NCBI RefSeq assembly: GCF_035582795.1
Contig: NC_134373.1
Coordinates: 33,388,501-33,452,500 of the forward strand
Origin: Mycteria americana
Taxonomy: Eukaryota; Chordata; Aves; Ciconiiformes; Ciconiidae
Direction of reading: 5' to 3'
DNA: 64,000 bases
Shown: positions 1-64,000 of the stretch, piece after piece
Position numbering within the stretch: the stretch's first letter is position 1
Layout of the letters: the number at the start of each line of letters is the position of its first letter
Notes under the pieces: generated by a model
The model's input: the letters and a program-made list of their open reading frames with translations, nothing else
Told to the model about the DNA's origin: nothing
The model's database searches: none
Program-made: the position numbers and the translations under genes

Positions 1-1107
1 CTTGTCACATTTCAATGCTTTGCCTGCTCTGAACTAAAGACAATTCTACACACACAGCCAAAAGTCACAACTGAGAGACAGGCTTGACAATTCGTTCCAA
101 CTAAGAGAAAAAGATAGACCAAATCCAATCTTCAATAAAAGTGAAATAATGAATTCCTGATTAAGCAGCAGGGGTTTAAGTTCAGCCCACAGGCAGCAGG
201 GCCTTTTCATACCACCTTCCCCCCCTCCCCCCCCAAATTGTGAAGTGTAAGCTCCACAATACAAGTGTTTCTAGTGGCCAAGTACCTAGTGTTTAAAAAA
301 CATAGCTTGAAAAAAAAATTATAATCCATAACTCCAGGAAAGAGAGTGTTTGCCTCATTCCATGCCACTGTAAAATCCATTTTTAGTTTAAAAGTGTCTA
401 GTGCTTATGGTAAGAAGTCTTTACAGGAGTGAATTGAACATAAGCTGGTAGCAGCCAAATTTTCCCAGAGTTGCTGCCCAAGTTGTCTAGTAGCAACTAA
501 GCGTTAATTTTTCAAAGCTGCTTGCTTTTAAGATCTGCACAGAAGTGTCAAACCCACTTTTCTCCAGTATAACTTTGTTCCTGCTTGCTATAGCTGTGAG
601 CAAACACAGAAATGAGAATAGGACAGAGGCGTAAACAGACATCTGATGATAGATAATGGGGAACCAAAAGAAAACGTCTTTTCAGAAGCAGCATGAATAC
701 AGGTGTAGGGTTATGCAAGTTGTGTGTAAAAGCATTATCAAGTGAGAAAAAAGATCATGGAAGGAAAGCAGAAAAACAAAAATATAAGAAGGCTGTAGAA
801 AACAGCATGGAAAGAGTAAGGTGCAAACACAGGAAAGAAAACAGGCCATTATAGGAAAGCCAACAAAAACATAATAGAAAACACAAAGAGAATGTAATAG
901 AAAAAATAGGGCCAGCTGCGTTAAAGAAAATCCACTCTCTCAGCATGTTTCACTTAAAACCTGTGATGTCCTGGGACATCGGATCTTGGGACCTGAAGTT
1001 GCTACAGGCCACAATTTCATATTAAACTCAATATTGTTCAATACAGGAGTTGAGTTTAAAATGGCACTTCACTTACTGCAGCCAGGCTTCACACTTCAGT
1101 TACTTAC
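1..1107 (-). other. OSBPL11: OSBPL11 intron 8 (partial)
   Basis: This is the 5' part of the intron after exon 8; it continues past the left edge. It holds an A-rich stretch at about 740-930. I see no exon, repeat family or RNA gene in it. Confidence 0.8.
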
Positions 1108-1248
1108 TCTTGTTAAGTCCATGCCAAGTTTCAGCTGAGACAAGAGATGCAAGATAACACTGCGCTGTTCTTCCACTGCTCCTAGATCATCTTCTTTATC
1201 ATCACATATATCCTCCAGCTCCTCATCTGGATTTATTTCTTCAGGTTC
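1108..1248 (-). CDS. OSBPL11: OSBPL11 exon 8 (acidic segment leading into ORD)
   Basis: This 141-base exon (47 codons) starts [20 protein letters not shown] and ends [10 protein letters not shown]. The next ORP11 residues (VVLPTFILEKRS..., the ORD) are not found in 1-1107, so the following exon lies outside the window. The acceptor is ATCCCAG and the donor GTAAGT. Confidence 0.95.
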
Positions 1249-4200
1249 CTGGGATAAGAGCCATAAACATCAGCTCAAAGATGTGACTCGCCAGACAACA
1301 CCCAAAAAGAACTTCATATTGTATTTAACTGTCCATGTATGAAAAAAAGACTAAACAAACCCCTGCAGAAGTACACAATGGGGTCTACCCCCAAGATAAA
1401 CAACAGTTGAAGAATTTAAAGGGACGTTAAGATAATTCAGTGCAGATTTCATCTAGAGGATTCAGGCTAAGATTTCTCACCATCTCTCACATGGGTCGGG
1501 GCAGGAGGGAAGCTTAAAAGCAAATATGACCTGTTTTCCTGCAAGTTTTGTGAACTAACAGAATGGCAAGCATTTAACACATACACAAAACTAGTGAAGC
1601 AAATGCTAGCAGAAATTCCAGCCACCTCAGTAACACTCCTCCACCTCCACACTACTTCAGGCTTTCCAGTGTTGCCATCATTACTCCAAAGGCTGTAGCA
1701 AATGGTAGTTCCTAGTTACTTGCTTACTGTCATGCCTGACGACAAGCAATTAACATATCTACAGGCTACTCTTCACAGGCGTTATCAGTGTTGCTGCTAG
1801 TGCCCATGCGTAACAGTAAAGGAAAAAGGAAAAGTAACTTGCAGTTGTTTTATAAAAACATTAACAAAAACCCCACATACACGCACACCCCACACACGCT
1901 GGTTGCCTGTTCATATAACTAAAGCACCCAAACAGACTAGCAGAAATTATATTAGCACCGTTTTAACAACCACCACCCTGCAAGCAGGAAGTCGAACGCT
2001 TCAGGAGGAAGAGATGGTGGTATTCCTAGGGCTCTGAGCAGCATCTGCTTGGGGCAAACAGCTGGAGGGAGGCAGATGCAGAGGGGAAAGGCACTGAGTG
2101 CCACAGGAGGGCAGCAATATGCATCTGCATAAGCAAAGCCCTTTGTCCTGGACCAGCTGCCCTAGCTCAAAGCAAATTTATGAACACTCAACCACCAAAA
2201 CCACGGGGCCAGGCCCTCACACAGAGCTCAAACCCTGATGAAAACCACAGTATCACACAGGTGACTCCTTTCCAAGGATGCTACTCTGTTCTGCTATCAT
2301 AAATAAGGGAGCTGAAAATATCGAAGGAGAGTGATAAGACTAGTCATATCACAAACACATGCGGTGATATACATTAAGCACTTGAACTGTAACTCACTCA
2401 ATTATTGTAAGAAAGAAATTAAGTTATTTATTTGAAAGCTCCTGGTTTGTTTCATTTTTTTTCTTTAACTTAGTAGCAATTACTCAGATCCATTTAAAAA
2501 AAACTATAAACTACAGCAACTGAAAAAAAATCTTTTCCATTTTGATTTTCCTATAAGGTAGCACAGTGCTGTTGTAGAGACATACAACAGCACATAATCT
2601 TTTCGCAATGACAGTCTCATCCAAACAACTGTGTGAAACCAACTAGTATAAAAAGAATGTAATTATGATTTTCTAGCTTAGTTAGGAAACCATGTTCTTT
2701 ACCATAATCCCTGCTGGTTTTTTACTTTAGTATTTTGCACTTCAAATAAATTTTGACAGTTATAATGATACAGACTGTAGCTGTATTTCAAATACATTAA
2801 GCCATCCTGAAGTCAAGTGATGAGAGTTGCTCAGATTAAGAAAAACAGACACAGCAAGAGCTAGAAAAGAGAGATTTACTTAGGCACACTTCTTGGGCCT
2901 ATTTTGAGAGTGTCATGAATTCCAGTTAGGTTTTTTTGCACTTCAGTTTCCAGTTGTTTTAAATCAAAATGCAAGGGAATACTGCAACACCTTGTATTAC
3001 TGTCCCAGTTGATTCCCTCCACTTGACAGCTAGTTACAGAAAGCAACAAAAATTTATTGAAAAAGCAAGGTAGAAAGCTTCATTTACTGCAACTGCACTC
3101 ACTCGTCCTCCAACACAACTAATCAAAAAGTGTGAGAAGAATTGTCATTAAATCATTTTCACATAATACAACTGAAACACTTACAGATATTCCTCAAAGT
3201 AATTCCCCACAGAAATGGGATGTTCACATTACCTTACCCTTGTTAGCTGGCAGGGCTCTGCAATGGACTGCTCTTCTCTGACAGATGCTGGCTTGTTTAT
3301 CTCTGCTGGGAAATTCTGAGCCGCTCCATTTTTGAAGTGGTTTGCCAGAGATATCTTCGGTTCCAACCAACTGATCGTCGTTCCTGAAGCAAAAGAAAGT
3401 TTGCGCTGAAATCTGCTCATCCTCTGGAAGGTCAGTAAATAGCAGTTTTCACAAAAGAGCTATTTTTTAAGGAATAAGCTGAAAGCAGCCAATTGCTCCT
3501 GCAGCCAATCTCTTCAGCAGCCACTAAACAAAGGTGGTGCAATGAGACACCACCTTCAGCGATCATTAGCACAAACACTGCGATTGGCGAGCTGTAATAC
3601 ACACAACTTGGACTGGAGAAACTAGTTGGTGTCATGAAAGGTGTAATCAGACACTACAGGAAGAACCCAGCATCACGGGAATGTTAAGTAACCCTTACAA
3701 TTTCCTTTAACTGGTACAAAAAAAAAAACCAAACCACCCACCCACCACTTATCAGCTTCTCAAACCCAGCTCAGTTCTAGCCTAGAAAGAGCTAAAGCAG
3801 AAAAAGTTTTGTTGCCAGTGTTTTCTCTGGAGAGGGTACTTGTCTTCTCCGCTGCAAAGAAGGCAAGCACACACTGCTGAATAAATAATAGTTGCTCAGA
3901 AGAAAAAAACGCTGCAGGGCTTGGAAAGCTATTACCCACTCAATGATTCCAGCATCTCTAGTTACTCCCAGCTAATTTATCAGAACGGATTCGGTTCCTC
4001 ATTAATAATACAAATGTTCCATTCTATTTCAAAGGCTAATAAACATACAGGTGACTCCAATCAGTTTTTACTGAAGAATACACAGACCAACAAACCATCT
4101 TGGCTGGATTGCAAACACAGAAATTATTAGGAAGTCTGAATTTCTACCACCACACAGCAGTTTCCTGTGCTTCGGAACCTACACTGAGGCAGCTCTTATC

Positions 4201-7200
4201 TCTTCCTATATGATACACAATCCTTTATTTCCAGACATCTGTTACCTGGAACTAGGTCACATCCTCAACCACAACAGGCAGAGTAAGCTTCACTCAGATA
4301 AACGACAGCATTTCCACCAGGAGAATACCGGGGCAGGAAAAAAGTCCAGTTTTACTAATGGGACCAGACATCTTTTTTCCCCAGCAAGATAGTTTATTTT
4401 CATCAAGTCTATTACTCATTAATCCATTACATAGTGAGAAATGAGAATCCCTGAGCAGTTTAAGCTATTTAAACAGAAGTTTCAAACAAGTAAAAAATAA
4501 GATGCTCAGAATGTCGCTGTCACGCTTACCTTTTCAAAAAGGTTTTACTCATCTTTAGAACCTCTTCATGAACAGTACCTGCTTTCTGAGCTGTAACTAT
4601 CAGCACAATAATCTCTAATTGCATGTTCTAGGCTGCATTTAATCCACACTCACTGCCTCTATATTACCTTGAATTTAACAAGTAGCATCTTTTTATTCTC
4701 CCTAACAGCCACTTCTAAAATAACCTTATTTATTATTAAGTTCTGTTTAATTTTCACTGTTAAATTCTAGGAGTTTTTTTAAAGTCTTTTGAGCTACCAG
4801 TTGTATTTTAATCTTTGTGAGTGAACAGGATACCACACTAACACTTCTCTTCAACTGGAAGATCACGTTCAAATCTGCTCTCGACTATTTCAGGTAGCAC
4901 AAGCTATTCTCTTCACTTGTGATCTCCTCTTCCCCTAAAAAATCTTCACCCATTTTTTTTTAAACAGTTGTCAGCACTTTCCCTCTGCTACAACACAGAC
5001 CTCTCAGAGTCTACAGTCTTCAAAGTTTTTCTTCAAGGGTTGCAAATTATTGTTGCAATCCACCTTTATGATAATGAAGTACTTGTTTTTTTTCTAATTC
5101 AGTACATTATTTCACCACTTTTAACTTTTCCTAAATTCAAGTCAATAGCTGCAACTTTCCTGTTCATCTTTAAGTATGTGATTTATAGTATACCTTGATG
5201 CAGCTGGGGCAGTATTTTCACTCTTCTGGGTTTTTTTTTCTTTGAACAATTTATAGCAAACTGGCACTCTTACATAATTTCTAATCCTTGTTTTTTTAAG
5301 CCTGACAAGCACTTGCCCAACACATTCTTAGCAGTCAAGTACTACTTTACCAGACCTGAAAATACTTTTTTCCACTTCGTGTTTAAATTTATGTTCTGTT
5401 AGACAAGACTCCTCCTTCATCATCACTTCTTGCTGCACCTCACTCATATCTAGCTGAAGTATGCTGACCTGCCTTTATGATCCTAGGAAGATTAAATAGT
5501 GCTTGTATATATTTTATTAGATAGAACAGTCTGTGTTCAAGACTTTTTCCCTGAATCATTTTGTATTTTCCTACACATAAATACAGAAGTGTCTCCTGCA
5601 GCATTTGAATTAAGCCACAACCCTTTTCCTTTCTATATCAACTTCTGAAGCCTACCAAAAAGACTCCACCATTTAAACCAGAAGGATAGGTATCCCTCCT
5701 GAGTGTGGGGGGAAAATCTAAGCTAAATAAACTTAAAAAAAAAATTTTTTTTCACAATTCTTGAAAGGAACAAATGTATTATGGTGTCTCTAGAAAGGGC
5801 ATGCCAGTGGGACAGTGGAAGGCTGCAGAAAGGCGCACACATTCTTTTAATGGTCTGTTTTTAACACTGGCTCCAGTAATGCATGACCCAATCTGCTGCT
5901 CCTCCCCTCTCCATCTTTCTTTCTATAATATCACCAGAAATCTTCAAGATTTGGACATCTTCAAGCAATGTTTTTAGATTTGGCCATTAACAGGCAGATA
6001 CCAACTGAATAGCAGTCAGATGAACTGAACTTTTCCCTGCATAGTTAAAAAATTTAAAAAACAACAAAAACACTCATCAAAAACACTCCTCTATCTTGTT
6101 CATAAGTTATTGCAGCGGTGCTCATTGGGCCCTACTTATTTCCCCAGATACAGTAATGGGTCAAAAAAACCCCACCTTAGTAGCACACATGCGAAAATGC
6201 CAAAACAAAAAGACTTCTGACGTGCACCTCCCACAGTTATGCATCAACAGTTAAAAAAATTCACACAGAATAGGAAGAGTTCTTTCAGTTTGAGTAACTT
6301 TGGAGTTCAGACAAAGACTTGGAGAGGTTCCATCTGGTTCTTCATTTTTAAAATGAAATTTTGAACAGAAACACAGAAAAAAAAGTTAATTCATCCTATT
6401 CACATATTCTCTTTTAATGCCTGTGGTGATTTAAAAATCACAAACTATTTTTGTATAGTTTTAATACTTTTATACAACACCTTTTTTTCATCTTAGAAAC
6501 TAAACTAATTACAGCTCCAAAATAACATGCACTGGCAAAGCAAGTACCACAAATATGATAGGAATGTGGGAAAGATAAGGTAAGAGACAATTTATGCATG
6601 TACTTTGTTACATGCTTACCATAGCTACTCTATCTGTTGTACAAGAGAAGCATTTGAGAATCCTCAAAAGCTTTTTGCTCACAAAAAGCCACAAAGTAAA
6701 TACATGAAAAAAAAATCACAATAAGATGCAAAAGAATTTACAAACAAGAAAGCACACATCCAGTTCCATACGCTGCACACAAATCAGGTGGAATGATTCT
6801 GGTAAGCACCTGCTTGCATGGAAGCAATCAATTGTGCAGACACAGCAACTTATTTGTCTGCTGTCTGTGAATGCATGTTATTCCACACCCATAAGCAGTG
6901 GGGCTTTGGGGGTTTTTTTTGTTTGTTGGGGGGGTTGGTTATGAAAAGAGGGGGGTTTTGGTGATTTGGGGGGGGGTAGGTTTTGGGTTTTTTTTTTTAA
7001 CTTTAACCAATTTGCATTTGGTTACAAGTTTGTTCTGGCCTCAGAATGGAATGGCAACACTTATCTTAGCCCATGCTTTAGACTAGGATGTTAACTCAAA
7101 ATTAATACTGTTTATCTATCAGTATTCTTATAACAACCACCTGTGCAAATGTAAAGCTTTTTATTTTGATGCTTAACCAGAAATGAAAGCTACACACATG

Positions 7201-10200
7201 TAAGTGCCTATAGTAGGTATTTAGCGTGTAAAAAAAGAAAAGCATGACATTTGACAGAGCTGTACTGGACACCATGTATCCTAGAATCTGCAGTCCCATA
7301 AAAGTCCCCTTCCACTATAACTGTTCCTGAGCAGCCAGTTACATCCCAAAGGCAGCCTTCTTGTTGTGGTGCTTTATGTACTTTATTCTGTTGTGAGATG
7401 CTCCCAACACTTAAATGTTACATTTATACAGCTGCTGCCAAAGACCTCTTGACAGAATAGAGAAAACAATTTAAAAAAAAAAAATGCACAGGAGTTCTAC
7501 CCAACACCAGCAAGTCAGACTCTAGAAAAACTCACAAGAGACCAGGCAGCCAGCAGTTTTCTCTACCCATGTGAAACTGGATTTACTGCAACAAGTACTT
7601 TTGCAAGAAGGAAAGGATTCCTATTTGTTACAGGGGTCTTCTCTTTGTGAGCATCTATACCCACCTGCTGGTAAGGATCCCTTTTGTTGAGAAGCATGTT
7701 GTAACTGGAGAATATGGAAACAGTCATTTAAGCAGTTCATGGTTGCCATGGAAGTTGCTTTCAGCATTAATAGGTCTTGATCCAAGGATGTAAGGTGACC
7801 GGAGACAGGAAGGCATTCTATGCTCCTGATCAAGTCTCTCTGCTGGCCCTCAGCCTGAGACATCATCTGTCAAACAAAACAGTCATTTATCAGGTAATGG
7901 AAGTGTGTTGGGTGGTACGTGTTTAGCTGTGCACACAGAGGATCCCAAATGATTTTATGATGATAATAAAACTAAAAGGTAATCGATTATGTACAGTTAA
8001 CTGTACTTTTTTTTCTTCTCGATGCAGCTATTAAAGAGTCACTGAATGCATGATGAAATTCCCACCGCAATACATGGCACCTTATTAACAAGCAAAAGAA
8101 TATCAAAGTGACTTCAAAAAAAAGCAGAGAGGAATTTGAACATGATACTTGCTGCAGTAAATATCAAACACTTCCATGCTTGGTTGATAGAGACGGGGGA
8201 AAAACACCGCACACACTCTGTGTGAGGAGTAATTAAGCTCTGTGCTCTGCGCAGCCTGGAAGAGGATCTATGAGGTACTATCCATGGGTATCAAGATCTT
8301 TTCACTCCGTACAAGAAGAGATCCAGCACTTTAAAGGAAACGACCTGTATCACTCAGTTTGGCTCAAACCATATAGGATTCTCATTTATTGTCTGCACTG
8401 CCACCACACTTAGGATCACTATCTCACTGTTTACTTTGTGGAGGGGGAAGAAACAGCTGCAAGATTTTCCCCTTCATTATGTTTTCAAATTACAGCTTTC
8501 CTGGTATCATTGTCCCCCTTCTCCCCCAAGCTCCTTTCCTCCTCCCTTCTGACACAGAGCACCCCTACATCACAGAACCTGCAACAGCACATTTGCCCCC
8601 AAGAGGAATAGCAGCAAAGCACACCAGCCATCAAGCAGCACACTGTGGTCTTCCAAAGACCCACATACTTTCCTCCTTGTAGTCACAGAAGCAAAATATT
8701 GTCTGATTTTGAATCACGGGGATGAAGGCAAACTTCTATACATGCTCGTCCCTTTTCTGGGGAGGTACAACAAAAGGCATTAATGTAACTGGATAGCGCT
8801 ACTCTGCGATCATTACGTGTTCTGGCACTTAAGTTAAATGTAAGAACAGATTGATTTCGCAGAGCGGAAGAAGAATTTCTTTAAAGAATCCAAGATGCAT
8901 TCATGCGTTTAACTGCTATGGCACAGCTTAGTTTTTCAATTCACCAATCCTAGCAGTATCTTACTGATTATTTAAGTACCTTTGCCTGAAAACCCTTCCA
9001 GGAACTGCTTTTAAGGTTTTATGCAATAAATACTGAGGCAATATGTATTTATCCACATTCATAGTATGTGGTATTTGGAACATTTTAGGGCTTGGCTACA
9101 TAGCATGCTATGGTGTGAATTTACAGAGCATTGGCTCTTTGGAGGTGGAGTTAACGGTGCACAGTCAGCCTTAGCATGTCCCAAGAGTGACAGGGCAGAA
9201 AGCTAGTAAAACACTTAGTTATATAGCCTTGCCCATGCAAACACATCAGTTCCTGTCAGAACATGTGTCTTATTTTCTTTCAGTCATGAAAGTGATACAA
9301 GTCTTTGTGTGCAAGTTTTTTTTCCAATACTTTGAAAAACTCTGCTGGATTAAAGAATAAAAAAAAAAAAAAAAAAAGAGACAGATAATTAGTTGACAAA
9401 TCACTACAACACTTCTGGTGATCTTCACTCTTAGTAATTTACTATGTGGTAGCACCCAAGCACCTCGTTCCAGGATCAGGCCAAATAACAGGACAAGCCA
9501 TGCTATACTGAGCATTGAAGTTCAAATAGGCACATCTCCCCTTTCAGAGAGCATACTTTGAACAGTCCTAAGTTTTTCCTGCCTGTATAATCAGATTTGT
9601 AAAGAAAAAGAAATGGTGCCGGGGAGGAAAAAGCACTGTGATAAAAACTCAAAAACCTATCAGAAGTACACAGGCTATAGTTCTCACTTTGCAAACACAC
9701 ACGCACCTTCATTTACTGCAAGTCAGCATAAAGATCCTCTTAGATCTCCTGTTTTTGCAAGGTATCCAAGTCAGCAGCATGTCATGTATTCAGCCAAGAA
9801 CAAGGGGAAGTAGAAGGGAAAGGGACTGACAGAAGAACCAGCTACAGCGCAATTCACAGGAAAATAAAAAAGATCACCATGCAGCAGATCCTTCGAAAGA
9901 GAAGCTGTTCTTCCCACAGCTTCTCAAACTGAATTTACAAGTATTCAAGCTGTATTATGCTCAAGTGTAACAGGCATGCACCTGCCCTTTAAGTATTTTA
10001 ACTATATAAAAAAAAAAAAGTAGGCATTGTATTTAATAAGCATTTTAGCTTCCAAAAGGTAAGCAAACTAACTGACATTCAGAAAAGCTACCATTACTGA
10101 GGATTCTTCATCTGAACAGGTCAAAATTTTTAAGTTAATAAATAATCATGCTGTGTCACCAAACTCAACAATCAAAAGAGAACATGAATAGTTTTCTGTG

Positions 10201-13200
10201 CTCTTTGCAATGCTAAGAAAAGCTATTCCATTTTATTTCCCACCCAGTGAGAATCCCAATTAGAGGATGCAAGCCACTGCTTCAGTGATCCGGCTCACGC
10301 ACTCTCCTCCTGCAAATTTTGAACACCATATTGCCATTTGAAAAGTCAAAAAGTGAAAAAGCCATTTCTGAAACATTACCTCACGTAAACATGATAGCTT
10401 CTCAAACACCAAAATACAACAACAGATAAAAGAAAGAAAAACTGCTAAGAGAGCTATAAGCATGAATTCTGTAAATATTAATGCTATATTCTGTATTGTT
10501 GCTGTTTTCATGCAATAGGTAGGAAAGTGCAAATACTATTTAAGTTTACCATATGTTGTAATTGTTGTACCACACTAGTAAGAAGTTTATCACAACTAAG
10601 AGGTAACTTGATGAATCAGACTGAAAGGCAACTACCTGTATAGCTTCAGTTTTAAAATTTATTTGGAAGAAAAACTTCTCTTTCAGAGGATAAAGCAGAT
10701 AAACCAGCTCATAAAAAACAGAAGCCACAGGATGCCAGCTGAAGTTTTCCTTGGCTGACAGGACTTCTCATGTCTTTGCATTAGCACTACAGGAGACTTT
10801 ACTGTTATTAGAGGATATAAACAGGATGGCAGCAGTTACCCTTCTGCAAGACATCTGCAAGAACAGTCTGATGTGGACAGAGAGATTCACAGATTCTAAG
10901 GTCTACAGAGCCAGTCACCTTGTCTAGCTTACTGAATAATTGTGCCACAGCACTTGATTTAAATCAAGGAACAATGACAGTGGCAGCATACCATACCAGA
11001 GAAGGCATTTTCAATACCCATTTACAGCTTCCCACAATGCTCAGCCACATATTTTAAGGTTAATGACACTCACAATACAGAGCACTCTTCTGTCCCAGTT
11101 TGTTTAAGTTCAATTTCTAACTATTCAGGCTTCCTAGATCCTTATTTGCTAAATTAAAAAGCCCTCCATTAGAAACTTATTTTTCCAAGACATGTATCAC
11201 ACTATGCTTATTACATTAACATTAAAATATTCATTCATATCAATACTACTACTAACACAGGTTTGTAATTCAGCAACAAATTTTGTTTTAGTATTAGCTT
11301 TAGATTTGCATGATGTACCCTGTAAATATTCACAAATTAAATCAACCAGTAGTCAGTACATTCTGACAGTCAAGATGGAAAGATAATTATTTCTGTTTTT
11401 TTTCCAAAATAACACTACACCTGAACGTGTAGTGAAAAAAGCATACTTCTGAATTGCTCATTTTATTTTGCTCTCTTTCCACTCACATCCATCCATAGAC
11501 AATTTGTCCACATGAATTAGCATACCAGAAGGTGGTATTAGTATTTTTAAACATCCATCATGACCAATTTCTCCTTAGTCATAGGAGATACAAGTACAGC
11601 TTAGTCAATTCTTCTATAGCTTGACACAGGAAGAAAAGAGTGTATGATATAATAGTATCATAGTCTGGGATGTTACACTTCCTTAAGGATATTCCCTTGT
11701 CACTTGTAGCGCTAGGACTTGCAAGGATGAGAACATGCAAAACTCTACCTTGAGCATTCAGGATATTATTGTGGAGTACAAAAATCATAGAATATACACC
11801 ACATACTTCCACAATTAGCCAAGGCAAGTTACTTAACCTCACATAGCTATGCAATAATAGCTTAGGACATGGTACTGACAATATATCCAACTAAGAATAG
11901 CAGGTTTCTCCACAATCCTACAAATAATAGGACAGCTCTTTCAAAAGATTGTAAGATAATTTAAGGCATACAAACCTCTCTAACATCTACGAGGTGATCT
12001 GGCTGCATAATAGGAACTCTTTTTCCAGTTGGCAGTCTGTGATGTCCAACATTGAAAAAGGAAACTGCATTTTGACTGGGTCTTCTTTGCACACCAGGAG
12101 AGTTGGCACTTCCTTGGGATGCAAGAGAGAAGCTGCGAGATTTCAGAGGAGGGTTGTTCTAGTGAATAAATAAGCATATTGAGAAACATTTACAATTATT
12201 TACAATTAATTCCTAATAACCAGCAAATATTCTAATTTGAAAGCTAGAGCAGAAGAGTTTAATCCTTGATTTTTAATAGAGCAAGGACAGATGACAAAGC
12301 TTTAATAATGTATTAGTAGCAACTGCTAAATAAATATTTTGCAGTCTCTGCTGACAGTTGCCCTGTTTTATAGTCTAATTATGAACAAACTGTGAAATGA
12401 GATTGATCAATATGTATCACTTCTCTGACTTGAAAATTAGTTCTTGATCTGCAACAGTACTAGAAACTGACTCCTAACAGATCCTGCAAGGATAGAGCTC
12501 ACATTTAAGAGAATGGGATTTCGTTTATAACTATTCATTGAAATTATCTCTTACATCAAAGCCAGCTACAAGATGTTGACCTTATCCATAAAGCAAGGGT
12601 TTATTCAGGTATCAGAATAGGTGTTATGGTAATCAGGAGGTTCTATAAAATACACTATATTTGCAACCACCACATGGGTAGCAAATGGAAGCAACAACCC
12701 TCAGATACAGTGTTGAAGACTTGCTTCTCAAACATGGGAATTCACCTTAAATGTGTTTGTGGGCTGTTTAGTGGTTTTAAAAAAAGGTTAAAATAAGAGG
12801 AAAGCTCCCAAAATGGAAGGGCTGCAATAACACTAAAGATCTGTTTCCTTATCCATTAAAAAAAAAAAAATGCAAAACCACTGGAAAATACTGGGCTAAT
12901 ACTCTGATCTTTCAGCTCTGCCTCCTGTTCAAACACCAGCTCACTGGTACCATGGAGGACCACGCAGCTCTTCAGAGACAAACTGACTTCACTTTGTGTC
13001 ACTCCTAAAGCGTATTTCTATTACAATTCAGCTATCACTCAGAAAAATGTTTCTTGACGTAAGTGTCAAGCCCAACCACCGGCCCTTTTGTAGTATTTGT
13101 CTTAGATAACAGGATAGTTGTATTTGGAACTATTTCTACTACCAGCCTAAATTATTTTTGCCCACGAAAATATCAGTCATACGATACCTTTCCAATAGCT

Positions 13201-16200
13201 TCCGTGTGATGCTGTGTGCATATCTGTAGCCTGCTAACCCAGTGTTGCCGTTCTTTAGCATCGGTAGCTAATAAAAGCAAACCAAAATTATTATGTATAT
13301 GAAGACATTTTGAAGTATCGGCAAAAGGCTGCTTAATTCTTTAAAATAGACAGAAGACTTTAGCAGTACAAAGTATATTTTATCTAAAACTTCTTCAGCT
13401 GACTAGTAATTAGCTATAACATTAAATAAAGTTCAACATAAATGGTATGTACTTTTTTTTAGATTTTGTAACACAGAAATAACTTCAACAAACAATAACT
13501 CCCCTCACACACATTTTAATCTAACAACATGATACATTTTCCTGGAAGTAGAGTAAGGCACCCTGAATTAGATAATGACAGCAAGTCTTCAAGGGAAGAA
13601 ATACTATAAGATACTAGCCCAGACTTCCATAGCCTGGAAAATCAGAGAATGGGCTTCTATAACCATCACAAGGTGGCTAACATATTGAACATTAGGAATA
13701 ATGTAGCTCTGTGCAAGCATCACCACAGTACTGTTACCTACAATGATTTAGAAAACTCTGAATCAGTGCAGTTTAAGGACACTATACATGAAGGTTAAAC
13801 CCCATTCTACACATCTTTAGTTCATGGTCTTCTGAAAGTCATCAAACCCAAAAAGTATGGAACCATCCATAAAGAAGGACGGTTCCCAACTGAAGAGTGG
13901 GATGAAAGTTTCACATATAACTCTCATTGAAGCAGCCTGCCAAACAAGTTCTCTTGCTTGACCACACAGCCAAGCCCAGCAGAGCAGCCACAGGTGAGGA
14001 CCAGGAGTGTCCTCTAGTGTTCTAGTCCTCTAGATTCTAGTCCCCTGCCCTAGAATCTATGTCCTACCTCTTAGTTTATACTGCTCCCCGCTGGCAGCAT
14101 TGACTGTAAAGGTGTGAGAGTCTTCATCACTGGGTGAAATTACAGCTCCAGCTAGCTGCAGGGTACCCCTGGGCTTTAGATGTCTCGACTGCTCATTCAC
14201 AAAGTACTCCAGCAGGCCAGCATCATTGTTTAAAACAAAAAATCTGCAATGATAACAAAGCAAATACACTAAATAAAACCAGCTCGTTATTTTCCTTTTT
14301 TTTGGGGGGGGGGGGGGGGGGAGGCAGGGTGGAGCAGGTGCTGGGGGTACTGGAAGAAGTCAAGACTTCATTACAAGTTGGCACAGATGGAGTTGGGACT
14401 TGAAGACTTGAGTCAGTACAATCCCAAACATATGAATTATGTCCCCAACAAGACTGGACAAAAATTAAGTTCTTATCAATTTTCTCTTAGAGACCAGGGG
14501 TTGCACAACAGAACAGCATGCCCACAGAAGAGTACTATTGCAAGATTTTGGGAATCAAAAGAATATCCTGAATCTCTGAGGCTTAATACATCCTTAAACT
14601 ACATAAATTAAGGGTAAAAGAGCCCCAGATACTAAACAGTTGAGATACAAAACTGTGAAACTGAAGCAATTCCAGATTTAAAAAAAAAATTGAAGTGGAC
14701 ATTATGCTTCAACCATTCGACTGAGTTTAATGATAAGTGTATTGACACAAGTCACTGCATGCCAGTGGTAGCACAGGAATTTGGCCAGTGTGGTATGCTA
14801 AGGACTTGTCTCTCCAATATTAATTTGGTTGCACTGTGCTGCTCTAGGAACAGCATCAAGCAGAATGCCTGACCAGAGAGTTTCACCTGTCAAAGAAAAG
14901 CAAGTTATTCCAGGGGTGACAGACATCCTGGGGAACTGAAGGGAAAAGCTTGCTTGAGTCTTTCACTAAAGAAATTGTAATTATTTTTTTAAAAAACGAT
15001 GGCATGATTTGGCATAAAGCTGAAGACTCAGCAGAAAAAAACACCACAATATTTTTAATGGAAAAGGAGAAAAAATATTAATGCTATACATGCTTTTTAC
15101 ACATACAAGCATAGTTATAAGCCACCAAATGGGTTAACTGCTTCATACTTCCTATGCATTTTTTCTTATTCATGCCTTAATACAAATATTATTCATCTAC
15201 ACTTTAGCTTAATCTATATTGAGAAAAGCATAAGACTCTTCCATAAAGTTTGTCTCATAGAAAAAGGAAAATCCAACTAATATTAAAAAAATCTGAAACA
15301 TGTTCATGTAGATGCTCCGAAGTCCAACATCACTAAAAAGCACCATAAAAGACTTACCGATATTGCCAACCAGTGACGAGATTGGTATATTTCATTAAGT
15401 AGCCATAAATATTTTCCATGTGATCACTATTTAAAAAAAAAAAAAAAAGGAAAAAACAAGAGAGAAAAGCAATCAGACAATACCAAACAAATTTTAGATC
15501 TTCCCAACTTTTGATTGTCATTATCTATTCTCAGAAAATGAATTTTCATCTTCATTTTTAGAATGGCACTACCATTTCAATAAAACTACCAACACTTAAC
15601 AGATTTTCCAGCCTCATTTCTAAAGTAATTTCATAACACAGTTTAACCAGACTTACTAAATTCCAAATAATTTCAAGACATAATTGGTTTCACCAATACT
15701 TGAGTTTTATTCAGCAGGCGCTTCTGGACACATCTGTACTAGTTTCAGGTAATTAAAGACTTAGTATCCATGCTTCTTCTGTTTCTTGCTCCCCCTCTTC
15801 TAAGCAAGCTTTGTATTTTTGGACTCCTGAACAAAATTAACTTTCACTAGCTTATTAACAGAAACTTGATCATGGTGACTAACTAAAAACAGTCCCTAGG
15901 TACTCCTACACCAACATGATTTTATTTATCTTTAATGTCCAGAACCTTCCCAACTACATGAACAATCATGCTCTTGAAGAGATGTTCTACAGAACACAAC
16001 ATGCGGGTGCAGGTCACATCAAGACATTCTGAAATGTAAAACAAGAGCCGAAACATCTCCTCCTCTGGCCTGGCAGGAAAATCAGGTAGTTTCTCTTTTG
16101 AAGCCTCAACTTGCAACATCCACCAAAAATGAAAACCCATTGAGAGCAATACAGAGGCTTAATATCACTACAGGCAAAATACATTGCCACTTCTGAAAAT

Positions 16201-19200
16201 CAATTGTCCTAAATAAGGCTTACAAGTCCTATGGCTACAAACTAATCATCTTAAAACCACAGTTTAAAGACCTACTTTATACTGTACATTCCCATAATTC
16301 TAGAAACGACACCTCAATGCCCTCGCCTCTTACAGTAGGGCACAATCTTACATTGAAGAACACACTCTTGATAGACAATTCAGGTCCAACATGAGAAAAA
16401 TTCCTATTATTCCAATGAAGAATTGAAACAGTGACCCACATATCAGATACCGACTACTTGCTTTTTAAAAGAAGCTTATATTTAAGCCATCTTATTTAGA
16501 TTTTAAATTAAAATTTCTGTAGCTCGTAGTATGTTGAAGATTAAATGAAAATTATTCAGAATCCATTGGAGCAGCAGTCTGTCTTGGTCGTTAAGAGATC
16601 GAAGTATCCCCATATCAGCAAAAGTGGAAAGGGGAGGAAAAATAGGACTACTAGAGCCAAGGGACCACCTTCATTAGTGGATTTTGGTTGCAAAGAGTCA
16701 GACCAAGTATGGGGGTAAATTTCAAATAATAGCTGAAGCTGCTGTCTACACTTCATTTATAAACAGTGTCAGTATCATCAAATTAGTTAGATACCTGACA
16801 ACTCAATAAATATAAATAAGTTTCATCCTAAAGGAAGCTATTTAGGATGCCACTAATGAAGATAACCTCAGAGTAAATCACTGCCATATGAATCAATGCT
16901 GTATCACTGCCATTCAGTAATACTATTCAAAGAAGAGATATAAGAATGTACATTTTTTAAGAAAAAACAAGTTGCTGATTTTTAATGTTACATTTAAAAA
17001 CAAAAATATGTGTTCTAGCTATTACTGCAGCAATCAGTATTGCAATAATATCCTGCAATGGAGAGCAGCCAGCAGGACTATATAGGAATTTAATTTCTAA
17101 TAGCTCATTAAGTGGTACTACAGATAAAAATAAAACCAAGGAGAGCAGAGGGTATTCAGGCTATCGTATATTTTAAATGTACAAAAATGCTAAAGGAGAC
17201 ATAACCAAACTCATCCTCTGCAGACGCCTCTCATTTGTTATTATTGGCATACAAGGGAAGTACAGTTTAGACTTGCTTGCTGTCTTAATTTAGCTGAAAA
17301 TTATGAGATTGCATAGTAATTAAAATGTATGAGCTTGGTTTTTAATCGTCTGAAAATTGTCCCTAGTCACAGCTAATTGCTTTTCGGTTTTAGTGAATGC
17401 AAGCTTCACCCTTGCTTTTCAGTTAGACATCGTACAGACCCCTGCACATTTGGGCTAGAGCTGCTGTACTCTCTCATTAACTAACATGCCTAAGTCACAG
17501 GTATGTTCATCAGAACCCAAGAAAAATCAAAAAAGTAAATTCAGACTGCAATGAATATAGCAGGACTATATGTACAGCCTTGGAAGTCTATTCATCTGAC
17601 AAGGCTAAATTAAACTGCCTTTGATTAAAACCATTTGACAACTTTTTTTTGAGTGTTGACAGATGAGATCGCCGATTTTGTCAGTCTTTAAAAAAAGGAA
17701 AAAGTCACCGTAGAAGGGAATGCAGCCCTTTTGGCGATGTACTTCCACATCAAATGAGCACTTTACTACATTTTGCCTTCATCTGCATGTTCCTCTCCAC
17801 TTGGATTTTCACTTTGACTAGACCCAAACTTCTCCAAATGCCTCCTCTTCAAAAATTCTTATCTCTAGCCTCAGCAGTCCCAAAAGTTGATGGTTTAACT
17901 GAAAAACTTTGAAAACAGCCCCCCAGAGAATTCTGAGAAAGCAACTGAGGGTAAGCAAGCCAGCCACCTCCAGCATTGTGGACACTGCCAATCTGGAAGG
18001 AGCATGTTGCAGCAAATGAATGTGAGCACAAGTGCATGATGTTAAACACACTGACCAGCTGTGTTTCAGAATCCCTAACTTTGCACCCAGGGGGTCCCCA
18101 AACCCCGTATCTCACACAAGAGAGCTATAACTCAATGTACAAGGTAAAGCTCAGAAGTACATTTAGCAGGTATCTCCCATTCACAAGCAAAAAGACCTCA
18201 TCCGCCTGGCACAAGATCATAGAAACATACTAAGCACCGATGGCCAAACCTCAGTATAGAGGAGTCCAACAAACAGTGGCAGTGGCTGGTGCAGATCCCA
18301 AGACACATGACAGTCAGCTGCGGGGGGAATTCCTTACGGACCAACCTCTGCAGCAGGGGAGGAATACAACATGCCGACTGCCAGGGATGAGACACTGAGC
18401 TGTGGCTTGCTTTTTGGGAGACTGGAGAATGTTAGAAGAGCCGAAGTCCAAGGAGATGGAGCATGAACAGAGGTCCCTGCTAAACGAGCTGCCTCTTGGA
18501 CAATATTGATTAAATTATTTTCCTTCTTAATTGTGTTCATGCACCTGCAATAGAACTGCACAAACCCAAAAGACTATATTAAGTTTTCACCCTGCCAAAG
18601 GCTGGGCAAACTTTTAGCACCCATGCAAGTAACAGATTAGCCTGCCTGAAGGGTACGAAAAACTTGGCTGATATTTAAAACATTTCCCTTGACAGTATAA
18701 GGGCCTAGAGGCAAACAAATAATCAAATAAAATAGTAAAAGCACAGACCTTACAGGCACTAATCATACTCTCCCAGTACAAATTCCCATACTGCGTGGGC
18801 CAGGGAATTTTCAACATTTGAACTAAGGCTTATTTTTAAATAAGTAATGATTTTATACACTAAAAAAAGAGATTTGAAATCCAGCCTGCGAATTGCAATT
18901 CACAAAAGGTAGATCCTATAACTGTACACAAACCTGTTACAGAACTACAGTTAACCTCCTAATCTTCTTCTGGGTAAGCACTAGTACTTTCCTATGAATA
19001 CAGAAAAACATTCTCAGTATTATTTATGATCAAGGCGGCCATGGAATTATAACTAGAGCATTTCTTCAATGATTTTAAGATTAGTGCCTCCACAGCAAGA
19101 GTTAAACTAAAATATTTGTTGTTGCTAAAGCAGTGTTATAAGGCAGTTAACATTGTAAGAAAAAAAAAAAACAAACCCCCCCACACACAAAACCCCAGTA

Positions 19201-22200
19201 ATATTTCACTAGTATGGAATTAACAGAAAAGCTCTTCAGAGCGCTACAGAAAGCTTTTAAGATGGTAGACTTGGAGAACAAGAGGTTGAGGTTTAGGCAC
19301 TGGCTCTGCTCACAGATAACCACAGTTCATAAAATACGAATAAGACCCTCCTTAAAGCCCTTACCAGCATTGTTTCTAATGAAACAACAGTAAAACCTGT
19401 TTCAAAGTCCCCTGTGTACTTCAGGAGCCTCCACAATTCCCCACATTGGCGTTTTTGACTTCTAGAAAACAGATTTCAGAAGTGAATTTGACACAAAACA
19501 CCGAGCAACTTATCTCAACATTGACAGAGGCCTGGCTGCACCGGGATCCTTCCCAACTTTAAGAATACCTTTGCATCCACGCTGCTGCCTACGTGCATGT
19601 ACACGTACCTATGGGTACGTGTATCTTTTCATAGCCAAGATGCTGCTGTTGCCATTCACAATGCTCACGGCAGTCTCAGATTGTCAAAGGAACAGCAACA
19701 GCTCAGCAACCATGAGTCAACAACCCCTAAAGTCCATATTTCTGTAGAAATTCACGTGTCCTTCTGTCGAAGAATGACAAAAAAAAAGTTTAAGTGTTGC
19801 AACAGACTTGTCACAGCCTTAAAGATGTAAAAAACAAAAAAAATTTAATTTTAACTTTTGCTGGACTACTTTAAGTGAGGATACTGTGCAAATCACAATC
19901 CAGGAAAAAAATTATGCAGGAACTCGTGGTACAAGATCTGAACTCCAGCCCAGCACATTTACGACCCCCCAAAATATGGGGTTTTTTTCAAAAGGCTGAA
20001 TACCACTGAACTCAGCTGCCCATTTATCACACTTTTTTAGTTTACAAATATTGTGAGATGGATTGAAACTGTCCCTGTAAGCAACTGACTGAAGTCTATG
20101 AAAAATTACAAATTAGATCATATTCTTTCCAGAAAACTATCCCTCCCCAATTTCAAAGATGTTTACCACAAGCCAGATTTCTACATATCTAAGTGCTAGT
20201 AAAATACAATAGGAATAAAACATTCACAAAAGATTATTGTTAGTTATTTATCCTTTTCTAGTTTTATTTGTCCTTTTCTAGTATGCCTCTTAAGTTGCAG
20301 CAGCTGTCAGTGCCTTGCAGGCTGGTCTCCTGTCCTGGGGGAGGAATAAGATAGTGATAATCAGGCCAAATTCCCCCTGTATCCTGTTTACGTGCAGCAC
20401 CCGAGTCTTGAACACAGATGCTGAGGAACAGCAGTCCCAGAATGACGTCTTTCAGGAGCTTCAGCCAAGACACCCAGGTTCACACCTGACAAGCGCTGGG
20501 CCAACATTTTCTCCAAGAAGAAACACTGACGCAGAAGGCCTCCCCACCCTTTTTTCATACCTCTCATGGTGCAGCTCTCCCCGAAAGCCCCACACAAACA
20601 AATCACCCCTAGCAGTGGCACAAGATTACACCTATCTGGAAGGCGATTACAGAAAACTTCCAAGATTGCCCTTGATTGAGCAACTGATGATTTTAATGTT
20701 GCTAGGATCCAGACAGCACTGCGTGGGATACTTTGAGCAGCCAGGTCTCTGAAGACCCAACAGCTGTTTGAAGGGCAAACGCGGCAGCCAAAGGCTTCCC
20801 CACGGACTTGTGTAAGGCCTGGCTTCAAGCAGTAGCTGAGTATGCATGGATTTGCTTCCAGCAGGAAGGACAATGAGGAGCCTGAAGCCCATGCAGGTGC
20901 CGGGGAGGGCTCCTGAAGGGGGATCCAGCCTCCATAGCTGCCACCACCACCATTATGACAGTGCCTTCAGGCCCCGGCCAAGGGAAGAGGCTCCGTTCTA
21001 CTGAGCTCACAGCAAGATGCAAAAACCTGGTGAAAGAGACTGTCTTCAGATTAAAAGCTAGCAAAGCATAAAGAAAAGGAAAGAAAGAAATCAGGATCGT
21101 AATAGTGAAAACCAATGAGTGGTTTTGATTATGTAGTTTGAAAAAAGCAGTAACCATTTTCACTGAACTTGTTCATCTCTACCTGCCCATGGGCTTGCCA
21201 TCTGTAATAGCTTGCTTTTTCCTCACTGACCACTGCAAAGTGCTTATCTAGGATGCACCAATTCCTCTTTTTGTTACATGGAGGGGAAGGGCAGGGGAGG
21301 AAAAAAAAACAAAACAAAAAACCACACCTCTGTAAGCAACAAACTTCAGGCGTATCTTCTGCAACTTACAAAGATCACTTGCTTCCAAGAAACCACCACC
21401 ACGTTAAGCACACTCCAGTCCCACAGCTTGTTGGTGCACGTGTGGGTTCCCCAGTACATCCACAAGGTAAGGCAGAAGCCTCCATGTTGCTTACAGAGTA
21501 TCTACATCAATAAATTAGTTCTGCTTTTCCAAATGGCTTTTGGAAGAAAGAAAAAGCTAACCTTGCTGTGCAATTCCCCAGCAGCGCCCTACAGTCAACT
21601 GCAAAGTGGCAGCAAAGCTCCTGCTCTTCAGTTCATGTGTTTGACTAGTCAATTATAAGTTTAGAAACCAAGACCAAGTGCAAGGAAAAAAGGTCCAACA
21701 ACACAACAAGAACACTGGCAGTAGACCCTGGGGATGCTTCAGAATACCACTTGGCCGCAAGCACGCTAGCAACACACACACCCTCATTAGATATAAAAAC
21801 TTGTCTTAATATGTACTCCTGTAAACCCTTGAGAGCACAGACATGCATTGGAAGAGAAGTGCAGGCTTGCCATGAAGGAAGGGTGCGGCAGAGCCGAAAT
21901 GAGCTGTCAGCTGTCCATGAGCCCGGCATGACGCAGCCCAGGCTTCCTACCCCAGGGGTGAAGGGCTCTCCCACCGCCTAGCCTCCCCAGCCCCCTGCTA
22001 TCAACACAGCAGTTGTGTTTGCACCTAAAGTTTGCACCTAAATCAATACTAGTTCTCAAGGGGAATGATAAATCAAGCTTGCAGGTTTTTTTAAAATCAT
22101 CCTAATTAAACTTGCATTCAGTTCTCCTTTTTGTGCATTAATGCCACAGGTCAATTATACACAAATGAAACTGTATTGTAACACTTTTGCAAGGTAGCAA

Positions 22201-25200
22201 CAGAAAAAAGGAAAGAGGTAATATTTAATTAATAAGTTGTAAAACGCTGCTCTCACTGGACCACTGTAAAGCTGATTATTTAACTACTTTATCATTTAGA
22301 GAGCTCTTTAGCTCTCAAAATACATCTGCCTGTAAGAAAACCACAGCAAGCTGCAGCTAAGCAATTTCTCTTGCACATACTTGAACGCCTCAAGTCAGCA
22401 AGAACTCCACTCACGTACAATTTATTTGTGGATTTGCGTCAGCGTAACACAACTGAAGCTGGACCCAAGAGTCCGCAGCCAACCCTGAAGATTTTTCTGC
22501 AATGATAACTACTACTCAAGCTATCCCTGGAAAAATAACTGTAGATTCAGCCAACAACATTTTAGAGCTGGAGCATACAAAAACCAGGCACCTCAAAAGG
22601 TCTGAACTCTCCACTTGATACCTCTGGAAAACAACTGTTGTCTGCAGCTTTGCTACCATTTACGTTACCAGTTTACACTAGCACACCATAATGCACAGTT
22701 TCACATATTATTGTTACCAAAATCCAAAACTTTCCCCTGAAGTCTAGTTTCAGAAAGCTCAAGCAGTCCAGTTAAAGCTACTCTGCTCAGCGAACGGTAC
22801 TGGCATAATATAAGCCAGGCAAGCACGCTGAGGGATGAGCATCTTTGCAATTTTGGACTATCTGCTACCTACACCACCTCAGAAAGCAGTGGACCCTGGT
22901 AAGCACTATTCATAGAAAATGGTGGAGCAAACCTCTGCATCACTTAGTTACTCTAAGCACAGTCCAACATGGTTTAGCTCACTACACATTCCATCCCAAG
23001 GCATTTTGGTCTGCTTCTAGTCTAGTAGCTCTTATCCTATCAGAAATATAAAGATATGCCCTTCCAGTCTTAAAATGTATTTGCGATTATGACTTTTAAA
23101 ATATTATATTGACAATTACACATTGCCATCCTGGACTTTGCAGGAATAGAACACGGGCTATTAAATGGAAGGCGAATACACTGATCAGCTACTCCAGATA
23201 AGCCTCTTGCCTTTTTAATTATTTTTGAACCATTTTTGAGACATTTCAGATTAAATACAGAGGATAACAATTATTTCCACCTTCCAAGCAAGCAAGAACA
23301 CGCTTAATTGACTATGTTATCTAAATATTCAGAAAGACCATAAGCCTGGAGTACAATACAGGCAAAAAACTGCGTGAACCACCAGACTCAAGAAGCAACG
23401 GCCAATAGTTTGAAGTCTAACTAGCAAACAGTTACAAGTGGTGCACTTCAGGAGTCAATACCACTAAATGCCTCCAAGCTGGCCAATGGACCAGTACACA
23501 CTCTCTGCTACTTCTCAGGCAAGATCAGACCTAGGGGAGCAGTCAGGATGCAGTAGGGTGGGCTGCCTTTCCAGGGGATCCTGACTGTCCAGAGGAACAG
23601 GCTGAACAAGACCACCTGAACTTTGACAAAATCAATGCAAAGCTTTGCGCCTGGGGTGGACTAACCCATGGATCAGTGCAAGCTAGGTACGTCGTGCCAG
23701 ACAAGAAGAGGCTGAGGGGCCTGAGTCTGTTCAGCCTCCTTCAGAAGCAGGGAAGGCTTAATGAAGATCTCACCACTGTGTCCCCTACATATGGAGAAGA
23801 TGGAGACAGACTCTTTTCAGAGGCGCACAGCAGAAGGGCAAGCGGCAATGGTCTCAAATTGTAGCAAAAAAAAAATTCCTTGTTTGACACAAGGAAAAAT
23901 TCTTCACAATGAGGGGATTAAGCTCTGGGCCAGGAGCCCAGAGAGGCTGTGGCAACTCCAGCCTTGGAGACACCCAAAACTCAACCAGCGGCCCTGAACG
24001 ACCTCTTCTAACTTTGAAGCTGGCCCTGCTTTGAGCAGGAGGCTGGACTAGAGATTTCCCAGAGGTCCCTCCCAACGCAAATTATTCTAGAATTCTTGGA
24101 TATAGAGAAAAGAAAGAAAAATATTCCTACATTAAAATTGATGCATAAGGTACTTGGAGGGTTTAAACTCTAAGAAAGCACATGTGTTAACCACCTACGA
24201 TTATGACAATACATAAAAAGAGCAGGACTACTTTCTTGTTCAGTGCTTTAAGTGGACAGTGATTCCCAGACAAGGAATAATTCAAAACTGCTCCTTTTCA
24301 TCATGCAATGAGCATCAGGTATTATTCATTTGGCACTCATGCGCTAATAAAGAGTTTCCTTATGTTTTTTTTCTCTTGTGCTTGTCATTGACATTTATGA
24401 AGGAGTCATGTACCAAACAATAAAAGGACGAGGACAGTATCATCTCATTTTACATACGGGGAACTGAGGCGCAATGAATTTTCAGCCTCTAACTTTGAGA
24501 TAGTTGTGGCCCAATTTTTATTTTATTTTATTCATACATTCAAATCACAGCTTCTGCTAATTTCAGCTGCAGCTGTGACCCTGCAAAAGTTTTGCAAAAT
24601 CAGAGCCAACTGTTCCAAACTAGGCCTCCGAGAAAAAGAGGAACACACAGTTAGTGATTACAGGGGAAAAACAGTTTAAACAATATGACTATTACCACAG
24701 AGGAAGTCAGAGCCAGGGTCAGAAACCAGCTCCTTAATATAGCATCCTGCAGTTCTGCCCAGCAGATCTCATGCTTTCTGTTACATCAGCACTGCAACGA
24801 ATGAAACCAACTTCCCAATGCAAACTGGGCTTCTTCAGGAAACTGATCTGTCAAATGCCTAAACATTAATGAAGATTTTAAAGATTTCCAGCCTCATCAA
24901 AAACTCAGGAATTCACACGTGGAAGGAAAAAGAAAAAATGCATACTCGTAGCAAAAAGCCTTCCCCCTGACGCTGACATTCCTGCTCCAAAGCAAGTTGT
25001 CAAATATAAGATTGCCAGCTTAATGCACATGAAGAAACAGCATTTCTCCCACCCCACTTCAGCCTGCCCTTCCCTCCCATTTCAGCATCAGACACACAGC
25101 ACAGAAAATCTGAAATGGTACAAGCTTTGCAAGCACCCTAAAAACAAAGTTGTCCGGCAGCATTACCAGCAGGCAGTGATCCCCTACAAGAAGAATTCAT

Positions 25201-28200
25201 CAGCCCTGGCAGGTGATCAGAGTGCACATCAAGGCAACGTCCTTAAGTAAACAGGGGTCCTTACACACATGCCTTAATTTTCATGGTATGACGAGTACAG
25301 CACAAGAACCCACCTAGGATAACCTAACAGCAGCAGCTGGCACTTTCTGCTTCTGCATTAAGCAATGTGAGTAGGTCAGCCACATGCAGTTTGTTTTTCA
25401 TCTTCTCCCTGGGGAGAGAATGTGTGTGGCCAAGTGGGATTTTAATGTTGTAGGCAACTTTAATTAAACTTGCCACTACATAATTACATTAGAAAAGGTG
25501 AAGTTGAAAAATACCCTTTGACACTTAGTGAAGGATAGACATTTATAAGGGCCATTAACTCCTGCAGAAATCTATTCCATGGAAAGCACAAATTATTTGA
25601 TATTTAGAAGTTATTCAAAAGTTTGTACTTCTTCAGTTTAGCTTAATCTGAACTCTAAATGAATATCCCAGTATTAACACAAGTATCCTGCAATGCCAGA
25701 ACCAACTCCCACATTTGTCACCCCTGCCCCAGGGAGTTTTACAGCCTGCCCGTTCAACATGGGGATGCTCCGAGAAGCAAGAGAGGGACAGTGCTCTTGA
25801 TAGCCGCTCACTGAGGAGCCACAGGGCTGGAGAAGGGAATCCAGACATTGCTGACCTGGTTCAGGAATTGGGTTCAGGTTCCCTACTAGAGCATCAGCCA
25901 TCATGAAGCTCCCTGTTTAAATTACCCAAGCCTGTTTCCCAACTCTATCCACTTATTACCCCTCAGAGAGAGATTTACTTCTCTTAATTTACAACGCATC
26001 TGAGCTTCCATCTGCTTCAACCCCACTCTTCCAGGTCATAAATACATGTGTGAACATGAATGGCTCACCCGCCTTTTGAGAAGTGCTTGGGGCTTCAGCA
26101 ACTGGTAAAATCAGCTTGATAAAAGATGACCTTAACATCTTAATAACACAGAATGGATCCTGAGGTGGATATAACCAGCTGACCATTTTAAATACGGGCT
26201 TCTTGTCTATTCTAATGAGCAAATTATGTGAAGTGCAGCATTTCTAAATTAGTGTTATGAATATGGTATACTCTGTAAGCAAAGACTCAAATGAGGATAA
26301 AGAAATTCAGGCACCACATATTTCAGCCATTTCCCTCCAGCATATCAAACAAATGTGACAGCCATCCTAATCTGATTTTTAGTAATAAAAAGGAATACAA
26401 CACACAAAATTGCAAAAATAAATTCTGAATTTCACAGCAACCACTTGAGAAACTCTTCTTTTCAGCACCCAGTTTATCACAGCTCAAAAGGCCAGCAACA
26501 AGTCAGAAAGCGAGCAGCTAGGGCTTTCTGAAGGCCATGCAGCGGTGAGGTATTTCCACAGATCACCAGAAATAGAAGCAAGGAAGATCAGGGCGCACTC
26601 TGACACAAGCTTGACATCAGAGCCGCCAGCCAACATGAAAGCTGCCAGCAGAAGCGTAACAGCAGGAGCAGCAGAAACCCTATCCCCATTGGTGGCCGGT
26701 GCCTCCATGTCACAATGCCGGCAGGCTCTGACGACAGCAGGAAACCAAGGAAGCGGTGTGGGCCGTAAGAGCAGGGGAAAGTCGAAGCAGGAGGAGCCCT
26801 TACCAGACCTCCCAGGTAAGACCACAAAATTACAGCTTCTCTCTCCCTCTGCGGTTGTGCACAAAAAGGAAGGGGTTTACAGTTGTCAATTACAGTGAAT
26901 ATACAAAAATTCCACACAGGATCCCAAAGAATTTTAAGCAGTGCAGAAAGACAACCCAGAACAAAGGAGGTGGGTAATAAAAAGTAAGTACTAGGAGTAC
27001 CAGCATTAGAGAAAACTGTCCTAGGATGACACTAACGTTTACATGAAGGTTTGGGAGGTTTCTTTTCTTCTACTTATCAAGTGATAGGGACTTTAACTTA
27101 AATTCTGGCCTGCTCTCAGGAGTCCAGAGTTAATTAGGTCAGCTAACACACCCTATTGCAGCCTAAGCAAGAATTCGATGCTTACATTAATACTATAAGA
27201 AATGTTAAGTTCAGAGACAAGAACAGAGGACTAGCAAGGGAGAGGTCTGCAACGTGAAGTGTTGTTAAACACTTGTGCTGCCGTTACCTCCTGTATCTGT
27301 TTCTACCAAGCTGGTTTCAGCTTTAAAGGCCAAACAGATGAAATCCATCCTCCCAAGATCAAACATTCTTGGAATGTGACTAGAAATGCATAGAAACTAG
27401 AAAAACTCTACACGTTTTCTTGCAGCTAAGACTGACATCAACACCCCCCTCAATAAAAAGGATGCTTATCAACATCCACTCAAGATGACTGTATCAGTTT
27501 CAAGACACTTCCCTTTATTACTACTAATTAGATCCTTTTTACAAGATAGCATGAATAGAAATCATAAACACTTCCACAGTCTAGCTCAGTCTTATGCATT
27601 TTGCTTCCACATGTTTGAAGTGCAAAGGATTGTCAGTCACACTCCAGGTTATCTGGGATCAAACTCAGAAATAAGGATTTCCTTTAAAACACATTTCCTA
27701 TGGGATCACTTTATGAAGAAGAGTTCAAGATCATCTCGAAATGCAGAATTAAAATATATTCATGTGTTTCAGCTATCAGTTCTTCTGTTACATTATCACA
27801 CGCTGACCTGCTGAAACACAGAAGACTGAATTAAGGTCAGTAATTGTTTACTCCCTTTTTTTAGTATTTATGAAGAGTGCTTGCACACTGTCAACTGCAA
27901 AATACACAAACCCCTTAAAAGACGACTGGTGACCATTTCACTTGCTTTGTAATTTGTTATCCTTTTGCATTTGATACCAAAAAAGTTACAATGTTACTCT
28001 TTTTGCCAAACCCCTCTCTCTGCTGTTGGCATTTCTGTTTGCTTACTCCCAGCCTCTCTTACTGCAGCCCAAAGCCACATGGAGTAATTCTGCAAAAGAA
28101 TCTGCCTTAAGTTGATAACCTCATGACAAGCAGAAGCCACCCAGCATGAGGAACCCTCTTACCTGTCATTGTCACCCCTAGCAAAAAAAAAAAAAAAAAA

Positions 28201-31200
28201 AAATTAAAAAAAAGTAATACTAGTCTAGCAAGTTGACTCCTTTCCTTAGAAGCTACTTTCATTCAAATGCCTTTCTACACTAACTCACAACTGTGAATAA
28301 CCCTGCAGCACTTAAGTAAACTTTCAGGTACAGCTAACTAAATTTAACATGCTTCCTTAAAAAAAAAAAAAGAGCAAGAGACACATAAGCTGTAGCACTT
28401 TATAAATATATATGGCTAAATCCATAGCGAGCAGACTATGGATTAAACCATTTCAGAAATAAGGAACAAAGGCAGCTATCTACAAAAATATGTGCAGAAC
28501 TGAAAAGCAAATAGGTTTTGAAATATAACTTGTAAGCTTAAAAATCAGCAATCATTTGGGAAAGTCATGAACATTTTACACATATTTCTACCAGTAAGGG
28601 AAGAAATGCTGGGAATCCTTTTAATAGCAGCTGAATTTATTTATTTGAGAGCAGAACCACTAAGAAAAATGTAAAAGGACAGCACATTAGCATGTCTCCT
28701 ACTGGGAAAGACAATCTTGTTTCTCTAGTCAACCACAATGCTTTGAACTTTTAATTTTGTAGATAAATGAGAACCAGTTATTGCAAGTCGTTTCTTTCCA
28801 AATTATCTGAAAGCCCCTCAAGCCAGGCTGAAATGACTTGTTATACTTCTCTGGCACATATTCTGACCAGCTCTCTATTTAGTTTATAGACAGAGATTCT
28901 GCTTTCTGGTTGTGAAATTTTTATGTTATTTGAATGACTACAATTCACATGTCACGGAAGTACCTGCCAAAGCTGTCTCCTTTCTCTCACTGCTTTGAAA
29001 CTACTCCATTCATTTAACCTAGAGCAAGGCAAAAACCAAATGAAAATGGTCAAGAGTAAAAGCAGAATTGCTGAATGCAAATAATTATTTATATGGGCAA
29101 CGCTACACTTACTTCCTAGCTTGGTTACTGCTGAAAATAAAGCAGCTGTTTAGAAAACATTATAATCTTAAATTACTTGATAATCTTTTAATAATTTGAA
29201 GTTATTCAGAAGTCTCATCTCATGGTAACTGTTTCTCTAACTGAAAATAGGGATAAAGAGTTTAGCATGCAGTACAGCCTCTCAGGTTCTCTTTATCTAC
29301 TTTATTTCAAGTTAACATTCACGCTATTCCTGACCCCAGTCAGGAAAATGCAGCTGAGGGTTGGTTGCTCTCAGACACACTCTAACCCTGATCATATACA
29401 TTCATAAGTAAACAAGACCATTTCCTGTCAGATGTGTAGAAGAGCAGTTTCTCAAGAAGTCTTAACTTCTATTAAGTCCAAAAAAAGTATCTTCCTGCCA
29501 CTTGAAGAAACCGAGCCATTACAAATTTCATAGGAGGCACTGCTGTATGGGCTGCCTAAACTCACCATGTGCAGGCTACAAGCAGAAAGTCTGCAAAGAG
29601 ATTCAGCTGTACCTCCACATCATCTGAAGTGTCTGGCAGCCTCTGGTTGTCTCTTCTTCTCCACTAGGATAAATGTTTGGTCTATCAGAGCTATTTAAAA
29701 ATCTCCCTATTATTCCCCTACAAAAATATAAAGTCAGACTTTCCACTTCATTTTTTATGCTCTAGACATGCACTTTACCCCAAGGATGTGTGACTTTCCA
29801 CCTCTTTGAGAGATTCAGTTTTCATTATTTCACATTCCAGAAGTGCTGGAGATATATTTTTTTTTCCCCATAGTCATAATTCCCTTCCCCATTTGGAGCA
29901 TTAAAGTATCAAGTACCTGTTGTCCCATTTGTCTGACAATGATGCTACAGCTGTTTTGACAAGATGCTTCACCAAATACAGAGCTATACCTCTGCACCAG
30001 ATGCAGTCTATGCTGAGCGAGTACTTCAGGACCCTACCTCTGCCAAGCTGTGTGACCAACGCATTGCTCACACTCTGTGCTATAAAAGATCAAACTTCCA
30101 CCAGAAGCTCCCAGAAAATCTGTTTCTAAACCCCATATTTTAGACACTGATTTATTATTAGGGAGTCTTTATTTTGTCAAATACATTTTAGAATAAAAGT
30201 AATCCATCCTAAGCTACAGCATCCTGTCCAGGAGAATTTCCTGGGGAGGCAGGGGGGAAAGGTGATATTTTGTGGTTAATTAGATATAGAGACAAATGTA
30301 GGAGTAAATAATTGATTCCCAACAGAGCAGAGATTAACAGTGAGGTACCTCAGGTGTCCACAATAATACAATTAGTACATTAAACTTGTCCAAATGATCT
30401 AGAAAGAAAAAAAAAGAAAGAAAGAATAATTTGCACTAGAGTATTAGAGCAAATTAAACCAGATATTGATAGCTGCAAGGAATAACGTGGACAGTTCCCA
30501 CTTACAGCTGTCAAGCCACCAAACTGGCTATCACTCAGAGAGTAAGTTCAACTTTTGCCCTACAAGCCACAGCACTGAAAAAAGAAACAAAACACTTGGA
30601 TAGATAATTTTAAAAACTGGAATTTCACTGCATAGCACTGACCTGTGACCACCATCTCAAACATACTATAGCAAAAAGGGGTTCAGGCAAATCAGGTATC
30701 TCATCCCTTCCACTGCCTCTGATTCCACATAAAAATATAAAATATTTCTATTTTGATTGCATAAACTAACTCCTGTGTTTCACGTGTGAAACACATGGAC
30801 AGTAAGTGCTCAGTCACAGTAATAGCAATTTTCATAAGAAAATTCATAGTTATCCTTGAATCCAAAGTTTTAAAAAAAGTTTAGAAGTGACTAGAAACAA
30901 CGGATAAAACAACCAATAACTGAATCAGACAAGAAGCTTTCCTATTTAACAGCCTGAAACACTGGCCCTGAAATCACCACTTTTCTTTCTGGTCCTAGTC
31001 ACCAGAAAGGTAAATTACTCATGACCCAGATTCTCAGCGATGACCGAGCTGTTCGCTCCCTATTAAAATCACCAGGCACTCGGTGCCTGCGCAGCCTGGG
31101 CGCTCATTCGCCTAAGCCATCTGATGGCCCTCCATCCCGCACAGCGCACACAGATGTACCACACTCCAGTTTTGCTGTCTCCGCACGCAGGAAACAGAAA

Positions 31201-32381
31201 GCCAGTCCATCTGGGCTGGCAGATGACAGCTTTGGAGAGTCTCCATTTGAAGGAGAAGTGTGCAAACTTCGCATAACAGCAGTATTTTCAACAGCAACAT
31301 GGCAGAACTCCAGTCAAGGATGAGACCTAAAAGCAGAGATTCAGAAATCTCTCAAGCAATGCCTTAGAGAGCCCGCTATCAGTGTGTGAGTGGAAACTCT
31401 TTCGACCAGAAAGCATGGCAGAAAAAAGTACATGAAATCCCCCAAATCCCTTGAACGCACAGGCAGGTCATTCAAAGGAAGCATTTTAGTTTGAATCCAT
31501 TTCAGACTAATGCTGTGTGCTCAGCTTCTCCTGCTTTCTCCGCTCCCTTCTGCTGTATTTGCTGTACCTGAGTAGTCACCCCAATTTATGCTAAGCGCAG
31601 CCATTCTTAAAATAAGTCAGATAAGACAGAAACTCCATGCGTACTTAGAGTTTTGCCATCAGCAACAAATAGAAAGCATCAATTAAAAAAAAAAAAAAAA
31701 GACTGCCATTAAGTTCTTAAAGAAGACACACCGATCTAAAACTCGGCACAAAGTTTAGCTTTTTGGAAAGGCTGGAAAGCGACCGGAGCACCTTCAGGAA
31801 CTTCAAACCGGTCTCCACATTCTGCGAGGGAAAAAAAGGCTCTAAAAGGAAGGAGCAAAGGCACAACCCCTGGCAGCATCTGCAGCCGGGACGCGGGGCT
31901 TTGTGCTAACACACAGGCACACCAAACCTGGAGCCGGCTGACAACCGGCCCGTGTGCCGCCCGCCCCGCCGAAAGGCCACTAAAAGGCGAGCGAGCGGCA
32001 GGGCTTAGCCCGGGGCCGGAGGAGGTGGCCGTCCCCCCGGCACCCCGCGGCGGGTCTGCCTGCCGAGGGCGTTTAAAGCCGGGGCGGCCGCGCCGACTAC
32101 CCACGCCGAGGGCGGACAGGGCGCGGGCAGCCCCGTGAGGGGGCAGCGGCGCTTCCAGCGCCCCACGCCGGGCTCCGCAGCCCCGGCGGCTCCCGCGCCC
32201 GCAGCCCCTCACCTCGCCCCGCCGCCCCCGGCCCGGCCCGCCGCGCCCACCTGTACTGCCAGCCCTTGGCGCCGCGGCCGCCGCCGCCCTTGCCGCCGCT
32301 CTGTCCCGCCGGCGGCGGCTGCTCCGGCTTGCCCTCGCCCTCCGGCCCCTTCATGGCCGCCGCGGGGTCCGCGCACTGCAT
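1108..32381 (-). CDS. OSBPL11: OSBPL11 (ORP11) oxysterol-binding protein-related lipid transfer protein, 5' half of the gene (exons 1-8)
   Basis: Minus-strand gene, cut by the left edge. Coding exons in transcript order are 32251-32381, 15358-15426, 14068-14243, 13188-13267, 11976-12158, 7665-7866, 3238-3383 and 1108-1248. All joints are GT-AG and in frame, giving 376 codons. Human ORP11 is about 747 residues, so roughly half is here. Domains in order are a Gly-rich N-terminus (1-43), a PH domain (about 48-150; starts [18 protein letters not shown]), a Ser/Pro-rich linker (153-200), a conserved helical region containing [15 protein letters not shown] (about 205-275), and an acidic stretch ending [12 protein letters not shown] (330-376) just before the ORD. 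Known of the family: ORP11 pairs with ORP9 at ER-Golgi contacts, its PH domain binds phosphoinositide, and the ORD exchanges phosphatidylserine and PI4P. The match is clearly to ORP11 rather than ORP10: [30 protein letters not shown] and [17 protein letters not shown] agree with ORP11. Identification is by recognition and was not searched. Confidence 0.95.
1249..3237 (-). other. OSBPL11: OSBPL11 intron 7
   Basis: Unique AT-rich sequence of about 2.0 kb. A CA/ACAC-rich patch lies near 1865-1900. No recognisable repeat family or coding segment. Confidence 0.8.
3238..3383 (-). CDS. OSBPL11: OSBPL11 exon 7 (linker)
   Basis: This 146-base exon encodes [20 protein letters not shown] through [14 protein letters not shown]. 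The beginning ([14 protein letters not shown]) is conserved with ORP11 and the rest is a looser linker. The acceptor is CTTCAG and the donor GTAAGG. Reading through the donor adds only two residues before the frame closes. Confidence 0.93.
3384..7664 (-). other. OSBPL11: OSBPL11 intron 6
   Basis: A 4.3-kb intron. It is mostly unique AT-rich DNA, with one G/T low-complexity tract (6900-6998, listed separately) and short A or T runs. The small open frames in it look random. Confidence 0.8.
6900..6998 (+). repeat. G-run/T-run low-complexity tract (potential G-quadruplex)
   Basis: On the plus strand, runs of 4-9 G alternate with runs of T over about 100 bases. At least five separate runs of four or more G lie within loop distances compatible with a G-quadruplex. 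On the transcribed (OSBPL11 mRNA-sense) strand this reads as C/A. Confidence 0.85.
7665..7866 (-). CDS. OSBPL11: OSBPL11 exon 6 (conserved helical region)
   Basis: This 202-base exon encodes residues 214-280, from [20 protein letters not shown] to [13 protein letters not shown]. It is predicted helical by eye and very close to ORP11. In the ORP9/ORP11/ORP10 group the segment between PH and ORD carries helices implicated in dimerisation. I infer that role here. The acceptor is GACAG and the donor GTGGGT. Confidence 0.96.
7867..11975 (-). other. OSBPL11: OSBPL11 intron 5
   Basis: A 4.1-kb AT-rich intron with a poly(A) run of 19 at 9359-9377. No recognised repeat family. Open frames such as that at 11579-11890 show no family similarity and are treated as chance. 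Confidence 0.8.
9359..9377 (+). repeat. Poly(A) run (19 A)
   Basis: A homopolymer run in OSBPL11 intron 5, likely length-variable. No target-site duplication or retrocopy body was noticed next to it. Confidence 0.9.
11976..12158 (-). CDS. OSBPL11: OSBPL11 exon 5 (Ser/Pro-rich linker)
   Basis: This 183-base exon (61 codons) begins [20 protein letters not shown] and ends [16 protein letters not shown] and [11 protein letters not shown] are candidate basophilic-kinase sites typical of ORP linkers. Compared with ORP11, the segment after FFNVGHH ([12 protein letters not shown]) is the most diverged part. The acceptor is CACTAG. The donor is GTTTGT, weaker than the other donors of the gene. Confidence 0.93.
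12159..13187 (-). other. OSBPL11: OSBPL11 intron 4
   Basis: About 1.0 kb of unique sequence between exons 4 and 5. An A run lies at about 12858-12870. Nothing else seen. Confidence 0.8.
13188..13267 (-). CDS. OSBPL11: OSBPL11 exon 4 (C-terminal helix of PH domain)
   Basis: This 80-base exon encodes [20 protein letters not shown] and then TEAIGK. It includes the invariant PH-domain tryptophan (QHW) in the closing helix. The acceptor is TTATTAG and the donor GTATCG. Confidence 0.95.
13268..14067 (-). other. OSBPL11: OSBPL11 intron 3
   Basis: An 800-base intron. Its 5' end (next to the exon 3 donor) carries the TCTAG-rich inverted repeat at 14031-14059. The rest is unremarkable. Confidence 0.8.
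14031..14059. repeat. 10-bp perfect inverted repeat beside exon 3 donor
   Basis: Arms tagattctag / ctagaatcta are separated by 9 bases. They start 8 bases inside the intron from the exon 3 donor (GT at 14067-14066). The neighbourhood also has direct TCCTCTAG/TTCTAG repeats from about 14010. Confidence 0.85.
14068..14243 (-). CDS. OSBPL11: OSBPL11 exon 3 (core of PH domain)
   Basis: This 176-base exon encodes residues 68-125, from [20 protein letters not shown] to ASGEQYKLR, the central PH strands. The acceptor is TTGCAG and the donor GTAGGA. Residue 67 (Arg) is split across the exon 2/3 junction. The sequence is almost unchanged from the mammalian protein as I know it. Confidence 0.97.
14244..15357 (-). 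other. OSBPL11: OSBPL11 intron 2
   Basis: A 1.1-kb intron with an 18-base poly(G) run at 14304-14321. Otherwise AT-rich unique sequence. Confidence 0.8.
14304..14321 (+). repeat. Poly(G) run (18 G)
   Basis: A homopolymer G run preceded by 8 T on the plus strand. In the OSBPL11 transcript it is a C run about 60 bases upstream of the exon 3 acceptor. Such runs are error-prone in sequencing, so the length is uncertain. Confidence 0.9.
15358..15426 (-). CDS. OSBPL11: OSBPL11 exon 2 (start of PH domain)
   Basis: This 69-base exon encodes [22 protein letters not shown], the first beta strands of the PH domain, and completes Ser44. Its acceptor is ...AAATAG, just after a run of 16 T (minus strand). 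The donor is GTAAGTC. It is too short to appear as an open reading frame by length and was found by similarity to ORP11. Confidence 0.95.
15433..15448 (-). promoter_or_regulatory. Homopolymeric polypyrimidine tract (T16) of OSBPL11 exon 2 acceptor
   Basis: Sixteen A on the plus strand read as T16 in the transcript. The run ends a few bases before the AG at 15428-15427. It serves as the polypyrimidine tract for a 69-base exon, so its length could affect inclusion of that exon. The functional effect is inference. Confidence 0.75.
19600..19623. repeat. 10-bp perfect inverted repeat, 4-nt loop
   Basis: Arms tacacgtacc / ggtacgtgta are separated by TATG. The sequence is CpG/TpA rich (ACGT cores). 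It lies in OSBPL11 intron 1. Confidence 0.8.
23540..24110 (+). mobile_element. CR1 LINE fragment (3' end of ORF2 and 3' UTR), plus orientation
   Basis: The sequence follows the CR1 3' region in order. It opens with a degraded ORF2 tail (about 23590-23690), then AGAAGAGGCTGAGGGGCCTGAG, then the track of GGATTAAGCTCTGGGCCAGGAGCCCAGAG (about 23920), and a GGCTGGACTAGAGAT...CCCTCCCAAC...ATTCTAGAATTC end (about 24045-24095). That last part resembles the CR1 GGTTGGACT...CCTTCCAACC...ATTCTATGATT terminus. It is diverged and 5'-truncated, as usual for CR1. Its presence supports a sauropsid genome. Confidence 0.85.
28183..28203 (+). repeat. Poly(A) run (21 A)
   Basis: A homopolymer in OSBPL11 intron 1, followed by ATT and another A run. 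No retrocopy body recognised upstream. Confidence 0.9.
31685..31700 (+). repeat. Poly(A) run (16 A)
   Basis: A homopolymer near the 5' end of OSBPL11 intron 1, just outside the CpG island. Confidence 0.85.
32251..32381 (-). CDS. OSBPL11: OSBPL11 exon 1 (start codon and Gly-rich N-terminus)
   Basis: The exon encodes residues 1-43 plus two bases of codon 44. The ATG at 32381-32379 is chosen because [18 protein letters not shown] lines up with the human ORP11 start (MQ....V/A..MK.SE.EGK). An in-frame GTG six codons upstream is not a normal start. The Kozak context has G at -3. The exon ends ...AKGWQY, as in ORP11, followed by the donor GTGGGC. It is very GC-rich and sits inside the CpG island. 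Confidence 0.92.
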
Positions 32382-32558
32382 GGCGCCGCGGCTCCCCACC
32401 CCCTCAGGGTCGCCCCCGGCCCAGGGCGGGCCGCCCGCCGGGGAGGGAGGGAGCCCGCCCCAGCGGCCCGCCGGCCCCGCTCAGGCCGCGCCGGGGCCCG
32501 GCCGCGCCCGCCCCATGCGGGCTGCGATGGCGGCGGCTGCCGGCACCCCCGCGTCCCG

Positions 32559-32596
32559 CTCGGCTGGGCTGGGCTGGGCTGGGCTCGGCTGGGCTC
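32559..32596. repeat. GGGCT pentamer array in OSBPL11 5' UTR/promoter
   Basis: About seven tandem units of GGGCT/CGGCT on the plus strand (AGCCC in the transcript sense), roughly 180-215 bases upstream of the OSBPL11 start codon. This is a short GC-rich minisatellite. Confidence 0.85.
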
Positions 32597-32642
32597 ACCC
32601 ACACGGCCGCGGCGGGCTGGGGAAACCCGCCCTCCCGCTCCC

Positions 32643-32693
32643 TCACCCCGCGGCCCGGCCCGGCCGCCCCTTCCGGGTCAGCGCCGCCGCCAT
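32643..32693 (-). CDS. Possible 16-codon upstream ORF in OSBPL11 5' leader
   Basis: The ATG inside the AAGATGGCGGCG element opens a frame MAAALTRKGRPGRAAG followed by TGA, ending about 260 bases before the main start. It is translated only if transcription starts upstream of 32693. If the YY1-like site is itself the initiator, the ATG may be too close to the cap to be used. Low confidence as a real uORF. Confidence 0.3.
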   Translation of the reverse strand: MAAALTRKGRPGRAAG

Positions 32694-32697
32694 CTTT
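32665..32697 (-). promoter_or_regulatory. YY1-like (AAGATGGCGGC) and ETS-like (CCGGAAG) sites
   Basis: On the minus strand, AAAGATGGCGGC at about 32697-32686 is followed about 10 bases downstream by ACCCGGAAG. YY1 sites of this form often lie at or just after the start site of TATA-less CpG-island genes. The role is inferred from the motif and position. Confidence 0.65.
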
Positions 32698-35600
32698 AGT
32701 GCGGGCAGCAGTGCCCACGCTAGGCCGCTCTCCGCTACTACCGCACTTAAAGCAATAGTAAGCCTTTAAAATAATTTCAAACTCATGGCTGCAAGCGTTC
32801 TCCCCCCAAAAAAGAGAGGAATAAGAAGAGTGAGGGATTCAAGCTGTGCTGTATACAGGTTGTTACAAGCCAGGACGTGAAAGCCCTCGGCTGGGATCTT
32901 GCTGAGCGTTGTCCCAGAGACCCATAAAACAGGGCCAAATTCAGCAGTTAATTCACCAAGCAAAGCCATGGCACGTTCTGGCCGCAAGAGGAAATAATTT
33001 TTCCTCCTATTTTTCCTCCAATTACTGCGTATGGGCAACAGCTAAGCAGGTTTTTTTCCTTCACAGAATGACAGCAGAGCTAACTGGCAGAGATTGGTTG
33101 GGTTGTGTGTAATCTTTCAGGCCAGGCATGGCTTTTGGACAAGTAAAACTTAATTGGTTTTCCAAATAATTTCAATAACGGCTGCGTTATTTCTTAAAAC
33201 CAGGGGCAGAGGATCTTTGTTCTGGCTTTAATCAATCAGAACATGAAGAAGAGGAGGGCAGAATTGGACATGGCCGTGGTTAGCGAGGTTGCAGTTCTGC
33301 TCCACATCCCGTCTTATCCAAACTCCCTCCTCCTCTCTCCAGCTCTTTTATTATACACCTGTAATATTGTGAACAACCGTTATACAGAAGATGCTAAAAA
33401 TGCCCTATGTCAGAATCTACATAGAAGCAAAAATGTAAAGGAGAACATATTTCAGACAAATAGTTCATTTATCCAGAGCATCCCCCCCACTAGCAGCTTC
33501 GTACCCCATGAAGGCTGCCCTGGCTTTCCCATCTCCTACCAGCATGCTCCCACTTTCCCAGTGACATTCAAAACATCTTTGCCTTTGGCCATCAAATGAG
33601 GATAGGACATTATGAGCATCATGTTTTTAAAATGTACTTATAAGCTTTAATCTGGCTCTAAATTAGCCCATATCCATCCCTCCTTGCCACACGCTCACAC
33701 ATGTAATCTCAGCTACCAGATCCCAGGTGAGGACTGCCTGTTGCACCTACACTGATAATCTCCCTTACAGAGACATAATATATTACCACTGCACAGGCAT
33801 AAAATCCCCCACTTACGGATTTTTAGAAGCACGCTTGTCACGGCAGGAAAAAAAAAGGGCTTTTTCAGCTGCATTTTTCTCCTGTGGAACCACAAGAGAA
33901 CAGACCAGCAGAGTCAAGGTTGTCCATTGAAGAAAATTTTGGCCAGAACTGCACTCCTCTTGCACTCCAAACATGTTAGTTCCTAACTCTGCCCATCACT
34001 TGACATTTTAATTGAAAATTTAATATAATTGCATTGTATCGTAATGCATGCCAACATCACCGACATTTTCCTGGGAAAATTTGAAGCAAACGCAACTTGG
34101 GCAAGAATCCCGCTTCTGTGTTTATTTCCCCCCTGCTTGAGGACAACCGGTGCCACCAGAGACATAGCTTCACCCATGCTAGACCTTTCGTAACCATCAC
34201 AGATGGGCGGTAGGACATTCCCCCACCTAGGACTTCTCCAATACCTGAGACAGGACAGCGATCCTTACTGCATGTTTCTGCAGCCCCTCAGCCTCTGGTC
34301 CCTCAGGGTGGTAAGCTCAGATTTGCTTCCCCCATGCACTGGATTTTTTCTCGTACGAAAAGGTGTTGCACTCGCAGTACCAGAGGCTGTCGTAAGGTGG
34401 CATTGACAAAATGCTTAACAGCATAGAAAGGCTAACAGAGCATAACCACATTTGCTAAGGACTTACAGTTCAAGATGCCTTTTATCTTCAGTTTACAGTT
34501 TCTACTAACTATAACTTGTGTTCAGGTTCACTGCTCTCAGCCTCCTTCCCCACTTATAATTTAGTGGCTCAAAATGACCAAAATCCCACCGTGGACCTTG
34601 CAAGCATGGCTGAGGGCAAGTCCCGAGGTCCCACAGCAGTGCCCTGCCTTCAGCCTGCCTGAGCCTTCCCACTTGCTCTGATTTCTAGGTCTGGAGGAAG
34701 AACTCAGGAAGAGCTGCAGATCTGGAGGAGCAATGTGTGAAAAGGGTAACATATGTTTATCGACATTCGGCAAATCAAATCCTTGTAGGCCTGATTATAG
34801 CTACAAACTGAAGTGGATCATATTTTATTATAACTCATGTTAAAGCAAATTTGCAAAGTTTGCCATAATTTATCATTCTGTTAATTTTAGAAAATTTTCA
34901 AGGATCTAATCAAAAACATATAACGCTCTTGCTGATTTCTTCCGAAGCTTATAGTCTGGCTATACATGCTTACCATTTCTTCAGATCAGTATCATTTCTT
35001 CAGAGCAACAAGGTCTATCCATGTTCAAAGACTAAATCTCTAAAATGCAGCATATTTTTCATCACTTGTGTGCTTAAAAAAATTGTAATTTTTTTTTTAA
35101 ATAGAAATGATAATACAAATTTTCTACCACTCCCTTGTCGGTTGGACAGGGTTTTTTTCCTGACCTACAAAGTACCTTTGGATGAGACCAAGTTTAACAT
35201 AGTTTTAAACCTGTGTCCTCCTCTGGTAGCTGCAATTACTGCTCCTCTCTGCTAAGGGAACTACATCCTCTACAGGCATGCGGAGGAATGACATCAATCC
35301 TGGGAAAGAAAAGACAGAAGCCTGTCTTTATCGCACGAGGAGTGCAATTTTTCATAAGCTTTGCTGAACTGGGGGAGCTGCTGGCTAATGAGAAAAATGA
35401 CCAGAAAAGTAACGTTGCTAATAGTGCTTCACGTCTGCATTTGTTAATTGTACAATCAGTGGTTCTTAGGGTTAGATTCTTTCTCAAGGCAACTGATTGA
35501 GTTTATTAGTAGTCTGGGAAACATATTATGTTTTCTGGGCTCTTCTAGGTAATTAACATGAAAGAACTTCCTATTCTTACTAAGAATAAAAGATAGCTGC

Positions 35601-38600
35601 CTACTAAAACTGTAGATGCCGTGACACGAGAACAAGAAAGGAAATTTAGTTAAAAGAACAGCCTTTCTCCTTCAACATACTGAGTGCATGGCTGTATTCT
35701 CCTGACCGTAGGTGAAAATGGCCAGTAAGGTCAGGTAAATGTACTACAAATTATTTCAGCCTCCAGAGTATTTTACACTGTAGCGATCACTTGAAAGCAT
35801 GTCTTGATTTTGGAGCTTTACAGATATCACTGAGTTACTGGGTCTGTGGCTTTGCTGTAACTTAGCATGCATATGAAACACTGCTCTGTTTGACATGCAG
35901 GATCTCTGGTGCTTGCTTTTAATGGTGATTCATCATTCCTTCTGTAGTCTTAATGAGTCAAAACCTTTTTTCATTTGGGCTTTTAAGTCACTGTCAGTCA
36001 TCTCCTAATTTCCTTGCTCTTCTCTCTCAATTCCTATGCATCACATTCTGCTGTAATGGAGGTCCACTGAAAGCACCAGTCACAGATGGCAGCAGCTCAC
36101 CTTGCCTACGAAGTTTCCCTCCCTGTCCACAACCCCTTCGTGTCCTTCACACCCACATTTTGCACCATTTCCAGTTGCACTCAGTGTGACTTTGCATTGA
36201 GTCATGCTCCAGGCTCCAGCATTACATCACCCCAACACGATCCAGATGTGGAAATGTAAATTGGGGCAACAGCAAAGGCTCGGTCTGGCTGGAAGCCGGG
36301 AGTGTAATCCCAGTAGCTTTCCCCCTGTGAGGCACCCTCTGAGGAAAGGACCGTGCCCTGGGAGCTCAGTGAAGAACAGGACTGAAGGACTTTGCATCTG
36401 CCTCAGGAGCAGCTTCTTTGGAGTTGCTGCCTGTGTACGGCTATTTTTTCTTTAATGCTTCTGTGTGGAGAGAGACTTGCCACAGCCTGGAGCTGTCGTC
36501 CTCATCCTGCAGCCACAGGGCTGCAAAAGTAGCAGAAGCGATGCAGCTCTGCGGTCATCGCACGAGAGCGAAGACCATGGCAGCCCCATCCCTCTCCACG
36601 CTGGCATATTGCAATCAGCACGCTCACATTGCCTTTTATCTTTTAGACCTCGACAGCCAACGGTTCTGCCCGCCACCCAGCCCCACCACCTGGGCACGGT
36701 TAAAGCACTTACACCCAGCCTTGGCAGGGACTTCCAAGTCCCCAGGCAGACTAAAGCTTGTCCTAGAGAGGCAGCTCACCAGCAGCAGCAGGAGATAACC
36801 ATGTTATGACCAGAGTTTGAGACATTTCCGTAGCTACAGCACTGATGAGCACTTTGTCTCAATCCCTTTGCCTGCCCTTGCACAGCTGCCCAGCACACAT
36901 GGTTTTAATCTGGCAGTCTGCTGGAGCTGCTGCTGACAGCTGGATGTGCCTCCTGGGTCCTCCCCGAGTGCCAACCCTGCTCAAGTCACACAGGGATGCC
37001 TCCCTGCTCTTTTCTCTCCAGCTCGCGAGCAGGCACAGAGCTCAGGGTATTGCCCATCGCCCGCTGCAGCAGAGTGCAGGCTGTTCTAGCGCAAAGGGTG
37101 ATGGCTGGAGCCCATCACCTCTGTCTCGTTCTTCTGGACCATGGGAGGGCTCGCCTTCTGCCTTGCCTCAACAGCCCCCGGGTGACACCCGCTGCCTGAG
37201 CTCAAGGGGATCTTTTCTGCCATGTTACTCGCCCCAACGGAGAGTGAAACAGAAACTTCCTCCAGATAGCCCCCTACTGAAGACCTTTGTGTGGGGGATT
37301 CAAAAACACACATTTGTCTGCTTAGGACCTGACTTCTTCTTCAATAAATGTAGGCATGTGTGAGTCCATCACTGAGGAGTCAGCCCTGTGGCACTGTGGG
37401 ACCACCCAGCAGGTTCTCCACATGGGGAAAGTGAGCAGGTACTGAATGAGCTGGGCTGGGTCACCTCCTGAGCACATACGGACCTGCTGCAGGGAGAGAA
37501 GAGGAGGCCAGGGAGAAGCATCCCCTTATCACCAGCCTGGGTCTGTTCTGTGCTCAGCAGACGTAAGGGGAACATGCACTGTGGTTGCAGTTGAGGAGCT
37601 TCCCAGCTTTTTCATCCATCTCATGGCCATCTCCAGCTTTCTCTAAAGACTTTTTCTGCCCTACCCTATGGCACACCATGGCATTGCTGCCTTCAGCTGT
37701 TCTGCAGCTCACTGTTAGGACTCCTTTCCTCCATGATTCTCAATTTCCTGAAAAGCTAATGTGTTTTTATTAATGTCTCAACTAACCTTAACAGCTGCTG
37801 AGTGAATTCAGTTCTTCAGTCACTAGCCCCTTCTCCTAGAAGCTTTTCTGTGCCATGCTTTACTCCTACACACTTTTCCTGTATGGTTTCTATGGCAACA
37901 TGAGTCTCCATCTGCTGTAGATCCCCATTATCATGTTTAGCTGCTTGTTATCTCAGTCAAATGCCATTTCCAGGTGTATCATGATAACAAGATCAGTTTG
38001 GAAACCAAGCCAAAGTACTTGGTAATTTTTGTAGGCAAACCTGTCCTTCATAATTTGACTGCTATGTTTCTGTATAAGCTCTGCTTGTGGGATGCAGATA
38101 CCGAGCTATTCTCATTACCAGATCTCCTGCTTGTATCCGCACACTCTAACCAATTCTGCATCCACTTCATAATTTCCAAATGACATCCTTCCTTCTCGTT
38201 GCAGCCTGTGCTGCCTACAGAGTAGGTATATTTGGATTCTGGAAAGTCTTTGTAGGTCTGTTGCCAGGGGTTTGACATCTATTTTACAGAAAATTAACTC
38301 TAAGTTACCAGTACTGTTTTTCTTCTGGCAAATGCATTTTTCAGTTCTGCTATAGTCCTGTTGCTTCTCCCGAAAACCTTCTCTGAAAGCCCTAAAGAGT
38401 ACAGATGGTTTACAATTGGCCTCTCAGTCTGTTCTGCTTGAATTCCTTAAATTACTTGGAATTATGTAGATTTCTATAGGGCTAAAATCCAGTCTCGTTT
38501 TCTGCTAAGTACCTTTTTGGAGAACAAATTTAAGTGTGAAATAAAGGTTGCTCCTATATAATCCGATCAGAACCTGCAGCAGAGAACTCAACTAAATCAA

Positions 38601-39699
38601 ATGAGTGGAGTAAAAACTTCACTGTTGATTTGTTTTCTAGATCCCATGAGTCAGTAAAAGCAGACTGCAAGACATCCATGTGGAAGCTGTAAAGCTGTAA
38701 GTAATTTGGACTGCCAGCTCTTAGGGACATAAACTAACATCATTGATTTGTACCTAATACCCTGGACGAGCTGCTTTGAGATATTACATGCTACCTCAGT
38801 ATAAATGGTTAATATTTACTACCTATGATTAAAAGTAATTAAGCATACAATAATCTAGTGTTTATAGATATACATTTGAAAGCATGCAAACCTTCCATTT
38901 AGAGTATAATTCAGGGAAAGCTTATGTTCAAAAATTTTCCAGTGGAAAACAAAGAGGCCCATGATTGACGAATAATTTTGATGCTATGCCATCCACCAGG
39001 CTGTCTAGTGTAAGGTGAGGGTCAGGTGTGGCGCTTGCAGTTTGGGCAGAGTTGAAGCGGTAGGTTATTAGTGGTCTGCAGACCTCGGCCAGGAGAAGGT
39101 TGCTGTGGACGCTCACACCAGACAGGCTCCTCTTGCACACCCAGGCTGAACTTGGAAAACCCTGTTCTAAACTCCAGACCCACCCCAGCCTTAACTCTAC
39201 CCGTGGCTCCACAGATGAGAAAACTCAGACTTTGCTGTTGAGTCCTGCTGATATCAGCTCACAAGGTTCAGCAAACAAAGCTCGATTTTCAGCTCCTCTT
39301 TCCCTAAACTCTGAAGCCTGCATTCCTAGAGATGCCGAGGAGCAATGCTGTCTGGTCACCACCCCAGGGAGTGCAAAATTCATATTCTGCTTTGCTTTCA
39401 AGTACTCACAAGACAGAAGAGGCTCCCTGAATCTTACTTCTCTCCAAAGAGATCAGGCAAAATAAGGCAGAATATTACTCGTAGCTCCATATGCCCGCAC
39501 AGGATGTGAACTGTGACGCAGACAGTGCAGGACATCTTAGGAATACACAGAAAGTCTAGTGAAAAAAGGAGAAGGGAGTGATATGCAGAGAAAACTACCC
39601 TTCAAACATCCAAAATTAAAGGTATAGCTCAAAATCAAAACAAATCAGACCTGCACAGGGAAGGAAAACAAGAAGAAAAGGGTTTTAGCTGCATGACTA

Positions 39700-41070
39700 A
39701 AAGGAAACAAAGGAAAGCATCATCAACAATAACAGCAGGGCAGATACCTAAAAACTAAAGGAATATATTGCTTCAGTTTCCATAAGGAAGAAAATGTAAC
39801 CCCAGAGAGCAGAGGCAGCTCACTTAATGGGCTAAAGGGCATGGATGTGGAAATTACGGCATGCAACACAGCCACGAAACTCAAGAGCTCTTTACCCTTC
39901 TCTTCTGAAGACTGAATAATCTCCATCACTGAAATCTATAGGCTTTTTAGAGCAAATGTTAGCCATGAGTAACAAAAGACATGGAGGGAAGCAGAAAATG
40001 GGTTAAAGTGCAAGCTAGGCACTTTAGTATCTTTCTTTCATAAGACCCAATATCTTTCTTTGATAAGATAATTGCATTTGCGGACAAAGGAAAACTAATA
40101 AATGTTATCAACCTGGACTTTGGTAAAGCATTTGATTAGGTATTACCTAGATAATTATTAGTTAAACTCGAGAAGATGAGGATTAACATAAACACTATAA
40201 CATGCCAAAGGAATAGTATTGGGGGTGAAAACTGCTGATGGGGCTGAGAGCAAAATTGTAGGACTGGAGGGATCGGTCTTGCTGAATAATTTCATCAGTT
40301 AGCTTGGCACAAAAAATGACGAGTAGGGTAATGAGATTTGCTAATGACAAAGTTGGGAGACATTTTCAATAGAGAGGAAATCCTACAGGAAGAATTGTAT
40401 GATTGTTATGCCCTAGTAACAGACATGGGATGAAATGTAACAGCGTAAAATACAGGGACATGCACTGAGAGATTGATAAAATTTCTGCTTTAAATTAAAA
40501 TTTATCCGCTGTGAACAACAGAAGAGGAAAACCCACGTGCCTGATGTAGCTATTAAAAAGGTAAATGCAGTCTTACATGTAGCAAGCCACATATTTCCAG
40601 GAACAATGAGTAAATATATACAAGGCAGAGGGTAAAATTCCACTGAGATTTTAGGGCATCATTCAGGTTATCGGTGTTCAGGAAGCCTGAATTCATGCTG
40701 GAACAGGTACAGAGAAGTGCCATCCGGATAATCAGAGGAAGAAAAAAGAGATAAGAGAGCATGTCTTGCAGAGCATGGCAAAATGAAGGGATCCGATTCC
40801 TCTCTGTAATATATTTGGGGTTTAAGCGGGCAGAGGTGGAGAATAAGCACCAGGAGAGAAGAAACAGTCACATTTATAGACAGTGCTTGTGCTAGAGCAG
40901 ATAGGCATAAGTTGGCTATGGGCATAAACTGGATATGAAATGAGGAGAAGGGCTCTCACTGTGAGAGGAGTAATGATCTCAAACAGCTTCTCAGTAGGAG
41001 AAGAGGGGGCAAAAAACCTAACTAATTTTAAGATGGAGCTTGATAAGGCTGTGAGCTGGCAGCAAGAACT
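39700..41070 (+). mobile_element. Ancient CR1/L3-like LINE remnant with reverse-transcriptase traces
   Basis: At about 40105-40150 the plus strand translates to NVINLDFGKAFD*VLP, matching the reverse-transcriptase DFSKAFDTVPH motif of CR1-clade LINEs. At about 40335-40370 it reads RFAND-KVG, a decayed FADDTKLG. A typical 3' portion follows (FSVGEEGAKNLTNFKMELDKA at 40998-41060). Stops and frameshifts interrupt it throughout, so it is long dead. The 5' limit is uncertain and the segment 39700-40000 is included tentatively. Confidence 0.7.
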
Positions 41071-41182
41071 GGGCAGAGAGTGTCCTTCCAGGCCCAGCTC
41101 TGGCTTGCCCAGGGAAGGAGAACAGAGGACTGGCCCTATCCCACACTCACCCGGTTTACCCTACGCACCCAATAGTGTGTAG

Positions 41183-41210
41183 GGTGATGTTTGGGTGCCC
41201 AAACATCACC
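41183..41210. repeat. 13-bp perfect inverted repeat, 2-nt loop
   Basis: Arms ggtgatgtttggg / cccaaacatcacc are separated by TG. They lie just past the 3' end of the old LINE remnant. Confidence 0.9.
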
Positions 41211-43239
41211 AAACGGTGGCCAAGGAAGCAAAGCACGCAATGGTTATATCTATACCAAAGGGCAGAGTGTAGTGCCCTTCACCTCGCCCTCAGGTCCCTC
41301 TCTACAGAGCACCCGGCCCCAGCTCTCCTCCCTGCCCATCCTCTGCCTGCTGAGTTTGGCATTTCTCATTCATATTTTTTGGGGTTTTCAAAGACTGTAG
41401 AAGAGAACCACCACAGAAAGAGCCACACCTGGCTTAGAAAAAAATGCCTATCAGCTGCCCTGGCTTTGCAGCACTGACAGTGAGGTTTTTTCTGTTTGCA
41501 GCAGCTGCTAGGCAGAGGAAAACTGTTCGACTGTGTAATCTCCAGCTGCTGACACGTGCATGACCCATTAGGTGCAGAAGATCAGGTGAGCTTAGGTGGG
41601 GGTGGCCTTGAGAGGGTTGTTTTTATCCTCCCTACTAAGCGGACTGAGCTTTTATGTCTGTTATGTACTAATGACTCACACTTGAGAGGTAGTGCTCATA
41701 GGCTTATGTGAAAAACAAACATTGTGCCTTTGTGGGAAAGAACAGATCCTTCTCCTTGCCTGATAAAACAACAGTTGTCAGCATCCGCCAGTGTGTGCTA
41801 TATGGCTCCGGGGCTCTGGAATCTGCCAAAGGACCCATTTCTTGGGGCCATTCTGTGTCCCCACACAACGCTGCCTCTGAGACTGTCTTGGCATCCGAAC
41901 CTGCCATGTAAAACTGCCTGCAGACTGCCTGGAACAGTCCTTTGTGCGTGAACGCTCTCCTATCCATCTCCACGGAGCAGTGACTGCACAAATCCAGAGG
42001 ACAGTTCAGCAGCAGCACAAGTTATCTCCTTCCACAGCCAATTAGTGTCACAGATGTATAAGCTAATGCGTGTACTCAGTCCCAGGCTGCGTCCTCTGCT
42101 CTTCACAAGTGCTGCTGTATCCATCTGCCTGCTCGTCCCCTGCCAATCTCACGCCTGCCAGCTTCTGTGCACAGACCAAATGGTCAGTGCAACCTGAATG
42201 TGGAGGGCACATAAATCCATCAGTCCAGAGGCCACCAAACTGATACCGTTCCCCTTTGTAATTAAAAGCTTCCACATTAATTTAGATGAAACCATTACAG
42301 TTTGCAGTACTTACGTACTATATAGACTAGGGACATCTTCTGTTGCATGCTTTAGTTGCAGAAGCCAGTGCTTCAGTGTGTCCTCTCCTTGGGGCCTGGG
42401 GACTCACCAGGGCAGAATAGCTTGCCACAAGCAGAGAAGTCTCAGGGGCTGAACAAGGCAAGAAGGATGATGGATCCTCCTCACCATCCACAGTAGATCT
42501 TCTTCACGGGGGGGAAGGGGGGGAATAAGTTAAAGGGAGAAGAGAGTTAAGAGGGACAGAGGAGCTATACAGCCAGGGAAAGAGCAAATCACAGTGAAGA
42601 AGCGGGAGGCTGGAGGAAATGCAGCTGGAACCAGAGAAAGGCTCTTGTGCTTTGGCTGTACTCAAACTGTGCATGTGGGTAATGCCTCTTCTCGCAGAGC
42701 TCCCAATCAGGCTTCACACATGCTCAAGGTCCCAACTACACCTTCCTTTTCAGGAGCCTGTCCCGGTCATTTTCACAAGATATTATTTTGCAGGATTTTG
42801 CCCTAGTTTGTTTGTTATGTCCCCAAACAGTCTCACTGCCATCAGGATGCACCAAATAGCTGAGCCGATGAAGCCGACAGCAGGCAAGCTGAGCATATGT
42901 GTACCTCCAGAAACACCCACAGGCTTCTGAAACGCTGGCGGCCAGCCTCCCTCTATGAATCACAGGGTCAGGCCTCCTCGTCACACGGAGCCAGAAAACC
43001 ACTGAGCCAGGCCCTGGTGCAAGGGCAGCAGCTGTGGTCACCGCTGAGCCTACAGCCCCCGGCGGGGAAGGGAGCCTGGGCACGGCAGGACGAGGGGAAG
43101 CAGGAGTGCAAGTGCAGGGAAAGTAGCAAATGCAGCTCTCTGGCTCAAAAACGAGAGAGAAGGCTGGTTTGAAGAGGAGACAGGGTGTAGGGGAGGGCTG
43201 AGAGGTGAAATGCACTGAGAGGTGAATTTGTAGGGCATC

Positions 43240-43640
43240 ATGCATGATTAGACCATGTAGGGAAAAAGAACGACACTCCGTTTTGTCCTTCCTTGCAGGT
43301 AACTTTTATTTGATGTCCCATATTAGGAACTGTGATATAGTCCATGATTTATCAGCTGAATTTGGCTCTGCAAATGCACTCATAACCTTTCTCTGGTGTG
43401 CTCCTCATCTGTCAGAAGAATTTAAGCATTATGCATCTGTCTGGCAGGACAGGTGGGACCTCGAGATGCTTCTCACTGCCCCTAAGGGCCAAGCTGATAT
43501 CCCTCCCAAACTCCGCCACCTGACCCACCCTGCAGAAGCCCCCGGAGCTGCCGATGGGCAGGAAGGTCCCATGCCGCGAGAAGTACTGGCCTCCCCCACC
43601 TTCTCCACGCAGGTCCTCATCCCCGTGAATTTCGGAGAAG
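43240..43640. other. Upstream flank of the GPD gene, no gene recognised
   Basis: A plus-strand open frame of 143 codons starts at 43244 and ends at 43675. It has no recognisable domain and no homology I know. It may be chance or part of an upstream transcript. Confidence 0.5.
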
Positions 43641-43860
43641 GCACCATTTTCCCCGTTCCCCCTCCAGGGCACTGAGTCCCCCCGCTCCCAGCCGACGCTC
43701 GCAGGGCCGCCCCGCGGGGCAAGGACCGACCCGGGCAGAAGAGCCGCCGGGGCTGCAGGCGGAGCCGGGAAGGACCGGCACTGCCCCCGGGGCCGCCGCC
43801 CGCTCACGCCCGTCCCTCCCGCAGGCGCCGGGGGCCGGGCCGGGAAGGGCGGTGCTGGCA

Positions 43861-43970
43861 GCCGGGCCGGGCCGAGCCGCGCCGAGCCGAGCCGAGCCGG
43901 GCGAGCCGAGCCGAGCCGAGCCGAGCCGGGCTGAGCCGAGCCGAGCCGCGCCGCGCCGAGAGCCGCCGGC
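43861..43970 (+). repeat. CCGAG/GAGCC pentamer array in GPD promoter/5' leader
   Basis: About twenty units of CCGAG with CCGCG/CCGGG variants. The array ends about 30 bases before the start codon at 44002. It is probably within or beside the 5' UTR and likely polymorphic in length. Confidence 0.9.
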
Positions 43971-44001
43971 AGCAGCGCCGGGCCGGAGGGCAGCCCGCAG
44001 C

Positions 44002-44042
44002 ATGTCGCCGCTCCGCGTCTGCATCGTCGGCTCCGGGAACTG
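44002..44042 (+). CDS. GPD1L2: GPD gene exon 1
   Basis: Encodes [13 protein letters not shown] plus two bases of Trp14, the first strand and glycine-rich loop of the Rossmann fold. The ATG has A at -3. The donor is GTGAGT. GPD1 and GPD1L have their first intron at the same place (GNW). Confidence 0.95.
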
Positions 44043-47000
44043 GTGAGTGCCGCAGCGCGGGGGGGCACCCTGCGTCCCCCCTGCCTCTCCCCTGCCCTCC
44101 GCCCTTCCCCACGCCTCCCTTCTTTCCCATTTCTTTCCTTTTTTCTCCCCTTTTCCCCTTCCTGCCTTGTTTTCTTCCTCCCCCCGCAGCGGGCGGCACA
44201 GCGGGACCGCCGTGCCCTGCCGTGCCGCGCCCCGGGCCGGCTCCCCCCGCCGCGGCCCGGGGCTTCGCAACAGGTCCGGCACGGGGAGCGGCGGGGGCAG
44301 CCGGGCGGGGCGGAGGGCTCCGGAGGGTCTCCATGGTCCTGAAACGGCGGCCCCGGTCCCGGTCTTGTCCTGTCTCAGCGTTGTGGACTCCCTGAGAGAT
44401 GCACCCGCCAGTGGAACCAGAAAGACACGAGGCTCCTGCATCACTGAGGTGTATGACCCCTTTAAAGCCTGGTGACAGGACGGCGAGGCTCCGGAGAGGA
44501 CCAGAGCTGTGCCTCTCTACTTGTGTGTGCCTGTGGCAGGGCCCAGGCGGTTCAAGTTGAAGCGTTCAGTAGTGAGGAGAGCGGTGATGCTGTTTGTATT
44601 CCTTTGAAGGAACTGGGGCACAGGCTTCATTTAAAGCCACGACTTATCGGCACCTCTCACTTCCAGCCTCCTCAGCACGTTGTTTTGCATCTTGGTGCAG
44701 ACGCAGCCTTGTACAAGCATTGTGTTCAGGTCCCCCGTTTATCCTTATCCCCAGTCATAAGAATATGTTTGCTACTGCTCAGCCCTTTCTAGCCTGGACA
44801 AAAGCACAGCTCTCCAGAGCTCCTTGGGTCTGACAGACCCCCCTGAGGTCAGTAAACCCCATCTCACTGGACTTCGCATCTTACTTTTCTTACAGTTTAT
44901 GTAGGCTGAGCACAAACAAACAGACCAACATGTGTGTGCGTGCACTCGGGATTAGCAAATTGGGCCTCCAGGTAGTTTTGTGGATTGTTTTTGTACAAGG
45001 AGGGCAAGCTCCTTAATATTTTTAAAATATCTGACAGCTAAGTGGAAGCAAATGCCAAAAAAAATCAATAGGTGAGGGAGTGGTTGCTTGTGAGCTGCTG
45101 AGAACACAGCATAGTTAAAGCATGGCTCTTTGCCTTCCTGCCTTGCAAAACCAGTCCACTGCTTTCTGAGCCCTCACATGCGTGCTCTTTCCAGATCACA
45201 GGCTCTTTGTGCATGACATCTCTCAGATACAGCCTTTCACATGTAACTGCACAGCTAAGTCTTCTTCGGGAACTCATCATCACGCATCTGGCTTTCTCTG
45301 GCCCTGACGGACACAGTCCTGCCCGGTCATTTCCGCACCAGCATTTCCCCCGCTGCTACTTTCACCATGTCATGCCAGCACTTGCATCCCTCCCCTGCCA
45401 CCCTCTTCTCCCTCACCTTAACCACAGGCATCCAAGCCTGTGCAGGCAGCTTGTTGTCACGAGGCTCGTGCCTCAACAGCCACGGCTGCACGTCTGGGAG
45501 TCAGCTTTTACCTTTGGTCAGCCCACAGTGACAGCCTTCATCATTCTCTTGCTGCATCCTCAAGCAAGCACCTCCTGCCTTTCCCAGGCTGTCCCCTTGC
45601 CATAAGACATTCTCCAAAGCCACTTACTTGTCTTCCTTCAGATCTGTACTCAAGAAAGTTCTCTTTTCTTCACATGTACCTACAAACTCGGAAAGAGTTA
45701 TGCCACAGAGATAGAGACACCCCCGCTCATTCAACACTATCTACTTACTTGTACTGCCTGTCTGCCTGGACCCATCTCTTTCTTCTTACCATATACATAG
45801 ACTGTAAAATCTTTGGGAAGGAGATAAACATTGTGCTCTGATGTTTCAATCACATCTATTCATAGCCTCTGTGGCAGAACAGGTTGCCTTAGCACAACAT
45901 AGGAATACAATGCTTATTTTTGGCAAACATTTTTTTCTTATGTTCCTCCTGAATATTTGGGTGACAGTTCAGATCACTGCTCTTGAGTTTTCCGTGCAGC
46001 TCAGAAATGTGGTTGACACATGACACAGCATGTTGCAATAGCTCATGTCAGCTGCAGAAGTTCAGCAGGTCACAGGGACTTACTAAACACTGTCAGGAGA
46101 CTCACGAGTGATGTAGTTAAGCGAAGTAAGTGCTGCACCGCATTTTGCGGTTGCCAGCCAGGTGCAGGAGGGTTTGTGTTTACGTTAATCACAGTTCAGT
46201 TATCTGTCTTTAGAAACAGAGGTTTAATTCACTGCCTGGCCCTTCAGAACCCAAAAGCTCTCCCAGTCGTCTTAGATTCATTTGGACTGCAGAGTCCTCA
46301 GCGAAGATCCAGCTTGAACGAACGAGGTTCTCGTTTTCAACATGGACAGATGGCCAGGCTTTTTACAGAAGGAAAACAAGAGCCAGTGGTCATAAATTAA
46401 ACCAGAGGAGGTTCTGACTCAATATATAAAGAGAGGAGGAAAAAAAACCCCTATGAGAATAATAGAGCATTGGGGCAGGTTGCCCAGAGAGGAGGTGATC
46501 CTTGGGGATTTTTCAGGACTCGCCTGAACAAAGCCCTGAGCAACCCATCTAAACTCAGAGTTGTTCCCACTTTGGAGACCTTTCATAGTCCCTTCCAACC
46601 TGAGCGATACTATAATTTAAAAAAATTTGGGGTGGTTGGTTAAGAAAGAGACTGGAGGAAGACATGATCATCTTCAAGCACCTAGAGGAGAAAAACAATA
46701 TTCCACCCTTCTAGAATAGAAATGGGCTTAAACTGCAGTAAGAAAGACTTAGGTTAAACATGAGGATGATCTGTCTAATGCTAAGGACAGCAAAGTCCTG
46801 GGATGGGCTGGCTAAGGAAGGGAAGACACCTGGAATTGCTGAGGTCTTTAAGATCTCCTTGGAAAAACTATTAGGAACAGCTTAAGTATATTTGACTGTC
46901 CTTTGTATAAGGAAGGGACCGGCTGCTTCATGGGGTCCGTTAAGCTCTATTTTTCATCAGATCTGATGTATTCCACAAACACTTTCACATTCACATATGT

Positions 47001-50000
47001 AAATAATGGATCTTATTTGAGTTATTCTACATCAAAGCTTTCTCACTATACGGGTAAGAAATCTCCAGATAAAAGCTTTCTTTTTCTTAGCAATAAATAA
47101 ATAACTTCCAACATTAATTAAGATAATTGAGGAAAAAACCTGATTGGCAGTTTTCACTTAGTTTTAAAAATTATCTAAGCGGAGTTCTCTGCCTTCTATT
47201 AGTCTTCACTAAATTGAGTTTTGGAGAAAATAAAACCATGGCAAAGTCTTTATATGTGAGCATCCTTGGGTTTGTTTGCATAAGCAGCCCTCTCCTGCCA
47301 AGGCTGTGTAGTCTACCGAACACTGCCTTCACAGACAAAGCAATTCTTCTTCCCAAGGCTGATGAGCAGTGACTGAATTTTAAATGGACTAAGTGAAACA
47401 GAGCATCAGGTTTTGAACTGTTGGGCAGTTTCGTGGCAAGGTATTTTCCCTGATGACTACTCAATGCCTTTTAAACGTTAAACCCTTTCTCCTTCAAATC
47501 CTCATTCATCTAAAGAGAAACCAGGCAAAAATACTGTCGTTTATGGTGCTACCTATGCCTGAGATACGTTCACCGATATCTTGTCAGTAGAAAAATACTT
47601 GAGTGGCAACATCCAAGCATGGTGGTAACAACAGCTCTGCTAGAAGATCAGATTTATCTACCGAGAGTTGCGAGTCCCATTCAGCATTTCAGAGGTTAGA
47701 GCTAGAGTCTGCATCTTTCAACAGAAAATCATATGAACTTGGTACCTAGCTAGAAAAGTTATTTTTATGGATAGGCTTGAGGTCTAAGTTCATTGTCCAG
47801 GTTGTGCTCCAGCACAACCTGGACAATGAATTGAGGTATCAAGTTTATCCGTAAAAAAAACCCCTTTTCTTATTAATACACGTTCTTGTGCGGACCCACA
47901 ATTCAACCTCAGCTCAAGCCTTGATTGTGCTCTCTGTTGATAGCAGGGCAAGAGAACCAGAATATAAGTAATTTTATAAATAATATGAATGTACAATATG
48001 ACTGCATGCCTTTCTTTCAAAAAAGCAGAACTCTTACAGTAAAGGTTCACCCCTAAAACATTTCCCTAAATATTTTAAAGGACCAAAACCAATTATCCCT
48101 TAAAAAAAAAAAAAAAACCAGCAAAAAAAAACCACCCCAAACCAACAAAAAACCCCAAACCAAACCAAACCAAACAAGCATTACGGCAGCTCAGGATATA
48201 GCATATAGTCAACACTGAGCAAAGTGAAGCCTGATCTCAGTAGGATTTCTTTATCGTTAAAGATTAAGATGAAGCCCTTATTCTTTTATTACTTATTGAG
48301 CAATTCAGCCTTGTGCAAACCTGTTACATCAAAAATACGGTCGAGCCAAGGAGAGCCAGTTACAACGTGGTTTCCCTTTGAACCATTGACAGCACAGACC
48401 CACCTGGACTTCGTCTTGGATATACTTGAGACCTTTATCAGTTCCAGAAAACATACCACAGCTAAATCCTGTTCATGCTCCTCATTGCAGGTGTGTTACA
48501 AGTGGGTCAGAGGACAAGAGCGTTGTAACTGGAGCTCCTCTTTCAGTTGTGTTAGTAAAATAGCCAGTACTTGAAAGAGTAAAGTGGCATTAAAATGGGA
48601 AGAGGGAAGAAAGGAGTAAAAATAACCAGCTGTCCTCCCCATATAATTGAAAGGGCATTAAGCAATATTTTCAACATTTTCTGCAGGGTTTTTAATTCCC
48701 TCTTGCCAAGAAAATAAGTGAACATTTGCAAGGCTGCAGTGGTGGATGGGGAAATAAAATTATTGTCTAAACTGAGATTAAAAAATGCTCAGGATGACTG
48801 AAGAAGAGTAAACCAGACAGTTAAAATATCCTTAGGCCGCAACTATTACAGATCCTGTTACAGTGATAATTAGAACAATAAATAAAGAGAAACCACCACA
48901 TTGAAGTGTTTGTTTGTTTTTTGTTTTTTTTTTAAGAAAATAACAATTTATGAGGATTTAACTTACATAAAATCCTTATTGCAACTGTTTGGTTATTGGT
49001 AGGAAGGTGGGATGCATCTGTTTTAGATGAGATGCACGAGGACTGTCACAGCAAGATCGTTCAGCAGTGCTTTGCTACCTGGATTATTTTACATTTGTTG
49101 GTCTTCAGAAAAAAAGAACTATCCAAGGAGCAAGAGATATTTTAATCCCAGATACTGTATTTTTAGTGCTGTTGATGGTACATCACGTTCCCACTTTATA
49201 GTCTTTGACATGACTTCAGATCCCTTCTTACAGTTATGTTTTCTCTGGTTCTACTTTGTGTTTTTAAACTGAAGGGGTTTTGATGGAGGGTAGTAGATAA
49301 AGCTTTCTGACAAATGTAGCAAGCACCTGAACAGCTTTATAGCACAGGCCTTTTATGAGTTATTATGTTTAAAGTAATTTGTGTTTCCAATTCACAATGA
49401 AACTATTTGTTCCCTATTAGTCATTTCAATTTTTTTCTTTTTAAAGGGGATCAGCCATAGCACGAATCATTGGCAAAAATGTCCAGAAGTCCAACAGATT
49501 TGATCCTACTGTCAAGATGTGGGTATTTGAAGAGATCATCAATGGAAGAAAACTCTCAGAAATAATCAACCAGGAACATGAAAATGTTAAATATCTGCCT
49601 GGATACAAGATACCCAAAAATGTGGTAAGTTGGAAAAAAAAATATCACTGAAATATTGTTACTTTATAAGGGAGGCCACATCTGGAAAAATTAAAATTAG
49701 GAAGTAATTCACTGCTTCATTCTGGTTTGCCACCTAACTCACTCCAATATTTTAAGTACACTGGAATATAACTCACTTCTGTGACTTCTGCTTGTCTCGT
49801 ACGTCACACGCAACTTCAAACACCCAACTGTGGCGGGTGCTGGTAACACACCCTCCTCCTCTCCGGCAGAAATCAGCATAACTCTAGAAATGGCAGGCAG
49901 AGATCTGTCTACACAGAGCCGAGATATTTCAAACCTACAGCATCTTCTGGAAAAAAATGGAAAGCTACTGCTCTCCCTTCTTCTAAAAAAGAAATCATCA

Positions 50001-53000
50001 GCACAGCTAACAGCTGTGGTTTACAAGATGATGACTGAGCTATCAGCTCATGGGTGATTTCAGGATAGCAACATACTGCTATAATTAATAATGCTGTAAA
50101 TTCCACCAAAAATATAAATTTCATGGACATTTAAAATACCAAATTATGCATCTCTACTTAAATTAATCAGCTTAGATAATTTATTGCTACTGCAGCAAGC
50201 AAGGTGAGGGGTTTTGGCTGTTCAAGATTTTGCCAAATGCCACTGGTTTGTGAATTAAAGAAAGTAGCACCATGTTTCTGGAACAGTTGCAGTTGTAAAA
50301 GGAAGTTAAGATGCTGCACATGGTGGGTCTCTTTGCTTGGAGAGTGGTTATATTTAGTACTCCATTTAGTGCTGCAATTGCATATTTGCATTGCCGTGGT
50401 TTGAACTTGGCACACAGTTCTCCTGGGTTAGGAGGTCACTGTTATTTTTACAACCCTCTAGCAAATTAACAGGCTTATCATCACTTGAGACCAGCCTCAT
50501 CCTGTCTATAGCAAAGTCTGAGGCTTTACCAGCAGAAATCAGCTGGTAAAGCTGATTTCTTCATCTTCATATCAGACTGAGGAAAAAAACCCAACAGAAA
50601 AACAACACTATTTTTTTCCTTGTATTGCTTTGTGACATTGTGGAGAGAGAGGAGCACTGTCTGTACGGCGCTGCCAGCCTCTGCCCCGCTCCCGCTTTGC
50701 CATTTTCCCAGAGAAGCAGCCTTGCTGGCAGCAGTTCTGGTTCTCCTGCAGGGAATCCCGCTTGCTCTAAGGCGGTGTGCTGCAAGGCTGCATCCAGGGG
50801 CAATGTTTGCTCTGATTGTAAACTGCTTGTAATAGCAGGCTCAGATTCACCTGCTGTTGCCTCTGTAGCCTGGCTTGAATTGTTGTTCTGAGTAATGCTA
50901 CCGTCTGGAGGAAGATACAGCTTGCTGTATCTCTGCCTTTTGATATAGTTTATTCCTGAGTAACTCTCAGCTGGTGACCTACGGAAACTAGAGACTGCCA
51001 GAAGAGGGTCTGTCTCACCACCCCGGTTTGCTCCCATGGTCCCCAGTGCTACCACTCATTCCAGAAGAACCATATGGGGTTGCTCAGTATCTTCAGGAAC
51101 CACTTGAAGAAGCTGAACAAGCAAAGGGGCTTCCCAGGACAGTGCAAGTTTAGAAAGTATATCTTCTTCCCCAGATTATCCACACAGGGCTGGATGGGAG
51201 GCAAGTTAAAAATAAAATTAAAAAAAAAAATAAATCCAAACTTAAAAAAAGTTAGGCTGCTTTGGGTATTTCAGAAGAGAGCTGCAGTTGCTCACATGAC
51301 GAGCTAGCAGCTACACAACAGTGCCAGTTAAAATTAAGGACATTTGCAACGCATCTGCAATGGCTTCGGCATGTTGGTATCTTGCAAGGTGTGAGGATTC
51401 CTACCTGGGGCTCATTTCAGTTGTCACTCTTGTCCCAGGTGGCTGTACCGGACGTGGTTGAAGCAACAAATGGGGCAGACATTTTAATGTTTGTCCTGCC
51501 ACATCAATTTGTTGGACGAATCTGCGAGCAGATCGCAGGCCAGATAAAACCCGGGACGTTTGGGATTTCGCTGATCAAGGTAAGTTGTCATCTCCACAAG
51601 ACTCAATCTGTATGGAGTAAACAAATATCTTCAGCTTAAGGGTAGGAGCTCCAGTCCTCAGCTGCATGCTTTGCATAAACACAAGCATTTCTTTCTGCGA
51701 GAGTTAAAACTTACCCAGCCTCTGCCAGCCCTTCCGCTGCTCACGTGGCCATGCAGAGGAAAGGATGGGGCAACCCAGCCGGGCTAAGAGTAACCGTCTT
51801 TGCCAGCCATCTTTAGCCTGGATTGGTTCCTGCTTGAACCAGCACGGAGAAAATGGGAAGAGAGAGGGCTACATAAGCTGGTGCTGCTACCAGAAAAAAT
51901 ACTCATCAGACTACAACCTCAATTAACTCTTAACTGGAAAGAGCGCTGGGTCAAAGTGCCTCTTTCAAGTACATGCTAAAGCTGTTCTTGGCAGCATTAA
52001 AACGGCACAATAACACTAATGATTTTGCAGAACTGAAGAGATTTCAATCTGGCATGAACTGAGGAATCTCTTTTTAAGCTTAGAGGAACCAGATTATCAT
52101 AATCTTAAAAGGAATTAATATTTTAACAGAATCTCAAACTAAAAGCCAGAGGCAAAGCATAGGAATATAGTCTACTGCTTCTCTGTTGCTTGCATGACAG
52201 GAAATATCCAATTTAAAATTGTAATGAAAGAAAGGTAATTCAAGTTTTCAGACTGCAATACGAACTCTCCCCTCTTTTTTTTCCCTTATAGAAATTATCT
52301 CACAAGCAGCAGTACACAGAGGAGAGGAGGGTGGGAAAGGAAGGAAATTCCTGCAAATTTACTTCTTTCTTTAGCTTAAAAAAAGCCCCCGAGACAGTTC
52401 AGTACACACCTTAATACCAGTGAAGCACTCAGATTAATACTTATATCTTGCAAAAAAGCCACTGCTTGTAGGCTTAATTTAAAAGTCTGGTTCTGTACTA
52501 CAGGAGTTTAACACAAAGGAAAAATACAGCATCAAAGAAAGCCTCAGGACAGCAGCACTGGATGCGAGACCTCTTGCAGGGTTACCTTGACTGTTGCTAC
52601 CTTCTCACTGAACTTGCCTTGAATTTGCAGTTATCAAAGTGCAAACCCAGACCATTTGTATTAATTGCAAATGCTAGTGAATATAAGACCCAAATCCTTC
52701 CAATTAAAACTGGAGAGCTGCAGGCAATAGGACACCTTCTGCTTTACCGGTGCTCTACTGCTGTCATTTTCCTATGCTAATAACTTGGCTTTGACTATCG
52801 TCTTTTATTCAGGGGATCGATGAGGGTCCTGACGGCCTGAAGCTCATATCTGACCTCATTCGAGAGAAACTGAAGATAGAAATCAGTGTGCTTATGGGGG
52901 CCAACATAGCCAAAGAAGTGGCTGATGAGCAGTTCTGTGAAACCACCATTGGTAACTATTGCAAAGAGCAAATTAGAGCTGCTAGCTGTGGTTTAATGTC

Positions 53001-55674
53001 ACCTGTGGCTGGGCAACAGGATAAGCTCTGGAGGTAGCAGGGGGATGTGATGGGTCCCGTGAGGTTCCTGAGTGGTGCGGTGGGCGCGGTGCCCGCTGAG
53101 CTTGTTCAGGGAGGCAGTGTGATTTCCAGGGAGTTCAGTGCTGGCAGGATCAGATCCAAACTGACAGCGGGTTTCAGCGCTGATAGCTAATTTAATGCAT
53201 TAAAAAATTACAGCTTAATCCTGTTTCTGTAGGAGTTAGCAAGAGCCACCTTTTGTGTCTGTACAACTCAACACTGAGTACATCGGAGGTTGATACACTG
53301 ACAGTCTAGACAGAGAAGTGCAATCAGAAGCTCACATATACTCACGCTCCCTGAGGTGTATTTCTCCATCTCCAAATTTCTTTGTTTAAAAAAAAAAACC
53401 CAAAGAATAAAAAAACCCCAGTAACATTCTGTTCCTCCCTCCCATTCAGACTGCTTGCCAAGATGTAGCCTCAGATCCTCCCAGAACTGGGTCTGACCTG
53501 ACTTGGAAAGTTCATCCGGTAGTTTTTAAAACCCATTAATTTTTAAAGTCAGCAGAAATTTAAGTTACATCCTTCTATAGCTATGGAAGACAGAAAAATA
53601 AGTTATTGTTGCACTACTGTTCCTTTGCCGTGCAAAGGTTACAGTAATAGTGAAAACCAGCTGGGCATTTGTTGCTGGCAGAGCAACTAGGGACGAACAG
53701 GACTACACATGATTAGGAGTTGAGCAATATTCATTTTCTTGGGGAGACTTTAACTTCTGCTGGCCCAGTTTTAAGCCATGCTGTGATGATGACTGTGCAG
53801 AGAGCTTTGCCCCTTGCCTTTGTCCTCATGGAAAGCCACACAGCCCAGAAACAGCCACCTCAGAGAGACTGGGTATCCCCCAACATCCGTTATTGCAAAG
53901 GACAAGAAGCAAACCCAAAGTTTCTTGTGAGATGTGGCAGAAACCCCACAGCTACCAGAGTGCTATTGCCCAGGCTCTTTAACACTTAAAAATACCGAGT
54001 GCCTGGAACCCCTCTAGGAGCAACAGCTGGAAAACCTACAGCTCCTCACCACTGAGCTCTCCCTGAAGGAAACCAAGCTGCCTCGTATGAAAATGAAGTG
54101 AAACTCCATTCAAAAGTCTTTGCCCAGCTGGCCAAGGACTCTCTGGATAAAGGCAAACCTCATCCCGTTTATTGCTGAGGGCTCTCTAGCTTCCTCTCAA
54201 TACCTAGGGCGAGCACTGTAATGACATGTTAATGACCTCGGTAGAATTGGTAACAAAAATGTTCCAGCAGTGCCAACGTTCAACTTAATCATCTGTGGAT
54301 CTCCCTGTAATTGGGAACTAATTGGGCATTAATCATTTGCGCACTATAATAATACTTAGCAATTACACCAGTTTACATTTTCAAAGCAGCAATTATACTG
54401 TTGTGCTGTACAAAGCAATTTGTAAATACTATCCTTTGCAGGGTTTGTGGTTATACAAGCTCTCTCAGGCAGAAAGTTGCGTTAGGGGCTATCTACTTTG
54501 AAACTCTTTAAAGTGTTATTAAGCAATGCTTGGTCGATGCCCTGGGACTTGCATACATTTAACACTGGCTTCCAGCAGCAGGAACTGCTCTCACACAAAT
54601 CTGATGTTTAGCAACACCCAGTTAGGTTTTGTGGTCCCAGTAAAGTGGTCCTGGGACCTTATTTCAGGTTGCAGTTAGTTGTGTGTACTCTGAAACATTG
54701 TGAAAATGCTCTAACTTTCATCCTTCCTTCCCACAGGGTGCAAAAATGAAAAACAAGGGGAGATCTTTAAAGAATTAATACAGACCCCCAATTTCAGGAT
54801 TACTGTGGTGCTTGACTCTGATACAGTGGAGATTTGTGGAGCCTTAAAAGTGAGTGGTTTCAAACCAAAATGTTATTAGGGTCAAATTCTACCCTCACCT
54901 GAGTCTTCTGTAAGCCACAGGTTCTAATATGAGTCCTGCCACCATATGATGAGTGAGCACAGACAAGATATTCATGCGCCAATTTTCCAATCCGTTAAAA
55001 AGGGAAAATTTACTTAAAAATATAACTGCTGGCAAAGCATTTAAAAATACTTGTATTTTTATCTTTATTTAACCAGAGGCACCTCTGCTGCTGAGGGCAG
55101 AATTTAGTCCACTGTATTTTTTTGTCTGCATATTGTAAGCACATGGAACAGAGACTCTTACTACATATAGTAGCTCCCACTAATAACTTATTTCCATGGT
55201 TCAAGTAGTAACCTGCTAGGAAGTTTGCATCAGAAGCGATGCTCTGTGTTGGCAGCACATCTGTGTGGTGTTCAGTGATGCCCACATCAAGATCCCAGAC
55301 CAGATCAGAGCAATACCAAAATCACCAAGCTGCCAACGAGAGGACACTTGAGTGAGATTCGGAGATCGCTTTTCAATGTGCTGAAAGCGACTCCAGCCTG
55401 TGGTCCTTTGTACTTTTTTTACACTCAACCACTTGTACTTCAATAGTTCACCTTTCCTTGGGGGAGGGGGGATTACTGGCTAGGAAAGAATTGGTCCTGT
55501 TTAACCTTACATACAGAAAGAAAAGTTTCTTTACTTACAAAATCAAGTACCCCTAGATTTTTCTTTTGGCCACAGACTGGAACTGGGGGCAGGCACAGAG
55601 GGGAGAGAGGTTGTTTCTGCTTTGTGGGAAATCTTTGCTCTTCTTGAAATCATTGCTTTGGCATTGCCTTTGCT

Positions 55675-55705
<31 letters not shown>

Positions 55706-58232
55706 CACTGGGGCATGTGCACGTCTGGAGCAAACACTTCAACAGCAGTACTAGGTGACATATTACTCTAATACAGTGAACAACACTTACTTAGGGACTT
55801 ACTTGGGGGCTGGGAATTGGGAGGCGGGAAGGAAGGTGCGCAGGACAATGGTGAAGAGTTGTGAAGATGTTTAGGATTCTGAGAGATTTGTTTAGAACTG
55901 TAGAAAAGGGCAATTCTACTGACCATTTTTGCAGGGAAAACCAAAATTTGATCTATGGCGGCATCAGGACATAGAACCCATGCCTGTTTAAATTACAGAC
56001 TCACAGAGAAAACCTGGAAAGGCATGACTCCGTGTGGGATATTTTACATAGTTAAAACAGACAGGTCAGTGAGTCCCAACTTGGAACTAGCAGAAGAACA
56101 AAACATTAATTGCATACACGCTACGTGACTGCAATATTACTATTATTAAACAAGCTGCTTTGATTTTTGCCCATGGGAATAACAGAGGATACTTTATAAT
56201 AATCTTCTAGAAGCCCAGCTACTTTTGTTCAACAGTAATAATTAGTTGTCTACCTTCTTCGTAACATAAACTCATGGTTATTGGAAATTGAACCTTCTTC
56301 CGGTGAACGGGGTGAAGACAGATTTGTAGGATTTTCTTAAAGCTCAGTGCATGCTGACAAACCGCACGTCTTGCCTGACCGTTTCCTTTCCTCCTCTGTA
56401 TTTCGTACTAAACTGTTTTTAGAACATCGTAGCAGTGGGAGCTGGGTTCTGCGATGGACTGGATTTCGGTGATAATACAAAGGCAGCAGTTATACGCTTG
56501 GGCCTTATGGAAATGGTGGCCTTTGCCAAGATGTTCTGCAGGGGACCAGTATCAATAGCCACTTTTCTGGAAAGCTGCGGGGTCGCTGATCTAATCACTA
56601 CCTGCTACGGGGGACGCAACAGGAAAGTAGCAGAAGCCTTTGCTCGCACAGGAAAAGTAAGGAGGGTTTTGAAATATTTAACACTAATGCATGAAGAAAT
56701 CCTTCTGCGTTTACCTTCTTGATAACTGCTGGTATCAGAGTGGTATCCCCTCTGATCCAAGTAATCAATCTCCTCTCTTCTAGTCCATTGAGGAACTGGA
56801 AAATGAGATGCTGAATGGACAAAAGCTGCAAGGTCCTCAGACCTCAGCCGAAGTCTACAAGATCCTGAAACAGAAAAATATGCTCAATAAGTAAGTGCTT
56901 TGATTTAAAAACACAACTGAATCAACAACAAATTTTGAGTGATTCATAACCTCCTTGTTCATTTCTGCAACAACTGCTTTCTACATCTTGGGCCGCCGTT
57001 AGAGCTCAGCTTCACCTGATTCCTCATTGCCATGGTCAGTAGAATGGGGTGAAGGCTAAACAGCATTAGAAGAAACAAGCCACAGACATGTAGGAAACAA
57101 ACAAACAACAATCCAAAGGAGCTACCCAGACATCCCTGTCCCCCTAGACAAGATTGAAAGCCATACACAGAGTCAGCTTTCAAACATGGTCTATGGGTCA
57201 AAAGGTTTCTTGTTCTCAGTATATCACCGTTACAGCTTGCAGCAATACTGCTCTCAGTGCGAACGTTAACTAGGTTATCTCAGTATAAAATTCAGGAGCA
57301 TACTCCTAAACAAAAACTTTTATATGCATTGAATGGGTAATATGTGCTGATATCAATGCTTTAGTGCCACAAATAATGCTGAGATAAAACATACTTCTAA
57401 TTGTTTGGGATGATATAAGATTATTTATAATTTGAAACCTTTGTCTCAGTTTACAAAATAGAAAAGCTAAACTTCCCCATCCCATTCCCTCGTGTACATT
57501 AGCAGTACTGAGAGGTCGAACACTGCTAAATGAATACTTTTTAAAAAATCCTATTAAAATTATAACAGATATAGAAGATTCGAGTGGCATTACCTTTCAA
57601 AAATGAGAGAGATAAAAGAAAAGCTCATTTTGACAGGAAGTGAACTTTAAATCAAAACTTGATCCTGTAATTTCACTTAGTTACAGACTCAGCTCCAAGT
57701 CAGTCAGTGGACTCATTTTTTACCACATAATGACTAAGACGACAGCTTGCAGAAGGAAAAGAACCCTTTAAGCCAGGAAAAGAAAATCATTAGACATTTT
57801 CATTCTTTTTAGCCTTTTAGACATCAGTAATGAATGCAAATAATATATGCAGTTTGCACACAGGAGGAAAAAGAGGATATGCAATTAGAGATTTTTTGTA
57901 AATAAAGAATACCAGATAGCAATTTTGTCTCCAAAACACCTCTTCTCTGCTGTCACCCCCAAGAATTGCCCCTAGCTCCTCTTCATTGCCTTACATAGTC
58001 TTCCAGTAAAGGCACCTCCGAGTTAAAATTATATTGTAAAGAGAGAGAGTTTTTTTTTTCCCCTATCATAAATGGAATGGAAATGTTTTTATGTAAACTT
58101 TAAAAGCTATTTTCATTGCTACACGCTTCTTTTAGGTTTCCGTTATTTACAACCGTCTACAAGATCTGCTATGAGGGTCAGTCGATCCAGGATTTCATCA
58201 CGTGCCTGCAGAACCACCCAGAGCACATTTAG
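44002..58232 (+). CDS. GPD1L2: Cytosolic NAD-dependent glycerol-3-phosphate dehydrogenase, third vertebrate paralog (GPD1-like 2)
   Basis: Complete gene with coding exons 44002-44042, 49447-49624, 51439-51579, 52813-52951, 54737-54849, 56423-56656, 56784-56890 and 58136-58232. All joints are GT-AG, in frame, 349 codons, the same length as GPD1. It interconverts dihydroxyacetone phosphate and glycerol-3-phosphate with NADH, linking glycolysis to lipid synthesis and the glycerophosphate shuttle. Present are the NAD loop GSGNWG (10-15), K120, catalytic K204, N205, D260, T264, R269 and Q298, each at GPD1 numbering. The N-terminal half looks GPD1-like ([17 protein letters not shown] end) while [20 protein letters not shown] and [11 protein letters not shown] look GPD1L-like. 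It fits neither cleanly, and it stands beside OSBPL11 instead of OSBPL10, so I call it the third paralog. The enzyme class is certain. The symbol rests on memory of the avian gene name, and GPD1C is the likely fish name. Confidence 0.93.
46315..46625 (+). mobile_element. CR1 LINE 3' fragment, plus orientation
   Basis: Contains the CR1 landmarks TTGGGGCAGGTTGCCCAGAG (about 46471), GGATTTTTCAGGACTCGCCTGAACAAAGCCCTGAGCAACC (46507-46546, diverged), and an end AGTCCCTTCCAACCTGAGCGATACTATAATTT close to the CR1 terminus. Heavily diverged. Confidence 0.85.
46640..46895 (+). mobile_element. Second, older CR1-like fragment, plus orientation
   Basis: The order GACATGATCATCTTCAAGCACCT, then AACTGCAGTAAGAAAGACTTAGGTTAAACAT, then GGATGGGCTGGCTAAGGAAG and GGAATTGCTGAGGTCTTTAAGA follows the CR1 3' region at lower similarity. 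It lacks a clean terminus. It begins right after the previous fragment, so the pair may be a nested or tandem insertion. Confidence 0.6.
47789..47830. repeat. Perfect 20-bp inverted repeat with 2-nt loop
   Basis: Left arm ttcattgtccaggttgtgct, loop CC, and an exact reverse-complement right arm. Pairing continues outward with one G-T and one A-T pair, a mismatch, then A-T and G-C. No flanking target-site duplication noticed. It lies in GPD intron 1. Confidence 0.95.
48097..48178 (+). repeat. A-run and CCAAA/CCCCAAA low-complexity tract
   Basis: Fifteen or more A followed by alternating AAACC units over about 80 bases. It resembles the A/C-rich tracts common in bird genomes. No gene content. 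Confidence 0.85.
49447..49624 (+). CDS. GPD1L2: GPD gene exon 2
   Basis: 178 bases complete Trp14 and encode residues 15-73. They include [27 protein letters not shown] and [16 protein letters not shown]. The acceptor is TTTAAAG and the donor GTAAGT. Confidence 0.97.
49625..51438 (+). other. GPD1L2: GPD gene intron 2
   Basis: 1.8 kb. It contains overlapping short inverted repeats at 50523-50560 and an A-rich stretch at about 51205-51250. The minus-strand frame at 50567-51055 (162 codons) is not recognised and has no support. Confidence 0.8.
50523..50560. repeat. Two overlapping, mutually exclusive 11-bp inverted repeats
   Basis: gctttaccagc (50523-50533) pairs perfectly with gctggtaaagc (50542-50552). 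agaaatcagct (50534-50544) pairs perfectly with agctgatttct (50550-50560). The two hairpins share bases, so only one can form at a time. Confidence 0.9.
51439..51579 (+). CDS. GPD1L2: GPD gene exon 3
   Basis: 141 bases (47 codons) encode residues 74-120, [20 protein letters not shown] through GISLIK, ending at the substrate-binding Lys120. The acceptor is TCCCAG and the donor GTAAGT. Confidence 0.97.
51580..52812 (+). other. GPD1L2: GPD gene intron 3
   Basis: 1.2 kb of unique sequence. No repeat family or coding segment recognised. Confidence 0.8.
52813..52951 (+). CDS. GPD1L2: GPD gene exon 4
   Basis: 139 bases encode residues 121-166 ([20 protein letters not shown] ... [22 protein letters not shown]) plus one base of Gly167. 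The MGANIA.EVA and FCETTIG signatures of the family are present. The acceptor is ATTCAG and the donor GTAACT. Confidence 0.97.
52952..54736 (+). other. GPD1L2: GPD gene intron 4
   Basis: 1.8 kb of unique sequence with a short A run near 53386-53398. Nothing else recognised. Confidence 0.8.
54737..54849 (+). CDS. GPD1L2: GPD gene exon 5
   Basis: 113 bases encode [20 protein letters not shown] and [17 protein letters not shown], ending exactly at catalytic Lys204. The CKNEKQGE segment is where GPD1 and GPD1L differ most, and it is distinct from both here. The acceptor is CCACAG and the donor GTGAGT. Confidence 0.97.
54850..56422 (+). other. GPD1L2: GPD gene intron 5
   Basis: 1.6 kb. It contains a 26-base poly(A) run at 55675-55700. 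No other recognised element. Confidence 0.8.
55675..55700 (+). repeat. Poly(A) run (26 A)
   Basis: The longest homopolymer in the window, in GPD intron 5. Length probably varies between individuals. No retrocopy upstream. Confidence 0.9.
56423..56656 (+). CDS. GPD1L2: GPD gene exon 6
   Basis: 234 bases (78 codons) encode residues 205-282. They contain [20 protein letters not shown], the [20 protein letters not shown] signature (D260, T264, R269) and end EAFARTGK. The acceptor is TTTTAG and the donor GTAAGG. Failing to splice would add 21 codons before a stop. Confidence 0.98.
56657..56783 (+). other. GPD1L2: GPD gene intron 6 (127 bases)
   Basis: A very short intron with a standard donor (GTAAGG) and acceptor (TTCTAG). 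Retention would give a protein truncated just after residue 282 with a 21-residue foreign tail. Confidence 0.9.
56784..56890 (+). CDS. GPD1L2: GPD gene exon 7
   Basis: 107 bases encode [20 protein letters not shown] and [15 protein letters not shown], with Gln298 in KLQGPQT. This exon is the most GPD1L-like part of the protein. The acceptor is TTCTAG and the donor GTAAGT. Confidence 0.97.
56891..58135 (+). other. GPD1L2: GPD gene intron 7
   Basis: 1.2 kb of AT-rich unique sequence. No repeat family or coding segment recognised. Confidence 0.8.
58136..58232 (+). CDS. GPD1L2: GPD gene exon 8 (C-terminus and stop)
   Basis: 97 bases complete Lys318 and encode [20 protein letters not shown] and [11 protein letters not shown], then TAG at 58230-58232. 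The C-terminus CLQNHPEH is as in GPD1 (GPD1L has S for N as I recall). The acceptor is TTTTAG. Confidence 0.97.
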
Positions 58233-58295
58233 AGATCCGCTCTCCTCACCTGGACACGTTCTCATCTTCCCAGGACTTCTGTCCACTCCACAGCA

Positions 58296-58301
58296 AATAA
58301 A
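58296..58301 (+). terminator. GPD1L2: Proximal polyadenylation signal AATAAA of GPD gene
   Basis: A canonical hexamer 63 bases past the stop codon, with a GT-rich downstream element about 11 bases later. A plausible main cleavage signal. Confidence 0.65.
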
Positions 58302-58639
58302 ATAGAGAAACAGGTTGTGTGACAACGCTTGCTGTAAAAGCAACAAAGAATGTATTTCAGTATCCTCATTCTGGGGGTAAAAAAAATCTGCCTTTAATTT
58401 CAATATTATACCCAAGGAACAGGAAATGAATGTAAAATTTAACAGTATTTGAGTTAGTAATGTGGGCATTTCCCTAGAATTACTTTCTTGTTGATTGAAA
58501 ACAGTTCCCCCTGTAATTTCCATAACAAGAGCTCAATCTAGCTCACATGAACCTCAACATTTTGCCTGCTAATATTACTTACAGAACAGCACAGGATGCA
58601 GAAACATTGAAGAACTCATCCAAAGAGAAAACTTACACT

Positions 58640-58662
58640 AAAAAAAAAAAAAAAAAAAAAAA
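58640..58662 (+). repeat. Poly(A) run (23 A)
   Basis: A homopolymer 400 bases past the GPD stop codon. No AATAAA sits 10-30 bases before it, so it is not obviously a retrotransposed mRNA tail. Confidence 0.9.
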
Positions 58663-58865
58663 GGTCTGACAGCAGTAAGATGCAATCATGTGGGCAAATG
58701 TTGGGTTTCCGTAATTCCCCTCAAACACAAGTAACATTCTGTATTTTGTGGCATTTAGTCCTTCCTTGATTTCATTTCCCAGTGTAAGCCTCTTTGGAAA
58801 AATAGGTATTGTTACTGTGCTGAGACACACATGAATGTTCAGCAGATGTATAAATAAAACAGTTT

Positions 58866-58912
58866 AAGGGGAGGGGGGAAGGAGAAAAAAGGGGGGTTGT
58901 GGGGGGCGGTGT
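58866..58912 (+). repeat. G-run tract (potential G-quadruplex) downstream of GPD gene
   Basis: Four or more runs of 4-6 G separated by short A or T loops, starting about eight bases after the AATAAA at 58853. G-rich sequence just after a polyA signal can act as an auxiliary downstream element (inference). Confidence 0.7.
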
Positions 58913-59738
58913 TTGTTTCAAATTCAGGATGCTAGAAATCCTCAGTAGTAGTCTGACCTTTGTTAAACTTACCGTATTCCGTTGAAACACAGAAAAAAAC
59001 ATTTGGAATAACCAAATACATTTATGTTAGCATCAGGATTTCTCAGCAAGTCATAGTCGTTAATTGGTACTAGCTGAGAGGGGAGAACTGGAGGTTGACG
59101 AGGAGGATGTACGCATGACTCAGCTTGCAGCTTGTGCAATGCTGTTGGGGACGTAACAACAGCGAAAAACCTTCTGTGATACTTGACTTTTTATACGTGC
59201 ATGAAAATGACCGCTATAGACGCACAGAAATCCTGTAAAATTGCATCTGAAACTGGGCTGCATTTTAGTTCCATCAGGGAACTCCACTGGACTGACACCA
59301 GTGCAGCTCCCTGCATCTTTCCAGACTGTAGACTAATGCCCTGATCCTGCTGTAGCTTAACCAACACATCTTACACTCCAGAAGAGAGAGATCTCTATCT
59401 ACTTCTGAATTTTAAACACAAACTGGTTCATAGACCGGGTTTTTTTATTTTGCTACCAATGGCATTAATTTTAGAAACATACAAGTTTTTAATCCTTATA
59501 GCTGTACTTGGGTAACTTTACATACCTGATGTTTTTCAGAGTTAAAGCCATCTATTAAATGAACAGTGGCACGTTTTATAAGCTTTAATACCCTTTTGAA
59601 AGACTTCTATTTAGAGACAAGGCAAACAAAAAGGAAGAGTAACCTACTTCTGCTTTGCTTTATCCGATTTTCCAAAATAGCAGAGAGGAAGGCAAGTGGG
59701 TTTTTTAATCTCTCTATGTATTCACTGACATATTGCTT

Positions 59739-59754
59739 GGGGGGGGGGGGGGGG
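59739..59754 (+). repeat. Poly(G) run (16 G)
   Basis: A homopolymer G run in the possible long 3' UTR. The true length is uncertain because such runs sequence poorly. Confidence 0.85.
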
Positions 59755-59835
59755 AAGAAAAAAGCTAGATTATAAAATCGTCTCTACTCTGCATTTTAGA
59801 GGAATGTTGTTATGTCTTTCACATTTATTAGGGTA

Positions 59836-59892
59836 ATATTATATATATAGATAGATATAAAAAAATATGTTGTAATTATAAATATATTGTAA
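59836..59892. repeat. AT/GATA-rich microsatellite
   Basis: ATATATATATAGATAGATATA and further AT repeats. Probably unstable in length. Confidence 0.8.
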
Positions 59893-60159
59893 AAATCTCA
59901 GTCTCACAGCTAGCAAAGCTGGCTCGGGTACCAGAAAGAGGGGCTGCATCACCGCTGATCCCTGCTGAACAGCAGGGAAGGTGGTAGCTCAGCTCCTCCA
60001 GCTCTGAGTCCGGTCACAGCCAACGGCTTGGGGCTCCGCAGGGCAACGCCAACATTCCTCCAGCTGAAATGGGAATCCTGTGGCCAAATCCTGTACACAA
60101 AACAGGGAATTATGATCTTCCATTTCAAGTGGAAAAAGACTTAAATATTGCATAATTTT

Positions 60160-60232
60160 TAGGTATCAAATACATGAGGAGTATCAAATACATGATACAT
60201 GAGTAAGTATCAAATACATCAAATACATGGCA
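60160..60232 (+). repeat. Short degenerate tandem repeat (TATCAAATACATGA)
   Basis: The unit (G)TATCAAATACAT(GA) occurs about four times within 70 bases, with partial copies between. A recent local duplication. Confidence 0.85.
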
Positions 60233-60349
60233 TAGAGAATTCAGGAACCTCCTTACTTCACCAGCAGGCTGAACTTCTGGTAAGTCAGGTATGAGCTGAT
60301 AATAACAATATAGAACATTTTACATTCGAAGTGTATCAAATAACAGTTT

Positions 60350-60411
60350 AATAAAGTGATCAATATGCAGACTTGATGTAATTTCGTTTTTCAAAGTTCG
60401 CACGAAATAAA
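60350..60411 (+). terminator. GPD1L2: Distal polyadenylation signals (AATAAA x2), plus strand
   Basis: AATAAA at 60350-60355 and 60406-60411 would close a long GPD 3' UTR. They face minus-strand signals at 60431 and 60511, so this looks like a convergent transcript end zone. Confidence 0.5.
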
Positions 60412-60430
60412 TGACTTGTAATGGTGGTCC

Positions 60431-60516
60431 TTTATTGCACTTACTCTTGCAGTTAATAATTGTCAGCTCTCAAAGAAAAGGACAAGAAGAGTCAATTTTC
60501 TATAGACAGCTTTATT
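60431..60516 (-). terminator. Minus-strand polyadenylation signals of an unidentified neighbour
   Basis: TTTATT at 60431-60436 and 60511-60516 on the plus strand read AATAAA on the minus strand. The more distal one sits in GCAATAAAGGAC. They suggest that a gene to the right, transcribed leftward, ends here. The neighbour cannot be named because no coding exon is visible. Confidence 0.45.
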
Positions 60517-63500
60517 GATGAACAATTTTTTCTTCTTTTGTATGACTATTTTTTCTTTTTACACAGTAAAATAAGGACATTTTTACTCCATAAATAACAA
60601 AAATTAGCCCTTATATCTCAATCCAGTCAAAATCTATGTAAAATAGTTTGTTCTGTATTTACATTCTGTACCAAAATAGGAAACACATGTTCAAGGTCAG
60701 CCAGTTCTCTCAAAACAGTTGTTTTATCTCCAAGGTAAGCTTCACATTAAAAAGGCAACATTTGTACTTTGGAAGTCTGGTAGTGTAAGATCACATTATT
60801 GAATACACAAATAGACCCAAATCCTGAAGAGCGATACATGCAAGCGGGCACCCACGCGTTCAGCCAAGCAAAAGTTGGTTGGTAAATCTCGCAGGGGAAA
60901 GATCTTGACTTGCTCAGCTGGCTGAAAGTCACTTGTAGGAAAGGCGGGGAAGAAAGGACATACGCCTCCCTCTCTACTGAAATATAGTCAAGCAGAAAGA
61001 TTTGCAGGACAGGAAGATTTAAAAACAACTGGCCCTTGTAAGGGATTGTGGATGTCTGGTCTTCAGCAAGATCAGTCTTCCTAATTTACTAGTGCTCAGC
61101 AGGAAGGATGAGCTGCATTGGACTGACAGTCAATTAATGGGGGTCAAAATTCTCTTTCGGTAATTAACCTACATCCAAGGCTGTGACGGTCTCCTGAGAC
61201 CTCTGCTCACTTCAAGAGGAATTAATTTCCTGCTTTTCAATGTAATTTTACTTGCGGCATACTCCAGCCAAAAGCTATCCTTCCTCCTTGTAATTGTCTG
61301 AAACACTAGAAAAATGTGTTCCTGAAGTATGACTTGCCTTGACTTCTAATTGAAGTGTTACAGATTTGAACTACCAGGGTAAAAAAAGACCGCAAGACTC
61401 ATTTACTTCCATAAGCAAACATGGAATGTTTTTAAAAAATTAAAACTGTGGACACTATATACTGAAAACGTTTCTGCTACAGACAAGCTAACTCACTTAG
61501 CACTATTTCCAGGGCTCCGGCTGCCCTACCCACTCTGGTAAAAACACAAAGGCTTATTTGGGCTGTATTTCAAAGTTTTCACACGTAAGAGACGCAATAG
61601 GATGGACTTGCCACAACATGGTCAGGACACCTGAAGCAGCTGCCTGCAAACTTTGTATTTATTTAAAACCAATACCGACTTGTATGATGGAAACTACACT
61701 TAAGGCTACATAACTGATCAGTTTAAGCTACAATTTTAGCTGTGTTCTACACTCACAAATGGCTTATGCTTCCTACTGTATTTATTTTGCTCTTAAAAAC
61801 CTGAGATATGTTTTTACTTAATTCACCTTAAGAGTTGGAAGTTCACAGCAGGCTAGAAGCTTAACTCAAAGACAAACAGAACTGAGGTAGTCAGTTTTAC
61901 TCAAATATTCTTTTTGACAGTCACCAATTCATTCTCACTTTAAATTGAACTTGACACATTTCTTGGCAGTTCCAACACGGCTACAGCTGCTCCCGCACTG
62001 ACGGGATATAACACGTTGGATTTCGCCCGCTACAGTACCTTCCCCCACCGACTCCCCAAAGTGGCATCCAGTTCTGCAGTTCACAGCCAGTTGAAGGGCT
62101 GCACGCCAAAGAAATTACGACTGAAATCTCAGATTATTAAGGCAGTAATAGTTTTACTTCACTGGATTCACTGATGCAGCTACTCAGCAGGTACTGGTGA
62201 ATCTGACCACAAGAGCTCTGACAGGCAGGTAGATTTTTCCCTGTAGGTACAATGCACTACAGCCTCTTTCTTTAATTAATGCATACAATTCAGAAGTAGG
62301 TAAGCATCAACTTTTTAAGCCATCTTTCGGTTAATTCTCAGGAAGAGAGGATAAAAGAAGAAAAGCCCTCAAGATAAACAACTGTGTAGAAGATAAAAAT
62401 ACTCAATTAAATATGACAAACTTCACACTTACACAGACAGGAGACTAGCATACCAAATACCAAGCACAATAAATTAACACCAGTAAAAAAGTTTAACAGT
62501 TATAAAGTTAACCAGAAAGTTCAGACAGTGCAAATATTTCACAGTAAGAAAAAATAACCAATAGTTCCTTTTCAAGTATCAAAAGCATTGTTGTTGAGTG
62601 ATACCATTTAAACTGTATTATTGCACAACAGACAAAAAAATACAATATCAACCTCTGGGACCTAAGATGTATTCTCAAACCTTTATGTTTTCAAGGAATC
62701 AATTTACACTGACTGTTGATTGTGCATATATTAAAATAATCAGTGTTCACTTATTAATCTGACTGTTTCTTAATTCAAACTTGTACACATTTAAAGCATT
62801 TGATTCCTAATTTGTATTGCTTCTCAGAAACACCTATTTAAGGCTAGCCTAGGCCTTGTATAAATTCAAAGCAAACTTAACCTGCAGTTAAGAAGGGGAA
62901 CTAGCCCAGTGCAAGATACTCGCTCAACTGTGATGCCTTCAGACAGTTTTAGGTTGCAGCTTACTCACCTCAGCAACGTTGTAAGAGTTTCTTTAAATAA
63001 AAAAAACCAAAAAACAAGTCCAGTAGGCACAAAGATTTTCTTACAATAACAATGGAAGTCCTATTATTAAACAAGTTTACTTGTAGCTAAATAAATTTTA
63101 CTCCATACCCCTTCCAGCCCCCTACCCTTCATTTTATAAAGGGATCTAGTCACTGACAATTCTAACGTCACAGCACATTTAAGAAGCAGAGTAACATCAT
63201 CTTTCTCCCTATATTTGCATTTTTTATTGCACTGGGCACATCTGCTCCCCCAAGTTTAACACTTTTCTGAGAATGAAAACTATCCTAACAGAACAGACAA
63301 CGGATTGGACCACGTAAGAGTTTCTTTTACTCCAAACAAGATTATTTGTAACACATTATAGAGTCAGAAACAAATAAAAACATCCTTACAAGTGTCCTAT
63401 CGAGCAGCTGTCCTTAGCTAGAGATATTTTGCTCATTTCCTTCCTCTTATATATTTTGTCCATCAAGTGATTAATTTTATACCAAGGTATGCCCTCGTGT

Positions 63501-64000
63501 GGTTCAAAACGTCTGATTCTCAACTTATTACAAATACTCAAATAATCCATAGTATTTATGTCCAAGAAAAAGGGGAGAGGGGAGGGAAAGACAGATTAGA
63601 CTTTTCTTTACACATTCAATACAGTTTTTGGTCTAGAGAAGTCAATATGGTCCTGTAAGATTATAGCTGCCATTGCTACTGGTTTGCCCTTCAACAAAAA
63701 GTGAGAACAGCTGCAATTCATGTTCATTCTATTTAAAAAAATAATAATGCCATTATTTAAGAAACAAACCGACAAAATTAATCAGAAATCCTATCTCAAT
63801 TTTACAGACTGGGTGTCAGTACTGAAATACATTTGCCTAGCAAATTACTCTGAGAATATTCAAACATTTCATGTATTAAATTTCACAGAAGAACTGGCAC
63901 ATGCTAAATGAGAATGAGATTTCTAGACAGTTGTCTTGGTTACCAGTCTGAAATTCCACTTTGTGCATGTAGGAAGGTTTAGTGAACCCCCAGAATTAGC
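60517..64000 (-). other. AT-rich region, possible long 3' UTR of a leftward gene
   Basis: 3.5 kb with no recognisable coding exon on either strand and no interspersed repeat family. This would fit a long 3' UTR of a minus-strand gene beyond the right edge, but it could equally be intergenic. Several further minus-strand AATAAA sequences occur (for example near 61661, 61783 and 63226). Confidence 0.4.

Follow-up and report, generated by a model that had tools for sequence, protein, structure and literature searches.

A third cytosolic glycerol-3-phosphate dehydrogenase gene in a bird genome, probably a product of genome duplication serving fat cells

The window analyzed here, the whole stretch of 64,000 nucleotides of Mycteria americana DNA, harbors a gene for a cytosolic glycerol-3-phosphate dehydrogenase (GPD) that is distinct from the GPD1 and GPD1L genes of the same genome, which raises the questions of what this third gene is, how it arose and what it does. 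The gene is already known, as GPD1L2 in chicken and gpd1c in fish, although its origin and role are hardly described in the literature searched, where no paper naming LOC424263 was found; the earlier note's remark that it is poorly described is thus right as to function, but not as to the gene itself, which is already annotated under these names. The reading favored here, and considered probable, is that it is the bird copy of the third vertebrate cytosolic GPD (GPD1L2/gpd1c), a genome-duplication product that mainly supplies glycerol 3-phosphate in fat cells.

An intact gene of the GPD family

The coding region comprises eight exons and 349 codons plus a TAG stop, as the earlier note had proposed for 44002..58232, and the start and end of the rebuilt model agree with that proposal. 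It was the sole solution returned by a script that demanded AG acceptors, GT or GC donors and an open frame, alternative positions being tried at several exon boundaries. All seven introns are GT-AG. The features, with exons as in this gene model, are the following:

43401..44001, strand not assigned: CpG-island-like, GC-rich region (GC 0.73, CpG observed/expected 0.81), the putative promoter region of the third GPD gene
44002..44042, plus strand: exon 1, with the start codon (A at -3 of the ATG) and the NAD-binding GSGNW motif
49447..49624, plus strand: exon 2, 178 bases, a length that also fits bird GPD1 and GPD1L
51439..51579, plus strand: exon 3, 141 bases, fitting both paralogs, with the codon of the conserved Lys120 at its end
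52813..52951, plus strand: exon 4, 139 bases, fitting both paralogs, with the conserved Asn151 inside
54737..54849, plus strand: exon 5, 113 bases, fitting both paralogs, with the codon of the conserved Lys204 at its end
56423..56656, plus strand: exon 6, 234 bases, fitting both paralogs, with Asn205, Asp260, Thr264, Arg269 and Asn270, all conserved
56784..56890, plus strand: exon 7, 107 bases, fitting both paralogs, with Gln295 and Gln298, both conserved
58136..58232, plus strand: exon 8 with the TAG stop, 97 bases, as in both paralogs
58296..58301, plus strand: AATAAA, a likely polyadenylation signal 64 bases past the stop

The encoded protein matches the NCBIfam equivalog TIGR03376 from end to end (505.7 bits, positions 1-342 of 342, cut-off 285.5), and both Pfam halves of the enzyme score above their curated cut-offs (PF01210, 161 bits; PF07479, 161.7 bits). 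Its likeness to human GPD1 is not due to chance, given a phmmer E of 9e-181 at 73.9% identity. Gly10, Gly12, Lys120, Asn151, Lys204, Asn205, Asp260, Thr264, Arg269, Asn270 and Gln298, which are taken here to be cofactor, substrate or catalytic sites of GPD1, are the same as in human GPD1 and GPD1L, so that the catalytic residues claimed for this protein are indeed present at every site of this list. The gene encodes a cytosolic NAD-dependent glycerol-3-phosphate dehydrogenase. Its product is predicted to convert dihydroxyacetone phosphate and NADH into glycerol 3-phosphate, and to catalyze the reverse reaction, by the ordinary GPD1 mechanism.

That the gene is instead a decaying pseudogene, open by chance, has a practically negligible probability. 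No point in favor of decay was found, and against it stand eight exons free of stops, frameshifts and broken splice sites, a branch (0.18) similar in length to that of bird GPD1 (0.15) or human GPD1 (0.14), and the reported transcription of chicken GPD1L2.

Relation to GPD1 and GPD1L

A domain search of the genome placed the C-terminal domain at three sites only, on contigs C26, C9 and C2. They correspond to GPD1 (C26:1606593-1610611), the third gene (C9) and GPD1L (C2:46468036-46492561), and two domain searches of the genome detected no fourth cytosolic GPD copy, contig C22 included. When the exon 2-7 lengths of the third gene (178/141/139/113/234/107) were imposed as a condition, bird GPD1 and GPD1L each yielded a single model in which all splice sites are valid and the frame stays open; exon 8 measures 97 bases in all three genes. 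The exon boundaries asserted to be those of GPD1 and GPD1L are in this sense borne out on the genome's own paralogs, with which the third gene has the exon plan in common; it also has the active site of human and bird GPD1.

The identity of the protein is 73.9% to human and 71.6% to bird GPD1, and 74.3% to human and 75.6% to bird GPD1L. Of the alignment columns, 34 distinguish GPD1 from GPD1L in human as well as in bird; the protein agrees with GPD1 at 13 of them, with GPD1L at 11 and with neither at 10, for which "a mixture of the two" is a fair description. The predicted content of three amino acids is 4 His, 36 Ile and 17 Phe in the third protein, 9 His, 22 Ile and 12 Phe in bird GPD1, and 5 His, 31 Ile and 14 Phe in bird GPD1L.

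The placement was assessed by a five-taxon design, in which the third gene was combined with human and bird GPD1 and human and bird GPD1L and all 15 trees were compared by the AU test. The best tree attaches the third gene to the branch between the GPD1 and GPD1L clades (AU p 0.997), the remaining 14 trees having AU p of 0.0065 or less; the best tree was unchanged with JTT, WAG and LG+R3. The four placements inside either clade are each rejected by AU under all models tried (p 1e-8 to 0.013). For the two inside GPD1, AU p ranges from 0.00007 to 0.013, whereas SH, the more conservative test, keeps both (p 0.25-0.26); placements inside GPD1L have AU p below 0.001 and SH p of 0.016-0.019. A strongly supported grouping within GPD1 or GPD1L, which the earlier note had named as refuting an ancient third copy, was not obtained: AU rejects it, although SH retains the two GPD1-side placements. 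These sequence comparisons support a position of the third gene outside the human-plus-bird clades of both GPD1 and GPD1L. In a tree rooted on yeast, the GPD1 clade has a bootstrap of 74% and the third gene joins GPD1L at 64%; as to whether it is nearer GPD1 or GPD1L under this rooting, the three options lie within less than 1 log-likelihood unit and none is favored.

The same data bear on a different history, in which the gene would be a bird- or sauropsid-specific duplicate of GPD1 or GPD1L, recent relative to the human-bird split. The 13 GPD1-type and 11 GPD1L-type diagnostic residues, the raw identity that is highest to bird GPD1L and the two placements that survive the SH test could be read in this way. 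Against it, GPD1L is far more conserved than the third gene (92.8% identity between human and bird), AU rejects all four inside-clade placements, and the position beside OSBPL11 within a paralogon, described below, speaks for block duplication. Such a late duplication is regarded as very improbable.

Genomic neighborhood and origin

Head to head with the third GPD gene (plus strand) lies a minus-strand neighbor, which is taken to be OSBPL11 and is marked in the window by one feature:

14057..14359, minus strand: open frame with a pleckstrin-homology exon of OSBPL11 (PH_8 E 3.6e-5, PH E 0.0014, both below the Pfam curated cut-offs)

A lipid-binding domain follows this exon on the same strand (C9:33380492-33387597). 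On C2, an OSBPL10-like gene on the minus strand lies 135 kb before GPD1L, and its three exons that were compared are 68, 81 and 63% identical to those of OSBPL11, so that the OSBPL10/GPD1L pair parallels OSBPL11 and the third GPD gene. A further match would bring OSBPL10 to within 26 kb of GPD1L (frame 15357-15524, minus strand, against C2:46441837-46441884; 16 residues, E 4e-4), but it was set aside and left unused because this frame has no PH-domain match.

The OSBPL pairing and the distribution of sodium channels were fixed in advance as tests of a duplication origin. All 25 sodium-channel matches among those listed by the genome search fall on C9, C26, C2 and C22, and the third GPD gene, GPD1 and GPD1L occupy three of these four contigs; the third gene thus sits in paralogous blocks that are common to GPD1 and GPD1L. 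A whole-genome-duplication origin is favored by the OSBPL11/OSBPL10 pairing together with the sodium-channel contigs that hold all three GPD genes, which lends independent support to the proposal that the third gene is an ohnolog. GPD1, GPD1L and the third gene would accordingly be products of the early vertebrate whole-genome duplications.

An old gene could also have arisen by single-gene or segmental duplication before the jawed vertebrates. The branching order of the three GPD genes is not separated, C22 yielded no fourth GPD copy, and the sodium channels are distant, at ~40 Mb from GPD1L on C2 and ~10 Mb from the third gene on C9, all of which would fit such an event. The retained exon structure, which shows that the gene is not a retrocopy, the sodium channels on four contigs with GPD genes on three of them, and the duplication of an OSBPL neighbor together with the GPD gene count against it, and this origin is judged unlikely.

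The 3' end of a further minus-strand gene is apparently located near 60.5 kb of the window; its identity as importin-alpha (KPNA1) was considered, and the probe gave no match.

Counterparts in other vertebrates

Chicken GPD1L2 is inferred to be the ortholog of the third gene by elimination, rather than by sequence comparison, as the bird genome studied here has three such genes, two of which are clearly GPD1 and GPD1L. Chicken gene numbers tend to follow chromosome order. The number of GPD1L2 (424263) is near that of GPD2 (424321), and GPD2 lies on contig C9, like the third gene.

In fish, gpd1c is described as the third cytosolic GPD in reports on zebrafish, trout, tuna and catshark, the last listing it beside gpd1 and gpd1l. 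The claim that fish retained the gene draws on the gpd1c genes reported from zebrafish, trout and catshark, and likeness to the third gene was judged from primer sequences. Seventeen published primers were compared, a set that excludes those for gpd2 and the forward primer for trout gpd1aa; two of the four for catshark gpd1c fit the third gene clearly best, at 17/20 (vs 13 and 13) and 16/20 (vs 13 and 12); they encode EASDGA and FVTCLQ, where the third GPD has EATNGA and FITCLQ. The remaining four gpd1c primers, two from catshark and two from trout, are not specific for it: one ties with GPD1 at 18/20, one is ahead by one base at an apparently wrong place, and two fit another gene better. Of the eight primers for catshark gpd1 and gpd1l, five match the intended gene best, one ties and two, both for gpd1l, fit GPD1 better. 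Because both sets fit so unevenly, the primer matches are weak evidence of orthology.

In mammals, the third copy has apparently been lost. The presumably human chains retrieved in a PDB search are GPD1 and GPD1L only, which is no proof that a third is absent; the human genome is not known to have a third copy beside OSBPL11.

Tissue role

The title of a 1969 paper by White and Kaplan distinguishes a breast-muscle type and a liver type of the enzyme in chicken, and a 1972 paper by the same authors reportedly deals with separate roles. Transcript data point to a marked partition between the chicken genes. In Table 2 of PMC10379444, breast muscle was compared with abdominal fat in three breeds, and the log2 values are +9.02, +10.24 and +8.94 for GPD1 and -11.69, -8.63 and -9.70 for GPD1L2. 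Breast muscle therefore exceeds abdominal fat ~490- to 1,210-fold in GPD1, and abdominal fat exceeds breast muscle ~400- to 3,300-fold in GPD1L2 (PMC10379444), which are opposite biases. GPD1L2 is also described as highly expressed in chicken abdominal-fat adipocytes (PMC6794883).

Birds thus appear to draw on GPD1 for the enzyme in muscle and on the third gene for the enzyme in fat. The main job of the latter would most likely be to provide the glycerol 3-phosphate from which fat cells, and perhaps liver, make triglycerides, while GPD1 would serve flight muscle. In mammals, GPD1 would take on the fat-cell job too, the third copy being apparently lost, and a report on mouse white fat names Gpd1 as the enzyme for the glycerol 3-phosphate step (PMC12968251). 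No excess of PPAR-type DR1 sites was found in the 64-kb window (4, vs 6.53 expected by chance, sd 2.66).

The third gene might alternatively encode a general housekeeping isozyme, or one mainly of liver, the chicken contrast reflecting merely low expression in muscle. In the excerpts available, trout gpd1c increases with liver development (PMC7413064) and zebrafish gpd1c is expressed in the yolk syncytial layer, fish expression being reported for liver and yolk, not fat; moreover, the chicken liver type of 1969 could be the third gene or GPD1L. On the other side, the fat bias of GPD1L2 (-8.63 to -11.69 log2 in three breeds) is the largest among the fat-biased Table 2 genes in the passages available, and it is GPD1L2 that is named for cultured abdominal-fat adipocytes (PMC6794883). 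A housekeeping or liver isozyme is considered rather unlikely, though the least so of the alternatives. The preferred role in fat may be specific to birds, because neither a meal nor dietary glycerol significantly altered gpd1c mRNA in trout liver (PMC7413064) and the catshark in-situ passages seen name gpd1 and gpd1l, not gpd1c.

A broader scheme, held tentatively and at somewhat less than even chances, is that fat-making and muscle redox-shuttle roles parted after the vertebrate genome duplications, that birds kept both (GPD1 in flight muscle; the third gene in fat, perhaps also in liver, the two being the classic chicken isozymes), and that mammals lost the fat gene, its role moving to GPD1. 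In the portions seen of the literature searched, which covered few subscription journals, neither the muscle/fat split nor the OSBPL pairing was found stated in print. If the split is true, bird and mammalian fat cells use different ohnologs to turn sugar into the glycerol backbone of fat, and knowledge of mammalian GPD1 as a fat marker and PPAR-gamma target would consequently not transfer to poultry; the chicken liver-type enzyme, parted from the muscle type in 1969, could also gain a gene.

Two further chicken reports count against the proposed partition. A 2017 study describes GPD1 in abdominal fat, at a higher level in the high-growth line (PMC5559791), and its probe or reads may be of another GPD gene. 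A list for the breast muscle of heat-stressed broilers gives GPD1L2, with a garbled gene label, as increased (PMC9484139).

Gene model and sister genes

The eight-exon gene for a cytosolic NAD-dependent glycerol-3-phosphate dehydrogenase is, as read from its sequence, intact and unremarkable as an enzyme gene, and it belongs to a lineage that is known but little studied. The earlier note had described it as intact, with eight exons and 349 codons, and this description stands: when positions at several exon boundaries were varied by script, a single splice-valid model survived (window 44002–58232, +), with GT-AG introns, 349 codons and a TAG stop. Upstream, on the promoter side, GC content is high and the CpG ratio is 0.81; on the 3' side a sequence scan places one motif:

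Window 58296: AATAAA, 3' of the gene

The protein is recognised by the equivalog model TIGR03376 and by the two Pfam models that make up NAD glycerol-3-phosphate dehydrogenase, and its closest relatives with a solved structure are GPD1 and GPD1L. All residues checked are kept, at what we take to be the cofactor, substrate and catalytic positions.

In a search of the 1.35 Gb genome in which the best candidates were scored, the N-terminal Pfam domain gave eight exon matches, confined to contigs C26, C9 (which carries the window at 33388501–33452500) and C2, and the C-terminal domain gave three, one on each of these contigs; no fourth cytosolic copy was found among the candidates scored for either domain. 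Two paralogs were assembled from the Pfam domain matches:

C26:1606593–1610611: bird GPD1, 349 aa
C2:46468036–46492561: bird GPD1L, 353 aa

The exon 2–7 lengths of the window gene were imposed as a condition in modelling both, and for each, exactly one model then combines acceptable splice sites with an uninterrupted reading frame; exon 8 measures 97 bases in all three genes, in agreement with the earlier reading that the exon boundaries are those of GPD1 and GPD1L. A DAO_C domain match at C9:43860792–43861540 (+), on the same contig as the window gene, presumably belongs to the mitochondrial GPD2.

The gene is already known, as GPD1L2 in chicken and gpd1c in fish. It is taken as chicken GPD1L2 by elimination and by contig, because GPD2, whose gene number is near that of GPD1L2, also lies on C9. 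The tie to fish gpd1c is looser, and is suggested by the gene names in papers and by those two of four catshark primers that discriminate between the genes. Published chicken papers, including PMC10379444 and PMC6794883, name GPD1L2, and fish papers (trout, zebrafish, catshark, tuna) name gpd1c, a string that fungal papers also use, by title.

Placement between GPD1 and GPD1L

Compared with GPD1, the window protein has 71.6% identity with the bird and 73.9% with the human sequence; compared with GPD1L, the figures are 75.6% (bird) and 74.3% (human). The bird–human comparison shows GPD1 evolving much faster than GPD1L (78.8% versus 92.8% identity). The best of 15 unrooted five-taxon trees puts the window gene on the branch between the GPD1 and GPD1L clades (AU p 0.997; the remaining 14, p ≤0.0065), and it is unchanged under JTT, WAG and LG+R3. 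Among seven yeast-rooted trees, a position inside GPD1 is rejected under three models (p 0.0037–0.013), as is one inside GPD1L (p <0.0001). A strong grouping within either clade, which would have spoken against a third paralog, is thus rejected by the AU test, though the more conservative SH test keeps both GPD1-side placements (p 0.25–0.26). Bootstrap values in the yeast-rooted tree are 74% for the GPD1 clade and 64% for the joining of the window gene with GPD1L, and the trees do not separate the three possible sister groups (GPD1L, GPD1, or the two together). To our knowledge, humans have only GPD1 and GPD1L as cytosolic GPD genes; if so, a gene that stands outside both clades and branched off before the human–bird split would have disappeared from the lineage leading to humans.

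Duplicated neighbourhoods

Two tests of the neighbourhood, on OSBPL genes and on sodium channels, were both planned before results. The oxysterol-binding domain search of the genome gave 53 matches, 11 of which were compared as protein. The domain exon adjoining the window (C9:33387061–33387597, −) and the one before GPD1L (C2:46332649–46333134, −) are 68% identical over 169 residues, and their alignments to the exons of other family members, five of which were compared, span at most 33 residues. Two more exons were compared between these two genes alone and are 81% and 63% identical. The distance from domain exon to GPD start codon is 45 kb for the window gene and 135 kb for GPD1L. These identities indicate that the arrangement of OSBPL11 (−) and the window gene (+) repeats that of an OSBPL10-like gene (−) and GPD1L (+), the OSBPL names being assumed from human gene order. 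OSBPL11 is seen at window 14057–14359 (−) and C9:33380492–33387597 (−), head to head with the window gene, and its first exon probably lies in the GC-rich stretch at about 32.0–32.8 kb of the window.

Voltage-gated sodium channels are a classic example of a gene family shaped by the vertebrate genome duplications. Each of the 25 listed matches falls on C9, C26, C2 or C22, and the three GPD genes occupy three of these four contigs; the N- and C-terminal domain searches gave no GPD gene on C22 among the best candidates scored. GPD and sodium-channel genes are 234 kb apart on C26, about 10 Mb on C9 and about 40 Mb on C2. By contig-length fractions, three random genes would fall one each on C2, C9 and C26 with a chance of about 6e-5, a rough figure, genes being unevenly spread. 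As far as it is testable, the proposed history of an ancient ohnolog is borne out by the AU placement outside both clades, the OSBPL pairing and the shared sodium-channel contigs.

Expression and proposed role

In chicken breast muscle relative to abdominal fat, GPD1 shows log2 differences of +9.02, +10.24 and +8.94 in three breeds, and GPD1L2 of −11.69, −8.63 and −9.70 (PMC10379444, Table 2); the available text of that paper discusses GPD1, not its contrast with GPD1L2. In abdominal-fat adipocytes, GPD1L2 is reported to be highly expressed (PMC6794883). These data are most simply explained by a division of labour in birds: GPD1 would serve the redox shuttle in flight muscle, whereas the window gene would supply glycerol 3-phosphate for triglyceride in fat. 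White and Kaplan (1969) reportedly separated the chicken enzyme, going by their title, into a breast-muscle type and a liver type. These types may reflect GPD1 and the window gene, and the liver type could instead be GPD1L. Mouse white fat differs, in that the glycerol 3-phosphate step there is attributed to Gpd1, itself a target of PPAR-gamma (PMC12968251). Several points count against the division of labour: in the portions available, GPD1 is reported in chicken abdominal fat (PMC5559791), GPD1L2 rises in heat-stressed broiler muscle (PMC9484139) and the fish papers show no fat specificity (trout, PMC7413064; catshark), and PPAR-type sites in the window are not above chance. The interest lies in the opposite tissue bias that GPD1 and GPD1L2 show in chicken and in the apparent mammalian loss, from which clear and cheap tests follow.

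Other features

Two short frames resemble stretches of C2:

Window 23535–23861 (+): 41% over 71 aa, E 1.5e-4
Window 40044–40136 (+): 55% over 29 aa, E 6e-9

Both look like fragments of an avian retroelement, which we take to be CR1. At about 60500–64000 of the window (−), another minus-strand gene seems to end, with a long 3' untranslated region. Further along, exon-like frames at C9:33472634–33491506 (−) encode macro-domain and PARP-like peptides and, on visual inspection, suggest a gene resembling PARP14.
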